This document shows, piece after piece, positions 1 to 46,116 of a DNA stretch of 46,116 nucleotides. Positions within the stretch are counted from its first letter, which is position 1; each line of letters starts with the position of its first letter. The stretch comes from a virus, in the IMG/VR virus record IMGVR_UViG_3300023179_000177, positions 1 to 46,116 of that record; one strand, 5' to 3'. The position numbers were made by a program, and so were the translations under genes. The notes beneath the pieces were generated by a model, which searched no databases, was not told where the DNA came from, and saw nothing but the letters and a program-made list of their open reading frames with translations.

Positions 1-162
1 ATTGCTCGCATCCGGATTTGGGATCATGTCAACCCCGCACACTCCACATACAAGTTGTGGCAGTTGACCGTTTTCGGTTAGCTTAAGCATTGTGTTTGCA
101 GGTACTCCGTTGTTTGGACATCCTTCTGTTTTGCAACTAATCTCAACGCTTGCAAATTCCAT
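1..162 (-). CDS. Small four-cysteine zinc-ribbon protein, runs off the left edge
   Basis: 54 codons are visible and the frame is still open at base 1. Cys10 and Cys15 (CKTEGC) and Cys39 and Cys42 (CGVC) form two knuckles of the kind that bind one zinc ion, so a small zinc-ribbon is likely; its partner is unknown. The ATG at 162 follows GAGGTG by about five bases. The gene lies just downstream of the tail-fibre gene on the same strand. If the window ends are joined, reading continues for 11 codons from base 46116 and stops at TAG 46081-46083, overlapping the ATG of the lysis gene at 46088 by 8 bases. The joined product would be 65 residues. Confidence 0.65.
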   Translation of the reverse strand, partial: MEFASVEISCKTEGCPNNGVPANTMLKLTENGQLPQLVCGVCGVDMIPNPDASN

Positions 163-170
163 AATTCACC

Positions 171-1696
<1,526 letters not shown>

Positions 1697-1700
<4 letters not shown>

Positions 1701-2050
1701 CGCGTGACCTCCGGGCTAATGATGATTCTCCCCTGAAGAACTCGCCGCACAACACCGCTTGCGTTCTGCGCTTCGATATCGTAGAACGCTGTGGCTGGTG
1801 TGAGCGCCGCAGTGTTCGCAGCGCTCACGGTAGCCGAGATTACTCCAGAGGAATTCTTGGTTAGGACAATCGTTGGGCTTCCGCCTTCCGACGTAAGGAT
1901 AGTAGTGCTAGCACTTGGAGTCTCACGAACCTGCATGCGGACAGTCCAGGTCGTCAGATTAACTGCCGCACCGGTCGCGTCCTTGTAGGTCACGGTCAAC
2001 TCAAAGGTAGCGCCCTTCTCAATTACCGTGTTGTAGACTCCAGCTGCCAT
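1697..2050 (-). CDS. Ig-like virion structural protein (BppU-N-like)
   Basis: 117 residues, beta-rich, with the pattern '[34 protein letters not shown]' type strands seen in many small phage tail or baseplate proteins with an immunoglobulin-like fold (BppU N-terminal-like). It ends in a basic-acidic strand pair and has no enzyme motif. It lies directly upstream of the tail fibre and overlaps it by four bases, so it may attach the fibre to the tail or be a fibre-base subunit. ATG at 2050 is preceded by AGGAG four bases upstream, inside the end of the small Lys-rich gene. The fold call rests on strand pattern only. Confidence 0.7.
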
Positions 2051-2200
2051 CTAGCTCCTGCCTTTCTTGGCTTCCTTGGCCTTCATCGCCTTGGATTCCT
2101 TCTTTTCGTGCATCTTCTTACCGGTCTTAGAAGCGTACTTCTCAGCAGCCTCTTTGCCCTTAGCCGTGTATGCGAACTTCTTCTTACCTACCATTGGCAT
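2051..2200 (-). CDS. Small lysine-rich basic protein (49 aa)
   Basis: A 49-residue reading frame fills the gap between two structural genes. It is very basic: it begins MPMVGKKKFAYTAKGKEAAE and more than a third of residues are Lys or Arg, with Ala and Glu, suggesting one or two charged helices. Similar tiny 'GKKKF-YT-GK-AA' proteins occur near structural genes in other phages (from memory). It may bind DNA or the capsid interior. The stop TAG at 2051 abuts the next ATG at 2050, and the tail end of this gene supplies the next gene's AGGAG ribosome site, so the two are translationally coupled. Starting at the second ATG (2194) is possible. Confidence 0.7.
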   Translation of the reverse strand: MPMVGKKKFAYTAKGKEAAEKYASKTGKKMHEKKESKAMKAKEAKKGRS

Positions 2201-2204
2201 AGTT

Positions 2205-3608
2205 TCACTTCCCTTTCCCAATTCGTTTCTTAGGAGCGGGGAGTGCCCCCCTCCTCTTCGCTGCTTCTTCTGCTGCTCGGAAAACCCTAACCTGGAATGA
2301 CTCTGGGGCCCATGAAGGCTCGGTAACCCAATCGTATAGACGCGGGAATACCGCCCTATTCTGCGGATCTGTCTGCAGTCTCCATGCCGATCGGTTCCTA
2401 AACGAAGTGGCTTCGTCTAGGAGTTCCATTACTTGGTTTCTATAATACCCGTCAGCCATCTCGCCTACATTGAGAATCTTTTCATCAAAATCATGAGGCC
2501 AATTCGTTGGGAATGGCGTGTTCTTCCTGAGGTTTGGCCGGACTCTCCAGCCACCTCTTGGAACCCTGCCAGGGTACATTGCAGAAAGTCTTTCAACTCC
2601 AGTTCTGCCATAGCTATCTGAAGCTCCTGCAGTTCTTATTAGCCACTCTTCTGCATCATTGCTGCCTCTGGTAATCCCTTGGAATGGGTAGCTTACCTCT
2701 CCACTTGGCCATGCATCTTTTAATGGCGTATATCTATGGTGAGACCCTGCTAGTGGGCTGTCTAGATTTGGGAAACTCTTGGCTCCTTTCCCACCTCCAA
2801 TGGTTGGAGAGGCTGCCATATCTCTAGCGATTTGCTCTCCTCTTGTCATCACCCAAGCCCTGTCGCCAAACCTTTCCGCTACTTCTGGGCGAGTATTTTT
2901 TAGTGATTCTTCAACCCTCCGCAGTCTAGCTGCTCGTACGTTAGTAGACTTTCTTGCCTTTCTCGCTACTCGTCGAGCCTCAACTGCAACCCTTTCAGCG
3001 GCTCTAATAGCGACTGTGTTAGCACGCATTTCTGCTTGGAATCCAGCAAGTTTTGCCGCTAGTTTCTTTCCATGGAACGCTTCGATGGCACGGGTGGCTC
3101 CTCTAAACGCCTTACCGGCTCCACCTAAGGCAACTCCGATTGCAAGGTTAACCGGGTCTACGCCAAACTTACCTTCCTTATTGTAGCCAACGCCGACAGT
3201 TTCATATGCCAACTGGCCGATGCTTGGAAGTGTGCTACCGTATGTTGCTCTGTTAGCGTTGCCAGCATCCTGCTGACCCATCCATCCTGGTCTAGAATCA
3301 ATAAGTCCTAGATATCTTTCTCTGGTATTTGCTGGTCGGTAGAATTGACCGTTTAGCGATTCAATCTGGCCGTTCTTGGAAAGCTCAAGACCCACATTAG
3401 TCATACGGTAGGTCCCGCCAATGTTTCTGTTTGGGTCAAGGTTTTGAGGGGTTCTAAAGCCATTAGACGCGTTGATGGTCGATCTGGCTTTTGCCGTTGC
3501 AAAGTTAAACGGCTTCGGCGCAGCCGGAGAGTACGGGTTTGCAAAGGTCTGGGTTCGCCACCGAGTTTCCTTCATGTCTGGGATAAAGCCATTCTTACGC
3601 GGTGCCAT
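2205..3608 (-). CDS. Basic virion-associated protein of unknown function (467 aa)
   Basis: Not recognised. The N-terminus (MAPRKNGF) is basic and Pro/Asn-rich. A Gly/Ala hydrophobic patch lies near residues 150-170 (VNLAIGVALGGAG). A strongly basic, probably coiled-coil helix follows at about 185-245 (repeated ARR, ARKARK and RAARLRR). The C-terminal half is rich in aromatic and Arg residues and ends in a basic tail (PAPKKRIGKGK). There are no cysteine clusters or catalytic motifs. It starts at ATG 3608, sharing one base with the TAA of the gene above (TAATG). Position in the late operon and the resemblance in style to the next gene and to 43754-44485 (short MAPR- or MVRK-type basic N-terminus, Ala/Arg helix) suggest a DNA-contacting or internal virion protein. 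This is inference only. Confidence 0.6.
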   Translation of the reverse strand: MAPRKNGFIPDMKETRWRTQTFANPYSPAAPKPFNFATAKARSTINASNGFRTPQNLDPNRNIGGTYRMTNVGLELSKNGQIESLNGQFYRPANTRERYLGLIDSRPGWMGQQDAGNANRATYGSTLPSIGQLAYETVGVGYNKEGKFGVDPVNLAIGVALGGAGKAFRGATRAIEAFHGKKLAAKLAGFQAEMRANTVAIRAAERVAVEARRVARKARKSTNVRAARLRRVEESLKNTRPEVAERFGDRAWVMTRGEQIARDMAASPTIGGGKGAKSFPNLDSPLAGSHHRYTPLKDAWPSGEVSYPFQGITRGSNDAEEWLIRTAGASDSYGRTGVERLSAMYPGRVPRGGWRVRPNLRKNTPFPTNWPHDFDEKILNVGEMADGYYRNQVMELLDEATSFRNRSAWRLQTDPQNRAVFPRLYDWVTEPSWAPESFQVRVFRAAEEAAKRRGALPAPKKRIGKGK

Positions 3609-4216
3609 TATTTTCTCGTTGCTCCTCTCAATACTCTGCCAGCAGTAATTGCATTGGTGACTGCGGTTGCAACACCTGATTGGGTTCCAGCGCCAGTTCT
3701 TATGAGCGTAGGTCCGTATCCAGCAAGTTTGGCTCCTGCGGCCCCTGAGAGTTTAGCAAATGACCTTAAGATTGCGTCGACCTCTGTCGGCCTAAAGAGT
3801 TGCCGAACACCTTCCTCAAATAGTTTGCTAGAATACCCGGCAGGGTTCTTACCAGTGAAGTCGGCAACAATGCTCTGGGCTTCCCTTGATCCTAATGGAG
3901 CCTGCCTCTCAACTGCCCCAATTCTTCTGGCAACTGTGGCAGATCTTGCTGCTGCTCTGTTCAGTGCGGAGAACTCATCTGCACCTTGAATTCCTGCCCT
4001 GGCAAGCCTGGCGAAATAGAAGGCAAGGGCACGGTATGGAGATACAGCCGCAATGTTCATCCCTCTGTTTCTGGCAATTTCTTGCGCCCTTCTCTGAGCC
4101 AGACGGTCTTGAGGAGTAAACTGCGTCCTGGACATCTGTGGAGTTCGGAACGCAGTTCTACCGCTAGAACCTCTAGCATTTCTGAAATCAAACGAATCGT
4201 TGTTTTTTCTTACCAT
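3608..4216 (-). CDS. Basic late protein of unknown function (202 aa)
   Basis: Not recognised. Begins MVRKNNDSFDFRNARG. It has many Arg and Gln residues in the first 60, then helical Ala/Arg segments (about 60-125: ALAFYFARLARAG, ALNRAAARSATVARR) and a Gly/Ala-rich C-terminus (LSGAAGAKLAGYGPTLIRTGAG) that could sit on or in a membrane. ATG at 4216 shares one base with the stop of the 2556-residue gene (TAATG) and is preceded by GAGGA about seven bases upstream. Coupling to both neighbours indicates that it is made with the late proteins. It may be a small internal virion protein. No catalytic signature was found. Confidence 0.6.
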   Translation of the reverse strand: MVRKNNDSFDFRNARGSSGRTAFRTPQMSRTQFTPQDRLAQRRAQEIARNRGMNIAAVSPYRALAFYFARLARAGIQGADEFSALNRAAARSATVARRIGAVERQAPLGSREAQSIVADFTGKNPAGYSSKLFEEGVRQLFRPTEVDAILRSFAKLSGAAGAKLAGYGPTLIRTGAGTQSGVATAVTNAITAGRVLRGATRK

Positions 4217-7200
4217 TATGGAATCCTCACTGTTGGTATATCTGGTTGAATTGGCCTGATTGTTGGGCGCATCCCTTCGTTGCTACCGAAGAGCCCTTTC
4301 CATAGCTCATCTGCTGCCAAAGATCCTGCGGTAGATCCTACAAACGTACCGATACCGCCGGATGCAAATGCTCCTATTCCGCCGCCAAGGATGGAACCAA
4401 CAATCCCGAACATTGTACGGCCCAGGTCGCCGCCTGTCGCAGCCGTAGCTGCAAGACCAGCGACAGAGCCGAAGATTCCTGCCTTTAGGGGGCTCTTGGT
4501 CAGAAGGTTTACTGAGTTAAGTCCAGCGGAGAACAGTGCTCCCTCTGGGGTTAGGTTGCCCTGAAGAGCCATGACTCCGACGTCTGCAGCCACGCCACCG
4601 CCAAAGTTTCCTTTAGGAGTCCTCAAGCCGAAGTCAATCTTCTTGAGCCCTGGGCTGAACTTTGGAAGAAGCTGGTCTGGTTGGAGCAGCCCAAGCAGTT
4701 TTCCTTGCTTGACTGACAGGTTCATAATTTCAGAGTCAGTATCAACGTACCCACCAGAGAAGTCTTCTGGATCGCGTCCCATCGCCTGATCCTGAAGCAT
4801 TTCATAGTCATTAGGGTCAACCACGTCTTCCCCAGACATTGATTGCTTCTGCTTCTTGTTAGGGTCGTACCCCTCAATGTTTAGCGGTGTGTCCGTTGGC
4901 GGATCAATCTCAAGGCTTGGGATAGTACCGGACTCGATAGCATCTACCAGGCGCCTAATCATGACAGTCGTTGGGCCTGGGGTTCCCCAATCGAACGGAG
5001 CCTTAAGTGTAGCTGGTCCGTTAAGATACTCGCGGATTACGCCCCAGGCGATTTCTCTTAGCGAAGTATCCGTCTTGGCGGCTACTTTGTCAATACCCCC
5101 GCTATATTTTCCGCTTTCATTTGGTGTTCCACGAAGGTAAGATAGCAGAAACTGTGTGTTTACGTCAAGCTTTCCGTTGTCATTCAATTGAATCGTGGCA
5201 ATCTTTGGCATCGTTTCGGGCACGGCTGGTCCTCCCTGTGAGGAAATAGTAATGCCAGACCCACCTGGAACAGCTTGTGAAGACTGGAAGTCTGTAGGCT
5301 GAATAAACACCCTTCGTGCGTTTTCTAGCTTCACCTTTCCGTCTTGTGTCTCAAGTAGCGTTCGGATCATCTGCTCGATAGCAGGCCCCTGCATGCGGCC
5401 AGACATATCAACTGACAGTGTCTTCCAGAAATTTCGGAAGAACATCTTCATCTCTACGCTGCCGATTGGCGGCAACTCCCCAAACTCTGGTAGCGTGGAG
5501 CGGATTGCTTCTTCAATGTTGCCGCTTGAAGCGTATTTGACAGCAACGGTCTTGGCAAATCTTGTGCCCATTCCGGCGGCCTTTCCGATAGCCTGACCGC
5601 TTACTGGGGCGACGTCCTCCTGAATAGTGCCACTGTCATACTCGTCTGCGTTTAGGTCAAACTCAATGACTTGCCCCTCTTCGTCAAGGCCAGTGGCTGC
5701 ATCAAATCCATCAATAGCCCTTTGACGCTTACGCTCCTTAGCCTGCGCTCGCCACTCAGCCTCGTTGACAATTTCAACGGTGCCGTCTGGTTTTGTAATT
5801 TGCATCATGCCTTCTTGGCCAGCAAAGCCACCCTGTCCCTGTTCCCACGATAGAATCTCTCTTGGGTTCTCTGCCTTGATACCCTCGTATAGCGCAGCAA
5901 CAAACTCCCTAGTGTCTCCTTCTGGGATAACAATTGCAGGAACCCGAAGGTCTCGTCCAAGTTTTCGTGATACTTCAGCAACAAGACGAGCAGCGATGTC
6001 CTGGCGCTCAGGGGCTGGGAGCGGCCTTCCGGCAAGATCTTTCGGATCTGGCAATCCAGCAGGCTTGTAGAACTCATTGTAGAATGCTGTGGCTTTATCG
6101 CCAAGGGCCCCGGACACACGCATTACATCAGGTCCTCCACTGGCAATATTCTGCAGCACCTTGTCTACAGCATCTGCTGTTTCAACTGAAACGGTAGCAG
6201 GCTCAAGCATTCGATAGATTGGATACATGAACTCATCTAGTGGCGTTCTAGTCTCAATCCGTGGAGCAACCTCGTGTCGATGATACTTAGGGTCAAGAGA
6301 ATCGCTCCACGACTTGCGCAGCGTGCCCTTAGCCGCTTCTGTCAGGGCCATAGCAGCTAGCCGTGCAGCGTCAAGGCTCTCTCGAACAATAGAGTCAAAT
6401 GTATCTCCACCGATACGCGCAGCTTCAATTGCTGAGGCTTTGTCTGCCAAGATAATTGTTGGCTCAGTAAGGCCAAAGCGCTCCATGTCCGACTTACTAA
6501 ATCGATTGCCGTATCCCATCTGTACAACGGCCTCTTCAGAAAGACGAAGCATGTACGTAAGGGCGCGAATGATATACATTGCGCCGCTATCACCGTCCAT
6601 TGTTTCAGTTCGAACAGTGTGACCAAACTTCTCAGGCGAAGCCAAGATATCATGCACTGTATAAGATCCGCCAATTGCCCTCTGGATTGCAGTGGTGGAT
6701 GGGGACGCCAACGCCATTGCCTGATCGCGGGTAAGCGTTTGACCAATAATGCCGCCGGAATAGCGCCGGCGTCCCTGCTCCGTGCTAATCGTAATTTTCC
6801 TATCGGCCATGAAGTTTGTCTGGGCGTCCTCAAGGCGAACCTTTGCCTTGGTGATTGCGTCCTGATCGCCAGACTGCTCTGCTGCCGCAAGCTCCTCCTG
6901 TGCGTGGGAAAGGTCATGAGCTGCTTTTTCGTTAACAGTAGACACAAGCCAGTCTGGGTATTCAGTGATTTTATACGCAGGGGCGCCAGCCATAAGTCCA
7001 GCAGGTTCAACGGAACTCTGCATTTTACCAACCTTGGCAAACGGAGCAGCCAGCGCCTCACCAGGAACAGGGCTGACCCTTGCTGCTGCTTGCTCTGCAC
7101 CAGTCATGCTGGAGTTGTAGATCATATCTTTTGCACGAGCAGCTGACCAGTTTGGTGCTAAGTTTGTGCGGAACGTGCCAGTCTGCTCGGTAATTGACGC

Positions 7201-10200
7201 AACAATTTCTGCCTCAAGTTGAGGGAAGATATCGCCATTGATGGCAAGGATCTCCAAGGCAGAGTACCCATCGAATGCAATGGCGGTGCCAAGTTCGTTG
7301 AGCAGGTTACCCATCTGGTTGGATTCAAATCCTGGCCCATCAGGAGAGAAGGCAACATCTAGTTGCCGAAGGGTTTCCTTCATTGCCTCCTGGCCATAAA
7401 TTTGGTTCGGATCAGTATGCTCAAACTGGTAGCCCTCAAGACGACGAATTTGATAACCGCCGTCAGCGGTTCGCTCTACTCGGAATGGATATACCTTACG
7501 ATGCTGGATGAAGCCAGTCTCGCTTGAGCGGTTAGCGACAACCGTACCATTCTTAAGCACAAGATATTTCGACACCACGATTGGCCGGATATTAAGTTTA
7601 AACTCTACGTTTTCGTTTAGGCCAACTCCTAAATCAACTGGTGACGTAGGATTTATAACTGACCTGCCAAGATCATTAATCTCGACATCGGTAATGATAC
7701 CCTGGTTAAGGCTTGCAATCTCCGTTGCAACAGGTGCAGGAAGAACGTAGTCTCCCGGGAGAAGTTCAACAAAGTTTTTATCAAATTTTGGCGGCTCATC
7801 ACCATACAAAGCCTTGCCTTCTTCGCTTGTCATGTATGCCAGAGCATACGCCTTGCCGTGTATTGCCGCAACTTCGTCTAGTACGCCCTTCCACTTTGCA
7901 TGCTCCCTGCGCTTCTTGTCAAGGTACCACTGCGGCAATGTAACCTTCATTGCTTTTGGCTTTCCTTCCGCGTCAACGTCTCCACCAACAACAATAAGTC
8001 CTCGCCATCCGCGTGCATTTACGCGCTCAGTTGCAACGTTAGCTGCCGCCTGGACGCCAAACATCTCGGCATATGCTCCGCCTTCGCCAAACTTTGGGGC
8101 AAGTTCTGCTTCGTACGTGTTTTCAAAGTCAGTCGTGTCCCAACTAATTGGATCTGTGCCTGTCGAACCAATAACCTTGTTCAGGTCTTGATTAAGAATA
8201 CGAAGTGCATCAGTTGCCTGTCGTCGCAAGAACGCAAGGCGCTTACCGCTAATACCACTTGGCAATGCTCGATACGTTTCAAGTTCTGGAATTGGAGCAA
8301 TGGCGCCCTGCTCTGCGGTTCCGCCGCCAGCGCCTATTGCAACGCCAGCAGCGTATCGATCCATGGCGTCTATTGCGCCCTGTACCCTCTCGATTCGTCG
8401 GCGCAACCCATCAGCCTGCGTAGCAAGGCTCGGCTTCTCAACCTTAACTCGTTCTACCTTTGGAGCCTCAATCTGCTGATCCCCAGCGATAACCCCTTGC
8501 TTGCCAAGGCGAGAGCGGTACTTAAATCCTGTGCGATAATTGAATAGCGAGAAGTCTGCTCGGTCATCAAGCTTTCGTACTGAGGTATATCGACGGATGA
8601 CGCCTAGAGCTTCTTCTATGCCAAGCAGGTCGGCAATTGGGCTCTTCTTTGTTCTGGTAAATACCTCTGTATTCCCGCCGTCAATGAAGCCATCTAGGTC
8701 AATTGAAGCCAAATCATCTCCGCCGCCATTTGCGACATCCCAAATGCCAACTTCGTCGACTACCCTCTGCAGGTCGTAGATAGCGTTGTCCTTGGTGATG
8801 CTAGGGATTCCACGTGAATCACCCGCACGTGCTACAGCGACGGTCTTCTTCTTGCTCCTTACCGGAACTGGCAGCAAGTCAAGGTCAAGTGAGCGGTACA
8901 TCTTTGGCTCGCCTGCTCGCGGAGACGATTGCGGAACGAGTCCGACCTGGGCTGACGCTAGTTGCCGAAGTTTTGCTTGCGTGCTTCTTCCATATAGGGA
9001 AGGCGCAGCCTCTGCGGCGGTCATGTCAACGCCAAGTGCCTCTACTTCCTTTGCTTTTGACGTCAGTCCGGTGTATTCACCAGAACTCATGGTCTTAGAC
9101 AGGCCCTTGATCATGGCCAGCGAGTATGGATCTCCAATTTCATGCAGAGTTCGAGAGAGTTCTAGCATGAGTGCCGCCATCTCGGCTCGCGTTTCACCGC
9201 TAAAGCGAACATTTCCGGAAGATTCTACGGTATTCATGTACCGAATTGCCATAAAGGCGTCGGCCATCACCTGGGCGACGGTCTTCTTGTCGCCAATGAT
9301 GGGCTTTCCTGGCTTAAAATCAAGTTCTGGGGGAAGAGTTATGCCCATTTTTGCTGCAAGAGCGTTGATACGCCCACGAACTGTCCGTCTAGGGTCGATT
9401 CCAGGCACAGGCTCCTGGTTTAGGCTGTCAAACTTGAAGCCGTACGCGCCGGATGCGCCAAGTGTGCGGTAGAGATTGGTCTTCTGCAGGGTTGAAAGTC
9501 CATCAAACCCCTGCATCTTGCTTCCCATGGTTGATGAGCGAGCGGCAGTTTCTCGCATCGTCTTAAATTCTTCAAGAAGTTTAGCCGTAAAGCCCTCTGG
9601 GGTGTCCATCTCGGGACCAGCTGCGCCAACTTTAACGTTGTCTGCACCTGTAGCTGGCTGAACAGTGATATCGCCAAACTCATTTGGCGGAATATTTACT
9701 GCGCCCTGCTTTGGCAGGTTGACTTGGTTCTTTGGATCTTGAATCCACTTGATGAGACGCGGATCTTCTGACGACTCTGGGTTGGCAATTGCTGCCTCTG
9801 CACCCTTAGCAAGGGCCTGAAGGAACGGGGACTCAAGACCATTACCTTCCCAACGAGCTGCGGCCTGTGTCCAGTGCACGAGAAGCTCCACCCACTGCTG
9901 GGGAGTTGTCCCCTCGCCAACGGCGGCCATGTTTTGCTGGACCCTCTCAAGAAGTCTTGGGTTTTGGCGCAGCTTCTCAGCAATGATTCTCGACATGAGG
10001 TCGATTTCTTCTGGGGAAACAGTGTCAGGCTTGTTTGCTTCTGGGCTCAACGCAAGGTAGGCGTGCTCAGACGACGGGTATACCTTGCCCTCGAATACCA
10101 CCGGGTAGCGGTTTTTAATATTGCCATGCTCAAGCGAGCTAGATGCCCCGCCCTTTGCTGTCCTTGGAAGATCGCTTGTGCGGTTTGTTAGTGCAGCAAG

Positions 10201-11886
10201 GAAGCCATTACGCTTGTTGGCGGAGTATACGTTGTTGGGGATATCCCATGGATTCTCTGTCGGAAATCCGCGCTTACGTTTGCTTTCCTCTTTTGCCGCT
10301 GCCGCAGCCTCTCGACTAGTGCTGAGTGAAAACGTAGAGCGACCCCTCGGGGCAATCCCGGCATCTCGACCGGGGGCAATCTGGTACATATTGCGGCGGA
10401 TAAGGTTCATCGTGTATTCCCCACCGCTCATTTGCGGACCGAACGGTCGGCCAAGCGAACGAGCAATGGCTCTTACCTCTGCGTCCACCGACTGCAAATC
10501 TGCTTCGCTGTGTTGCAGAACGCCACCGGCTGTACTCTTCCGGCTATGGCCCTTCCACGAGTGCGAAACAACTACGCCGCCTCGAGCGGCATGGGTAGTC
10601 TCGAACGCTGTGTCTGAGCCCTCTGCTCCGCCGCTATGGACCTCTACGCTTGGGTCGAGCGACTGAACATACGCCTGGATTTCTGCAAATCCGTTCTCTG
10701 TAAGTTTGCGCGTGCCGATACCGGCAATAGACTTGACATCGGTAGGAGGCCCGTCAACAGTCTTCCAGCCGCCAGCAGATCGCTGTACCTCTGTAGCGGT
10801 ATACCAGCGGTTGCTGATCTCGTCGTATACGTAAACTGGAATGCCGCGTAGCAAGGCTCCCTCTACCGCCCAGCCAGTGCCGCCATCAACCTTGCCGCTT
10901 CCAAGAAGTTTGCCAACGGCGACCACGGCGTCGACGTCCGTTTTTGTGGTGTTTGCGACGGTCGCGTTGGCTTCAATAATTGTGGTCTCTACATTTCGCC
11001 TAATTGGTTCGGTTGGCTTCCTGGCACGAGTCCCTGAGGCGGGTGCCGCGTTGCTGATTCCAAGTTCACTCAGCCTGCTATTGAGCCTCTCCCAAATTGC
11101 TGGGGCGCTGGCCTTAAGATTAGCCTTGCCTGTTCCAATTCCCCTGGAAGGAAAGTAGACATCCCTACCTGACGCAAGTGCAGCTTCAATCTTCCTCAGC
11201 TGGGCGTCCATAAGTTTTGAGAAGGTGGAGTCAGTTAAGTCCTCATCAGTAAGGAATGTGCCTGGGTCCCTCTTGGTTGGAACGCCAATCCACCCATCGC
11301 GGCCTGCGGCTGCCTCTGCCTGTCCGGCACCAGGCGTGGCTGTGCCTGTGTCGGCATTAAACATGTTGGAACCCCAAACGGCGATCTCGCCATCTGGGAC
11401 CGTGGATAGTTCGTCAACGTAGATGACCTGGCCACGACCAGCCTCTGTGGCCGCCGGGCCAGCCTTCAGTTCGGCCTTTACCTCTGGGCTACCGTACTTT
11501 TCTACGAAGTAGTCGACCGACCAGCGCTCGGTTTTAGCAATCTTCTGCCACTGCTCTAGGGTGAGCTTCTTTGGGTCAAACTCAGTATTGCTCACGACAT
11601 AGACAAACGCCTCACGACCATCCTGGGACGTAATCCGGTATGTTGCCCACTCACTCCAGCCTGGGCCCCACTTAGCGTCCCTGACGGTGCTGATCCGCCT
11701 ACCGGCAAGGATTTCGTCAAACGTCGTTGCTTCGCGGCCAGGGATATCTACAGGGTCTTTATCATAGCTATAGCCCATCGTCCTCGTTCCGGCGATCTGC
11801 ACTGGGTTATCAGGCTTCGGGACGAGCTTGTATACGATGTAGTGTAGGATGTCGCTATTGATGTCTCTAGGGCTATTTGTAGGCAT
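4216..11886 (-). CDS. Giant multidomain 'polyvalent' protein with SLOG-like and NADAR-like domains (2556 aa)
   Basis: The first and largest late gene. The N-terminal third looks like a chain of small domains. Residues about 152-276 (VWGSNM, a Gly-rich stretch, GVPTK, then SRGIGTGKA and APAIWERL) match the pattern of a short phage/bacterial domain of the A1S_2505/DUF7831 type. Residues about 298-395 (VDGGTGWAVEGAL, PVYVYD, SIAGIGTRKL) and 385-500 (HSGGAEGSDTAFE, then LIRRNMYQI) look SLOG/DprA-like, the nucleotide- or ADP-ribose-derivative-sensing Rossmann fold. Residues about 553-700 (NRYPVVFEGKVYPSSEHAYL) resemble NADAR, a family linked to ADP-ribose/NAD derivatives. Residues 700-2400 are helical and unassigned. 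The C-terminus (about 2440-2540) has glycine-rich hydrophobic runs (GSILGGGIGAFASGGIGTF) as in membrane-interacting virion proteins. ATG 11886 follows AAGGAGG. Delivery with the virion and an anti-defence role are inference. Confidence 0.75.
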   Translation of the reverse strand: MPTNSPRDINSDILHYIVYKLVPKPDNPVQIAGTRTMGYSYDKDPVDIPGREATTFDEILAGRRISTVRDAKWGPGWSEWATYRITSQDGREAFVYVVSNTEFDPKKLTLEQWQKIAKTERWSVDYFVEKYGSPEVKAELKAGPAATEAGRGQVIYVDELSTVPDGEIAVWGSNMFNADTGTATPGAGQAEAAAGRDGWIGVPTKRDPGTFLTDEDLTDSTFSKLMDAQLRKIEAALASGRDVYFPSRGIGTGKANLKASAPAIWERLNSRLSELGISNAAPASGTRARKPTEPIRRNVETTIIEANATVANTTKTDVDAVVAVGKLLGSGKVDGGTGWAVEGALLRGIPVYVYDEISNRWYTATEVQRSAGGWKTVDGPPTDVKSIAGIGTRKLTENGFAEIQAYVQSLDPSVEVHSGGAEGSDTAFETTHAARGGVVVSHSWKGHSRKSTAGGVLQHSEADLQSVDAEVRAIARSLGRPFGPQMSGGEYTMNLIRRNMYQIAPGRDAGIAPRGRSTFSLSTSREAAAAAKEESKRKRGFPTENPWDIPNNVYSANKRNGFLAALTNRTSDLPRTAKGGASSSLEHGNIKNRYPVVFEGKVYPSSEHAYLALSPEANKPDTVSPEEIDLMSRIIAEKLRQNPRLLERVQQNMAAVGEGTTPQQWVELLVHWTQAAARWEGNGLESPFLQALAKGAEAAIANPESSEDPRLIKWIQDPKNQVNLPKQGAVNIPPNEFGDITVQPATGADNVKVGAAGPEMDTPEGFTAKLLEEFKTMRETAARSSTMGSKMQGFDGLSTLQKTNLYRTLGASGAYGFKFDSLNQEPVPGIDPRRTVRGRINALAAKMGITLPPELDFKPGKPIIGDKKTVAQVMADAFMAIRYMNTVESSGNVRFSGETRAEMAALMLELSRTLHEIGDPYSLAMIKGLSKTMSSGEYTGLTSKAKEVEALGVDMTAAEAAPSLYGRSTQAKLRQLASAQVGLVPQSSPRAGEPKMYRSLDLDLLPVPVRSKKKTVAVARAGDSRGIPSITKDNAIYDLQRVVDEVGIWDVANGGGDDLASIDLDGFIDGGNTEVFTRTKKSPIADLLGIEEALGVIRRYTSVRKLDDRADFSLFNYRTGFKYRSRLGKQGVIAGDQQIEAPKVERVKVEKPSLATQADGLRRRIERVQGAIDAMDRYAAGVAIGAGGGTAEQGAIAPIPELETYRALPSGISGKRLAFLRRQATDALRILNQDLNKVIGSTGTDPISWDTTDFENTYEAELAPKFGEGGAYAEMFGVQAAANVATERVNARGWRGLIVVGGDVDAEGKPKAMKVTLPQWYLDKKRREHAKWKGVLDEVAAIHGKAYALAYMTSEEGKALYGDEPPKFDKNFVELLPGDYVLPAPVATEIASLNQGIITDVEINDLGRSVINPTSPVDLGVGLNENVEFKLNIRPIVVSKYLVLKNGTVVANRSSETGFIQHRKVYPFRVERTADGGYQIRRLEGYQFEHTDPNQIYGQEAMKETLRQLDVAFSPDGPGFESNQMGNLLNELGTAIAFDGYSALEILAINGDIFPQLEAEIVASITEQTGTFRTNLAPNWSAARAKDMIYNSSMTGAEQAAARVSPVPGEALAAPFAKVGKMQSSVEPAGLMAGAPAYKITEYPDWLVSTVNEKAAHDLSHAQEELAAAEQSGDQDAITKAKVRLEDAQTNFMADRKITISTEQGRRRYSGGIIGQTLTRDQAMALASPSTTAIQRAIGGSYTVHDILASPEKFGHTVRTETMDGDSGAMYIIRALTYMLRLSEEAVVQMGYGNRFSKSDMERFGLTEPTIILADKASAIEAARIGGDTFDSIVRESLDAARLAAMALTEAAKGTLRKSWSDSLDPKYHRHEVAPRIETRTPLDEFMYPIYRMLEPATVSVETADAVDKVLQNIASGGPDVMRVSGALGDKATAFYNEFYKPAGLPDPKDLAGRPLPAPERQDIAARLVAEVSRKLGRDLRVPAIVIPEGDTREFVAALYEGIKAENPREILSWEQGQGGFAGQEGMMQITKPDGTVEIVNEAEWRAQAKERKRQRAIDGFDAATGLDEEGQVIEFDLNADEYDSGTIQEDVAPVSGQAIGKAAGMGTRFAKTVAVKYASSGNIEEAIRSTLPEFGELPPIGSVEMKMFFRNFWKTLSVDMSGRMQGPAIEQMIRTLLETQDGKVKLENARRVFIQPTDFQSSQAVPGGSGITISSQGGPAVPETMPKIATIQLNDNGKLDVNTQFLLSYLRGTPNESGKYSGGIDKVAAKTDTSLREIAWGVIREYLNGPATLKAPFDWGTPGPTTVMIRRLVDAIESGTIPSLEIDPPTDTPLNIEGYDPNKKQKQSMSGEDVVDPNDYEMLQDQAMGRDPEDFSGGYVDTDSEIMNLSVKQGKLLGLLQPDQLLPKFSPGLKKIDFGLRTPKGNFGGGVAADVGVMALQGNLTPEGALFSAGLNSVNLLTKSPLKAGIFGSVAGLAATAATGGDLGRTMFGIVGSILGGGIGAFASGGIGTFVGSTAGSLAADELWKGLFGSNEGMRPTIRPIQPDIPTVRIP

Positions 11887-12142
11887 AGTCCTCCTTAAAC
11901 CCCTTTTAGGGGCCGCCGTTATGATCTATTTTATTTCCTGTCTAGGAAAAACGGCTCTACTATATATGCAGTGAAAATGCCGTTTTCTGCAACTTTTGTC
12001 ACGATTTTGTTTGTTTAAGATTTCTTATCACTGGGGTATACCGGTGTCGGAGCGGCTAGGTAACCCAATTCTGCGGGCGTTCGCAGAAAAGCCCGCAGGG
12101 GAGAGGGGGTTGCCCAATGGCAAACCCCGACTTTCGGTATCC

Positions 12143-12163
12143 CCCTCAGCGGTATGGGCGTAG
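12143..12163 (+). repeat. Leader repeat, copy 1
   Basis: Contains CAGCGGTATGGGCGTAG (12147-12163), identical over 17 bases to copy 2. The core lies in the loop of a possible hairpin, CAGCGG paired with CCGCTG (12168-12173), inside a larger pairing of GGTATCCCCC with GGGGGTACC. It lies in the 5' leader of the gene at 12279. Confidence 0.7.
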
Positions 12164-12198
12164 CCCAGCCGCTGGTCTGGGGGTACCTTATGGCGTCC

Positions 12199-12219
12199 CC
12201 CGCAGCGGTATGGGCGTAG
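12199..12219 (+). repeat. Leader repeat, copy 2
   Basis: CAGCGGTATGGGCGTAG at 12203-12219, 56 bases after copy 1. The flanking GCAGC can pair with GCTGC downstream (about 12227-12232), again placing the TATGGGCGTAG core in a loop. About 60 bases upstream of the ATG at 12279. Confidence 0.7.
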
Positions 12220-12278
12220 GTAGCCCTGCTGCGGTGGGCGCTGGGGAACTGCATACGGGGGCAAGAAAGGAGACGATT

Positions 12279-12794
12279 ATGTCCCGTAAGACAGTTCAGT
12301 TCACGATTGCGAAGGACGCAATCACTACGATGCTGGCAGCCGTGCCGAATGGCTGCTGGTTCTTGTTCCAGAATGTCCGCTTCCAAGGTCTTCAGGCTAA
12401 CAAGCCTGCCGACTCACGAATGTCGGAGAAGAAGGAACTCGGTTATCGTTTCGTCGGGCAAGCAGACGAGAACGGTCAGATGACCGACCTCGCTGCCACG
12501 CTTGAATCGCCAAGCATCACTTGGCGTGAAGACGAAGAGGGCAATCGCATTCAGGGTACGAACTATCCGAGTGTGTTGTTCCGTGGTGACCTTGCCAAGG
12601 CTGCCGTGAAGCACGCCAAGGCTTGGGACACGGTGTCCATCTTCGGCAAGGTTGAGACGAGCCGCAAGGTTGATAAGGACGGCAAGGTATCAGTATCAGT
12701 CGTCCATACAGCCCTGCTGCTGCTTGACGGCACTCAGGAAGTCAGCACTCAGTTGGCTTCAGATGAGTCCGTTGACTTGTCCATCCAAGCCTAA
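12279..12794 (+). CDS. Possible single-stranded DNA-binding (OB-fold) protein, monocistronic
   Basis: 171 residues starting at ATG 12279, preceded by AAAGGAG six bases upstream; a longer frame upstream has no ribosome site and would read through the leader repeats. The central part (about 105-155: VLFRGDLAKAAVKHAKAWD, then VSIFGKVETSRKVDKDGK and VSVVHTALLLL) follows the strand order of bacterial/phage SSB, where a 'GKLAE..KKGD.V..EG.L.T' segment precedes the last OB strands. The C-terminus is acidic but lacks the typical DDDIPF tip. It stands alone: a leader with two repeat elements in front and a strong intrinsic terminator straight after, so it is likely made in quantity as a single-gene transcript. 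The SSB assignment is by pattern only and could be wrong. Confidence 0.55.
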   Translation: MSRKTVQFTIAKDAITTMLAAVPNGCWFLFQNVRFQGLQANKPADSRMSEKKELGYRFVGQADENGQMTDLAATLESPSITWREDEEGNRIQGTNYPSVLFRGDLAKAAVKHAKAWDTVSIFGKVETSRKVDKDGKVSVSVVHTALLLLDGTQEVSTQLASDESVDLSIQA

Positions 12795-12818
12795 ACAATA
12801 ACCCCGTAGCAGTTCCCC

Positions 12819-12863
12819 GCCCCTGCTGGCAGCCCACGCTGCTGGCAGGGGCTTTACTTTTTT
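12819..12863 (+). terminator. Intrinsic terminator after the SSB-like gene
   Basis: GCCCCTGC (12819-12826) pairs with GCAGGGGC (12845-12852). An inner CAGC/GCTG stem closes a four-base loop, and TTTACTTTTTT follows directly. This is a classic Rho-independent terminator 25 bases after the stop codon. Confidence 0.9.
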
Positions 12864-12878
12864 CGCCCCGCACCAAGT

Positions 12879-12929
12879 TTGACTCGACGGGGAACACGTA
12901 ATGTAACAGATGCAATACGGGGAACACGT
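12879..12929 (+). promoter_or_regulatory. Sigma70-type promoter with paired operator-like repeats
   Basis: TTGACT (12879-12884), 17-base spacer, TGTAAC (12902-12907) gives a fair vegetative promoter reading into the plus-strand gene train. The 13-base sequence ACGGGGAACACGT occurs twice, at 12887-12899 inside the spacer and at 12917-12929 just past the expected start site, with a 30-base period (about three helical turns). This placement is what is expected of two operator sites for one regulator. The regulator is not identified. Confidence 0.6.
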
Positions 12930-13021
12930 TGTGTCCTTTGGTGTAGGGCTGGGGTGATAAGCAGGTAGGTGGGGAAGCGAGCAAGTGTATTACCCCCCTA
13001 CTGGGAGTTCTTTTAGCACGG

Positions 13022-13042
13022 CCTACGGCTATATGGGCGTAG
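13022..13042 (+). repeat. Leader repeat, copy 3
   Basis: Ends in TATGGGCGTAG (13032-13042). Flanking TAGCACG and CGTGCTA pair perfectly around it, with an inner CTACG/CGTAG stem, so this copy sits in a stable hairpin. It lies in the leader of the gene at 13092, followed by a GC-rich stretch and the AGAAGGGAG ribosome site. Confidence 0.65.
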
Positions 13043-13091
13043 CGTGCTAGGGTAGGCGTGCGCGTGGCGTGCGCAGAAGGGAGTATCACAT

Positions 13092-13394
13092 ATGACAAGC
13101 TTATGTCAGGATTGCGGACGCAATGAGTACGGTTGCGATTGCGTTGCTTTCAAGACAAGTCTAACCTGGCCAACCATATACGGTGGAGAGATAGAAGACT
13201 CAGACCTAGTACGGCTTCGTATGAATAAGCCTGCTATTACACTCTTGATTGTAGCGTTGGAAGAACTTAGACACCAGCGTACAGTGAGAGGAAGCAAGGA
13301 AGGGGGTGTGCTTATAAGGGAATGCGACGATGTGCTTAGTGCGTTATCGTTGAATGTAATGTTGATGGCACGATTTGTGTCAGAAGGAGAGTAA
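13092..13394 (+). CDS. Small protein with N-terminal cysteine cluster (100 aa)
   Basis: Begins MTSLCQDCGRNEYGCDC: Cys5, Cys8, Cys15 and Cys17 make a compact CxxC...CxC metal-binding knuckle typical of small phage zinc fingers. The rest is mainly helical with a hydrophobic segment (ITLLIVALEELR). First gene of the plus-strand train, behind the operator-bearing promoter and leader repeat 3. GGGAG lies eight bases before the ATG. Function unknown; a role in early takeover of the host is plausible from position only. Confidence 0.65.
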   Translation: MTSLCQDCGRNEYGCDCVAFKTSLTWPTIYGGEIEDSDLVRLRMNKPAITLLIVALEELRHQRTVRGSKEGGVLIRECDDVLSALSLNVMLMARFVSEGE

Positions 13395-13395
13395 G

Positions 13396-13659
13396 ATGTC
13401 TCAGTACACACTGGTTAAGGAGCACAAAGAGGTAGGCAAGCTGCCTCTGGAGTATATCTACGGCTTTGACGCCGGCCTTGGTGAGTACTTTCTTACCATC
13501 GCAGACCCAAATGCTGAAGATTATTTCCCTATTGTAGGCACACTGGCAAATGTGCACGGCAATCGCTACAATATGCTTGACGCTTTTGAAGCGCTTGGCA
13601 TTACGTACGATGTGCCAACCATTCACCGCGAGCTAATCCAAATGGATTTGCCGCTATAA
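13396..13659 (+). CDS. Hypothetical protein (87 aa)
   Basis: Starts MSQYTLVKEH at ATG 13396, preceded by AAGGAGAGTAAG that overlaps the end of the previous gene. Acidic and aromatic-rich (YIYGFDAGLGEYFLTIADP), ending LIQMDLPL. No family recognised. Followed by 232 bases without a gene that hold a structured RNA candidate. Confidence 0.6.
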   Translation: MSQYTLVKEHKEVGKLPLEYIYGFDAGLGEYFLTIADPNAEDYFPIVGTLANVHGNRYNMLDAFEALGITYDVPTIHRELIQMDLPL

Positions 13660-13891
13660 TATTCCGTGCCACGTGCAGGGTGGCTAGTTGCTGGACGAAT
13701 AACCAGTCGGGACGATAAGGGTGCTGGGCTTGGGCCTAATCAGCAGGGGTGCCAGCACCAACGGGCAGGCGAGAGCCAAAGCCCGTCTCCGCAAGGGGAT
13801 AAGCGTCAGTCTCACGAGACGAGAGTGTTTACATTCCCCTGCCAGTAGATTGCTGGCAGGGGTAACACTTATAGTAAGAAAGGATAAGGAA
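13660..13891 (+). ncRNA. Candidate structured RNA / leader between two small genes
   Basis: A 232-base gap packed with nested inverted repeats. GGTGCTGG pairs with CCAGCACC (about 13719-13757). ACGGGC pairs with GCCCGT and encloses GGC-GAGA-GCC, a GNRA tetraloop hairpin. CTCC-GCAA-GGGG is a second GNRA hairpin. TCTC/GAGA follows. Last is a ten-base perfect stem, CCCCTGCCAG (13836-13845) and CTGGCAGGGG (13853-13862), without a T-run, about 30 bases before the ATG at 13892. GNRA caps in series are typical of folded RNAs rather than of simple terminators. It does not match a riboswitch, tRNA, tmRNA or hammerhead pattern that I know. It could be a stable ncRNA processed from the transcript or a cis-regulator of the next gene. 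Confidence 0.5.
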
Positions 13892-14419
13892 ATGGGTTAC
13901 GATATTGTTACAGTTGAAGGCAATGAGGAACAAGCAAAGAAGTTTGCTGCCAAGTACCAGTATACCTATCTCTTTGACAAAGAGACAGGGCAGTTCGTCG
14001 GCGGGGGTCAAGTGTACTTCCGAGCCAACATCTGGGCTATGGCACCGCTTCGGCGCGTAATGGACAGCCTGCTATATGTTCTCAACATTGATGAGAAAGA
14101 TACACAAGAGTTCATTGAATCTATCAGCTGGAACGATGGCCGGCTGGTAACATCAGAGTTTCTTACAAAGGTGCTCGATAAGTTGGACAAAGTATCCAAC
14201 GGGGCAGTTGAAGAATACATTAAGCCTATTGTTACAACAGTAACACTTGAAATGTGGAACCCAGAGGAAGACTCTAAGGTTAGTATGCTAGTTGAAGGAC
14301 AGATAGTCCAGCGTGATTACTCGTTGGAAGAGAAAGCCAAGGACACCACTGCTATCGCAATGGAGTTCCTGGATTATATGCGAGTTGCCAAAGACCTTGG
14401 CGGCTTTGAAGTTTGGTAA
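13892..14419 (+). CDS. Hypothetical protein (175 aa)
   Basis: MGYDIVTVEGNEEQAKKFA at ATG 13892, with AAGGATAAGG just before; an in-frame upstream extension would cross the structured RNA and is rejected. Mixed alpha/beta composition, acidic, with helices at about 50-130 and a C-terminal helix (TTAIAMEFLDYMRVAKDLG). It resembles small actinophage-type hypothetical proteins in style, but I recognise no domain. The structured leader upstream suggests that its expression may be individually controlled. Confidence 0.6.
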   Translation: MGYDIVTVEGNEEQAKKFAAKYQYTYLFDKETGQFVGGGQVYFRANIWAMAPLRRVMDSLLYVLNIDEKDTQEFIESISWNDGRLVTSEFLTKVLDKLDKVSNGAVEEYIKPIVTTVTLEMWNPEEDSKVSMLVEGQIVQRDYSLEEKAKDTTAIAMEFLDYMRVAKDLGGFEVW

Positions 14420-14430
14420 GGAGAAAGTAT

Positions 14431-14877
14431 ATGTATCAGAAGTATGAGTATCAAATCGTTCGCAAAGAGAAGAACCCAGATGTATTTAGGATTGAAAGTC
14501 CGACACAAGCACATTCACTATTCACTAACTTTGCCGATGAGGCAACGCGTGAATCGTTGTTTGTTCTGCCAGTTGATGGACGCAACAATCTAATCGGCAT
14601 TCACGAGATTTATCGTGGCACCGCTACTGGTACAAGCGTACGAGTTAGCGAGATTCTTTCATCGTGTCTGCTAGCACAAGGCGTTGGTCTAGTGCTTATT
14701 CATAATCACCCAAGCGGTGACAGTCAGGCATCAGATGAAGATGTTCGTCTAACTATGGATGTTCTCAAAGCTTGTAGGTTGATGGATATTGAAATGCTTG
14801 ACCATCTTGTCATTGGCAAGAACTCATTCACAAGCATTCGTTCGCAGCAGCCTAATATCTGGGGGGGTGAAGAGTAA
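14431..14877 (+). CDS. radC-like: RadC-like JAB/MPN+ domain protein
   Basis: 148 residues. The JAMM zinc site of the RadC/JAB family is intact: Glu59 (HEIYRG), His91 and His93 in HNHPSG (91-96), and the SDxD segment at 101-104. Full-length bacterial RadC has an N-terminal helix-hairpin-helix region; here only the catalytic-type domain and a short beta N-terminus exist. Family members are predicted metallo-peptidases or isopeptidases, and 'DNA repair' is a historic label; the substrate is unknown. Such stand-alone copies are common on phages and plasmids, often near anti-restriction genes. ATG 14431 follows AAGGAG by eight bases; the longer frame starting at 14413 uses a poor start. Confidence 0.85.
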   Translation: MYQKYEYQIVRKEKNPDVFRIESPTQAHSLFTNFADEATRESLFVLPVDGRNNLIGIHEIYRGTATGTSVRVSEILSSCLLAQGVGLVLIHNHPSGDSQASDEDVRLTMDVLKACRLMDIEMLDHLVIGKNSFTSIRSQQPNIWGGEE

Positions 14878-15119
14878 TGTTCAGTCAGGAAGTGTTGCTT
14901 GAATACCATTTGGAACACAACATCTTCCCGCCAGTGCCAAGGGATATGTGGCCGTATGTCAAAGCGGCCCTATCCCTGGCACAGGATGGCTATTGGGACC
15001 ACGAGGTAGCAGTGGACAACAGAGTGTTGACACATGCTATCACGGGGGAAGCCATCCTTGTGCGTGAAGTAATCGATACAATGCGATTATACGATATGGT
15101 CGCAGAAGAGGAGTTGTAA
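14877..15119 (+). CDS. Hypothetical protein (80 aa)
   Basis: Starts at ATG 14877, sharing a base with the preceding stop (TAATG). Begins MFSQEVLLEYHLEHNIFPPVP. Mainly helical and acidic at both ends; residues 60-80 form a helix (REVIDTMRLYDMVAEEEL). No recognised family. Confidence 0.55.
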   Translation: MFSQEVLLEYHLEHNIFPPVPRDMWPYVKAALSLAQDGYWDHEVAVDNRVLTHAITGEAILVREVIDTMRLYDMVAEEEL

Positions 15120-15120
15120 C

Positions 15121-15483
15121 ATGACACGAGATGAAATGGTTGAAGTGCTAAAGAATAGCAAGGCTATGGAATACATTGATGGCGATGGTCATACTTTGTA
15201 TAAGCCAGACGCGTTGATTGCGGCGGGGTTCCCGGCAAGCTTTATTAAAGATTATACTTGGGTTCAGAAGTCAGACTATTCTAATCCAAAGTATGTAATC
15301 TTTGATAGAAATGGCCAGCCAGTAGACGAGATGACAGCAGTTGCTGCTCTTACTCTACACTATGCCGTAGCTTCTGCGCTTGACCTACAAGGTGGTGTTG
15401 ATTACGATGACACTATCATTGGTCGTGGCTCACAAGCAGCCGAGTTGTCTCGTGCTATTAGAAAGGTAATAGAAAATGTGTAA
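15121..15483 (+). CDS. Hypothetical protein (120 aa)
   Basis: Starts one base after the previous stop, with GAGGAG about nine bases upstream. Mixed helix and strand; a YVIFDRNGQPVDE segment near residues 58-70 and a long helical C-terminus. No metal site, membrane segment or catalytic motif is seen. Likely one of the early accessory genes. Overlaps the next gene by 8 bases. Confidence 0.55.
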   Translation: MTRDEMVEVLKNSKAMEYIDGDGHTLYKPDALIAAGFPASFIKDYTWVQKSDYSNPKYVIFDRNGQPVDEMTAVAALTLHYAVASALDLQGGVDYDDTIIGRGSQAAELSRAIRKVIENV

Positions 15484-15763
15484 AGAGTATAACGGTTGGA
15501 CTAACTGGGAGACTTGGGTAACTAAGTTATGGTTAGACAATGACGAATATGTATACAATCTTATTTGTGAAATGGTACGAGAGGCAAGGTCAGACGACGG
15601 GGAAGGCATCTCCGGCGATGACCTTCACGAGTTTGTCTGGAATACCTGGGACCCAGATGGTATGTATGTGCACGGCAGTTTGTTCTGCGAGTTCGTAGTG
15701 TCTGGTATGAACATGGTGAACTGGGACGAATTGGCTAACGCATACAATGCAGATGGATACTAA
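15476..15763 (+). CDS. 'NGWTNWETW' phage family protein (DUF7249-like)
   Basis: 95 residues, beginning MCKEYNGWTNWETWVTKLWL. The motif N-G-W-T-N-[YW]-E-T-W followed by a short hydrophobic and N/D-D-E segment is a well-known signature of a widespread small phage and plasmid family of unknown function (DUF7249, from memory). The rest is acidic with several Trp and Cys residues. Position in a train of small early genes fits other phages that carry it. A 76-base spacer containing leader repeat 4 follows. Confidence 0.65.
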   Translation: MCKEYNGWTNWETWVTKLWLDNDEYVYNLICEMVREARSDDGEGISGDDLHEFVWNTWDPDGMYVHGSLFCEFVVSGMNMVNWDELANAYNADGY

Positions 15764-15771
15764 TAGCCCAG

Positions 15772-15792
15772 CCTTCGGCGGTATTGGCGTAG
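15772..15792 (+). repeat. Leader repeat, copy 4 (diverged)
   Basis: CGGCGGTATTGGCGTAG at 15776-15792 differs from the 17-base core of copies 1 and 2 at two positions. It is followed by a TAGAG/CTCTA mini-hairpin and then AAAGGGGG before the ATG at 15840, the same order (repeat, GC-rich stretch, purine-rich ribosome site, ATG) as for the other copies. Confidence 0.55.
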
Positions 15793-15839
15793 AGATTTCC
15801 TCTATGCGCGTGCGATGGGGTGGCAGAAAGGGGGTACCA

Positions 15840-16100
15840 ATGGTTCTAAATAGTACAGATAAGATTAGTAATCTTGAATGGCAAATCAAAATATATGACC
15901 TAAACAATAAACGCAGGTCATATGCATATTACGGTGGCTCACTAATAGAAGTCCTACTGGACGGCGAGCCTCATGACTTTATCAACATTCATAATGTTGG
16001 TAAGAACGGCATGTCTGTTTACAGCATGGCAGACCTGCTCGAAGTTATAAATGCTTGGTTGGAAGGAGACATCAATGTCCATTCGGATAACTCCTATTGA
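15840..16100 (+). CDS. Hypothetical protein (86 aa)
   Basis: MVLNSTDKISNLEWQIKIYD at ATG 15840, chosen because AAAGGGGG lies six bases upstream; the longer frame from 15747 would translate the leader repeat. Beta-rich first half and acidic helix second half (MADLLEVINAWLEGDI). No family recognised. Overlaps the start of the next gene by 26 bases. Confidence 0.55.
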   Translation: MVLNSTDKISNLEWQIKIYDLNNKRRSYAYYGGSLIEVLLDGEPHDFINIHNVGKNGMSVYSMADLLEVINAWLEGDINVHSDNSY

Positions 16101-16329
16101 TGAGTGCAAGCGAAAGAAGCACTTCGTCAAGATAAATGTCTACCATACGGAGATGGTAGAAAAGGTTGTGTTTGTTGAAGATGTTGAGCTAACGGGCAGT
16201 GTAGAAGATATCTACAATAGCTTCTCAAAGCTTGACCAATCAGCAGGCTATTACATTTGTAGCCAAGCGTGTTGCGCCAAGTCGGTCGCAGCGACTGGCC
16301 TAGTACCAGAGGAGATTGTAAATGTTTAA
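16075..16329 (+). CDS. Hypothetical protein (84 aa)
   Basis: MSIRITPIDECKRKKHFVKI at ATG 16075, preceded by GGAAGGAGACATCA; the frame upstream of this lacks a ribosome site. Contains VKINVYHTEMVEKVVFVED strands and three Cys near the C-terminus (ICSQACCAKS). Function unknown. Confidence 0.55.
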   Translation: MSIRITPIDECKRKKHFVKINVYHTEMVEKVVFVEDVELTGSVEDIYNSFSKLDQSAGYYICSQACCAKSVAATGLVPEEIVNV

Positions 16330-16768
16330 GAAGAATAAGAAGAAGGCACTCAAAGTTGGTAAGCCAAAGTATTCCGACCTTAAAAATATTGTAACGCAAG
16401 TTACAGTTGAGTCGGATATTGAAACAATCAAGAACACATTTAAGTTTTCGTTGCCAGAGATTGGCAGGCAAATTGCCAAGTCCAATAGCTATTATGGTAA
16501 CACGCTAGTCAAAGCTTCGGGGGTTGCTTCGTCAATCGTACAGAAGATTGACGATCTTACTCCAACATATTATGAGCTTCGTCAGTATCTTGCTACGGAG
16601 CTTGGGCTTGCCGAACAGCAGTGGGACCTCACGGGTCCACAGTGCTACAAGCGTGTAGACATTGAGGACTTGTACGATAATGCTAACCTTGAAGTTGAGC
16701 TTCATGTGATTGTTACTCGCAAGCCTATCTCTAAGGAGCAGGCGCTCGCCAAGTACGGTATTAAGTAA
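16322..16768 (+). CDS. Hypothetical protein (148 aa)
   Basis: ATG 16322 follows AGAGGAG by eight bases and overlaps the previous stop by 8 bases. Very basic N-terminus (MFKKNKKKALKVGKPK), then mixed alpha/beta; the last 40 residues form strands (NLEVELHVIVTRKPIS). Could bind nucleic acid through the Lys-rich tail. No family recognised. Confidence 0.55.
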   Translation: MFKKNKKKALKVGKPKYSDLKNIVTQVTVESDIETIKNTFKFSLPEIGRQIAKSNSYYGNTLVKASGVASSIVQKIDDLTPTYYELRQYLATELGLAEQQWDLTGPQCYKRVDIEDLYDNANLEVELHVIVTRKPISKEQALAKYGIK

Positions 16769-17413
16769 ATGCTAGCGGTGGATAACCGCTTGCTTTTCCG
16801 TCGTCAACGACTTGCCACTGCTGCTGCTTATGTCGGGACATATAAGCAGGGCAGTGGCAGGTCCCTCTTGACTCGGTTTAGACAAGCGCTTGACACGCAT
16901 GGGATAAACACTATATTCCAGTATAGCAACTGGTATCTAAAGTTCCAAGGCAGAATCAATCTTATTGCAGACCAATACGGTTTGGAGTATGAGACTGCGT
17001 ACGCAGTAGTTGCTGCGTTATCTCCCGGCCTATCGCCGGATGCAAACATCAAGGCAATGGTAAAGTTGCTTGATGGTATGGATAATCTCCAGGCATATCC
17101 AAATGCAGTGGAGAAAGCCAAGAGAATCCTAGATACGGGTGACTCGCTACTGCTTGGCAAGATGAAGACGCAAGACTTCTTCCGTGCCATCCGTGCTGGC
17201 GGTGAGTGCGGTTTCGCACCCATTGACAGATGGGCAGCAAGAGAGTTCGCTCCGTTCAATAAGAAGGTCAACGGTCTATGGCCTGACGTTGTCCTCAATC
17301 TAGGGAAGTACCGAGAAATGCAGGCCAAGTTTAAGCATGCGTCAGAGACACTGGGTCTTTGGGACGCAGAGCTACAAGCAATCTTGTGGGCAGACCGCAG
17401 GGGAAAGGAGTAA
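16769..17413 (+). CDS. Phage protein with glycosylase-like helical layout (214 aa, DUF7178-like)
   Basis: Pattern 'VVAALSPGLSPDANIKAM...A..KA..IL...LLGKMKTQDFFRAI...FAPIDRWAAREFA' is shared with a common family of uncharacterised phage proteins in which 'ALSP..', 'K...F' and 'xDRHA/W' blocks recur (DUF7178-like, from memory). The layout of helices with a late Asp in 'IDRWA' (about residue 150) recalls HhH-type DNA glycosylases, but the identity is too weak to assign an activity. Starts immediately after the previous stop (TAAATG); the ribosome site is poor, implying translational coupling. It may act on phage or host DNA. Confidence 0.5.
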   Translation: MLAVDNRLLFRRQRLATAAAYVGTYKQGSGRSLLTRFRQALDTHGINTIFQYSNWYLKFQGRINLIADQYGLEYETAYAVVAALSPGLSPDANIKAMVKLLDGMDNLQAYPNAVEKAKRILDTGDSLLLGKMKTQDFFRAIRAGGECGFAPIDRWAAREFAPFNKKVNGLWPDVVLNLGKYREMQAKFKHASETLGLWDAELQAILWADRRGKE

Positions 17414-17414
17414 C

Positions 17415-17699
17415 ATGGCAAGCCAGAATAAGGAAGCAAAGACCAGGGAAGTCGAAGTTCCCTATGCCATCTTCAAGATGGGAGACTGGGAGTGGCGTGT
17501 GCTAAAGCGCTACCAGACCAGAGAGAAAGAGGCGCAGAACAAGTACGCTATCTGGTTCTGCGCAGTTCGTTCACCATTTACCAACTTCGGTTGGGAGTAC
17601 GGTGATACATATGTCAACGACATTCCAGGCGCAGTGCCTGGCATGGACTTGACCAGCCTTGTAGTTGAAGAAGGAGAGGTACAAAGTGACCAAGGATGA
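17415..17699 (+). CDS. Hypothetical protein (94 aa)
   Basis: MASQNKEAKTREVEVPYAIF at ATG 17415 with AAAGGAGTAAC upstream. Rich in aromatic residues (MGDWEWRVLKRYQ, FTNFGWEYGDTYV), suggesting a compact beta domain. The acidic C-terminus overlaps the next gene. No family recognised. Confidence 0.6.
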   Translation: MASQNKEAKTREVEVPYAIFKMGDWEWRVLKRYQTREKEAQNKYAIWFCAVRSPFTNFGWEYGDTYVNDIPGAVPGMDLTSLVVEEGEVQSDQG

Positions 17700-18216
17700 G
17701 TTGATTCAAAAGATTGTTGATGTACAAGATGAGCTAGGTAATAAGGCGATATCGCTATCGTCTATTCAAGGTGATGTTGACGAACTTGACATGAGCTATA
17801 ACATTGGTTCAATCAAGGAAGCTATCGAAGAAGTCGAAAGCGATGTCAACACTCTTTCAGAATCGTTGGAAGAAATTATCCAAGAGGTTCGTGATTATAC
17901 CAATGATGATAACAAAGATCATCTTGATGTACACAACCGATTGGTACGAAACTGCAACGATGTCATGAACCTTTTGGCCACCATTACACAGCGTGTCAAT
18001 ACAGTACAGTCTAGGGGCTTTGAGTATTCAAGCTACCACTATGACTATACTACGTCTGACACGGAGAAGAAGCTATCAGATGGTATCCACCGTTTGTACT
18101 GGCTTCTCATTGACATTGCTGGATACAGCGATGAGCAGTTCCAGGATAAGTTGATGTTTAAGGAGATTGACTACAAGGTCAAAGAACTAGAGGTCAAGGA
18201 AACAACTAATGTCTGA
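17686..18216 (+). CDS. Acidic coiled-coil protein (176 aa), GTG start
   Basis: Begins VTKDELIQKIVDVQDELGNK. GTG 17686 is chosen because AAGGAGAGG lies about eight bases upstream; the TTG at 17665 would itself overlap that site. Residues 1-125 show a long heptad-like pattern of Leu/Ile/Val with Glu/Asp (DVDELDMSYNIGSIKEAIEEVESDV), so a long coiled coil is likely. Net charge is strongly negative. It could be a scaffold-like or DNA-mimic inhibitor; there is no direct evidence for either. Confidence 0.6.
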   Translation: MTKDELIQKIVDVQDELGNKAISLSSIQGDVDELDMSYNIGSIKEAIEEVESDVNTLSESLEEIIQEVRDYTNDDNKDHLDVHNRLVRNCNDVMNLLATITQRVNTVQSRGFEYSSYHYDYTTSDTEKKLSDGIHRLYWLLIDIAGYSDEQFQDKLMFKEIDYKVKELEVKETTNV

Positions 18217-18331
18217 AGAGATAGTCTTGCCAGACATTGAAACTTGTCCAGAATGTGGAAGGGTATTCCACTTGCAAGATACAACCGAAGCACTGGAATG
18301 GTTCTTCGGTCATGATTGCGAAGCCAAGTAA
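18209..18331 (+). CDS. 40-residue zinc-finger protein
   Basis: ATG 18209 overlaps the previous stop by 8 bases, with AAGGAAA about six bases upstream. Reads MSEEIVLPDIETCPECGRVF and ends GHDCEAK. The order C-x2-C, His (about 35) and Cys (about 37) is that of a small C2HC-type zinc finger. Last gene of the plus block, eight bases before a terminator stem. Too short to classify further. Confidence 0.65.
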   Translation: MSEEIVLPDIETCPECGRVFHLQDTTEALEWFFGHDCEAK

Positions 18332-18336
18332 AGTAC

Positions 18337-18377
18337 TAGCCCAGCCAGCAAGTAATTGCTGGCTGGGCTATTTTTTT
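18337..18377 (+). terminator. Strong intrinsic terminator of the plus-strand block
   Basis: A perfect 15-base stem (18337-18351 with 18356-18370, TAGCCCAGCCAGCAA and its complement) with a GTAA loop, directly followed by seven T. It ends the plus-strand train before the convergent minus-strand genes. Confidence 0.95.
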
Positions 18378-18402
18378 CTGGCGTGTTAAGGCGTAGTTGG
18401 TT

Positions 18403-18435
18403 CCCCCGAAGCGAGAGGTTTCTATTCGACGGGGG
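18403..18435 (-). terminator. Possible terminator of the leftward early block
   Basis: On the plus strand CCCCGAA (18404-18410) pairs with TTCG (18425-18428) and GGGG (18431-18435) across a two-base bulge. It lies directly after the stop of the last minus-strand early gene. There is no T-run, so it is either a U-less terminator or an RNA-stabilising hairpin. Confidence 0.4.
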
Positions 18436-18437
18436 AT

Positions 18438-18824
18438 TTATCGCCCATGATACGGCTCGTAGTCTACGCTCACCCATATTGCGCCACGACTTAGGCGATA
18501 ACCGAGGGCTATGAATGCGGCGGGGGACAGGTCGATATACCCATCCCCTTTTCTGCTGCAAAGGCAATCCCTCACCACCACCATGACACAGTTGTGCACG
18601 CTGCACACTCGTGCCGGGTATGGCTTGGTGTGGTAGTTGCGGAAACCAGGAACCGCTGCGTACATGACCAGCTCTCCGCTCTTGTATGGAGTGCATGTAT
18701 TTCTATACCCCTGGTAGCAGTGCGTGTGTTTTCCGCGTGACCCGTACCACGTAGCCTTTACCTTCTCGTGGTATCCACTTGGTGGCGCTACGGCCAAGAG
18801 GATAGCGAGAACTGCGGCGATCAA
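18438..18824 (-). CDS. Secreted double-psi beta-barrel (RlpA-like) protein
   Basis: 128 residues. A hydrophobic N-terminus (IAAVLAILLAVAPPSG) with a small-residue end looks like a signal peptide. Then the RlpA/expansin-like double-psi barrel pattern: 'KATWYGSRGK', 'LVMYAAVPG', 'ARVCSVHNCVMVVVRDC', 'GYIDLSPAAFIALGYRLSRG', with the Asp-Leu-Ser-x-x-Ala-Phe signature. Six cysteines suggest disulphides in an exported protein. Bacterial relatives bind or cleave peptidoglycan, so a cell-wall role (lysis help, wall remodelling or superinfection exclusion) is plausible, yet it sits at the end of the replication operon and not with the lysis genes. The start is TTG, overlapping the previous stop as TTGA. 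Whether catalytic residues are present cannot be decided. Confidence 0.75.
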   Translation of the reverse strand: MIAAVLAILLAVAPPSGYHEKVKATWYGSRGKHTHCYQGYRNTCTPYKSGELVMYAAVPGFRNYHTKPYPARVCSVHNCVMVVVRDCLCSRKGDGYIDLSPAAFIALGYRLSRGAIWVSVDYEPYHGR

Positions 18825-19057
18825 TTGATTGCTTCGTTCTTCTTGCTGCGCTTTGCAAGAACCCTCTGCGCCTCATTGAACTCTTTAGGAAACTCACGCT
18901 TGAGCATGTCCTTGAACCCACTCATCGCGTTGACGCTACCATCCCGGACTCCTCTGTCGTACGCTTCTTGAATAGCTTTTTGTACCTCGGCCAGTGCGTG
19001 CTCGCACATGCCGTGTGCGCACTCGCAATCGTACTCAATGTTGATCCTGTCTTCCAT
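18821..19057 (-). CDS. Hypothetical helical protein (78 aa)
   Basis: Begins MEDRINIEYDCECAHGMCEH: a CxC...C cluster with His near the N-terminus may bind metal. The rest is charged helix (LAEVQKAIQEAYDRGVRDG). ATG 19057 shares a base with the DnaB stop and is preceded by AAGGGGG. Coupled to DnaB above and to the RlpA-like gene below. Function unknown. Confidence 0.6.
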   Translation of the reverse strand: MEDRINIEYDCECAHGMCEHALAEVQKAIQEAYDRGVRDGSVNAMSGFKDMLKREFPKEFNEAQRVLAKRSKKNEAIN

Positions 19058-20349
19058 TACATTACCCCCTTAAACGTTGCGGTCGGTCGGTGGAACATAA
19101 GATCTGCCCTACCGGTTGGACCATTGCGATGCTTCGCTACCTTGCAGTGGACCGTCTCCACCGCCAAGTCAAGCGACACATCGGTTGATCGCCACAGCAT
19201 GAGCACCACGTCGGCGTCCTGCTCGATGGCGCCTGAGTCACGCAAGTCAGAGAGCTTCGGCTCATTGTTCTCACGGTACTCAGATGAACGACTCAACTGC
19301 GACAGCGCCACCACTGGCACGTCCAGTTCACGAGCCAGGGCCTTGAGGCCACGGCTAATGTCTGCCACATCATACACCCGATTGCCATCCTTGGTTTGCT
19401 TATCGGGCGCCATCAGTTGCAAATAGTCCACGATGATCAGGTCAAGCCCATGCTCAGCCTTAAGGCGTCGGCACTTGGATCGCATCTCAGATGGGCTAGA
19501 GATGGATGAATCTTCCACCCTTAGCCCACTCTCCCTAATGCCTTTGGCTACATCAAGCACGTTGGTTAGCGCGCTCATGTCTAGGTTGCCATGCCGTATA
19601 TCATGCAGTGATACACCAGACAGAGACGAGATGAGGCGGCTGCCGATCTCCTCCCTGCTCATCTCCATAGAGAAGATGGCAACAGACTTCTTCTGCTGCA
19701 TGGCTGCGTCTGCTGCCATCGCTGTTGCTAGGGCTGTCTTGCCAACGCTGGGGCGAGCAGCAACAACGATCAAGTTGCCGCGCTGCCAGCCACCAACGAT
19801 GCTGTCGATAGCAGGGATGCCGGATGACACCCCATTTGCTCCACCAGCCTGCATGAACTGCAGGCGACTAAGTGTCTCGTCCATGATCTGCTGCATGTCA
19901 GCAAACCTACCAGCAGTACGAGACTTGCTGATATTCATGATGAGCTTCTCGGCCTCAGCCATCGCCTCTTCTGGTGTCTTGCTGCCAGACGACAGCTCAG
20001 CCACCTTGGTGGCAACATTGCGCAGTGCGCGGTACGTTGAGTTACCGATAACAATGCCCATGTACGACTCGTAGTTGAGACTGTTGGGTGTGTCCGATGA
20101 CATGGAAGATACGTTGGTGTACCCACCTGCATCAGCCAGCGTGCCGGCAGACTCAAGCTTGTCGGTAATGGTGACGATGTCTAGGGCTGTGCCCTTCTTC
20201 ACCAGTTCCTTGATGGCTGCGAATACAACCCTGCACTCACGGTCATCAAAGTCATCCTCGGTTACACGGTCAACGACATTCTTAGCTGCGTCCCCGTCGA
20301 TGATGCACGCGCCGATTAGCGCTCGCTCGCTTGCTCTCGTTGATTGCAT
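19057..20349 (-). CDS. dnaB: Replicative DNA helicase, DnaB family
   Basis: 430 residues from ATG 20349, which has AAGGAGGAGG five bases upstream; a longer frame to 20391 lacks a ribosome site. The N-terminal helical domain (about 1-120) is followed by a RecA-type motor: Walker A ARPSVGKTAL (198-207), 'FSMEMS' (226-231), Walker B LIIVDYLQ (304-311), 'VVALSQLSR' sensor (346-354) and 'DLRDSGAIEQDAD' (368-380). All key residues are present. It should form the hexameric 5'-3' helicase at the replication fork. No primase, loader or DNA polymerase gene is seen in the window, so host proteins must complete the fork. It is the anchor gene at the end of the leftward early operon. Confidence 0.95.
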   Translation of the reverse strand: MQSTRASERALIGACIIDGDAAKNVVDRVTEDDFDDRECRVVFAAIKELVKKGTALDIVTITDKLESAGTLADAGGYTNVSSMSSDTPNSLNYESYMGIVIGNSTYRALRNVATKVAELSSGSKTPEEAMAEAEKLIMNISKSRTAGRFADMQQIMDETLSRLQFMQAGGANGVSSGIPAIDSIVGGWQRGNLIVVAARPSVGKTALATAMAADAAMQQKKSVAIFSMEMSREEIGSRLISSLSGVSLHDIRHGNLDMSALTNVLDVAKGIRESGLRVEDSSISSPSEMRSKCRRLKAEHGLDLIIVDYLQLMAPDKQTKDGNRVYDVADISRGLKALARELDVPVVALSQLSRSSEYRENNEPKLSDLRDSGAIEQDADVVLMLWRSTDVSLDLAVETVHCKVAKHRNGPTGRADLMFHRPTATFKGVM

Positions 20350-20563
20350 AAGCCTCCTCCTTACTGAATGACCACTGCCCCCCTGGAACATAGTGTGTCT
20401 GATGTAAGCATATCACCCTGCCATTGCCAGTGTCAAGCATGCCGCCATGATCAGGTTCAATCGGACACTGAATGCCGCTGTACTGTTGAGACTGGGAAGA
20501 ACGAGCCTTCGTGACCCTCTTCCCAGGCCGATTTAGGATCTGGATGTATGATTGTTTCGTCAC
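20282..20563 (-). CDS. Small Cys/His protein overlapping both neighbours (93 aa, GTG start)
   Basis: GTG 20563 has GGAGG nine bases upstream. It overlaps the end of the 124-residue gene by 107 bases and the start of dnaB by 68, each in another frame. The middle (CPIEPDHGGMLDTGNGRVIC followed by LHQTHYV) has the spacing of small phage zinc-knuckle proteins in which a 'C-P...E/D-G-L......C..H..H' unit recurs, which argues that it is a real gene. The C-terminus over dnaB is basic (RRVHHRRGRS), as expected of an overlap-driven tail. A shorter product from the internal ATG (MLDTG) is possible. Confidence 0.45.
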   Translation of the reverse strand: MTKQSYIQILNRPGKRVTKARSSQSQQYSGIQCPIEPDHGGMLDTGNGRVICLHQTHYVPGGQWSFSKEEAYAINESKRASANRRVHHRRGRS

Positions 20564-20831
20564 CGCATTGTACCTCCACTATGGGGCCATGCACGCCCTC
20601 TTCCTTACTGATGCTGCACATTGCAAAGCACCGGTACGTTTCGCAGAACAAGAAGCTTTCGTACTTCCCATCAAGCCCAACCCCTGGAACGTGCCCTAAC
20701 TCTGCAGCCTTAGACATGGCAGACAGTTCCATCTGCCCCATCTCGCTCTGCCTTCGCATCTGCCCCCGTCGCTTGCCGAGGTGCTTGTTGTAGCTATCGA
20801 CTATCTTCGGATCGTACGCTATCTTCGTCAT
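20457..20831 (-). CDS. Hypothetical protein (124 aa)
   Basis: MTKIAYDPKIVDSYNKHLGK at ATG 20831, with AAAGGGG about seven bases upstream; frames further upstream have no ribosome site. The N-terminal 45 residues are helical and Met/Arg-rich (KRRGQMRRQSEMGQMELSAM). The second half is beta-like with three Cys (FLFCETYRCFAMCSI). No family recognised. Confidence 0.6.
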   Translation of the reverse strand: MTKIAYDPKIVDSYNKHLGKRRGQMRRQSEMGQMELSAMSKAAELGHVPGVGLDGKYESFLFCETYRCFAMCSISKEEGVHGPIVEVQCGDETIIHPDPKSAWEEGHEGSFFPVSTVQRHSVSD

Positions 20832-21000
20832 CTGTAGCCCCTTTCGTTTCATCATAGCTGACCTCATTGACTGGCCTTGGATAGCCAGTCAAGTGGTAAT
20901 AATCAATGCCCATGTCTTTGCAGTATTTGCGCAATGACATGCCCTTCTTCTCCGCATCTTCCATAAAGAACTTTAGTAGCGGGTCAGGACTCTTCTTCAT
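20794..21000 (-). CDS. Hypothetical protein (68 aa), possible HTH
   Basis: Begins MKKSPDPLLKFFMEDAEKKG. Residues 18-38 (KGMSLRKYCKDMGIDYYHLTG) read like a short helix-turn-helix ('S-LRKYC-x-x-x-GI-x-YxxL'), so it may bind DNA. The C-terminus is acidic and polar. It overlaps both neighbours by 17 to 38 bases. The start at 21000 has only a weak ribosome site. Confidence 0.5.
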   Translation of the reverse strand: MKKSPDPLLKFFMEDAEKKGMSLRKYCKDMGIDYYHLTGYPRPVNEVSYDETKGATDDEDSVRSEDSR

Positions 21001-21412
21001 CTTTGAACCTCACAAGTTTCCTGACAGATGGGTATATCTTTATAGCCTCTGCCATCGCACTAATAGTCTTTGCTTCAGACATGAACTGTCGCAGCAGGTT
21101 GAGATAGCACTCAGCCCATTGTGACCCATGCTGACCTGGCGTTGCGAGATGGGCAACCTCGTGGATAAAGGTGTCCTCATCTGCAGGATTGGTGCAGAAG
21201 GTTAGGGAATCTGTGTTCGCCTCGCCCAATGCGCACTGCCTGCCCCTTGCCGGGTCGTCATGCCAGTGAATTTCTATCTTTGCTACGCGCACACCAGCCA
21301 CCTTGGCGATGGCAACAATGTGATCCACGCCCACGTTCCATTGCTTGCGATACCATACCGGAGCGTCCCCCTTGAACTCGACCTCAGGCCTTTTGTGTTT
21401 TGCGCCAGGCAT
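20984..21412 (-). CDS. HExxH zinc metallopeptidase
   Basis: 142 residues from ATG 21412 (AAAGGAG seven bases upstream). The motif IHEVAHLATPGQHGSQW gives His84, Glu85 and His88 plus a third ligand candidate His95, i.e. HExxHx6H followed by Gly-x-x-Trp, an arrangement seen in small SprT/WLM-like and phage 'putative metallopeptidase' proteins. The preceding region is beta-rich (AKIEIHWHD) with two Cys. No signal peptide, so it acts in the cytoplasm. The substrate is unknown; DNA-bound proteins or host regulators would fit its place among replication genes. Confidence 0.75.
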   Translation of the reverse strand: MPGAKHKRPEVEFKGDAPVWYRKQWNVGVDHIVAIAKVAGVRVAKIEIHWHDDPARGRQCALGEANTDSLTFCTNPADEDTFIHEVAHLATPGQHGSQWAECYLNLLRQFMSEAKTISAMAEAIKIYPSVRKLVRFKDEEES

Positions 21413-21605
21413 CCGCAAGCTCCTTTACCTTTTGCTCTGCTTCCTTTTGAGTGAGCACCTCTTCGCCACTACCAACCTTATACACGTCGGGCTTGTCGCT
21501 GTAGAAGGCGGTGGCCTTCCATCCCTTCTGGGTATATATGAGCACAAGCTCAGCCCACCTTTTGCGACCGAACATAATCTTGATAGTGGCGAAGTTGGGA
21601 ATCAT
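21384..21605 (-). CDS. Hypothetical protein (73 aa)
   Basis: Begins MIPNFATIKIMFGRKRWAEL, a beta-hairpin-like start followed by a Lys/Glu-rich C-terminal helix (TQKEAEQKVKELADAWRK). ATG 21605 shares a base with the stop of the gene above (TAATG). No recognised domain. Confidence 0.55.
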   Translation of the reverse strand: MIPNFATIKIMFGRKRWAELVLIYTQKGWKATAFYSDKPDVYKVGSGEEVLTQKEAEQKVKELADAWRKTQKA

Positions 21606-22009
21606 TAGATCTCGTAGGCTAGTCCGCCATCGTCATCGTTGGCAAACTCCTCATACGCATCACCATAGTACTCGCCTGCCCGTGCAACTTCGCTCCACTT
21701 ACCCTCGCCCAGTGCGATAAGGATCATGGCATAGTTAGCGATGTCAACAAGCGCATCTCGGACTCCGTCAGTAAACCAATCGTCAATGACAATGGCTTCG
21801 CCGGAATCAATAACACCATTCAACTCGTTGGCAATTCGGCTCACCTTGTCCGACGCCAGACGAGAGAAGACACCATAGGCGCCCAGCGACTCGATGTTTG
21901 ATGGACCATAGCCTTGCTGTCGCTCGACCATGATGTTGAGAGCATTGTCGTAGAGCCCCTGAAAGTACTCAACGAACTCACTCGGTACGCGATTGTTCCC
22001 CTGAACCAT
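21605..22009 (-). CDS. DUF1599 / Nmad1-like nucleotide-modification-associated protein
   Basis: 134 residues. The core 'YDNALNIMVERQQGYG' (20-35), 'YGVFSRLASDKVSRIANEL' (45-63) and 'DALVDIANYAMILIAL' (85-100) matches the DUF1599 family (nucleotide modification associated domain 1), an all-helical fold related to MazG-type nucleotide pyrophosphohydrolases. Members occur in phages, often with DNA-base-modification genes, though no modification enzyme is recognised in this window. GGAGG lies about nine bases before the ATG. The acidic C-terminus (EFANDDDGG) is not part of the family core. The biochemical role is unproven. Confidence 0.75.
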   Translation of the reverse strand: MVQGNNRVPSEFVEYFQGLYDNALNIMVERQQGYGPSNIESLGAYGVFSRLASDKVSRIANELNGVIDSGEAIVIDDWFTDGVRDALVDIANYAMILIALGEGKWSEVARAGEYYGDAYEEFANDDDGGLAYEI

Positions 22010-22196
22010 AAATAAGTTCCTCCAACTCTAATGCTACACTATCTGTGACTACCTGAAACCTAACCATGAACATGCGTCGGCAGTCTTGACACATGTACAG
22101 CCGGACCGACATGCCCGAATGGAACACGTACTCTGGCGCACGCATTGGGCGCACGTTGTACCTGTCGCAGTTTGGGCATGCCAGTCCTAGCTTCAT
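21978..22196 (-). CDS. Zinc-ribbon protein (72 aa)
   Basis: Cys8 and Cys11 (CPNC) and Cys36 and Cys39 (CQDC) in the order CxxC-x24-CxxC form a typical zinc ribbon; residues between are beta-like. Begins MKLGLACPNCDRYNV. ATG overlaps the stop of the gene above as ATGA. It probably binds nucleic acid or another protein. Confidence 0.65.
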   Translation of the reverse strand: MKLGLACPNCDRYNVRPMRAPEYVFHSGMSVRLYMCQDCRRMFMVRFQVVTDSVALELEELIYGSGEQSRTE

Positions 22197-22408
22197 CGCC
22201 GCTTATCCAGCAACGCGAACGTTAGCAGAGATACGCCTAGCGCCAAGGGCGCGTTAGCCGTGACACCAGCCACGATTCCCAGTACTCCGACAGCAGGAAC
22301 CGCAGTGTCCCTAGTGCGCGGGTGCTGCGATACTGTGCGTACCGCAGATACGACCCTAGCCCGGAACCCATCATCTTCTTGCTGCGACTCATTCGGTGTC
22401 GTCGCCAT
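22193..22408 (-). CDS. Small membrane protein (71 aa)
   Basis: ATG 22408 (MATTPNESQQEDDGFRARVV) with GGAG seven bases upstream; a TTG six bases earlier is a less likely start. A polar N-terminus precedes a hydrophobic region of about 25 residues (AVPAVGVLGIVAGVTANAPLALGVSLLTFALL) that could span the membrane once or as a tight hairpin, then a basic end (DKRR). The role is unknown; a superinfection or early membrane function is possible. Confidence 0.55.
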   Translation of the reverse strand: MATTPNESQQEDDGFRARVVSAVRTVSQHPRTRDTAVPAVGVLGIVAGVTANAPLALGVSLLTFALLDKRR

Positions 22409-22616
22409 CGGCAATCTCCGTAATCTTCAACGCAACGCCAGCAGCCAGAGCTACTACGTTGTCAATAGGTACATTCACTGGCTTCTCGTCGCCCTCTGGC
22501 TTGAGGTTTGAGTACTCAACCAGAAAGGTAGCGAGAGCCACGCTGAACGCACGACTCCACTGGGCAGTGGCCAGAGCCACGCTACGCCCCTTCTTGCTTG
22601 CCTTCGGTACTGCCAT
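22389..22616 (-). CDS. Hypothetical protein (75 aa)
   Basis: MAVPKASKKGRSVALATAQW at ATG 22616, with AAGGAG seven bases upstream. Basic start, amphipathic central helix (SRAFSVALATFLVEYSNL), acidic end. Not recognised. Confidence 0.55.
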   Translation of the reverse strand: MAVPKASKKGRSVALATAQWSRAFSVALATFLVEYSNLKPEGDEKPVNVPIDNVVALAAGVALKITEIADGDDTE

Positions 22617-22980
22617 GCAGTTTCTCCTTAATCACGAGCCAATCTTGCTCGTCCATAATCACCACTGTTCGGCGTGGTGTTCCCGGCCCAGGTGCATCCC
22701 CGATTACCAGATAGGCTACCTGGTCAGCGGTTACCTTGATCGCCTTCAACCATTTCCAGTATTTCTCACTGAACATAGTGCCGACCTTGGTCTGAATCTT
22801 ATAGAGTCCGTCAATGCTTACGTCGTCTGGCCCACCATACATTCCAGTGCGCCGACCGCCGTGCTTCTTGGCGACCTCTCGTTCGAAGGCGTTACCCCTC
22901 TGTCGGTTCCTCCGACCCTGTATCGCTAGGTCCTTCATTACTCCCATCAGTTTCTGATCCATCCTCTCGTCCAGATTCAT
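22582..22980 (-). CDS. PD-(D/E)XK nuclease, Holliday-junction-resolvase-like
   Basis: 132 residues from ATG 22980. The pattern 'RRNRQRGNAFEREVAKKHGG' (about 23-42, with Glu34), 'RRTGMYGGPDDVSIDGLYKIQTK' (43-65, with Asp52/53 and Gln63-x-Lys65) is that of Hjc-like restriction-endonuclease-fold resolvases, in which an early Glu, an Asp and an E/Q-x-K line the metal site. It could resolve recombination or replication intermediates made by the ERF/Cas4-like pair nearby, before packaging. The start overlaps the end of the gene above by 89 bases; a start at 22962 would shorten the overlap but lacks a spaced ribosome site. Confidence 0.7.
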   Translation of the reverse strand: MNLDERMDQKLMGVMKDLAIQGRRNRQRGNAFEREVAKKHGGRRTGMYGGPDDVSIDGLYKIQTKVGTMFSEKYWKWLKAIKVTADQVAYLVIGDAPGPGTPRRTVVIMDEQDWLVIKEKLHGSTEGKQEGA

Positions 22981-23299
22981 CTCCCATCCCTTCCCAGTCA
23001 AGCCTAAACACTGGCATGCCAGGCCCAACAAATTCACGCGTCAGCTTATCGAAGACCTCTTCTGCCGCAGTAAATGCGGCAGGTAGATCATCCGGCGTTG
23101 CGTTGCCGTTATGCCCTTGGATAAAGTCAAGGGCCTTAGATACTTCAGCCTGAAGGATGATGGATTGACTGTAGATGGCAACGATCCTGATCTCGCCAGA
23201 ATCTGTGATCTGCTCGCCCCAATCAATGACTGCGTAATCGTAGCCATCAATCAGGACAGGCAGCTCGTCGCGCTTATCTACGACGTCAGGACCGCGCAC
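22892..23299 (-). CDS. Hypothetical acidic-tailed protein (135 aa), GTG start
   Basis: GTG 23299 with GGGG about eight bases upstream. The first 90 residues are mixed alpha/beta (YDYAVIDWGEQITDSG, then helical). The last 35 residues are a disordered acidic/Ser/Gly tail (EGMGDESGREDGSETDG...). Such a tail on a protein beside recombination genes recalls SSB-type partner-binding tails, but no OB-fold pattern is clear. Unknown function. Confidence 0.5.
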   Translation of the reverse strand: MRGPDVVDKRDELPVLIDGYDYAVIDWGEQITDSGEIRIVAIYSQSIILQAEVSKALDFIQGHNGNATPDDLPAAFTAAEEVFDKLTREFVGPGMPVFRLDWEGMGDESGREDGSETDGSNEGPSDTGSEEPTEG

Positions 23300-23681
23300 G
23301 GAGCGGACCCCAAATCAGAGGGCTAGCCTCATTGACCAGAAGGATATACCCCTTCTTGTTGCCGTCCTTGCTTGTTTGCTCAGACAGTGCGCCAATGACA
23401 TGGATGTGCTGTCGAGGATCGTTAGCCTCTGAGTTCACAACCTTGTCAAAGATCTTCTGAACATGACCAGCGGTAGCCTCGTCCATGATGTACAGAGTTA
23501 CGCGCTCATAGCGCTCTGGTGCTGGACCATTGCGCTGATCTTTAGGCGTACCCGCCCAGTAGTCATACGCATAAGACTGCATGCTACCGAAGAACTTCCA
23601 GACATCCTTGCCTGCCTTGGTCTTCTCCTTGATTGGGCTGACCTTATCTGTCAGCCAAAGATCTACTCGGTCAAATGACAT
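23286..23681 (-). CDS. Hypothetical protein beside ERF, possibly ssDNA-binding (131 aa)
   Basis: ATG 23681 (MSFDRVDLWLTDKVSPI) shares a base with the ERF stop (TAATG) and has AAGGAG upstream; the longer frame to 23702 is rejected. Beta-rich with Trp/Tyr/Phe residues (VWKFFGSMQSYAYDYW) and a 'HIHVIGALSEQTSKDGNKKGYILLV' hairpin, which would suit an OB fold. Annealing proteins are often paired with an SSB, so this is a candidate, but the sequence does not prove it. The gene at 12279 is a better SSB match. Confidence 0.5.
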   Translation of the reverse strand: MSFDRVDLWLTDKVSPIKEKTKAGKDVWKFFGSMQSYAYDYWAGTPKDQRNGPAPERYERVTLYIMDEATAGHVQKIFDKVVNSEANDPRQHIHVIGALSEQTSKDGNKKGYILLVNEASPLIWGPLRARS

Positions 23682-24193
23682 TAGAACTCCACTCCTTCCC
23701 ACTCACCGGTTGCCTTCTTTGCCTTCTTCTCAACAGGCTTGACTGTGTCGCCAAAGATTTCCTTGGCGGCTGCTGCCACAACGCTGTCATTCTCTGGGTC
23801 ATCGCCAGTAGGAATGAGGAACGCTGTTAGCAATGCGTACTTAATCGCACCAGTTGTTGCCTTGTACGGTGCCTTATCTCCTGAGTCAGCGCCAGTACCT
23901 ACGGACTGGAAGTCCAAGGTCTCACCGCTGTCGCCGTCAATAAAGCGCCACGTGAAGCGGATGGTAAGAGTCGACTGCTTCTCGCTTGGAGTGCGACCGC
24001 TATCAACGATGTCGGCCCCAACCGGAAGCATGATGACGTTCTTCGCCGCCAGCTTCTCGCGCACAGCATCTGCAACCTGAGATGCCATGACGTACTTATA
24101 TCCCTGGGCTTCGTTCTTGCCACCCTTGGCAATGTAGCCGATCTCGCCCATGATCTCGGCTAGCTTCAGTGCGAGCTTCTTATCGCTCATCAT
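23681..24193 (-). CDS. erf: ERF-family single-strand annealing recombinase
   Basis: 170 residues. The order 'GYKYVMASQVADAVREKLAAKN' (about 26-47), a beta section 'TLTIRFTWRFIDGDSGE' (76-92) and the family's conserved block 'GTGADSGDKAPYKATTGAIKYALLTAFLIPTGDDPE' (97-133) marks it as an ERF annealase, the P22-type recombinase that anneals complementary single strands and promotes circularisation. It lies immediately downstream of the Cas4-like exonuclease, the usual exonuclease/annealase pairing, and overlaps it by four bases. Two adjacent ATGs (24193 and 24190) are possible starts. The Lys-rich C-terminal tail is variable in the family. Confidence 0.9.
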   Translation of the reverse strand: MMSDKKLALKLAEIMGEIGYIAKGGKNEAQGYKYVMASQVADAVREKLAAKNVIMLPVGADIVDSGRTPSEKQSTLTIRFTWRFIDGDSGETLDFQSVGTGADSGDKAPYKATTGAIKYALLTAFLIPTGDDPENDSVVAAAAKEIFGDTVKPVEKKAKKATGEWEGVEF

Positions 24194-24867
24194 TCACCCC
24201 TGCACTTTGTGAGGTACTCACAGTGACCGCACGGAAACTTCCACTCCCCTGTTTTCTCGGACCTAACCTCCTCCACTGGGAGAGCAGGTGGAATAGTATC
24301 ACGGTACTCTCCATTAAGCAAGTCCAAAATGGAAAGCGCCTTGGTCCGCCACTCGTCCTCAACGATGAACTCCTCTGTCGCAAGGTCATCGGCGCGAACG
24401 TAAATAAGCCTGGCACCGTGCGGCTCGCCACGCATGCGGCCAATGGCCTCTGCGTAGATTGCTGCCTGCACTTGATGCTCAGGCTTGGGGATATACTTCC
24501 AGGCATACGCCTTAACGGACTTATATTCCCAGACTTCCTTTGTGTCGTCAGCCCATGTGACGACTGCGTCTGCATTCCCAGCAAAGTCAAGCTCTGGGAT
24601 TTCGACGGGCACCTCCTCCTCAAAAGACTTCAGAAACTCTGAGCCCCTCAGCCTTGAGTTAAGAGATGCCGCAATAATATGGCCGCGCTCGAATGTGCGC
24701 AGCACATCCTCCGACCGTGGGTTAGTGATAGCTTCGCCATGAGCGTAGTACCACTGTTGGCGCATGCATCCGCCGAGTAGCGACCCGCGCCACTTGGCCT
24801 TGCCTGGCCTGTCCTCTCGTGCCTTGACCAATTCATGTTGGTACAAATCCCCTACGAGTTTCTTCAT
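24190..24867 (-). CDS. Cas4/RecB-like PD-(D/E)XK exonuclease with Fe-S cysteines
   Basis: 225 residues. Nuclease residues: Asp100 in GNADAVV, Glu114-x-Lys116 in WEYKSV, and Gln132 in EHQVQAA. Four cysteines, Cys34 (GGCMRQQW) and Cys213, Cys216 and Cys222 (FPCGHCEYLTKC), have the one-plus-three layout of the Cas4/AddB iron-sulphur cluster. Predicted to resect double-strand ends for the ERF protein that follows. It is a phage recombination nuclease and not part of a CRISPR locus: there is no array or cas1/cas2. ATG 24867 is preceded by AAGGGG. Confidence 0.88.
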   Translation of the reverse strand: MKKLVGDLYQHELVKAREDRPGKAKWRGSLLGGCMRQQWYYAHGEAITNPRSEDVLRTFERGHIIAASLNSRLRGSEFLKSFEEEVPVEIPELDFAGNADAVVTWADDTKEVWEYKSVKAYAWKYIPKPEHQVQAAIYAEAIGRMRGEPHGARLIYVRADDLATEEFIVEDEWRTKALSILDLLNGEYRDTIPPALPVEEVRSEKTGEWKFPCGHCEYLTKCRGE

Positions 24868-24893
24868 ATCTACCCCTTGCCCCTTGCTATAAG

Positions 24894-24923
24894 ACCCCGG
24901 CAGGAGGGGCGCCCTGCCGGGGT
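24894..24923 (-). terminator. GC-rich hairpin without U-tract between HAD and exonuclease genes
   Basis: An 11-base perfect stem (ACCCCGGCAGG 24894-24904 with CCTGCCGGGGT 24913-24923) and 8-base loop in the 60-base gap after the HAD gene. On the minus strand it is followed by CTTATAGC, so there is no U-tract. It may be a partial terminator or an mRNA-stabilising or processing hairpin that sets the level of the recombination genes. Confidence 0.6.
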
Positions 24924-24928
24924 GTCAC

Positions 24929-25285
24929 CTATTCTAGGTTCAGGATGGAGTCTACAATATCTTTCCAGTTATTGTCAAACCTCACAGCCTTATCGTCTAC
25001 GTAGGCCTTGGCTACTGGCTTACCAGCGCCAACCCAGATCTCATTGTAGGGCACACCCCACTGATCTAGTAGCCTGCGCATCTCGTCTATCCGTTCAGCC
25101 CTATCTTCAAACTTTTCCCATGCCCTAGCTGAATGGACAACAATCTTGTATCCGTTGTTTCGCAGTCGGTTAAAAGCTTCTACCACTCCTTCCGCTGGGA
25201 ACACGGTCCCAAACGCACGGACTGCAATGGTGTCGTCGAAGTCAACACAGATGTTGACCTTGGCTGCCTTGTCACCGTCTACCAT
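24929..25285 (-). CDS. HAD-superfamily phosphatase-like protein
   Basis: 118 residues. Motif I is DFDDT (15-19); a serine in 'IVVHSAR' matches motif II; 'KPVAKAYVDDKAV' (89-101) carries the motif III Lys and motif IV Asp pair. This set is typical of short phage HAD proteins, which may dephosphorylate nucleotides or DNA 3' ends; the substrate is not set by the sequence. Starts at ATG 25285, sharing a base with the exonuclease stop (TAATG). Nearest partners are nucleases of DNA metabolism. Confidence 0.85.
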   Translation of the reverse strand: MVDGDKAAKVNICVDFDDTIAVRAFGTVFPAEGVVEAFNRLRNNGYKIVVHSARAWEKFEDRAERIDEMRRLLDQWGVPYNEIWVGAGKPVAKAYVDDKAVRFDNNWKDIVDSILNLE

Positions 25286-26001
25286 TATCGGTGCATGATG
25301 TGGACCATCGGCTTGAGCTTAGCGTACACATCCCGAAGGACAAGCACGTCAGCCTCGCAATGCTCAATGATCTTCTTGAACGCCGCCTTGTCGCCATGAT
25401 CTGCATCGTCCCATGTGCGAGGATCGAGCGGAGTCTTCTTGTTCTCCACGCCGAAGTACTTGGACACGTTGTCCAGGCTCTTGCGGCCAATGGCAATAGA
25501 AGATCCGGTTGCCTTGTACATCAGGTCAACGTGCATGCGCGGCTCATATGGGCGGAACCCATGGAACAGCATGCGCGAGTTAAGAACAGGAACGTCAAAC
25601 AACTTTGAGTTCCACCCAACAATCACGTCGTACTTGTCCAGTTCTGCACAATACGCCTTGACAAGTTCACTGTCGTCAAGCCAGTCCTTACCCGGATGGG
25701 TGTCGTGGCTAAACGTGGTGACTCTCCCAAGGCTATCTGCAATAGAACCGCACAGCATGCGGCGCCAGTTGCTGAACGTTGTCTCAATGTCAAAGTACGC
25801 AATGTCAACACCAACAAACTCAGGACTCTTTGACGGAGTCACGGTTGGCCGGCGCTGGTCATCCAGCGACTCTTCAACGTAACGCTTGTGGAACTTCTGC
25901 ACCTGATCCTTGCTCATGTTAAGCAAGCTTCCGATCTTGGTGAAAGACAGCCCCTGCTCCTTGAGCGAGCCTACTCGCTCTACGAGATTTGCCTTCGCCA
26001 T
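25285..26001 (-). CDS. HTH plus 3'-5' exonuclease (DnaQ/PolB-exo-like) fusion
   Basis: 238 residues. Residues about 5-45 form a helix-turn-helix of resolvase/transposase type (ERVGSLKEQGLSFTKIGSLL then MSKDQVQKFHKRY). Residues 65-230 have RNase-H-fold exonuclease motifs: Exo I YFDIETT (Asp71, Glu73), Exo II 'YDVIVGWNSKLFDVPVL' (Asp136) and Exo III 'HCEADVLVLRDVY' (Asp218). This is the layout of stand-alone exonuclease domains related to family-B polymerase proofreading. No polymerase domain is present. The HTH could target it to particular DNA. It is the first gene behind the leftward early promoter, so it is probably made first. ATG 26001 follows AAAGGGAG. Confidence 0.85.
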   Translation of the reverse strand: MAKANLVERVGSLKEQGLSFTKIGSLLNMSKDQVQKFHKRYVEESLDDQRRPTVTPSKSPEFVGVDIAYFDIETTFSNWRRMLCGSIADSLGRVTTFSHDTHPGKDWLDDSELVKAYCAELDKYDVIVGWNSKLFDVPVLNSRMLFHGFRPYEPRMHVDLMYKATGSSIAIGRKSLDNVSKYFGVENKKTPLDPRTWDDADHGDKAAFKKIIEHCEADVLVLRDVYAKLKPMVHIMHR

Positions 26002-26042
26002 GTTCTTCTCCCTTTGCTACGCAGGAAGTCCCTGCTATCTCC

Positions 26043-26070
26043 ACCATACCACCCGATAGGCTATGGTCAA
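26043..26070 (-). promoter_or_regulatory. Sigma70-type promoter of the leftward early operon
   Basis: On the minus strand: TTGACC (26065-26070), 16-base spacer, then TATGGT (26043-26048) with TGG directly before it, an extended -10. It lies in the only gap (77 bases) ahead of the early genes. A small GCAGG/CCTGC hairpin is in the leader before the ribosome site. Confidence 0.65.
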
Positions 26071-26078
26071 TGCCTAAC

Positions 26079-28865
26079 CTACTGTTTCATGGCAGCAAAG
26101 TACCGACCGTTGAGCAACTGGATTGTTACATCCTCTGCCCCGTCGACCGGAGACTTGTAGGTCACTCCAGAAATTATATAAATTCCGGCTAATATATTAC
26201 TGCTGTTATTAATATCTATATTATCCCGTCTAATATATACTCTAACAGCATCTCCTAGAAAGAAATCCTTGAACGGATTAAGTCTATCGCGTTCGATCTG
26301 TATCTGCAAGGTCCCAGCCACATTAAAGTCCTTATGCTGCTCAAGGTATCGCTTGGCCCCTTTGTCAGCATCGTTGGAGTCAATGAATCCCGTCTGCCCT
26401 GTCAGGCTTGGGGCAAGGCCAAACTCTCTTTGTGAAGTTTCGTCATATGCGTTTGAACCTTGCAACCGGACCCCAGTCATGGCAGTATATGTACCAGACA
26501 GGAATGGAGTTGAGGAGATAATGCGAACCTGGTTCTTGATCTGGCGCCCATCAGTGTTGTATCGGAACTCACCGATGACACCTGGATACTCTAGGGTTAG
26601 GGTTGCCACGTCACCCATAGCTGGGTTTACTACTAACTTACTAGCATCAGAAGGATTACCATTTGCCTTGCGCATTCCAACAAAGTTAAATACAGCACGC
26701 TTTGGAAGATCAATGCTTAATTCTGACGTGCCAACTGGAACCCTATCGTTCTCTGCCATCTGCTTGTCGCACATGGTTCGCAAGAAGTCAGATACATTTT
26801 CTCCAGTTGTGAAGTACCTAATCTTATTACTTGGCCAGCTACCGACAACTTCAATACTAGCCCAGTTCATTCGGCCAACAACGGTGCCATCTGCCAGGTC
26901 TGGCTGGTCGAAGACACCCTCGTTAGCGGTGGTTAGGAATCGGCTAAAGATATTTTGCAATGTCTCAGAGCGCAAGGCTAGCGGAGATTTGTCCTGGTTG
27001 AATGGTGCGGCAGATCCGCTCTTGAGGTTATGATCCTGACCGTCGTTGACTAGCGCAGTGGCGATTGCAGTAAACTCGTACGTCTGCCCATCTGTTAGGA
27101 TTGGCAATTTGTATTGCGCTACAGTCGGCGCAACGTATCGAGTCATGCCGCCGACGATAACGCTGCTTACCGTATGGTCTACTGAAGAGTCAACACCAGG
27201 AGCGCTTGGTGGCGTTAGGTCTACATTGTTCGTGCCAGTCTTGTATAGTTCAATCCAGAATGGCATTTCAACAGACCGGTGCTTATCTGTTGATAGCGTA
27301 CCGTATCCAGATGTGGCTGAGCGCCATAGGTAGAACGAGCATACCTCTCCGCCCGGAGAGGCAATGATGCTAACCACAACGTCTTTGATTGAGAAGTCTG
27401 AAAGGATTGTAGAGTCAGTAGTGTAGTCGTAGAAGTCGTTATCAACACCAGCCGTGCCTTGTTGCTTAGCTCGTTCAATCCGCACTACGCCAGTAAGGAT
27501 ATACTTCTCGTTCTCTTCGTCGTATCTGCACACAAACCTATTAGCAATTGATGGCGCTGTGGTATTATCAAATGTTGTGCCAGTAGGATAGAACGATTGA
27601 CCGGGCCAGTAATTCCCGTTGGTCATTGTCGTTGACGTCTTATCCTCAAAGTAGATGCCGATTGGTGTCCTGTCTGCGAGTGCAGTCCCGTTAGTGTTCT
27701 TAGAAATAGCAGGCTCTCGACCAGTGATGCGCGTGATCTCAAGCCACTTCTTGGTCTCTTCCTTATAACGAAACAGTCCAGTTGAATCGACATCTGAGCT
27801 AGCCGTAGTGTCGGTCTCGTACTCGATGTAAAGCTTAGGGCGCTTTGAGGTGGTGGCGTACTTGGAGCCGAAGAACTCAAGCCCTCGACCTACGGTCTGC
27901 TCGGCAGAGTTCTTCAGGCGGATGCCGTAGTTTGTGCTACCGCTCTTCCATGACTGTACAATTTCAGTGATATCGATCTCGTACAGGGCGTTGTTGGTTA
28001 TACCAGTAAACGCTTTAGTGATTACAGGGGTGGCTACGTTAACGTCGACCGACGTCCAGTCACATGCAGGATACGTGGAATCTTGATAAAAGCCCTCTGT
28101 CCCCTTGGCAGTCTCAACAGTCCAGTCCTCAGTAGTCATGCGCTGGATTTGCAGGTTGCGAGAGGTAGACGATGTCTTGCTGACGTGGCCGTAGGTGCTA
28201 CCGTACAGGCGGAGAACGGCCTTGGTAATGCGTGTGCTTGCAGCCCAGTTGGCGTTGGTGGTTAGGTCGAATCGGAGACCGCCACGTATGGTGTAGGTTG
28301 TGGTAGTGCTGATGGCACCAAGGGCAAGGTGTTGCTCCTCGTCATGCGAGTTCCAGTCAGAGCTTACCGTAGACAGATCAGATGTGTTGGCAATAGTTGT
28401 GAAGGAGCGACCGACCCCAGCAGTGGCCATGTCCAGGGTAAAGTTCCCCGCTGCTGTGGTAGTGGTCTGACCACCAGATCCGTAAATCAAAGGGCTAGTG
28501 GCGCCAGTAGCAGCACCAAGAACCTTTGTGTAATGCGTATTCATAACGCCAATGTAATCTGACCCAGCAAATACGACTTCGTCACGGCTAACATCTGCGC
28601 CAGTAAGCAAACCAGCCCCTACTAAATCGTAGGAGCCAGTATCATGGTTCAACCGTTCAATCTTGTAGTGACGCTTTAGCGGTACAAACTTCTCGATCTC
28701 TGGATGGTTAATAGGCAGCGTCCAGTACGCACTGCCTTCATCATTTGCCAGCACCTCTGATCCGATGTTCTTTGCGTCGTAGACGATGGCAATCTCGTTG
28801 CCTGGCCCACGGTTAGTGCCAATATCAAAAAGGCGAATCCTGGTATGCGTTACTCCAATGGTCAT
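26079..28865 (-). CDS. Tail hub / tail-associated protein with inserted DNRLRE-like domain (928 aa)
   Basis: The N-terminal 150 residues ('RLFDIGTNRGPGNEIAIVYD', 'EGSAYWTLPINHPEIEKF', 'HYKIERLNHDTGSYDLVGAG') resemble the start of phage hub/Tal proteins. Residues about 195-352 ('GLRFDLT', 'KAVLRLYG', 'EIDITEIVQSWKSGSTNYGIRLKN', 'KRPKLYIEY') match the DNRLRE/CBM96-like beta-sandwich pattern, a possible sugar-binding insertion. The rest continues the hub, ending with 'DRLNPFKDFFLGDAVRVYI' and 'ISGVTYKSPVDG', as in baseplate hub/tail-lysin C-termini. No peptidase or lysozyme motif is visible. It overlaps the Dit-like gene by four bases (ATGA) and is the last late gene. It likely caps the tail and contacts the host surface. 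Confidence 0.75.
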   Translation of the reverse strand: MTIGVTHTRIRLFDIGTNRGPGNEIAIVYDAKNIGSEVLANDEGSAYWTLPINHPEIEKFVPLKRHYKIERLNHDTGSYDLVGAGLLTGADVSRDEVVFAGSDYIGVMNTHYTKVLGAATGATSPLIYGSGGQTTTTAAGNFTLDMATAGVGRSFTTIANTSDLSTVSSDWNSHDEEQHLALGAISTTTTYTIRGGLRFDLTTNANWAASTRITKAVLRLYGSTYGHVSKTSSTSRNLQIQRMTTEDWTVETAKGTEGFYQDSTYPACDWTSVDVNVATPVITKAFTGITNNALYEIDITEIVQSWKSGSTNYGIRLKNSAEQTVGRGLEFFGSKYATTSKRPKLYIEYETDTTASSDVDSTGLFRYKEETKKWLEITRITGREPAISKNTNGTALADRTPIGIYFEDKTSTTMTNGNYWPGQSFYPTGTTFDNTTAPSIANRFVCRYDEENEKYILTGVVRIERAKQQGTAGVDNDFYDYTTDSTILSDFSIKDVVVSIIASPGGEVCSFYLWRSATSGYGTLSTDKHRSVEMPFWIELYKTGTNNVDLTPPSAPGVDSSVDHTVSSVIVGGMTRYVAPTVAQYKLPILTDGQTYEFTAIATALVNDGQDHNLKSGSAAPFNQDKSPLALRSETLQNIFSRFLTTANEGVFDQPDLADGTVVGRMNWASIEVVGSWPSNKIRYFTTGENVSDFLRTMCDKQMAENDRVPVGTSELSIDLPKRAVFNFVGMRKANGNPSDASKLVVNPAMGDVATLTLEYPGVIGEFRYNTDGRQIKNQVRIISSTPFLSGTYTAMTGVRLQGSNAYDETSQREFGLAPSLTGQTGFIDSNDADKGAKRYLEQHKDFNVAGTLQIQIERDRLNPFKDFFLGDAVRVYIRRDNIDINNSSNILAGIYIISGVTYKSPVDGAEDVTIQLLNGRYFAAMKQ

Positions 28866-29695
28866 AGCCAGGTCTCGTAAAAGCTGACGGTTAGGCTACC
28901 AGCATTAGATGTATACGATGTTGATCCTGGATATACCTGGAAGTCTCCGGTTGTGCCAAGGTGGTCAATCCTGCAGTTAGTTAGAAGCATCTTGTCCATC
29001 TCTGCAGTGAACGATCCTGTAGCGGTTGGAATAATGGTGACGGTAGACGACTTGCCACCGGAAGACCAAGTCACAACAACAGGCGTGTCAATTGTTCCAG
29101 TGCCACTAATGATTGCGTATGTTGATTCTGATCCACGGTTTACATTGCCAACAGTGCGTAGAGACGTATGCGTTTTGTGTGGATCTGGAGCAATTAGTGG
29201 AATGACTACGCGCTGAGAGAAACCGCCAGTCTCCATGCCGACAGACATGGCACGAGTGGCGCTGTACTGGATTAGGCCAGTAGGTCGAACGCCCATCTGC
29301 AACTCAATGCCATATGGGAAGTCTGCCCCCTGGGCACGAGTTGGCTGGTAGAAACGCAAAGGCCTAACTCCATAGGTCGTAGTCCAGGAGTTAGGCATAG
29401 GGGATAGTGCTTTGGCTAGGACATCCATCTGATCCCAGAAGTCGCCAAGCGTCTCTCCGTACACAGATACAGCGAGTTGGATTTGGCGTGCTCCAAGGTA
29501 CGGCTCAGTATAGTCAACGCCATCACGCAAGGCGCGTTGGTCCAGGTAGCCGCGCACTGGCGATGCCTCATACCCAGCCTGATCCAACTTGAATCCGGTA
29601 ATGGGCTTCGGGCCGCGCTTCATGTCGGCAAGGTTATTGATGTCTACGTATTCTGTCGCAGACGTGTAGATCTTTACAGGCTTGGTGAAGTCCAT
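28862..29695 (-). CDS. Distal-tail-like (Dit) protein
   Basis: 277 residues: a front domain with 'GVDYTEPYLGARQIQLAVSV' and 'DFWDQMDVLAKALSP' followed by a galectin-like beta domain, the order seen in phage tail-family/Dit proteins. The C-terminal half ('NRGSESTYAIISGTGTIDTPVVVTW', 'NCRIDHLGTTGDFQVYPGSTSYTSNAGSLTVSFY') is characteristic of Dit C-domains. It would form the ring joining tail and hub. ATG overlaps the adaptor stop (TAATG). Dit proteins are usual in siphoviruses, and here no tail tube or tape measure is recognised, so its exact place in this virion is open. Confidence 0.7.
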   Translation of the reverse strand: MDFTKPVKIYTSATEYVDINNLADMKRGPKPITGFKLDQAGYEASPVRGYLDQRALRDGVDYTEPYLGARQIQLAVSVYGETLGDFWDQMDVLAKALSPMPNSWTTTYGVRPLRFYQPTRAQGADFPYGIELQMGVRPTGLIQYSATRAMSVGMETGGFSQRVVIPLIAPDPHKTHTSLRTVGNVNRGSESTYAIISGTGTIDTPVVVTWSSGGKSSTVTIIPTATGSFTAEMDKMLLTNCRIDHLGTTGDFQVYPGSTSYTSNAGSLTVSFYETWL

Positions 29696-30360
29696 TAGCC
29701 TACCTTCTTAAACTTGCGCAGCCTCCCGATGAGTCGCTCGTAGCGCCCACGTGCGACTGTGTAGATCTGGTTTGCTGCAGGGACGGTGACGTCGCTGTTG
29801 CCAGGATTGACCTGCCACTGCTGGAACATTGATCGGTCTGTCAGTAGCTTATACATTCCTTCAGACTGAACGAAGTATCGGACAGCCTGCTCTGCGTCAG
29901 CGTCTAGTGTGTCAACAGTCCAGTTACCATAGCCCATAATGCGCAGGTGGCTGGTGTTGCCACTGAATCTGTTTGGCTGCAGGTACACATTGCCAGCGTG
30001 GATCTCCCACCCACCGGCTGGTCCTTCGCCCATGCTTGGATCAATGCGGTCAACAAGGTTGTACCACTGTCGGATTGGGCTGACCGTCTCGTCGATCTGG
30101 TTCTGTAGGCAATCAATTCTGTAGATAGTATCAAAGCCAGCTGGCAACGCGATGGTAGTGGTGTGCGTGCCGCTGAATGACTGAGGGATTGCGACGATAG
30201 TGGTAAGTTCTTTTGGATAGATTCTGGAGATTTCGGCAAGCGCAAGATCAACCAGGTCAGTAAGTTCCTGGTTGGTGAATGCTCTATCGTAGCCGTCGGA
30301 CGTGCCGGTATCTCGTAGGTCTCGTCTAAGCTTTACGATCAGTGTATCAATTGCTGCCAT
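29695..30360 (-). CDS. Head-tail adaptor (connector) protein
   Basis: 221 residues. The helical start 'MAAIDTLIVKLRRDLRDTG' and 'FTNQELTDLVDLALAEISRIYP' is the usual opening of phage adaptor proteins. It then has a beta insertion ('TTIALPAGFDTIYRIDCLQ', 'NVYLQPNRFSGNTSHLRIMGYGNWT') and helices 'DADAEQAVRYFVQSEGMYKLLTD' ending with a basic tail. This is the layout of gp6/Ad1-like proteins that bind the portal. Ribosome site AAGGAGATAGA before ATG 30360. Separated from the capsid gene by a hairpin that may reduce its expression relative to capsid. Confidence 0.75.
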   Translation of the reverse strand: MAAIDTLIVKLRRDLRDTGTSDGYDRAFTNQELTDLVDLALAEISRIYPKELTTIVAIPQSFSGTHTTTIALPAGFDTIYRIDCLQNQIDETVSPIRQWYNLVDRIDPSMGEGPAGGWEIHAGNVYLQPNRFSGNTSHLRIMGYGNWTVDTLDADAEQAVRYFVQSEGMYKLLTDRSMFQQWQVNPGNSDVTVPAANQIYTVARGRYERLIGRLRKFKKVG

Positions 30361-30379
30361 TCTATCTCCTTAGTGAGGT

Positions 30380-30407
30380 CCCCCAGCCGACACATGTCGA
30401 CTGGGGG
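30380..30407 (-). terminator. Hairpin after the capsid gene, no U-tract
   Basis: CCCCCAG (30380-30386) pairs with CTGGGGG (30401-30407) and an inner CGAC/GTCG stem closes an ACAT loop. It lies 15 bases after the capsid stop, before the adaptor ribosome site. Probably a leaky terminator or a 3'-end stabiliser that keeps capsid mRNA high. Confidence 0.6.
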
Positions 30408-30421
30408 TGTCCTCAAGCCTA

Positions 30422-31753
30422 TTACAAGGCGGTTGCGCGGGTCTCGAGGCGCAGATAGCGGGTCTGGCCAAGGGACGTCTGCGGAACAACGTTGCTTACG
30501 TAGGCATCGCTGACTGCGGTCGAGCCGACGTTCGATGCCGTCTTGGCATACGAGATCGTCGTGCTGGTCACAGCAGTGACGGTGAACGTACCATTGAAGG
30601 TTGCGTCAACGCCAACGACCTTGATCGTCTCGCCGACGAAGATCCCGTGGGCAGCGCCCGTGGTGATCGTCGCAACGTTGGACGTGAGGGCCTTGTTGGT
30701 GATGACAGCAGCCTTGTCGCGGCCACTGTACTCGCTGACAGCAGCTTCACCCATGATCATAGCGCCGAAGCGGAGCTTGTAACCAATGAGTGCACGCTGG
30801 CTGAGCGGGTCGGTGTGGTCGCCACCAGGAGCAACGAAGTACGTCTGCATCGTCTGCGAGTCGCCGACGACGAATGCGTCAGGACCGAAGAAGAGTGCCG
30901 AGTAAATCGTGATCGGTGCCGAGGAGCTGTTGTTCTGGGTGAACGTCTTCGCGTCGTTGGCGACGAGGAAACGGACGCCAGAGTAGGCTCCAATTTCACC
31001 CGACAGCATGTCAAGCGGCTGGGTGTACTTCGTAGCTTCAAGGAAGCCGTGTCCCGAAGTATCCGTCAGCAAGTCGAACTGCTGATTTGGGTGAATGATG
31101 CAGCGATAGAAACCATCCGGGAACGGAGGAATGTTCGCTGCCTTGAGTCGGGCAACAGCCTTCTTGACCTCAAGCCCATTGAGCTTGTAGTCCTGTCGTG
31201 CTGCGCCTTCGCCAATGTTGTTGAGCGTTGCGTCGGCAAGGCCGAGACGGGTTGTAACCGCCGTGCCATCCGAAGACTTCGATGCGTAGTAAACGCGGGC
31301 CGTGCCGGCGTTCATTACGTCTCGGACGATCGCGTCCATTGACTTAGCAGCGGCGAACGAAACGCGCTCCGCTGCAATGCTGACCAGGTCGTGTGGTGAG
31401 TCGAGCTGAGCAATGTCAGAAAGGCTCGTGTACGAACCGTACTGCTTCACTGAGAAGTACTCAGTCGTCACCGACAGGTTAATCGTCGGATCAGGCGTGA
31501 CACCTTCAGAAAGCTCGGTCAGGTTGTGGGAAATATCCGGGTAACGCACGTAGCGAATCCGGTCGGTGCCCTTAACGAACTGCCCTGGAACGTAGTTCCC
31601 TGGCACAAGGTGCACCATTCGGCTCCGGAGTTCCTGCGCGATCTGCTGAGAAACAAGTTCCTGAACGAGCTTCTGGAAGGCATTGGCCTCAGAGCCGTTG
31701 AAGGAGTTCAAGTTATTCAGTGCAGGACCGGAGAGAGTTGTGGACGTTGCCAT
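30422..31753 (-). CDS. Major capsid protein (N4-gp56 family) with added C-terminal beta domain
   Basis: 443 residues. 'LVQELVSQQIAQELRSRMVHLVPG', 'RIRYVRYPDI', 'ELSEGVTPDPTINLSVTTEYFSVKQYGSYTSLSDIAQLDSP' and 'YKLNGLEVKKAVARLKAANIPPFPDGFYRCIIHPNQQFDL' follow the N4-gp56-family HK97-fold capsid pattern. The core ends near residue 345. Residues about 351-420 (NKALTSNVATITTGAAHGIF, VGVDATFNGTFTVTAVT, SYAKTASNV) form a small beta domain common in other phage structural proteins; here it probably sits on the capsid surface as a built-in decoration. ATG 31753 follows AGGAG. It lies directly behind the scaffold gene. Confidence 0.9.
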   Translation of the reverse strand: MATSTTLSGPALNNLNSFNGSEANAFQKLVQELVSQQIAQELRSRMVHLVPGNYVPGQFVKGTDRIRYVRYPDISHNLTELSEGVTPDPTINLSVTTEYFSVKQYGSYTSLSDIAQLDSPHDLVSIAAERVSFAAAKSMDAIVRDVMNAGTARVYYASKSSDGTAVTTRLGLADATLNNIGEGAARQDYKLNGLEVKKAVARLKAANIPPFPDGFYRCIIHPNQQFDLLTDTSGHGFLEATKYTQPLDMLSGEIGAYSGVRFLVANDAKTFTQNNSSSAPITIYSALFFGPDAFVVGDSQTMQTYFVAPGGDHTDPLSQRALIGYKLRFGAMIMGEAAVSEYSGRDKAAVITNKALTSNVATITTGAAHGIFVGETIKVVGVDATFNGTFTVTAVTSTTISYAKTASNVGSTAVSDAYVSNVVPQTSLGQTRYLRLETRATAL

Positions 31754-31763
31754 ACTTTATCTC

Positions 31764-32315
31764 CTAAAGTTCAGCCCACGGGTTACCAATGACGCGTAGT
31801 GCCTCCTTGATATCCTCAGGCTTCATCTGCTTCTCCTTTGCGACATTCTTCTTAGGACTGTTCGCATCGGATACTGTTTCGGTGGAACCGCCACCGATAG
31901 CGGATTTCATGAACTTTTCGAATGCGGCTGCCTGAGCCTCCTGATCCAACTCTTTCACCTGCTCCGCAAATTCGAAGTAGGTTGGGTACTTGGACTTCAG
32001 ACGCTCTCGCTCGAACTCGGCCTTGGTAGCTTGTAGCTCCTTCTCCAGTTCTCGCGCTCGGCGCTCCGCCTTCTCAAATTCTGACAGGGAGGCTTCCTCT
32101 TGGGCAGCCTTCCACTTTGCCAGCTCTTCGTACTTGGCCCGGAACTCATCGGCTGCCTTCTTTGCCGTCGTGAGTGCCTGGTCCTTTCCTGCAAGACGAC
32201 GCTTCCAAGTGGCAATGTCTTCCTCTGGCTCAGTGGCCTGCGGCTCTGGAGCGGGCTGCTCCACCGCTGGCGACTGATCCTTGGTCGCATCTGCGACTTG
32301 ATCTAGCTCGGCCAT
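31764..32315 (-). CDS. Capsid scaffolding protein
   Basis: 183 residues, highly charged and helical. The N-terminus is Pro/Glu-rich and disordered (PAVEQPAPEPQATEPEED). Residues 35-130 form a long Lys/Glu coiled coil ('AKKAADEFRAKYEELAKWKA', 'FEKAERRARELEKELQATKA'). The C-terminus has 'MKPEDIKEALRVIG'. Composition, length and position just ahead of the major capsid gene are those of phage scaffolds, which fill the procapsid and leave before packaging. No protease motif is visible in it. ATG 32315 has AAAGGAG eight bases upstream. Confidence 0.88.
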   Translation of the reverse strand: MAELDQVADATKDQSPAVEQPAPEPQATEPEEDIATWKRRLAGKDQALTTAKKAADEFRAKYEELAKWKAAQEEASLSEFEKAERRARELEKELQATKAEFERERLKSKYPTYFEFAEQVKELDQEAQAAAFEKFMKSAIGGGSTETVSDANSPKKNVAKEKQMKPEDIKEALRVIGNPWAEL

Positions 32316-32352
32316 GCTTGGCTCTCCTTTACTAACTATTGGTAGGAACTGC

Positions 32353-35300
32353 CTACCGCAGCGTTGTTATTGCGTTTCCGGTATCTTCTTTCTTGTAACC
32401 GGAAAGTATCTCTTGTAGGCCACTGATTGCAGTGCTTGCGCCGCCGAACAATCCTGTATCGCTGAATGCCTTAGGCACTTCACCGAACATGCTCGCCGCC
32501 GTCAACTGATCGTAGCCCTGTCGAGAGACGGTAGAGATAGACCGCCTCAACCAACCTGGGACACCCACACCAATATCGTCTGGGTGACCTGGGATTAGTT
32601 GCGATAGAAGGAATAGATAGTCCGGTCGCTGCATCCCCTTTGCCTCAAAGTCAGGTGCAAAACCCTCGCTTGCAAGGTACTCTGTGATCTTGCTGTATGC
32701 CTGGTATCCAGCGCCTGGAGCGATGGCACCAAACGGTCGCCAGAACAGGAAGCGAGTAGCTTCTGGGAGAACCTTACCGAACATATACGATAGTGGATAC
32801 AGACCTAGGAACTGATGGTTCATGGTGCGCTCTACCAAGCCACGATCTGGATTAAAGTAATTGACCTTATCCATCTGTCGTGCCGCTTCTTGATAGCGGA
32901 ACTTTGTGGCCCTGAAGAACGCCTCCTCTGCTCCGTGATCCTGAATCAATGTGATCGCAGAGTCGTGTAGCGTACGTGCAATGCGCCTTGTTTGCGACTG
33001 GATACCAACTCCGCGCATCTTTAGAAGGTTATTTACAACGGAGTTGATCTGTGCGGTGGCGTCCGCGGTGCTCATGTTGAACAATCCGTTGCCGCCTGCT
33101 CGGTCAAAGATTTCCTGAACCACAGCTCCCATACTTCGGAACTTCATGCCGTACCTACGACCATGCGCGAGCGCCTGCATGACGTCATCAAAGCGCTCTG
33201 CCTCGAACAACTGCGGAGCCCATGTCCTATACAGTTCACGAACAATCAACTCGTCAAGCTGAGACTTTGTTGCTTGGCGACCAAGGCCATTAATCACTTC
33301 ATCTTTAAACTTGGTGACTGCCTGGTTTAGATTCTTGTAAGATTCAGATCCCTTAATACCATCTACACCATATGTTGGCAAATCTCGCTTGACCAAGCGT
33401 GCTGCGTCTTCTACTTCGCGCAGGTTCTTCTCAAGCTGAGTTACCTCGTACCCTGCTGCCCTTGCTTCGTCAACCACATTGATGCGAGCAAGCCGCACGA
33501 AGTCTCGCGGCCTTCCGTTAAGCAGCAACTGCATAGCCTCTGGGCTTTCAGAGAATGGGGTGAATACTTCAGCAGACGCTCTAGCTCGAGCAAGGCCAGT
33601 TGCTGAAGGACGCACGGCCCATCCGTATCCAGGAGGAGTAAGATGGTCGAAAGCCTCTCCGCCCCAGCCTAGGTCAACCGCTCGTCGGTGTTCGCCAAGA
33701 TAGCCAAGGAACATGTCAAGTTCGTCATTGCCGTATCGAGCCGCCAGTTTTACGTAGTGATCCGGGTTTGCCTTGGCGATATGAGCAGCCCAATCCTCAG
33801 CAGTAGTTTTGATTGCCATCATGTCTCGATGGGCTTCCTTAAACTCTGCGATGTTGTCAAGGATGCTGCCGCTACCGCTCTTGCGCAGTCGGCGGATCAT
33901 GCTGATCACACTATCTTCGCTGATTGACTCAACGAGCGTGCTTGGAATACCACTGCGGCTGGCGACCATAGTTCCGAAAGCGGCTTCGTGCATGTTCTTT
34001 GCAATCGTAGATCCGCGCTCTCCAAGCATGTTTCGAATAGCTTGTGGATCTGCAATAATCTTGAAGCCACCCTCACCATCCGGCACGCGCTTGCTGAATC
34101 CTGCCTTGATGAGCGACTGCTCCATGTCTGCTCGCCTAATACCGCGAGCCTCTCCAAAGAACGGAGACTCAATGACTTCTTGAATCCAGAAGAGTGGGTT
34201 GTAAGCGTACTTAAGTGTAGGGTAGAAATTTTCTGAGATAACTGCAATGGCCTTGCCCATGCCAATGCCTGGAATTCCATTGGCCTTGATTTGTCCGGTA
34301 ATCCATTGCGTTACACCAGACGTAGTAACATCGCCAGCATATGCGCGAAGTATCGCTGTGTCAATATCTAAGCGAGGATTTCCGCTAGCCACTGCGTCTG
34401 ACAACCGCTTAACCCAACTGTCACCAGGGTTCAACTCTCGGATCGCAGCATCTGCTGCGTTCTCAATGTCTGACTTTCCACCGAAGGAGCTAACCAGACC
34501 GCGTGTCCCCACTCGCTTCTGCGCTGCTAGTTCGTTGATCTTTGCATCAAAGAGCGCAATCTCGTCTGGAGTCATATACGGAGCCAGGACAGACACAAGC
34601 TTTTGTCGTGCTCGTCCAGTAATCTCAGACTGATACGTTGCGCCAAACATCCGGCGTAGAGAGTTACCAAAGAATCCTTCGGTTGGTCGGTTTTTAAAGA
34701 CATGCAGTCCATCGACAAAGTCTGAAGTGATGTCTACGTACGGCATGGTTGTCTGCATGACAATCTTGCGAACAGTTCCCAAGGCTGGATCTGGGACGCT
34801 CATCGTTGTCGGAACCTTGATGATACCGTCTTCCGGCGCAATCCCCAACCTATACCCTGATGCGCGGACCGAATCGTCGAGACCGCTGATGTCGGCTGCG
34901 TTGCCACCTGCTGCTACCCATGCGTTCTTTACGGCAACAAGGTCTCCCTCTTTGGCCGCAACAAATGCTGCATCGTTTGCAAGAGATGAATCAAGCAAAG
35001 CCTTAACCTGCCCAGGTGTAGCTGCCCCACCTCTAGATCCGTACTCTAGATTGCGGACATCAGCAAACTGTTCGGCAGCATGCCTGGCCCAGATCGCCAA
35101 TGCAGAATTTGGATCAAACGTCGCGCTCCTGCCAAGGATTGGCCGCAATGCTGCAATCATCTTATCAGGTAGCCCAAGTGCTGCTAGATCGTCAACTGTT
35201 GTGCTTGCGTTATTGAGCATGGCATGAGCCTGCAGCCACTTGCTAACTTCTGTATCAATAAGGCTGTCTGCCCTAAGAATAGTAAGACGTGCAACTTTTC

Positions 35301-37284
35301 CATTGCCAGCAATGATGCGCATCTGGTCATCTGTGATGATCCTGCCAGTTAGACGCTGCACTTCTTTCTTTGCAGCGGCTTTCTTGACATCGTTCATCGC
35401 ATCAAATCCTTGAGCCACAGAGAATACGCGTCGCACATTCCCGGCTCGATTGATTACGAAGCCGTATCGAAGGTGACGTGCAAGAGCCATTTGTCGCCCA
35501 AGCTCTGCGCGTAGTTTGAGATTCTCTGTAACAACACCGGTTTCACTGAAGTACTTACCGCCAACAATGCGACCATTCTCAAACCTGGCTCCGCCAAGCC
35601 ACGTATTAGCAATATAGTCCAGCTGCTCTGGCGTTGCAACAACTCGCTTTCCAAAACTTGAGATGGCGGTAGACGATGCATTTGCAAGTTCGTCCGCAAC
35701 ACCGATAATGTCTGTGGTCACAATGTTATTTGCACGCAGAGTGCTAACAGCGACGGATTCATCTACTGCACCCTGAACAAGAAGACCAGTCATACGCTTA
35801 GTCATCTCATCGGCATGTTGAGCAAGAGTATCGCTGGCTGTTGTCTGCCAATCAACTTTGTCAAGCCCACGCTGAGTGACTGCACTAGAGCGCAAGCCGT
35901 TCGTACGTCGCGCCTTCCACAGCTTTAGGTCCCCAGCATCCGGGTTGAGCCGCATGTTATCTGCCTGGGCAGAGGCAGTATCAAGGATTGATGTAACCTC
36001 GTAGTCAAGCGCCAGCTCATCTGTCATATACTTTTGCTGAAGGCTGCGGCCCTCAGCCGACGCCTGCTTGATTAGATACTGAGTTACTCCAGTATCAATC
36101 TCACCTGCAAGGTACATTTGTCGTGCCTTGAGTACGTCTGACACAAGCGTTTCTGTAGCAGCTGCTGCCTCGTCTGAAACGCCAGCGAACTCAATGTCTC
36201 GCACAGTTGACAGTGCGGTCTGCTGGCTGGCAAGCCCAAGGCGACGAGCAGCGATTCTCTCCACACCCTTAGGGAACGGACCCTGAGCAATTGTATCAAT
36301 TGTCTCATAGGCTCCAGGCATTGCCTTATTTATTGCCTCTGTAATCTTCCAGGCAAATGCACCCTTTACGGCGTCGGACACGCCACGGACCTTGTCGAAT
36401 AGCCCTGCGTGCATGTCTGCAATATACTTGTACTTAGAAAGACCGCCAAGTGGGCGACCAGATGCTTCCATAGCCTGAACAAGCCTAATCTTCCTGGACA
36501 GGTCAAGGCCGACTCCAGCGCGTAGGGACTTAGGTAGCTTTGAGATAACAGTTGCTGCACCCTTATATCCAAGTGCGGCCCCACCTGCAAGTCCTGCAAC
36601 GCCAAGTCCTGCACCCGCGACTGCGCCGCCGCCAACCCCGACAACCTTTAGGGCTGCCGGAAGTGCGGCTACTTTGCCAAAGACAAATGGCGTAAGGTTA
36701 AGAGGGTCTAGAAGCAGTGATGCCGCAAGGTTCATGGTCCTATCGTCTGAGAACGATCGACCAGTCTCTCGCATGTACTCGACAATTTTTTGATTATCTG
36801 TGCCCATGTTCATCATCCCCTGAATGTCGTCAGGTAGATCTTCCTTGCGAGTGAACATAAGCCGCATGGTTGCGCCAATGTCTTGCACGAATCTGCCAGG
36901 TCCGCCAATCCAATCTAGGATGGTTCCGCCGATCCCGCCAACAACCTTGCCTGGACCTTCGGCGTAAGCTCTTGCCGGGCCGAAGGTGTTGATCATTTCT
37001 GATACGCCAGCCATGGCTCCGCCGACACCTTCTGCCAACATTCCGATTCCTCGGATCGGCAGGCTTGCTCCATAGCTTAGAAGGTCTGGAGATCCGGCAA
37101 CGCCTGGCTCACCAGTCTGAGCATTTACGTCGCGTGATGGGTCGTACTGTAGTTGCTGGCCAACCTCGTTAACCCTTCCAAAGTCAATCGTTGCCTTGGC
37201 TGGGTTTATCCCTATGCGGATATCTCGACTAAGGATAGGATCATATGGGTCGGGAGCATTCGTAGGCTGGTATTTAAATGGCAC
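32353..37284 (-). CDS. Very large probable virion protein between portal and scaffold (1643 aa), GTG start
   Basis: Not recognised. GTG 37284 has GAGG six bases upstream. N-terminal residues 1-110 are Pro/Gly/Asp-rich. A Gly/Ala hydrophobic run lies at about 205-250 (VVGVGGGAVAGAGLGVAGLAGGAALG), capable of inserting into a membrane. The remaining 1400 residues are helical with Ala/Arg/Lys. There is no lysozyme, SLT, protease or RNA-polymerase motif. Size, the hydrophobic patch and the location between portal and scaffold suggest an internal (ejection) protein. A tape measure is unlikely since there are no tail-tube genes beside it. Confidence 0.65.
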   Translation of the reverse strand: MPFKYQPTNAPDPYDPILSRDIRIGINPAKATIDFGRVNEVGQQLQYDPSRDVNAQTGEPGVAGSPDLLSYGASLPIRGIGMLAEGVGGAMAGVSEMINTFGPARAYAEGPGKVVGGIGGTILDWIGGPGRFVQDIGATMRLMFTRKEDLPDDIQGMMNMGTDNQKIVEYMRETGRSFSDDRTMNLAASLLLDPLNLTPFVFGKVAALPAALKVVGVGGGAVAGAGLGVAGLAGGAALGYKGAATVISKLPKSLRAGVGLDLSRKIRLVQAMEASGRPLGGLSKYKYIADMHAGLFDKVRGVSDAVKGAFAWKITEAINKAMPGAYETIDTIAQGPFPKGVERIAARRLGLASQQTALSTVRDIEFAGVSDEAAAATETLVSDVLKARQMYLAGEIDTGVTQYLIKQASAEGRSLQQKYMTDELALDYEVTSILDTASAQADNMRLNPDAGDLKLWKARRTNGLRSSAVTQRGLDKVDWQTTASDTLAQHADEMTKRMTGLLVQGAVDESVAVSTLRANNIVTTDIIGVADELANASSTAISSFGKRVVATPEQLDYIANTWLGGARFENGRIVGGKYFSETGVVTENLKLRAELGRQMALARHLRYGFVINRAGNVRRVFSVAQGFDAMNDVKKAAAKKEVQRLTGRIITDDQMRIIAGNGKVARLTILRADSLIDTEVSKWLQAHAMLNNASTTVDDLAALGLPDKMIAALRPILGRSATFDPNSALAIWARHAAEQFADVRNLEYGSRGGAATPGQVKALLDSSLANDAAFVAAKEGDLVAVKNAWVAAGGNAADISGLDDSVRASGYRLGIAPEDGIIKVPTTMSVPDPALGTVRKIVMQTTMPYVDITSDFVDGLHVFKNRPTEGFFGNSLRRMFGATYQSEITGRARQKLVSVLAPYMTPDEIALFDAKINELAAQKRVGTRGLVSSFGGKSDIENAADAAIRELNPGDSWVKRLSDAVASGNPRLDIDTAILRAYAGDVTTSGVTQWITGQIKANGIPGIGMGKAIAVISENFYPTLKYAYNPLFWIQEVIESPFFGEARGIRRADMEQSLIKAGFSKRVPDGEGGFKIIADPQAIRNMLGERGSTIAKNMHEAAFGTMVASRSGIPSTLVESISEDSVISMIRRLRKSGSGSILDNIAEFKEAHRDMMAIKTTAEDWAAHIAKANPDHYVKLAARYGNDELDMFLGYLGEHRRAVDLGWGGEAFDHLTPPGYGWAVRPSATGLARARASAEVFTPFSESPEAMQLLLNGRPRDFVRLARINVVDEARAAGYEVTQLEKNLREVEDAARLVKRDLPTYGVDGIKGSESYKNLNQAVTKFKDEVINGLGRQATKSQLDELIVRELYRTWAPQLFEAERFDDVMQALAHGRRYGMKFRSMGAVVQEIFDRAGGNGLFNMSTADATAQINSVVNNLLKMRGVGIQSQTRRIARTLHDSAITLIQDHGAEEAFFRATKFRYQEAARQMDKVNYFNPDRGLVERTMNHQFLGLYPLSYMFGKVLPEATRFLFWRPFGAIAPGAGYQAYSKITEYLASEGFAPDFEAKGMQRPDYLFLLSQLIPGHPDDIGVGVPGWLRRSISTVSRQGYDQLTAASMFGEVPKAFSDTGLFGGASTAISGLQEILSGYKKEDTGNAITTLR

Positions 37285-37292
37285 GCACTACC

Positions 37293-40001
37293 TCACAACT
37301 TGATTGGGCCGCCAGAACCTCTGACAGGAGATTGAGCAGTTGTTTTAATTGAGTTAACCAAACCGCCACCAAGGTTCCTGAAGAAGTAATCTTGACCGCC
37401 AATCTGGTCTCGGACAGGGCCAAGATTAATTGGCTGCGGCTGAGGCGGGGTAGGCGGGTTAATGTTAGGTATAGCTGGTGGCGGAGAGTTAGGCGGCAAA
37501 ACAGTTGGCATAATCCCCGAATTATCCATCCACTGTTGACTACCGTAACCGAACACTGGGACTGGGGCAGGTGAGTTCGGCGGGAACGCGCTTTGGTTAA
37601 TATACGACAGGTCTGGAACTTGTCCGCCAACCGAATCGATAAGTTTCTCAGTAAATGCCGCTTGCGCTGGGTCAACCAACTTTGGCTTAATAATGTCTGT
37701 AACCATACCAAGAAGCTTGCCAGTCTTATCCTGCACTCCGAACCTAGTAAGATACGACTTAACTGCAGCATCAAGGTTCCCGGTGTAATCAATTGGTATC
37801 TGAGACAAGATCTTTTGCGCGTAGGTGGCGGCCATGTCGCGGACAGTGTTGTTCGATCCGGTTGTGTCCTTGCCAACAGTAACTATCCTATTATACCACT
37901 CTGAACCTTTAGAATTATATCCAGAGATTAGCCACTGATTAAACCTTGTTCCTCCAAGTTCTGCTGCCAAGGCTGTGCTGATCGTAATGACTCCGCCTGA
38001 GTTTGTGCTCATTACTCTTGGGGTGGTGCCAGCGATACCTGTATCGCCCATAAATGATTCCAAGTCAGGAAGTGTCAGCCTAAATGTGTTTCCGTTAGAA
38101 ACAAACTCAAGATAGTCGTTATTGTCCATTGATGACCCAGTAGAGCTGGCAAAGTTAGACCCACCTGGAATTGGGACATAGTACAGCGTCTGGCCGTTGA
38201 TCGTAACCTCTGACCCTGGGGCATTTTTTACTTCAGTTAAGACCTTTTCTCGCTTCACATAAATGAGTTCGTTTGGGTTGCCAGTTGTGCTAAATGTGGA
38301 GTACGATGGATCGCTTGCGACTAATGTGGTCTGCACTGGAACCATCTGGGTCTGCCTAGACCGTGGGTCAAATTGGTAGGCAAACACCAAGTTGGGATCT
38401 GCATCAACCTCAGCCACCATAGAAGCAGTTACAGAGCCACCAAAAACTGTGCCAATCGTAGCAGTTCCGCCACCAGCAATTCCTAACGATAGGTTGCTCC
38501 TAATGGTTCCGTTGCTCATCGAGTTCAGGGCTGTTGCAACAAGTTGCAGTGCGCTGTCGTTTGAGTTCCAGTAATCATTAATATTGGTTGACAAAAGACC
38601 TAGGCTTGTAATTACGGACTGGCGGTCCAGTCCAGTAGCTGAGGCAACCTCGTCAACGAAGTCCGACATGTTTGTTGACTGAGTACCAGGAAACAGGTCA
38701 ATAAGATTGCCGCTGGAGATGCGCGATACTTGGTCGGCAAGGATGATATCCTCGTACCTATCTAGCTCGGAAACCGCCGTTGCCGCACCCTTCCATGCAT
38801 TAAACTCTGCAGTAAACTTATATGGGTCAGCAGAGAACGGCTGATTAATCGAACCGCCTGCCTGGTTTATTGATGTGGTAAAGGCAGTTGTCGCCGTTTG
38901 CATGGCAACGTTGTACGTTCCCTTTGCTGACTCCTGGGAGATAATGCCGCTTAGTTGTCGAAGAAGTTTAGTTTCCTCAACGAATCCCGCAGCGTAAAGG
39001 GATTGTACCTCGTCAGAGAATGCATTAATCTTATCGTAGAATGTGTCAATAGTTCCCTGATCCCACCCTGCTGCTAGGCCAGCATCTTGAATGAGGGTAG
39101 ACAGAGACTTCCCGCTGTTGGCATCAAATAGGTTTAACAGACTTACTAGCCAGTCTTGCCCGTCTCCGCGAATCTCTGCCTTGACAGCCTCTGCAGCAGT
39201 TTTGCTGGCGAAGAACCTGTCTACAATTGGAGATACTAGAGATTGGATAGACTTTGCCAAAGCAAGCTGTTCGTCCTTAATCCTAGCTCCGACTGCATCA
39301 ATGCGGGCCTTGGCTGCGTCTGCCTTGCTGCGCTCCTGCGCATCTGCTCGTGCATTTAGGATCTGCTGGTACTGCTGGCTGCTTTCGGTAAACCCGGCTG
39401 CTTTTGCCCTCTCAAGTTCCTTGTTGTAAAATTCTACAAGGCTCGCCGCACTGGTTGTCCCAGCCTTATACTTTCTAATAAGGTCAGCTGCAGTAAAGTC
39501 ATGGGAAGCTGTAAACTTAGCTAGTTGAATTCGGCTCTTGTCGGCGTCTGTCATGCTTGGGTCTGCTGCAATTTTGTCCAGTATGTTTTCGTATTCGCCC
39601 AAATCAAGTGGACCAGTTCCGCTTCCGCCGAAAAGCGTACGATCAACAGATGTACCGTAAGCGTACGCGCTGCGCGCTAGGTCTTCCTTATCTTTCAAAG
39701 AGCTAAGGCGGAACTGCTCAGCTCGTTGCATAAGGCGGTCATACCCAGTGCTGTCACCAGTATCGCGTGCCAGTTCTGCTTGTGAAACATACCAAGCATA
39801 TACAGCATCTGAGGTGGCAGCATTTGTGTTGCCGCCAGATGTGAAGTTATTCCGCGTGGTGCCGCTACGCATGTTGTTGGCGTAGGCGGTAAGCATTGCC
39901 TCTTCTTGGTTGTTGCGCTCCTCACGAAGCAAGGAGTAGATCAGGGCGCTCATGTTCTGAGACCCAGCGCTAGTTCGTGCAAATCGTCCTTGTCGTGCCA
40001 T
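37293..40001 (-). CDS. Large probable virion protein downstream of portal (902 aa)
   Basis: Not recognised. Residues 1-330 are helical and Ala/Gln-rich ('LIYSLLREERNNQEEAMLTA', 'AKAAGFTESSQQYQQILNARADAQERSKADAAKARIDAVG'). The centre (about 470-700) is Ser/Thr/Gly-rich beta. The C-terminus (about 830-902) is a disordered Pro/Asn segment (PPNSPPPAIPNINPPTPPQP). No catalytic motif. ATG 40001 shares a base with the portal stop and has GGAGG upstream, so it is coupled to the portal. Together with the 1643-residue protein it may build an internal core or ejection apparatus. This is inferred from place and composition only. Confidence 0.6.
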   Translation of the reverse strand: MARQGRFARTSAGSQNMSALIYSLLREERNNQEEAMLTAYANNMRSGTTRNNFTSGGNTNAATSDAVYAWYVSQAELARDTGDSTGYDRLMQRAEQFRLSSLKDKEDLARSAYAYGTSVDRTLFGGSGTGPLDLGEYENILDKIAADPSMTDADKSRIQLAKFTASHDFTAADLIRKYKAGTTSAASLVEFYNKELERAKAAGFTESSQQYQQILNARADAQERSKADAAKARIDAVGARIKDEQLALAKSIQSLVSPIVDRFFASKTAAEAVKAEIRGDGQDWLVSLLNLFDANSGKSLSTLIQDAGLAAGWDQGTIDTFYDKINAFSDEVQSLYAAGFVEETKLLRQLSGIISQESAKGTYNVAMQTATTAFTTSINQAGGSINQPFSADPYKFTAEFNAWKGAATAVSELDRYEDIILADQVSRISSGNLIDLFPGTQSTNMSDFVDEVASATGLDRQSVITSLGLLSTNINDYWNSNDSALQLVATALNSMSNGTIRSNLSLGIAGGGTATIGTVFGGSVTASMVAEVDADPNLVFAYQFDPRSRQTQMVPVQTTLVASDPSYSTFSTTGNPNELIYVKREKVLTEVKNAPGSEVTINGQTLYYVPIPGGSNFASSTGSSMDNNDYLEFVSNGNTFRLTLPDLESFMGDTGIAGTTPRVMSTNSGGVITISTALAAELGGTRFNQWLISGYNSKGSEWYNRIVTVGKDTTGSNNTVRDMAATYAQKILSQIPIDYTGNLDAAVKSYLTRFGVQDKTGKLLGMVTDIIKPKLVDPAQAAFTEKLIDSVGGQVPDLSYINQSAFPPNSPAPVPVFGYGSQQWMDNSGIMPTVLPPNSPPPAIPNINPPTPPQPQPINLGPVRDQIGGQDYFFRNLGGGLVNSIKTTAQSPVRGSGGPIKL

Positions 40002-41968
40002 TAGCCTTCACCTCCGAGTGCCGCTAGTAGTTCTGGTGGTAGTTGTTGCGCCGCCTGATCCGCGTTGGGCATTGGAGACCCTGGTGCCTGAGCGTTGCCC
40101 GGCATCATCTCAGGTGGCAAGCCACCCATTTCTCCACCATTCATCATCGGCGTGCCGGTTGGCGCACCTTGCTGGCGGAAAGCATTCATCGCGCTTTCTT
40201 GCTGCGCTGCAAGTTGGGCTTGCGCCTGCATCTGCTGCGCCTGCATCTGCTGCATCTGGACGCCTTGCATCTGTAGCTGCTGGAAGAGGGCCATGAGATT
40301 ACCCATGGTCATTACCGCAGCAGGGTTGAGCGTGGCGTCTGTCTGCTCGTCTCGGATCAGGTCCTTCTCGCCCTCTGGGTCCTCTACTCCAACGCGGTCC
40401 ATGGCACGCTCTGCAGACCAGATGCGACCCTGAACAAGGTTGAGAGCAGTTTGCGCAAGTTCGAGAGTATCGCGTGGGGTAAGTTCTGGGGGCGTGATCT
40501 CGAGGCGATACTCGCCCTGGATGATCTCGGCAACTGATGGATCGAGCGACTCCCACATGCGGGCAGACGCCTCCCAGACCCTCTTGATCCACGAGTAGAG
40601 AAGCTTGCGCTTAGGGGCGATTCGCTGCTCATAGTTCGCAACAAGCGAAGCGATTGCGCGGCTGGAGCCAAGCACGCTTGACGGAGCCAAGCCAAGTAGC
40701 AAGTCATTTAGGCCTGTGACGACTGCGATTTCTCGGTCGATGCGGCGGTTGTAGTCTTCAATCTGGAACTGTGGGATGAACGGCTGAATGGCACGCAGTT
40801 CGTTGCCAGGGCCAGGCGTTGCCACGCGACCCGGCTTAGGGATAGCGTTGGCTGGGACTTCGTCTGGGGCGTCGCCTCCAACGAGCTGCCACATCTGACC
40901 GCCGACAATCGACTGGATCATCTGGGCTTGAGCAGTGATTCGCTCGTCCTTCTCGCGGAGAAGCTGCTCAACATCAAACAGTTCTGATCGACCATACGGG
41001 CTGCCTGGGACGATGCTGTTACGCAAAACAACATACGGAAGTTCGCCTGCAAGTTCAGGGTGCTTGCTTTGTGAAACAAGTGAGTTTCCAACGATTAGAG
41101 CATTCATTACTAGGGCAGGCTGGCCAGCCTTAGTTGGAACCTTGTACCAGTAATCCAGTACCTGGATTTTCATTTCATCGTAGGCCGTCTGGATGCGGTT
41201 TGGCTGGCGCTCATACTCTTTTGTGTATAGGTTTGCAAGTGGGTCACTGTGGCTGGCAGATGCCGTGTACGGCCACCACTTGTTCCCATCTCGGACTGGG
41301 ATAACAGAGATGCCAAAGTCTTCCTCTGCAGCCTGCGGGCTAAGACCGTAGCTGTAAACAGCCCAGTCTACGCGGTTATAATTTGAGTCACCGAAACCCA
41401 TGTAGAGGTTCTCTGGAGTATCAATGATCTGAAGCTTTGGAATGCCGCGCTTGTTGTCCCACGAGATCTTAGCGGCGGTGTGCCCGTATAGACACTTGTA
41501 GAGGCAGGCCTCTTCTAGTCGCACTTCAAACTCGTTGTTCTCTGCCCAGGCAAAGAAAAGCCGCTCTCGTCGAGCGGCTGACATGCGACCTTCTTTACTA
41601 AGGTCAGTTGCTACGTAGTTGATTACAGGCTGAATAGCCTGGATTGAAGCAGGGATATTGACGTAGGCAGGATGAACGTTGACAGAGACGTGGGCCTTAC
41701 CCGCAGTCCGTGCGCTTGGGTCCTCTGCCCAGTGGTCAGCGCCGCCAAGGGTAACAGTTGATGGGTAATAGAAGTGATCATGGCGCCGGAACTGTGCACG
41801 AAGTCGAGCCATCTCTGGCTCCTGCATCTGCTTCCGATTGTACGCTTCTGATATAATCTGGAATGCTGGATCAAGGTTTGGATCAAGTCCCTGCATCTGG
41901 AGAGACGCAGAGGCAAGATTAACTGCTCGCTTGCTCTCCTCTGGTAGGGTTACTTTAGCCTTGGTCAT
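40001..41968 (-). CDS. Portal protein
   Basis: 655 residues. N-terminal and core blocks such as 'ARLRAQFRRHDHFYYPSTVTLGG', 'HPAYVNIPASIQAIQPVINYVATDLS', 'EACLYKCLYGHTAAKISWDN', 'PYVVLRNSIVPGSPYGRSELFDVEQLLREKDERI' and 'PKRKLLYSWIKRVWEASARMWE' are typical of dodecameric portal proteins, with the long stem helix in the middle. The last 130 residues are Gln/Met/Pro-rich and low in complexity (QMQGVQMQQMQAQQMQAQAQ), a variable tail often found in portals that reach into the capsid. It lies straight after the large terminase (TAATG), with GGAGG upstream. Confidence 0.9.
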   Translation of the reverse strand: MTKAKVTLPEESKRAVNLASASLQMQGLDPNLDPAFQIISEAYNRKQMQEPEMARLRAQFRRHDHFYYPSTVTLGGADHWAEDPSARTAGKAHVSVNVHPAYVNIPASIQAIQPVINYVATDLSKEGRMSAARRERLFFAWAENNEFEVRLEEACLYKCLYGHTAAKISWDNKRGIPKLQIIDTPENLYMGFGDSNYNRVDWAVYSYGLSPQAAEEDFGISVIPVRDGNKWWPYTASASHSDPLANLYTKEYERQPNRIQTAYDEMKIQVLDYWYKVPTKAGQPALVMNALIVGNSLVSQSKHPELAGELPYVVLRNSIVPGSPYGRSELFDVEQLLREKDERITAQAQMIQSIVGGQMWQLVGGDAPDEVPANAIPKPGRVATPGPGNELRAIQPFIPQFQIEDYNRRIDREIAVVTGLNDLLLGLAPSSVLGSSRAIASLVANYEQRIAPKRKLLYSWIKRVWEASARMWESLDPSVAEIIQGEYRLEITPPELTPRDTLELAQTALNLVQGRIWSAERAMDRVGVEDPEGEKDLIRDEQTDATLNPAAVMTMGNLMALFQQLQMQGVQMQQMQAQQMQAQAQLAAQQESAMNAFRQQGAPTGTPMMNGGEMGGLPPEMMPGNAQAPGSPMPNADQAAQQLPPELLAALGGEG

Positions 41969-43458
41969 TAATCAGAACCTCCGAAATAACTAAACGTTGG
42001 GCTTTCTAGGTTTTCTCCCGAGTTGCGAATCGCATGCCTTAATGCTATTGCTAGTGCCATTACGGCATCTTGCTCAATCTTCTTGTCGTCAAGTTTGTAT
42101 GAAAGTAATTGACGGCGCAGCCTTAGCCACACGCCAGTCTTTGGGAAGAGGACCTGCTTGCGGTCAATAGCGGTTCTAAGGTCAGAGAGAAGATCTAGTT
42201 TCTTTGCCTTAGTCCCACCGAAGTCATATCCGCGAATTGGCTTGATAACGCTGAACTCTTGCTTAAAGAGCTTTCCGCCAAATCCGGTCTCGTCAACTAT
42301 CGTGACGCAGTTTGAGTTCTGGCTGAAGAGCAAATGATTCTCTCGAACCATGTTGACGACCGCCTGGATGGTTTGTTTGCCAGACCGAGTCCTTGCTCGC
42401 ACGCCTCGTATTCGGTTCTTCTCTGTGTAGTCTAGGATGATCGCCCACGTAGAATCCGACGCGATTCCTGGATCGCATCCCTGAACATAGCGCCTGCGAG
42501 CCGCAGGCTGCCCTTCTTCCGGCAGATCTGTAAAACAAGCCTCTACTGACTCCGATGAAAAGAATGCATCGCTAGCTTCGATGAAGTATCCATCTACGTT
42601 CTGAGCGATAAGATAATCTGCTTGTTGACGTAAGATAGCGTCAAATGTGTCAGGTGTCAAGCCGTAACCGACATTATCCCTTGTTGACAGCCGGAACGAG
42701 AACACCTGCGGGTCCTTGTCTTCGCGCCTTGGGTTGCCCATCTCCCATAGATCCGCGTAGTCGTTAATGCCTTCTGTTGGTGTGCCAATGAAGTGGAGTT
42801 GACCGCCCGTGGACAGGCGCCGAAGGTTGAGTACCTCCTGATAGATCTGCATCAGGTGAGGCTCGAAGGCCGCCTCGTCGAATGAGATCCCGTTCATGTC
42901 CTTGCCGAGGAGGGCTTTAGCCTTATCCTGCGTGGTCCGGAAGTGAACATTTGCTCCGCCCACGAGCGGGTGGAACTGGAGCCAAAGGTACTCGCCACGG
43001 TATTTCTTGGTGTGCTCTACTACCCTGCCGATCTCGGAGATTAGAGGGCAGCCTCGGCCTCTCTGTGCCGGATGGCCGCCCTCTAGAATCATTGAGATCT
43101 CACGGTGCACAAGTTCTGCAGTCTCCTGCTGGATGCCTACGTGGTACCACTCGTACGGAGCGGTCTGCCACCGCATGGCGTCCTTCTCGGTTCCGTCTGG
43201 CGGTTGGATGCCGAGCTTGTAGAATGCGCTATGGAAGACAGCCACTGCCATGCCAAGCGTCTTGCCAGCACGGTTGCCAGCAGAGCAGACAGTGGTCAGG
43301 TACTTAGGGCGCCAGCCAGACTCGTCTCTAGCAGCAATACCTTCTACCCATGCCTTCTGCCCAGGATGAAGATCAATCCCCAGCCAACGCTTGGCGAAGA
43401 AGACAGGGTCGTTCCGACCCGCAGCCAGGTCTCTGGCCGCATCGCTAGTTACTTTCAA
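41968..43458 (-). CDS. terL: Terminase large subunit, TTG start
   Basis: 496 residues with both terminase domains. The ATPase has Walker A GNRAGKT (61-67), 'FRTTQDKAKALLG' and Walker B ISFDEA (191-196), followed by coupling motif FIGTPTEG (223-230). The nuclease has Asp329 (QGCDPGIASD), Asp389 (TIVDETGFGG) and Asp464 (EQDAVMALA). These are the RNase-H-like metal ligands. It translocates DNA into the procapsid and cuts the concatemer. The start is TTG 43458, overlapping the upstream stop as TTGA; no better start exists before the conserved N-terminus. The packaging strategy (cos, pac) is not evident. Confidence 0.95.
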   Translation of the reverse strand: MKVTSDAARDLAAGRNDPVFFAKRWLGIDLHPGQKAWVEGIAARDESGWRPKYLTTVCSAGNRAGKTLGMAVAVFHSAFYKLGIQPPDGTEKDAMRWQTAPYEWYHVGIQQETAELVHREISMILEGGHPAQRGRGCPLISEIGRVVEHTKKYRGEYLWLQFHPLVGGANVHFRTTQDKAKALLGKDMNGISFDEAAFEPHLMQIYQEVLNLRRLSTGGQLHFIGTPTEGINDYADLWEMGNPRREDKDPQVFSFRLSTRDNVGYGLTPDTFDAILRQQADYLIAQNVDGYFIEASDAFFSSESVEACFTDLPEEGQPAARRRYVQGCDPGIASDSTWAIILDYTEKNRIRGVRARTRSGKQTIQAVVNMVRENHLLFSQNSNCVTIVDETGFGGKLFKQEFSVIKPIRGYDFGGTKAKKLDLLSDLRTAIDRKQVLFPKTGVWLRLRRQLLSYKLDDKKIEQDAVMALAIALRHAIRNSGENLESPTFSYFGGSD

Positions 43459-43754
43459 GACTTCTTACTCTTGTTCCGAGCGCTAATCGCAGCAGCCTTC
43501 TTCTTGGCGTCGGCCTTGCTGCTAGCTCCCCATGCCTGTAGGCTAAGGAGCAGGCGAGTAGGACGGCCCTTCTCGTCTCGCTCCGGCCCCGGCATGTTCC
43601 CCATGCGGGCCAAGAAAGAAGCACGTCTCGGATTATCGCCAGACTTGACAGGCGGTTTAAGCTTGCCGCCCTTATACGAGGCACGACCCTTGGCGTTCAA
43701 GCCGCCCTTAGGGTTCTTACCTTCCTTGCGTGTCCAGGCTGGTGTCTTAGACAT
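43455..43754 (-). CDS. Conserved basic phage protein (DUF6321-like)
   Basis: 99 residues. The signature 'TRKEGKNPKGGLNAKGRASY', 'LKPPVKSGDNPRRASFLARM', 'GNMPGPE' and 'RLLLSLQAWGASSKADAKKKAAAISARN' is a well-conserved small phage protein (DUF6321 from memory), often just upstream of the terminase. It is highly basic, disordered at the start and helical at the end, so it may bind DNA or help packaging. ATG shares a base with the upstream stop (TAATG). Its function is not established. Confidence 0.8.
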   Translation of the reverse strand: MSKTPAWTRKEGKNPKGGLNAKGRASYKGGKLKPPVKSGDNPRRASFLARMGNMPGPERDEKGRPTRLLLSLQAWGASSKADAKKKAAAISARNKSKKS

Positions 43755-44485
43755 TATCGTCTCGTTCGTGGTTTGACCGATGCGGTTCTTCGGAGCGGTG
43801 CTCGAGTGGCTTTCCAGTCAAGAGTCTTCTTCATAGCTCCGGTAATCATGTCAAAGTCAACTCCACCAGAACCGCCGCCATAATCAAATGGATCTCCATA
43901 CGCGTCTGGAATATTGACTGTTTCAGTAAATCCACGATAGCGAGTATTTACAAGTCGGCCGCTAACCGGAACCAACTTGTCTGGGCTAACCTTTCCTCGT
44001 GATTCGAGAATCTTAGCAGCATCCCAGTAGGCACTATCATATGAGTCAAACGGCTCCATGAAGTCGCCTGTCCAATTTTCACCATTGTATGGGTTTTCTT
44101 GCTTAATGCTCTTCCCAATCTTGCCAACGCCAGTTCTACCTGCGCGAGTCACAGCAGCGCTGCGCTCTGCGGTTGTCATTGGCCGGACACCTGCTCCAGC
44201 TGCTCGAGCAGCCCGAGGCAGAACCCTTCCAATAATTTTAGCAAATCCTGCAGCTACAGGAACTCCAATAGCCTCGCCAATAAAGAACTGACCAAGTGAA
44301 TTAAATGCATCTACGGAAGAGATGCTTCGAACTCCAGAGGCAGAACCAGTAAGTGGTCCGCCACGGCCAATAACACCACGAACGGTGTTGGCATTAGTAA
44401 TGTTTCGGTACTTGTCTGTGTAACCAGTAAATCTTCCGGAGCTTCCGTTGGCTCCTCTGTCTAGTTGCGGTCTACGCGGTGCCAT
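43754..44485 (-). CDS. Basic protein of unknown function before terminase (243 aa)
   Basis: ATG 44485 (MAPRRPQLDRGANGSSGRF) is chosen because GAGGAG lies seven bases upstream; a frame starting at 44536 has no such site and would overlap the previous gene further. Basic Arg/Gly-rich N-terminus, a hydrophobic stretch near 60-85 (FFIGEAIGVPVAAGFAKIIG), an Ala/Arg helix (LPRAARAAGAGVRP) and a basic C-terminus (RRTASVKPRTRR). It shares this style with the proteins at 2205 and 3608. It could be an internal DNA-contacting virion protein; unproven. Confidence 0.6.
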   Translation of the reverse strand: MAPRRPQLDRGANGSSGRFTGYTDKYRNITNANTVRGVIGRGGPLTGSASGVRSISSVDAFNSLGQFFIGEAIGVPVAAGFAKIIGRVLPRAARAAGAGVRPMTTAERSAAVTRAGRTGVGKIGKSIKQENPYNGENWTGDFMEPFDSYDSAYWDAAKILESRGKVSPDKLVPVSGRLVNTRYRGFTETVNIPDAYGDPFDYGGGSGGVDFDMITGAMKKTLDWKATRAPLRRTASVKPRTRR

Positions 44486-44978
44486 CTGTGATCTCCTCTG
44501 CTTCCATCTCAATGACCTGTACCACTGGGCCGCCACCCAAGATACCGGCTAACGTTACAGACAGTTCTCTGTCTGCCGACTTCTCAACACGTCGGTCGAT
44601 CATCTCCTGTGCACGCAGTCCCTCTGCTAGGGTTGGCATCAGTTCTCCTGCGTCAACCATTGCAATAACCTGGTCCCTGACCAGTGCGGCTAGATCTCCA
44701 CTAGCCTTGAGTGTCTTCTGGTTCTGCTTAAACTTCTTGATCACCTCGGCCTTGGCAGCCTGATACTCTGTTGTTAGGTGGGACCGCTTGTGCTGACCCA
44801 AGGTGATCCGCGAAATGTAAGCTCCCTGCTCTTTAAGCCATGATGCTACCTTTGTGTCTGGTAGACCATTGGACATCTTTTGATTAATCTGATCTGCAAA
44901 CGGACTGCGACACGCGGCGCAGCGCTCTAGGACAGGCGCTAGATTAACGGGTGCGGCCATAGCGAGTGTTGTCCTCAT
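44472..44978 (-). CDS. Candidate terminase small subunit / DNA-binding protein
   Basis: 168 residues. Residues about 17-65 read 'RCAACRSPFADQINQKMSNG', 'LPDTKVASWLKEQGAYISRITLGQHKRSHL', a Cys pair followed by a helix-turn-helix-like element of the kind used by small terminases and related site recognisers. Then comes a long helical middle (KAEVIKKFKQNQKTLKASG) and an acidic end. It lies three genes above the large terminase in the packaging cluster. ATG 44978 overlaps the endolysin gene by 35 bases; ATG 44960 (MAAPVNL) is an alternative. The small-terminase role is inference. Confidence 0.55.
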   Translation of the reverse strand: MRTTLAMAAPVNLAPVLERCAACRSPFADQINQKMSNGLPDTKVASWLKEQGAYISRITLGQHKRSHLTTEYQAAKAEVIKKFKQNQKTLKASGDLAALVRDQVIAMVDAGELMPTLAEGLRAQEMIDRRVEKSADRELSVTLAGILGGGPVVQVIEMEAEEITDGTA

Positions 44979-45153
44979 CTAGCCAGCGCTGCAGAACAAG
45001 CAGTGCGGCACTGATGGCCGAAGCTGCGATAGCCTTAGCGCCGTCTCCGGTAAGATCAAAGATGCTTACTCCTAGCCCAAGGAATACGGCAATAGCCGTA
45101 GACAGGGCAGCCTGCAGAGCGTCAAGCGCTGCGGCAATGATTTGGTCCTTCAT
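44944..45153 (-). CDS. Holin from an internal start inside the endolysin gene
   Basis: In-frame ATG 45153 (codon 252 of the endolysin) is preceded by AAAGGAGA with a 7-base spacer, as good as any ribosome site in the window. The 69-residue product starts MKDQIIAAALDALQ, has two hydrophobic helices separated by a short polar turn (IFDLTGDG), and ends in a charged tail (LDEDNTRYGRTR), the classic class II holin layout. It would form the membrane lesion that lets the long form reach the wall. No other holin with two membrane helices is found near the lysis genes. The internal start is predicted from sequence only. Confidence 0.72.
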   Translation of the reverse strand: MKDQIIAAALDALQAALSTAIAVFLGLGVSIFDLTGDGAKAIAASAISAALLVLQRWLDEDNTRYGRTR

Positions 45154-45906
45154 TGTTTTATCTCCTTTCGCTACTTGAATTTTTGCTACAACTCCCTGAG
45201 CCACCCTTATTGCGGCGGCATTATCAATCGTACGCTTAGAGATAGTCTGAACAGGAGGCGTAATAGCCACAGGAGCAGATGAGCTTACAGGCACGATCTG
45301 TGAGACTGGAGCCACAGTTGGGACAGGTGCGGATGACTTCTTCGGCACTGCTGTAAAGATCAGGCAGCGCTTGTGTGGTGCGTCCCCCTTCGAAGAGGCA
45401 ATCACCTTGAGGTCCGCAAGAGACACCTCCACAGCATACGTCTCTTTCCCCTTGCCGCTCATCGTTGGGTCCGCCCATTGTACCTTCCCTTCAACCATCG
45501 CGGCACAGGTCATGTGCCCGTATGTTTTCCCTGGGTTGCGCTTCTGGTGCGCCTTATGCCAGGCGCTCATCTGAACGGTTGCAGGGTAGCCCTTTGCCTG
45601 CTGCACGTTGATGCCGACGACTGCGCCAGCCTTCAGTGCGGCAACCACTTCATCCCATGACTTAGCGTACTTAGGCTTTAAGCCAACAAGTGGCGCTGCC
45701 TTCACTAGCTGTGGGAATGTCGTGGGCGTACCCTGCCCCTCTACATCTTTTCGTCCGACTTTCTCTAGGAACTTAACCCCATCCTTGGAGGTAAATGACG
45801 ATCCGGTAAGGAAGTTAGCAGCAGCCATCAGCGTAGATGGTGCGCAATCGTCCATCCATCCGCCCTTCTCGATGCTGTCTGTCTGTGTTACAATCTTTAG
45901 ACTCAT
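44944..45906 (-). CDS. Endolysin: C39-like cysteine peptidase fused to a two-helix membrane tail
   Basis: 320 residues. The N-terminal 185 residues form a papain-fold peptidase of the C39-like kind: Cys21 (WMDDCAPSTLMAAANFL), His131 (TYGHMTCAAM) and Asp146 (VQWADPTM) are the expected triad. A Pro/Val/Ser linker follows (190-225). From Met252 there are two hydrophobic helices (about 267-284 and 290-306), which is the shape of a class II holin. That segment has its own ribosome site and can be made separately. It probably cleaves peptidoglycan peptide bonds. ATG 45906 overlaps the upstream stop (ATGA). The membrane tail on the long form is unusual for an endolysin. Confidence 0.8.
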   Translation of the reverse strand: MSLKIVTQTDSIEKGGWMDDCAPSTLMAAANFLTGSSFTSKDGVKFLEKVGRKDVEGQGTPTTFPQLVKAAPLVGLKPKYAKSWDEVVAALKAGAVVGINVQQAKGYPATVQMSAWHKAHQKRNPGKTYGHMTCAAMVEGKVQWADPTMSGKGKETYAVEVSLADLKVIASSKGDAPHKRCLIFTAVPKKSSAPVPTVAPVSQIVPVSSSAPVAITPPVQTISKRTIDNAAAIRVAQGVVAKIQVAKGDKTMKDQIIAAALDALQAALSTAIAVFLGLGVSIFDLTGDGAKAIAASAISAALLVLQRWLDEDNTRYGRTR

Positions 45907-46088
45907 GGTTTGTTCCCATTAATCCAGGCGAGTAGTCCGCCTAGTCCGCTCACTCCAAGCAGGGCAATGACAAACTTAGCAAGTCTGTACGCTCCGCGAG
46001 TTTCTGCTAGCTCAACCTTGATCTCAGCCAAGTCGCGCTCAATGCGCTCAAGGCGTTCAAGGACCTGGCTAACATCAGTTCTAGTCAT
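45903..46088 (-). CDS. XhlA-like small lysis protein
   Basis: 61 residues. Residues 7-33 form a short coiled coil (VLERLERIERDLAEIKVELA) and 36-56 a single membrane helix (LAKFVIALLGVSGLGGLLAW), ending with a polar tail. This coiled coil plus one C-terminal membrane span is the layout of XhlA/hemolysin-type lysis proteins that act beside a holin. It is directly upstream of the endolysin and overlaps it by four bases. It lacks its own ribosome site and would be coupled to the zinc-ribbon gene if the window ends join. It could be an antiholin. Confidence 0.7.
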   Translation of the reverse strand: MTRTDVSQVLERLERIERDLAEIKVELAETRGAYRLAKFVIALLGVSGLGGLLAWINGNKP

Positions 46089-46116
46089 TCGTATATACGG
46101 TGTTGCATTTACTCAG

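Follow-up and report, generated by a model that had tools for sequence, protein, structure and literature searches.

The window, 46,116 nucleotides of DNA from an uncultured phage (IMG/VR record IMGVR_UViG_3300023179_000177), carries on its minus strand a giant late open reading frame (ORF), the translated product of which (P0001) shares 69% amino acid identity with a full-length relative encoded on a 41.7-kb IMG/VR phage contig (L002). The region between positions 9787 and 11439 highlighted in the initial annotation corresponds to residues 700 to 150 of this 2,556 amino acid protein. The ORF, its segments and its neighbours are located as follows:

11890..11896, minus strand: ribosome-binding site AAGGAGG, 3 nt ahead of the giant-ORF ATG
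4216..11886, minus strand: giant late ORF P0001, 2556 aa
11437..11886, minus strand: N-terminal cassette, residues 1-150; no Pfam match, block missing from L002
11080..11385, minus strand: DUF7831 domain (PF25176), residues 168-269
10750..10935, minus strand: SLOG segment B, strands 4-5 (DAVVAVG, GGTGWAVE, PVYVYD), residues 318-379; matches our own SLOG profile from position 89, AlphaFold2 model
10648..10749, minus strand: SLOG segment A1, strand 1 (IAGIGTR), residues 380-413; matches phrog_768 from position 4 and our own profile to position 170
10372..10647, minus strand: SLOG segment A2 (SGGAEGSD ... RNMYQI), residues 414-505; matches phrog_768 to position 121 and our own profile at 4-87
9781..10233, minus strand: NADAR-like domain, residues 552-702, from alignments and profile comparison (hhalign to NADAR 94.5%)
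4597..9771, minus strand: body, residues 706-2430, about 22% identical in L010, L030 and L031
4219..4596, minus strand: Gly-rich hydrophobic C-terminal region, residues 2431-2556, from hydropathy; 45% identical in L010
3608..4216, minus strand: 202-aa gene overlapping the giant-ORF stop, order kept in L002
2205..3608, minus strand: 467-aa gene of the late cluster, no family match
171..1700, minus strand: collagen-like tail fibre carrying a collar domain, identified as a tail fibre by Pfam and PHROG

The predicted start of the giant ORF is credible, since a strong ribosome-binding site is appropriately placed upstream and both the leader and the ATGCCT at the start are kept ahead of the homologous gene in L002. 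At its other end the stop codon overlaps the start of the next gene (TAATG at 4216), and a fibre-assembly-type gene is also located downstream on the same strand. The giant gene heads a late gene cluster. In L002 the gene order runs on into a 344-aa gene, the terminase and the portal, which in the window sit at the opposite end (from position 45906 downwards). As the L002 order joins window positions 1 and 46116, the window corresponds to a map that is circular or permuted and has been cut at this point. Two further large, unassigned proteins, of 1,643 aa (32353-37284, minus strand) and 902 aa (37293-40001, minus strand), are encoded between the portal and a scaffold-like gene and represent other ejected-protein candidates, the former being hydrophobic and rich in Gly/Ala over residues 197-238. 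A RadC-like JAB domain gene (14413-14877, plus strand; Pfam e-value: 3e-30) is found in a plus-strand block of lower GC content. When cultured phages were searched with the body and C-terminus of the giant protein and with the terminase, no match was obtained, and the window portal (40001-41968, minus strand) is matched only by distant Gordonia phage portals, at about 23% amino acid identity.

The A1S_2505/DUF7831-like unit proposed near the N-terminus is borne out as a DUF7831 domain, with residues 168-269 matching PF25176 well above its curated cut-off (e-value: 1.3e-14; Bitscore: 54.5; cut-off: 27), which places the domain within this family. Its predicted structure aligns with those of several DUF7831 proteins, from giant viruses as well as phages (Foldseek probability: 1.00). 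The excised domain is furthermore related at the profile level to A1S_2505-type domains (85%, with a score of 39 where shuffles did not exceed 16), while the A1S_2505 model itself (NF049995) gives no match to the window domain. A direct comparison of DUF7831 with macro domain profiles was negative (4%). The A1S_2505-like domains of L034 and L067, when compared over their full length with the Macro domains of phages (L068-L071), gave a 31% relation (score 27, against 17 in shuffles), on which suggestive basis A1S_2505 may be Macro-like. No paper on DUF7831 was found in the literature searched.

Residues 290-505 form a single DprA-like SLOG domain that is circularly permuted, with the segment order B-A1-A2. 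The DprA-like profile phrog_768 matches residues 385-503 with its positions 4-121 (e-value: 2.4e-13; excised SLOG region: 2.9e-16), thereby linking the region to the SLOG superfamily, and the remaining third of the DprA-like family (GGTG ... PVYVYD) precedes this match, at residues 318-379. A second stretch of the giant protein also passes the phrog_768 search. A profile of our own was built from nine phage SLOGs with the order A2-B-A1 and searched with native and rotated sequences. The native window protein matches it as positions 89-170 followed by 4-87, while artificial rotation of the L002, L007 and L010 sequences restores a single continuous match (3-170). The earlier proposal of two SLOG/DprA-like units is thus upheld with regard to the SLOG family and revised with regard to their number, as two tandem SLOGs are ruled out by each half lacking what the other has and by rotation restoring one domain.

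The five core strands and the nucleotide-site motifs GIGTR, SGGAEGSD and GGTGWAVE are all present. In an AlphaFold2 model of residues 150-725 (mean pLDDT: 82, with domain cores mostly above 90) the five-stranded SLOG is complete, in the order b4-b5-b1-b2-b3. Since the top PDB matches of the multi-domain Foldseek search were spurious whole-chain alignments, only local ones were used. These include DprA (3uqz) and LOG (5zbl), each with a probability of 0.84 and e-values of 0.1-0.3 in a sequential alignment that cannot follow the permutation, while the SLOG of phage Atu_ph07 is matched with a probability of 1.00 (2.0 Å over 89 columns). The window SLOG departs from the canonical A1-A2-B order, which is observed in gp76 of phage ZC03, in L034, in the Achromobacter protein of L067 and in Agitococcus (L066), while Klebsiella phage Pylas, Atu_ph07 and PBECO4 show the order A2-B-A1. 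All three rotations of the domain therefore exist. The SLOG is a Rossmann-type domain and probably the ligand binder of the array. In LOG enzymes, the catalytic Glu is carried by the motif PGGxGTxxE. In each of the four sequences of the window type GGTGWA(V/T) is followed by a Glu, against mostly Gln in the A2-B-A1 relatives, which may be taken as a hint of SLOG catalysis. A PADLOC scan returned one weak ShosA (DprA-type) match, nothing specific and no Thoeris link.

The NADAR-like unit recognized in the initial annotation is supported by profile-profile comparison, although neither a NADAR match in Pfam or Foldseek nor the active-site Lys could be recovered. A profile of thirteen relatives, in which E607, H671 and W679 are invariant, was compared with one of eight genuine phage and bacterial NADARs, giving a hhalign probability of 94.5% (score 52), while three unrelated profiles and 60 column shuffles (two runs) scored no higher than 16 (probability below 1%). 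A profile HMM of the NADAR-like domain also matches the NADAR of Pseudomonas phage CL (e-value: 6e-7). Homology of residues 552-702 to NADAR is thus detectable by profile comparison, with the alignment comprising the Glu motif and the KLRQNPxL helix which follows it. The Pfam NADAR family (PF08719), by contrast, has no match at an e-value of up to 10, either in the excised domain or in the whole genome, and a search of the PDB with a separate AlphaFold2 model of the domain (pTM: 0.83) returned no NADAR structure among the matches at this threshold, and so no YbiA-like fold. The NADAR of E. coli C7 requires a catalytic Lys (K95), seven residues past the Glu (E88) (PMC11543638). The equivalent position is occupied by Ser, Asn or Gln throughout the window lineage, and by Lys or Arg in the outgroups L019, L032-L034 and L065-L067. 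Of the catalytic pair, the window lineage thus retains the invariant Glu607 and has lost the Lys, and it also lacks the AK-x-x-GR helix found in true NADARs. Judged from these alignments, residues 552-702 appear to be a NADAR-derived, divergent and trimmed domain, which we do not file as NADAR and the hydrolase activity of which is probably altered or absent. As Glu607 is kept and the active-site Lys lost, the domain more likely binds its ligand or has an altered chemistry.

The body of the giant protein shows no match in Pfam, PHROG or the PDB, nor to the virion RNA polymerase (vRNAP), and no homologue of it was identified among known ejected proteins. An N4-like RNA polymerase was considered for this region and rejected (hhalign to the Pylas vRNAP: 0.2%; no Pfam vRNAP match). 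The glycine-rich hydrophobic C-terminus noted earlier was confirmed and is mildly hydrophobic, with the best 19-residue windows at residues 2492-2512 (mean hydropathy: 1.48). In distant relatives it is better conserved than any other part of the body, at 45% amino acid identity compared with about 22%.

Comparison with relatives shows that the N-terminus is an exchangeable cassette array, comprising the N-terminal cassette, DUF7831, SLOG and the NADAR-like unit. The L002 relative lacks the first ~150 amino acids as a clean block, the gap lying directly behind the leader and start codon, both of which are conserved. More distant members of the same protein family (L007, L009/L010, L030 and L031) have bodies only about 22% identical to that of the window protein, while in L007 and L010 the SLOG and NADAR-like domains share 61-64% and 48-49% amino acid identity, respectively, with their window counterparts. 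The SLOG is missing from L030 exactly between shared flanks. Both the window-type SLOG and DUF7831 are absent from L031 (5967-13565), where a cpYpsA-type SLOG (PF12694; Bitscore: 33; cut-off: 26.2), itself rotated (profile positions 44-127 ahead of 1-30), occupies the same slot. Functionally similar SLOGs are thus exchanged in one slot beside a constant NADAR-like unit. L009, L010, L030 and L031 have an extra cassette of ~110 amino acids (FYYHYTEAGNGDKI...), which follows DUF7831 (or the N-terminus) and precedes the SLOG slot. By eye, this HYT-motif cassette resembles the HYT-type ADP-ribosyltransferases, and it has no Pfam match.

The same domains recur together elsewhere. Domain scans of the fetched loci revealed a NADAR-like domain fused with or adjoining a SLOG in eleven of thirteen distinct contigs, with L009 and L010, which are identical here, counted once and L030 and L033 as the exceptions. 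An Achromobacter protein of 607 aa, possibly on a mobile element (L067; 6924-8747), combines a canonical SLOG, A1S_2505 (NF049995; e-value: 5e-38), a NADAR-like domain and DUF4326 (PF14216; e-value: 4e-17), while in Variovorax (L065; 6341-8384) and an Agitococcus metagenome-assembled genome (L066; 8001-9193) a NADAR-like gene lies directly beside a canonical SLOG gene. Other phages have giant ORFs (2,900-3,800 aa) in which SLOG is combined with the NADAR-like domain (L019, L032 and L034) or with DUF7831 (L042 and L045), or which carry DUF7831 alone. Since domain orders and rotations differ, these fusions probably arose repeatedly, and this is good evidence of joint function. Across L041-L057, DUF7831 is found in phage ORFs of giant size (about 1,900-3,900 aa), one of which, in L049, adjoins another giant ORF that encodes a genuine NADAR. 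Pseudomonas phage CL (Schitoviridae; L004) encodes, within 7947-8912 and 9545-10033, a genuine NADAR fused to a domain that is SLOG-like by eye and, close to this fusion, an A1S_2505-type gene.

We tentatively favour the reading, to which we give somewhat less than even weight, that P0001 is a late giant polyvalent protein which is packaged and ejected with the DNA and the N-terminal array of which blunts NAD-based immunity. We infer packaging, ejection, the ligand and the counter-defence effect from gene context, domain recurrence and the analogy with a SLOG in the vRNAP of phage Pylas. The protein would be made late and packaged, with its body and Gly-rich C-terminus acting in packaging or passage. 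After entry, the N-terminal array would bind, and perhaps break down, NAD-derived ADP-ribose nucleotides, the candidate ligands being the cyclic ADPR isomers used by TIR/Thoeris-type systems, such that immunity could be blunted ahead of phage gene expression. The position in a late cluster, upstream of the tail fibre, terminase and portal genes, is in accordance with this reading. However, the nearest SLOG profile belongs to the DprA-like, ssDNA-binding group rather than the cADPR-sensing clade, while the loss of the NADAR Lys and AK-x-x-GR helix and the lack of a NADAR fold among the Foldseek matches also count against it, together with the negative search for a PADLOC or Thoeris link and the body matching neither a family nor a known ejected protein. 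A more specific form, in which the protein would serve as a virion-delivered, swappable sponge for ADP-ribose nucleotides, with SLOG cassettes changed in one slot to fit the cyclic ADPR isomer used by the immunity of the host, and would act ahead of any phage transcription, is speculative and we regard it as doubtful.

The DprA-like affinity of the SLOG (phrog_768) is what lends weight to the main rival, in which the SLOG would bind incoming ssDNA and the NADAR-like domain would strip ADP-ribose from guanine, thus guarding the DNA against DarT-type toxins. The DprA of a jumbo phage has been proposed as a ssDNA-binding protein (PMC7824862), and NADARs, including one from a phage, reverse guanine ADP-ribosylation (PMC11543638, PMC11125620). 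However, the NADAR Lys is absent in the window lineage, the swap to a cpYpsA-type SLOG in L031 argues for nucleotide handling rather than a DprA function, and the recurrent A1S_2505 and DUF4326 partners point to ADPr chemistry, and as such we consider DNA guarding rather unlikely. Somewhat less probable still is that P0001 is in the first place an ejection-channel or internal virion protein, like T7 gp16 or N4 gp50, the N-terminal domains of which would be passengers, either sensors of host nucleotides for the timing of ejection or nearly neutral. Its giant size, the late cluster with other large proteins encoded in it and the conservation of the Gly-rich C-terminus above the rest of the body are consistent with such a role, but between lineages conservation is 48-64% for the SLOG and NADAR-like domains of the N-terminus and ~22% for the body, which rules out neutral passengers. 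That the protein is not packaged, and would act late within the cell on ADPr signals or superinfecting elements, seems improbable given the late structural cluster, the giant body with its conserved Gly-rich end and the location of the Pylas SLOG inside the RNA polymerase of an ejected family, even though there are relatives that form proteins of their own and the pairing of NADAR-like domain and SLOG is also found in bacterial or mobile-element genes.

Should the module enter with the DNA, as in the favoured reading, NAD-based signalling immunity would be pre-empted from the moment of entry, without waiting for early genes to be expressed, and it could be read from the cassette slot which SLOG fits which signal. 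The findings also provide a testable role for DUF7831, and the SLOG within the Pylas vRNAP offers a cultured entry point to the system. The occurrence of the SLOG in all three circular rotations furthermore represents a clean natural example of a domain family that has been permuted more than once.

Taken one by one, polyvalent proteins, the SLOG and NADAR domains of phages and the circular permutation of SLOGs (cpYpsA) are already known. No earlier account of a third rotation of the DprA-like SLOG, of an exchangeable array on the late giant protein of this phage family or of the DUF7831/A1S_2505-SLOG-NADAR-like association was found in searchable papers. The polyvalent proteins of phages and conjugative elements have been proposed to be injected (Iyer et al. 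2017, PMC5512222), and P0001 resembles them in its giant size, its several unrelated effector-type domains, its late-gene context among virion genes and its shuffling. The polyvalent-type, late multi-domain character originally ascribed to it therefore holds, by virtue of the DUF7831, SLOG and NADAR-related domains, although none of the domains described for polyvalent proteins in that paper were detected in it and neither SLOG nor NADAR occurs in that paper. Viral SLOG, NADAR, Macro and DUF4326 domains have been proposed to counter soluble ADPr derivatives (PMC9503650), in a network with the same domain combinations as in the window protein and its relatives. According to that survey, viruses typically encode such domains as separate proteins, the polyproteins of RNA viruses excepted (PMC9503650), whereas here they head a late protein of 2,556 aa and include a permuted SLOG and DUF7831. 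SLOG domains also serve on the side of the host, where ThsA effectors sense 3'cADPR through theirs (PMC11204291). With respect to the individual domains, the A1S_2505 family (NF049995) shows a profile relation only, the window domain being DUF7831 (PF25176). The window unit has in common with NADAR (PF08719; YbiA/gp30.3) the motif with the Glu, the xxKxxQNPxL helix and the region of the last Trp, while it is missing the middle helix, has lost the Lys and has no Pfam or fold match. The known circularly permuted SLOG cpYpsA (PF12694), which occupies the same slot in L031, is of another family than the DprA-like SLOG of the window. The N4-like vRNAP of Klebsiella phage Pylas (NC_049444) harbors a SLOG of the same family inside a giant virion protein (residues 988-1161; 44% amino acid identity over 73 residues), in the rotation A2-B-A1 and together with the catalytic domains of a vRNAP, which are absent from the window protein, and the vRNAPs of its phage family are ejected (PMC12633501).

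Follow-up and report, generated by a model that had tools for sequence, protein, structure and literature searches.

A phage-specific leader motif shared by an SSB-like gene and two further early genes, a possible mRNA operator in a small phage group

A 21-nt unit, [CG]CYNYRGYNRKM-TKGGCGTAG, recurs four times in the virus record from IMG/VR that we analyzed, whose whole 46,116 nucleotides are referred to here as the window. All four copies are on the plus strand, in the gaps that precede the genes at 12279 (two tandem copies), 13092 and 15840, and related phages carry the motif at the same places. The interpretation that we favor, with about even confidence, is that the motif is a cis-acting operator in the mRNA leaders of these three early genes, which would be read by a phage-specific trans-acting factor and would control translation.

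The sequence CAGCGGTATGGGCGTAG is found exactly at 12147-12163 and 12203-12219, a match to TATGGGCGTAG ends at 13042, and the version in copy 4, TATTGGCGTAG, ends at 15792 with one change. An original prediction, made from the letters of the window, had claimed a four-copy element in non-coding gaps of the plus strand, and all four copies were found where it had placed them; the 11-nt core that it gave as the unit is present as well, but the shared unit is longer. It had also set every copy within 110 bases of a gene start. This is so for copies 2, 3 and 4, with 59, 49 and 47 nt from the end of the core to the ATG, but not for copy 1, which lies 115 nt before the ATG at 12279. Copy 4 is placed within the operon, directly 3' of a stop codon. 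The features of the region are collected in Table 1.

Table 1. Features of the motif region (positions in the window)
Feature	Position	Strand	Basis or remark
5' part of the leader, conserved, predicted structured	12030..12130	+	Four-phage alignment and consensus fold
Hairpin around copy 1	12136..12187	+	Outer stem arms 12136-12144 and 12179-12187
Motif copy 1	12143..12163	+	CCCTCAGCGGTATGGGCGTAG; exact match; syntenic copy in three relatives
Hairpin around copy 2	12194..12240	+	Tandem-region z scores; own pairing rank 1-2 of 24
Motif copy 2	12199..12219	+	CCCGCAGCGGTATGGGCGTAG; exact match; syntenic copy in three relatives
Leader arm of long-range pairing	12243..12260	+	Directly before ribosome site of SSB-like gene; pairs with 12802-12818
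Gene 1, SSB-like OB-fold protein (predicted), 171 aa	12279..12794	+	Foldseek, VIA, weak profile hits
Trailer arm of long-range pairing	12802..12818	+	Directly after stop of SSB-like gene
Hairpin after gene 1, terminator-like in the window	12819..12852	+	Relatives keep the hairpin, with a weak T-run in G2 and G3
Possible closing stem, copy 3	13014..13049 (13014-13020 with 13043-13049)	+	Seen in sequence; not above chance, 0.34 of shuffles
Motif copy 3	13022..13042	+	CCTACGGCTATATGGGCGTAG; syntenic copy in G2 and G3
Gene downstream of copy 3, Cys-rich N terminus	13092..13394	+	66-71% identical in two relatives
Motif copy 4	15772..15792	+	CCTTCGGCGGTATTGGCGTAG; syntenic copy in G2, G3, L165 and L167
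Gene downstream of copy 4	15840..16100	+	39-62% identical in two relatives

Near relatives of the window were not found among 50,697 phage records, nor did a search of the genome collection find a relative; in named phages there were neither DNA matches nor matches to the proteins of the genes downstream of the element or to the terminase. Relatives were obtained by protein and leader searches, namely G2 (L004), G1 (L114) and G3 (L146 and L155), with G0 denoting the window phage itself, and records L165 and L167 were brought in through a gene further down the operon. Together, six phage records hold 16 copies, in the same four places upstream of the same three genes and in sense orientation; G1 contributes copies 1 and 2 only, because its contig stops after gene 1. 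The distance from core end to ATG is near-constant despite differing flanks: 115-127 nt for copy 1, 59-63 for copy 2, 45-49 for copy 3 and 42-47 for copy 4. A regular expression derived from all 16 copies matches nowhere else in the window, whichever strand is searched. Scanning the collection with GGTATGGGCGTAGNNC gave at least 119 stretches, and among the matches listed only L114 is related, the others being chance-like; GGTTAGATTGGCGTAG gave several copies in G2 only. A sequence model of the four window copies finds, among the relatives, only the G1 copies, because the 5' half differs in the others. The motif is so far limited to one small phage group.

As judged by comparing the copies, the trait common to all of them is a linear sequence whose 5' half is particular to each phage. 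The 9-nt TKGGCGTAG hardly varies. In the 8 nt before the core, copies from different places within a phage have an identity of 0.89, and copies from the same place in different phages 0.56. The 5' flanks behave in reverse (0.36 within a phage, 0.50 across phages). In 5000 label permutations the value of the motif half was never reached, a result that describes labels rather than independent events, with few lineages behind it (three signal types: G0/G1, G2 and G3). The pattern speaks against local structure alone and against inheritance by place, since both predict the reverse. Because the sites change together within a phage and their surroundings do not, selection by one cognate factor is indicated, which suggests that one trans-acting, phage-specific factor reads the motif. 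Conversion would have had to take in so short a stretch and spare the flanks, and we consider it less likely.

The principal rival to an mRNA operator, rather improbable in our judgment, is a double-stranded DNA site, that is, an operator or promoter element of the early operon for a phage-specific regulator or RNA polymerase. Cognate DNA sites do diverge in this way, one half phage-specific and the other constant, and the copies do lie before genes, but the motif has no symmetry, an A+T-rich melting region is missing from its G3 type (GGTGGGCTGGGCGTAG), two copies stand 56 nt apart before one gene, and the structural genes on the other strand of the window have no copies in front of them. Phage sites that are asymmetric, oriented and intergenic and have a single phage protein as reader are otherwise familiar from the stoperators of L5 and other cluster A phages, named in PMC3203893; stoperators are 13-bp DNA sites for the repressor, present in many copies and without hairpin context. 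A promoter of a single-subunit RNA polymerase was also considered and rejected, as the G3-type core is G+C-rich and copies are absent before the structural genes.

A bare GGCGTAG 7-mer occurs at 18390-18396, after the operon terminator, and is kept in nine records (the window, L004:9805, L160 and L162-L167). It lacks the phage-specific half and is not directly followed by a gene on that strand; a core-like 7-mer in this position fits a DNA site and speaks against an mRNA operator. A kept CGACGGGG-like stretch follows the 7-mer and is also present after gene 1.

Two further explanations rest on the sequence of the motif. The last codon of the core is a stop, and all copies in that frame read P/A-x-x-x-W/L-A-stop, with the 21-nt unit aligning free of gaps, so that the motif could encode the end of a leader peptide. 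An ATG nine codons upstream of the stop is present in 5 of the 16 copies (G0c2, G1c2, G2c2, G3c4 and L167c4), but the other 11 have no conserved start; the frame is broken by ATG TCC TAG in copy 4 of L165 and by a TAG nine codons before in copy 1 of G3, and GCG TAG is without any synonymous variation. We regard a leader peptide as very unlikely. A pairing site for a small phage RNA would likewise explain a conserved sequence with a phage-specific half, but complementarity did not exceed that of scrambled controls in the phage stretches searched, a search complete for the window only, and this explanation seems to us barely credible.

The evidence for RNA is strongest at the tandem copies. The region of copies 1 and 2 folds far better than shuffles, with z scores of -5.0 in the window and -7.5, -6.9 and -4.2 in three relatives. 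The arms of the copy-1 outer stem in the four phages are, in order, GGTATCCCC/GGGGGTACC, GGTAGACCC/GGGTCTACT, TGATAGTCC/GGGCTATCA and GTAGCAGCC/GGCTGCTTT; they are 97% paired, with double changes in 6 of 9 pairs and a covariation score reached by none of 500 shuffles, although they were registered by hand, which favors pairing. A registration-free test, comparing own with foreign partners over all assignments, ranked the own pairing first of 24 for copy 1 and 1-2 of 24 for copy 2, as against 1-3 of 6 for copy 3 and 42-55 of 120 for copy 4, where own partners have no advantage. An automatic consensus fold of the whole leader gave no covariation gain, because the stem arms are not aligned by sequence. 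All folds computed here are nested ones; a pseudoknot, which is a mark of gp32-type operators, would lie outside this class.

At copies 3 and 4 the enclosing stems are weak or absent (z -0.4 to -2.7). Given the 40 nt downstream, equally good enclosing stems arose in shuffles at frequencies of 0.05 for copy 1, 0.07 for copy 2, 0.34 for copy 3 and 0.96 for copy 4, which has no stem. The GUA of the core is mostly in an apical loop in copies 1 and 2 (mean unpaired 0.7-0.9), except in copy 2 of G3, but mostly paired in copies 3 and 4, and the pairing of the GGCGUAG core varies among the copies. The hairpin thus belongs to the tandem pair and not to the motif as such. The three stems quoted in the original prediction (CAGCGG/CCGCTG, GCAGC/GCTGC and TAGCACG/CGTGCTA) are all in the sequence, but the conserved RNA loop that it drew from them applies to the covarying hairpins of copies 1 and 2 and not to copies 3 and 4. 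For the choice between RNA and DNA this cuts both ways: copies 3 and 4 without a common fold are as a DNA site would have them and weigh against an mRNA operator, whereas copies 1 and 2 occupy the same point of covarying RNA hairpins, which a DNA site does not account for. Under the reading that we favor, copies 3 and 4 presumably act as RNA too.

Tandem structured copies upstream of a terminator-like hairpin, in a motif that is strand-specific, would also suit a nut/put-like antitermination signal, which loads a factor on the transcript, or an RNA processing signal cut by a nuclease. Copy 4, however, is within the operon after a stop codon, and a terminator-like hairpin was looked for nearby and not found; copies 3 and 4 share no stem that could be cut, and the spacing to the AUGs points to translation. 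We consider antitermination or processing unlikely.

A second structural feature of the first leader is a pairing of about 17 bp with the trailer of gene 1. Double changes occur in 7 of 15 pairs, giving three distinct sequences in which 98% of the pairs are kept; none of 500 shuffles matches this, and the own pairing ranks first of 24. Judged by this complementarity, the pairing could close the SSB mRNA into a loop. Inverted copies of one protein site could be another source of the complementarity, but RNA is the better fit to a wobble in G2 and to a 1-nt bulge that G0 and G1 retain. The strongly conserved 5' part of the leader (12030-12130) contains CGGAGCGGCTAGGTAACCC and two hairpins and possibly forms an independent structured RNA.

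The product of gene 1 is predicted to be SSB-like. The best 50 Foldseek matches are all SSBs (best E 2.5e-6), VIA comparisons with SSB and PriB structures reached a Z of 8.7, and eight of nine weak profile hits, all over the same stretch, are bacterial SSBs; the structure model itself is of moderate quality (pLDDT 63). The genes at 13092 and 15840 have no Pfam or PHROG family match, and the structure model for 13092 is of low confidence and was left out of account.

For the mRNA operator we propose the following mechanism. The first leader would present two motif copies in tandem RNA hairpins, and the trans-acting factor would act on the mRNA, most likely controlling translation of the next gene, whose start lies 42-63 nt further on. 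The gene 1 product itself is the leading candidate for this factor, under autogenous control: free SSB, as it accumulates, would bind its own leader and those of the two further early genes and stop ribosome loading at all three. SSB is possibly the reader, given its position, the modest model (pLDDT 63) and precedent.

The precedent is the gp32 of T4 and RB69, which represses its own mRNA through a folded element beside the ribosome site, the operators diverging between phages (PMC535899). Alike here are an SSB-like gene (on a moderate model), a folded leader element upstream of the ribosome site, with tandem hairpins and copy 2 at 59-63 nt before the AUG, and divergence between related phages (PMC535899). 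Unlike gene 32, the present system has a repeated conserved 21-nt sequence, tandem hairpins and two further genes that carry the motif. The UUAAA/UAAA repeats that lie between element and AUG in gp32 leaders were not found in 12220-12278, and because they are absent and SSB binding is only putative, we do not class the motif as a gp32-type operator; the likeness is one of analogy, not membership. For gp43 of T4 the operator is a hairpin some 40 nt upstream of the AUG, comparable as a replication-protein target but a single site with another sequence at another gene (PMC3014915). The SAS of cluster K mycobacteriophages, GGGATAGGAGCCC, is present in 11-19 copies, 3-7 bp from start codons (PMC3203893). 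SAS and ESAS resemble the motif as short oriented repeats upstream of several non-structural genes, and the ESAS consensus varies between subclusters much as the phage-specific half does, but unlike copies 1 and 2 the ESAS has no RNA pairing (PMC3203893). The motif does not belong to the SAS, as its sequence differs and it is 42-127 nt from the ATG.

Several other elements of the neighborhood deserve mention. The sequence CTCTACTATATATGCA at 11955-11970 is invariant in four phages and is probably a promoter sequence; it lies in the divergent region between gene 1 and the gene for a 2556-aa protein (4216-11886, minus strand), which adjoins the early operon and has DUF7831 as its sole match. An intergenic element of about 225 nt at 13663-13890 (L155 minus strand; L167:1-232) is almost the same in three phages, although their proteins are far more diverged. 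It has a covarying stem, is absent from G2, has no Rfam match and has the look of a structured RNA distinct from the motif.

Operators in phage mRNAs are a known kind, as are repeated sites in leaders. We did not find a description of a repeated phage-specific element, partly in tandem hairpins, common to an SSB gene and two early genes: Rfam 15 gave no match at the gathering score and chance-level hits only at a relaxed threshold, and the papers listed by a literature search on the core string were all on unrelated subjects. Of the new cis-acting RNA suggested in the original prediction, recurrence in relatives and RNA hairpins at copies 1 and 2 are supported; a hairpin loop at copies 3 and 4 is not. 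It is a tentative possibility, in our view short of even, that the whole is an undescribed phage RNA regulon, with a sequence-specific element that is present twice in the SSB leader and recurs at two uncharacterized early genes, its 5' half co-diverging with a phage-encoded RNA-binding regulator, and the SSB mRNA looped by leader-trailer pairing. If so, it would offer a small natural system in which an RNA (or nucleic-acid) signal diverges along with its reader, and the three signal types (G0/G1, G2 and G3) with their cognate proteins would be suited to swap tests. It would also give the uncharacterized genes at 13092 and 15840 their first functional link, to SSB.
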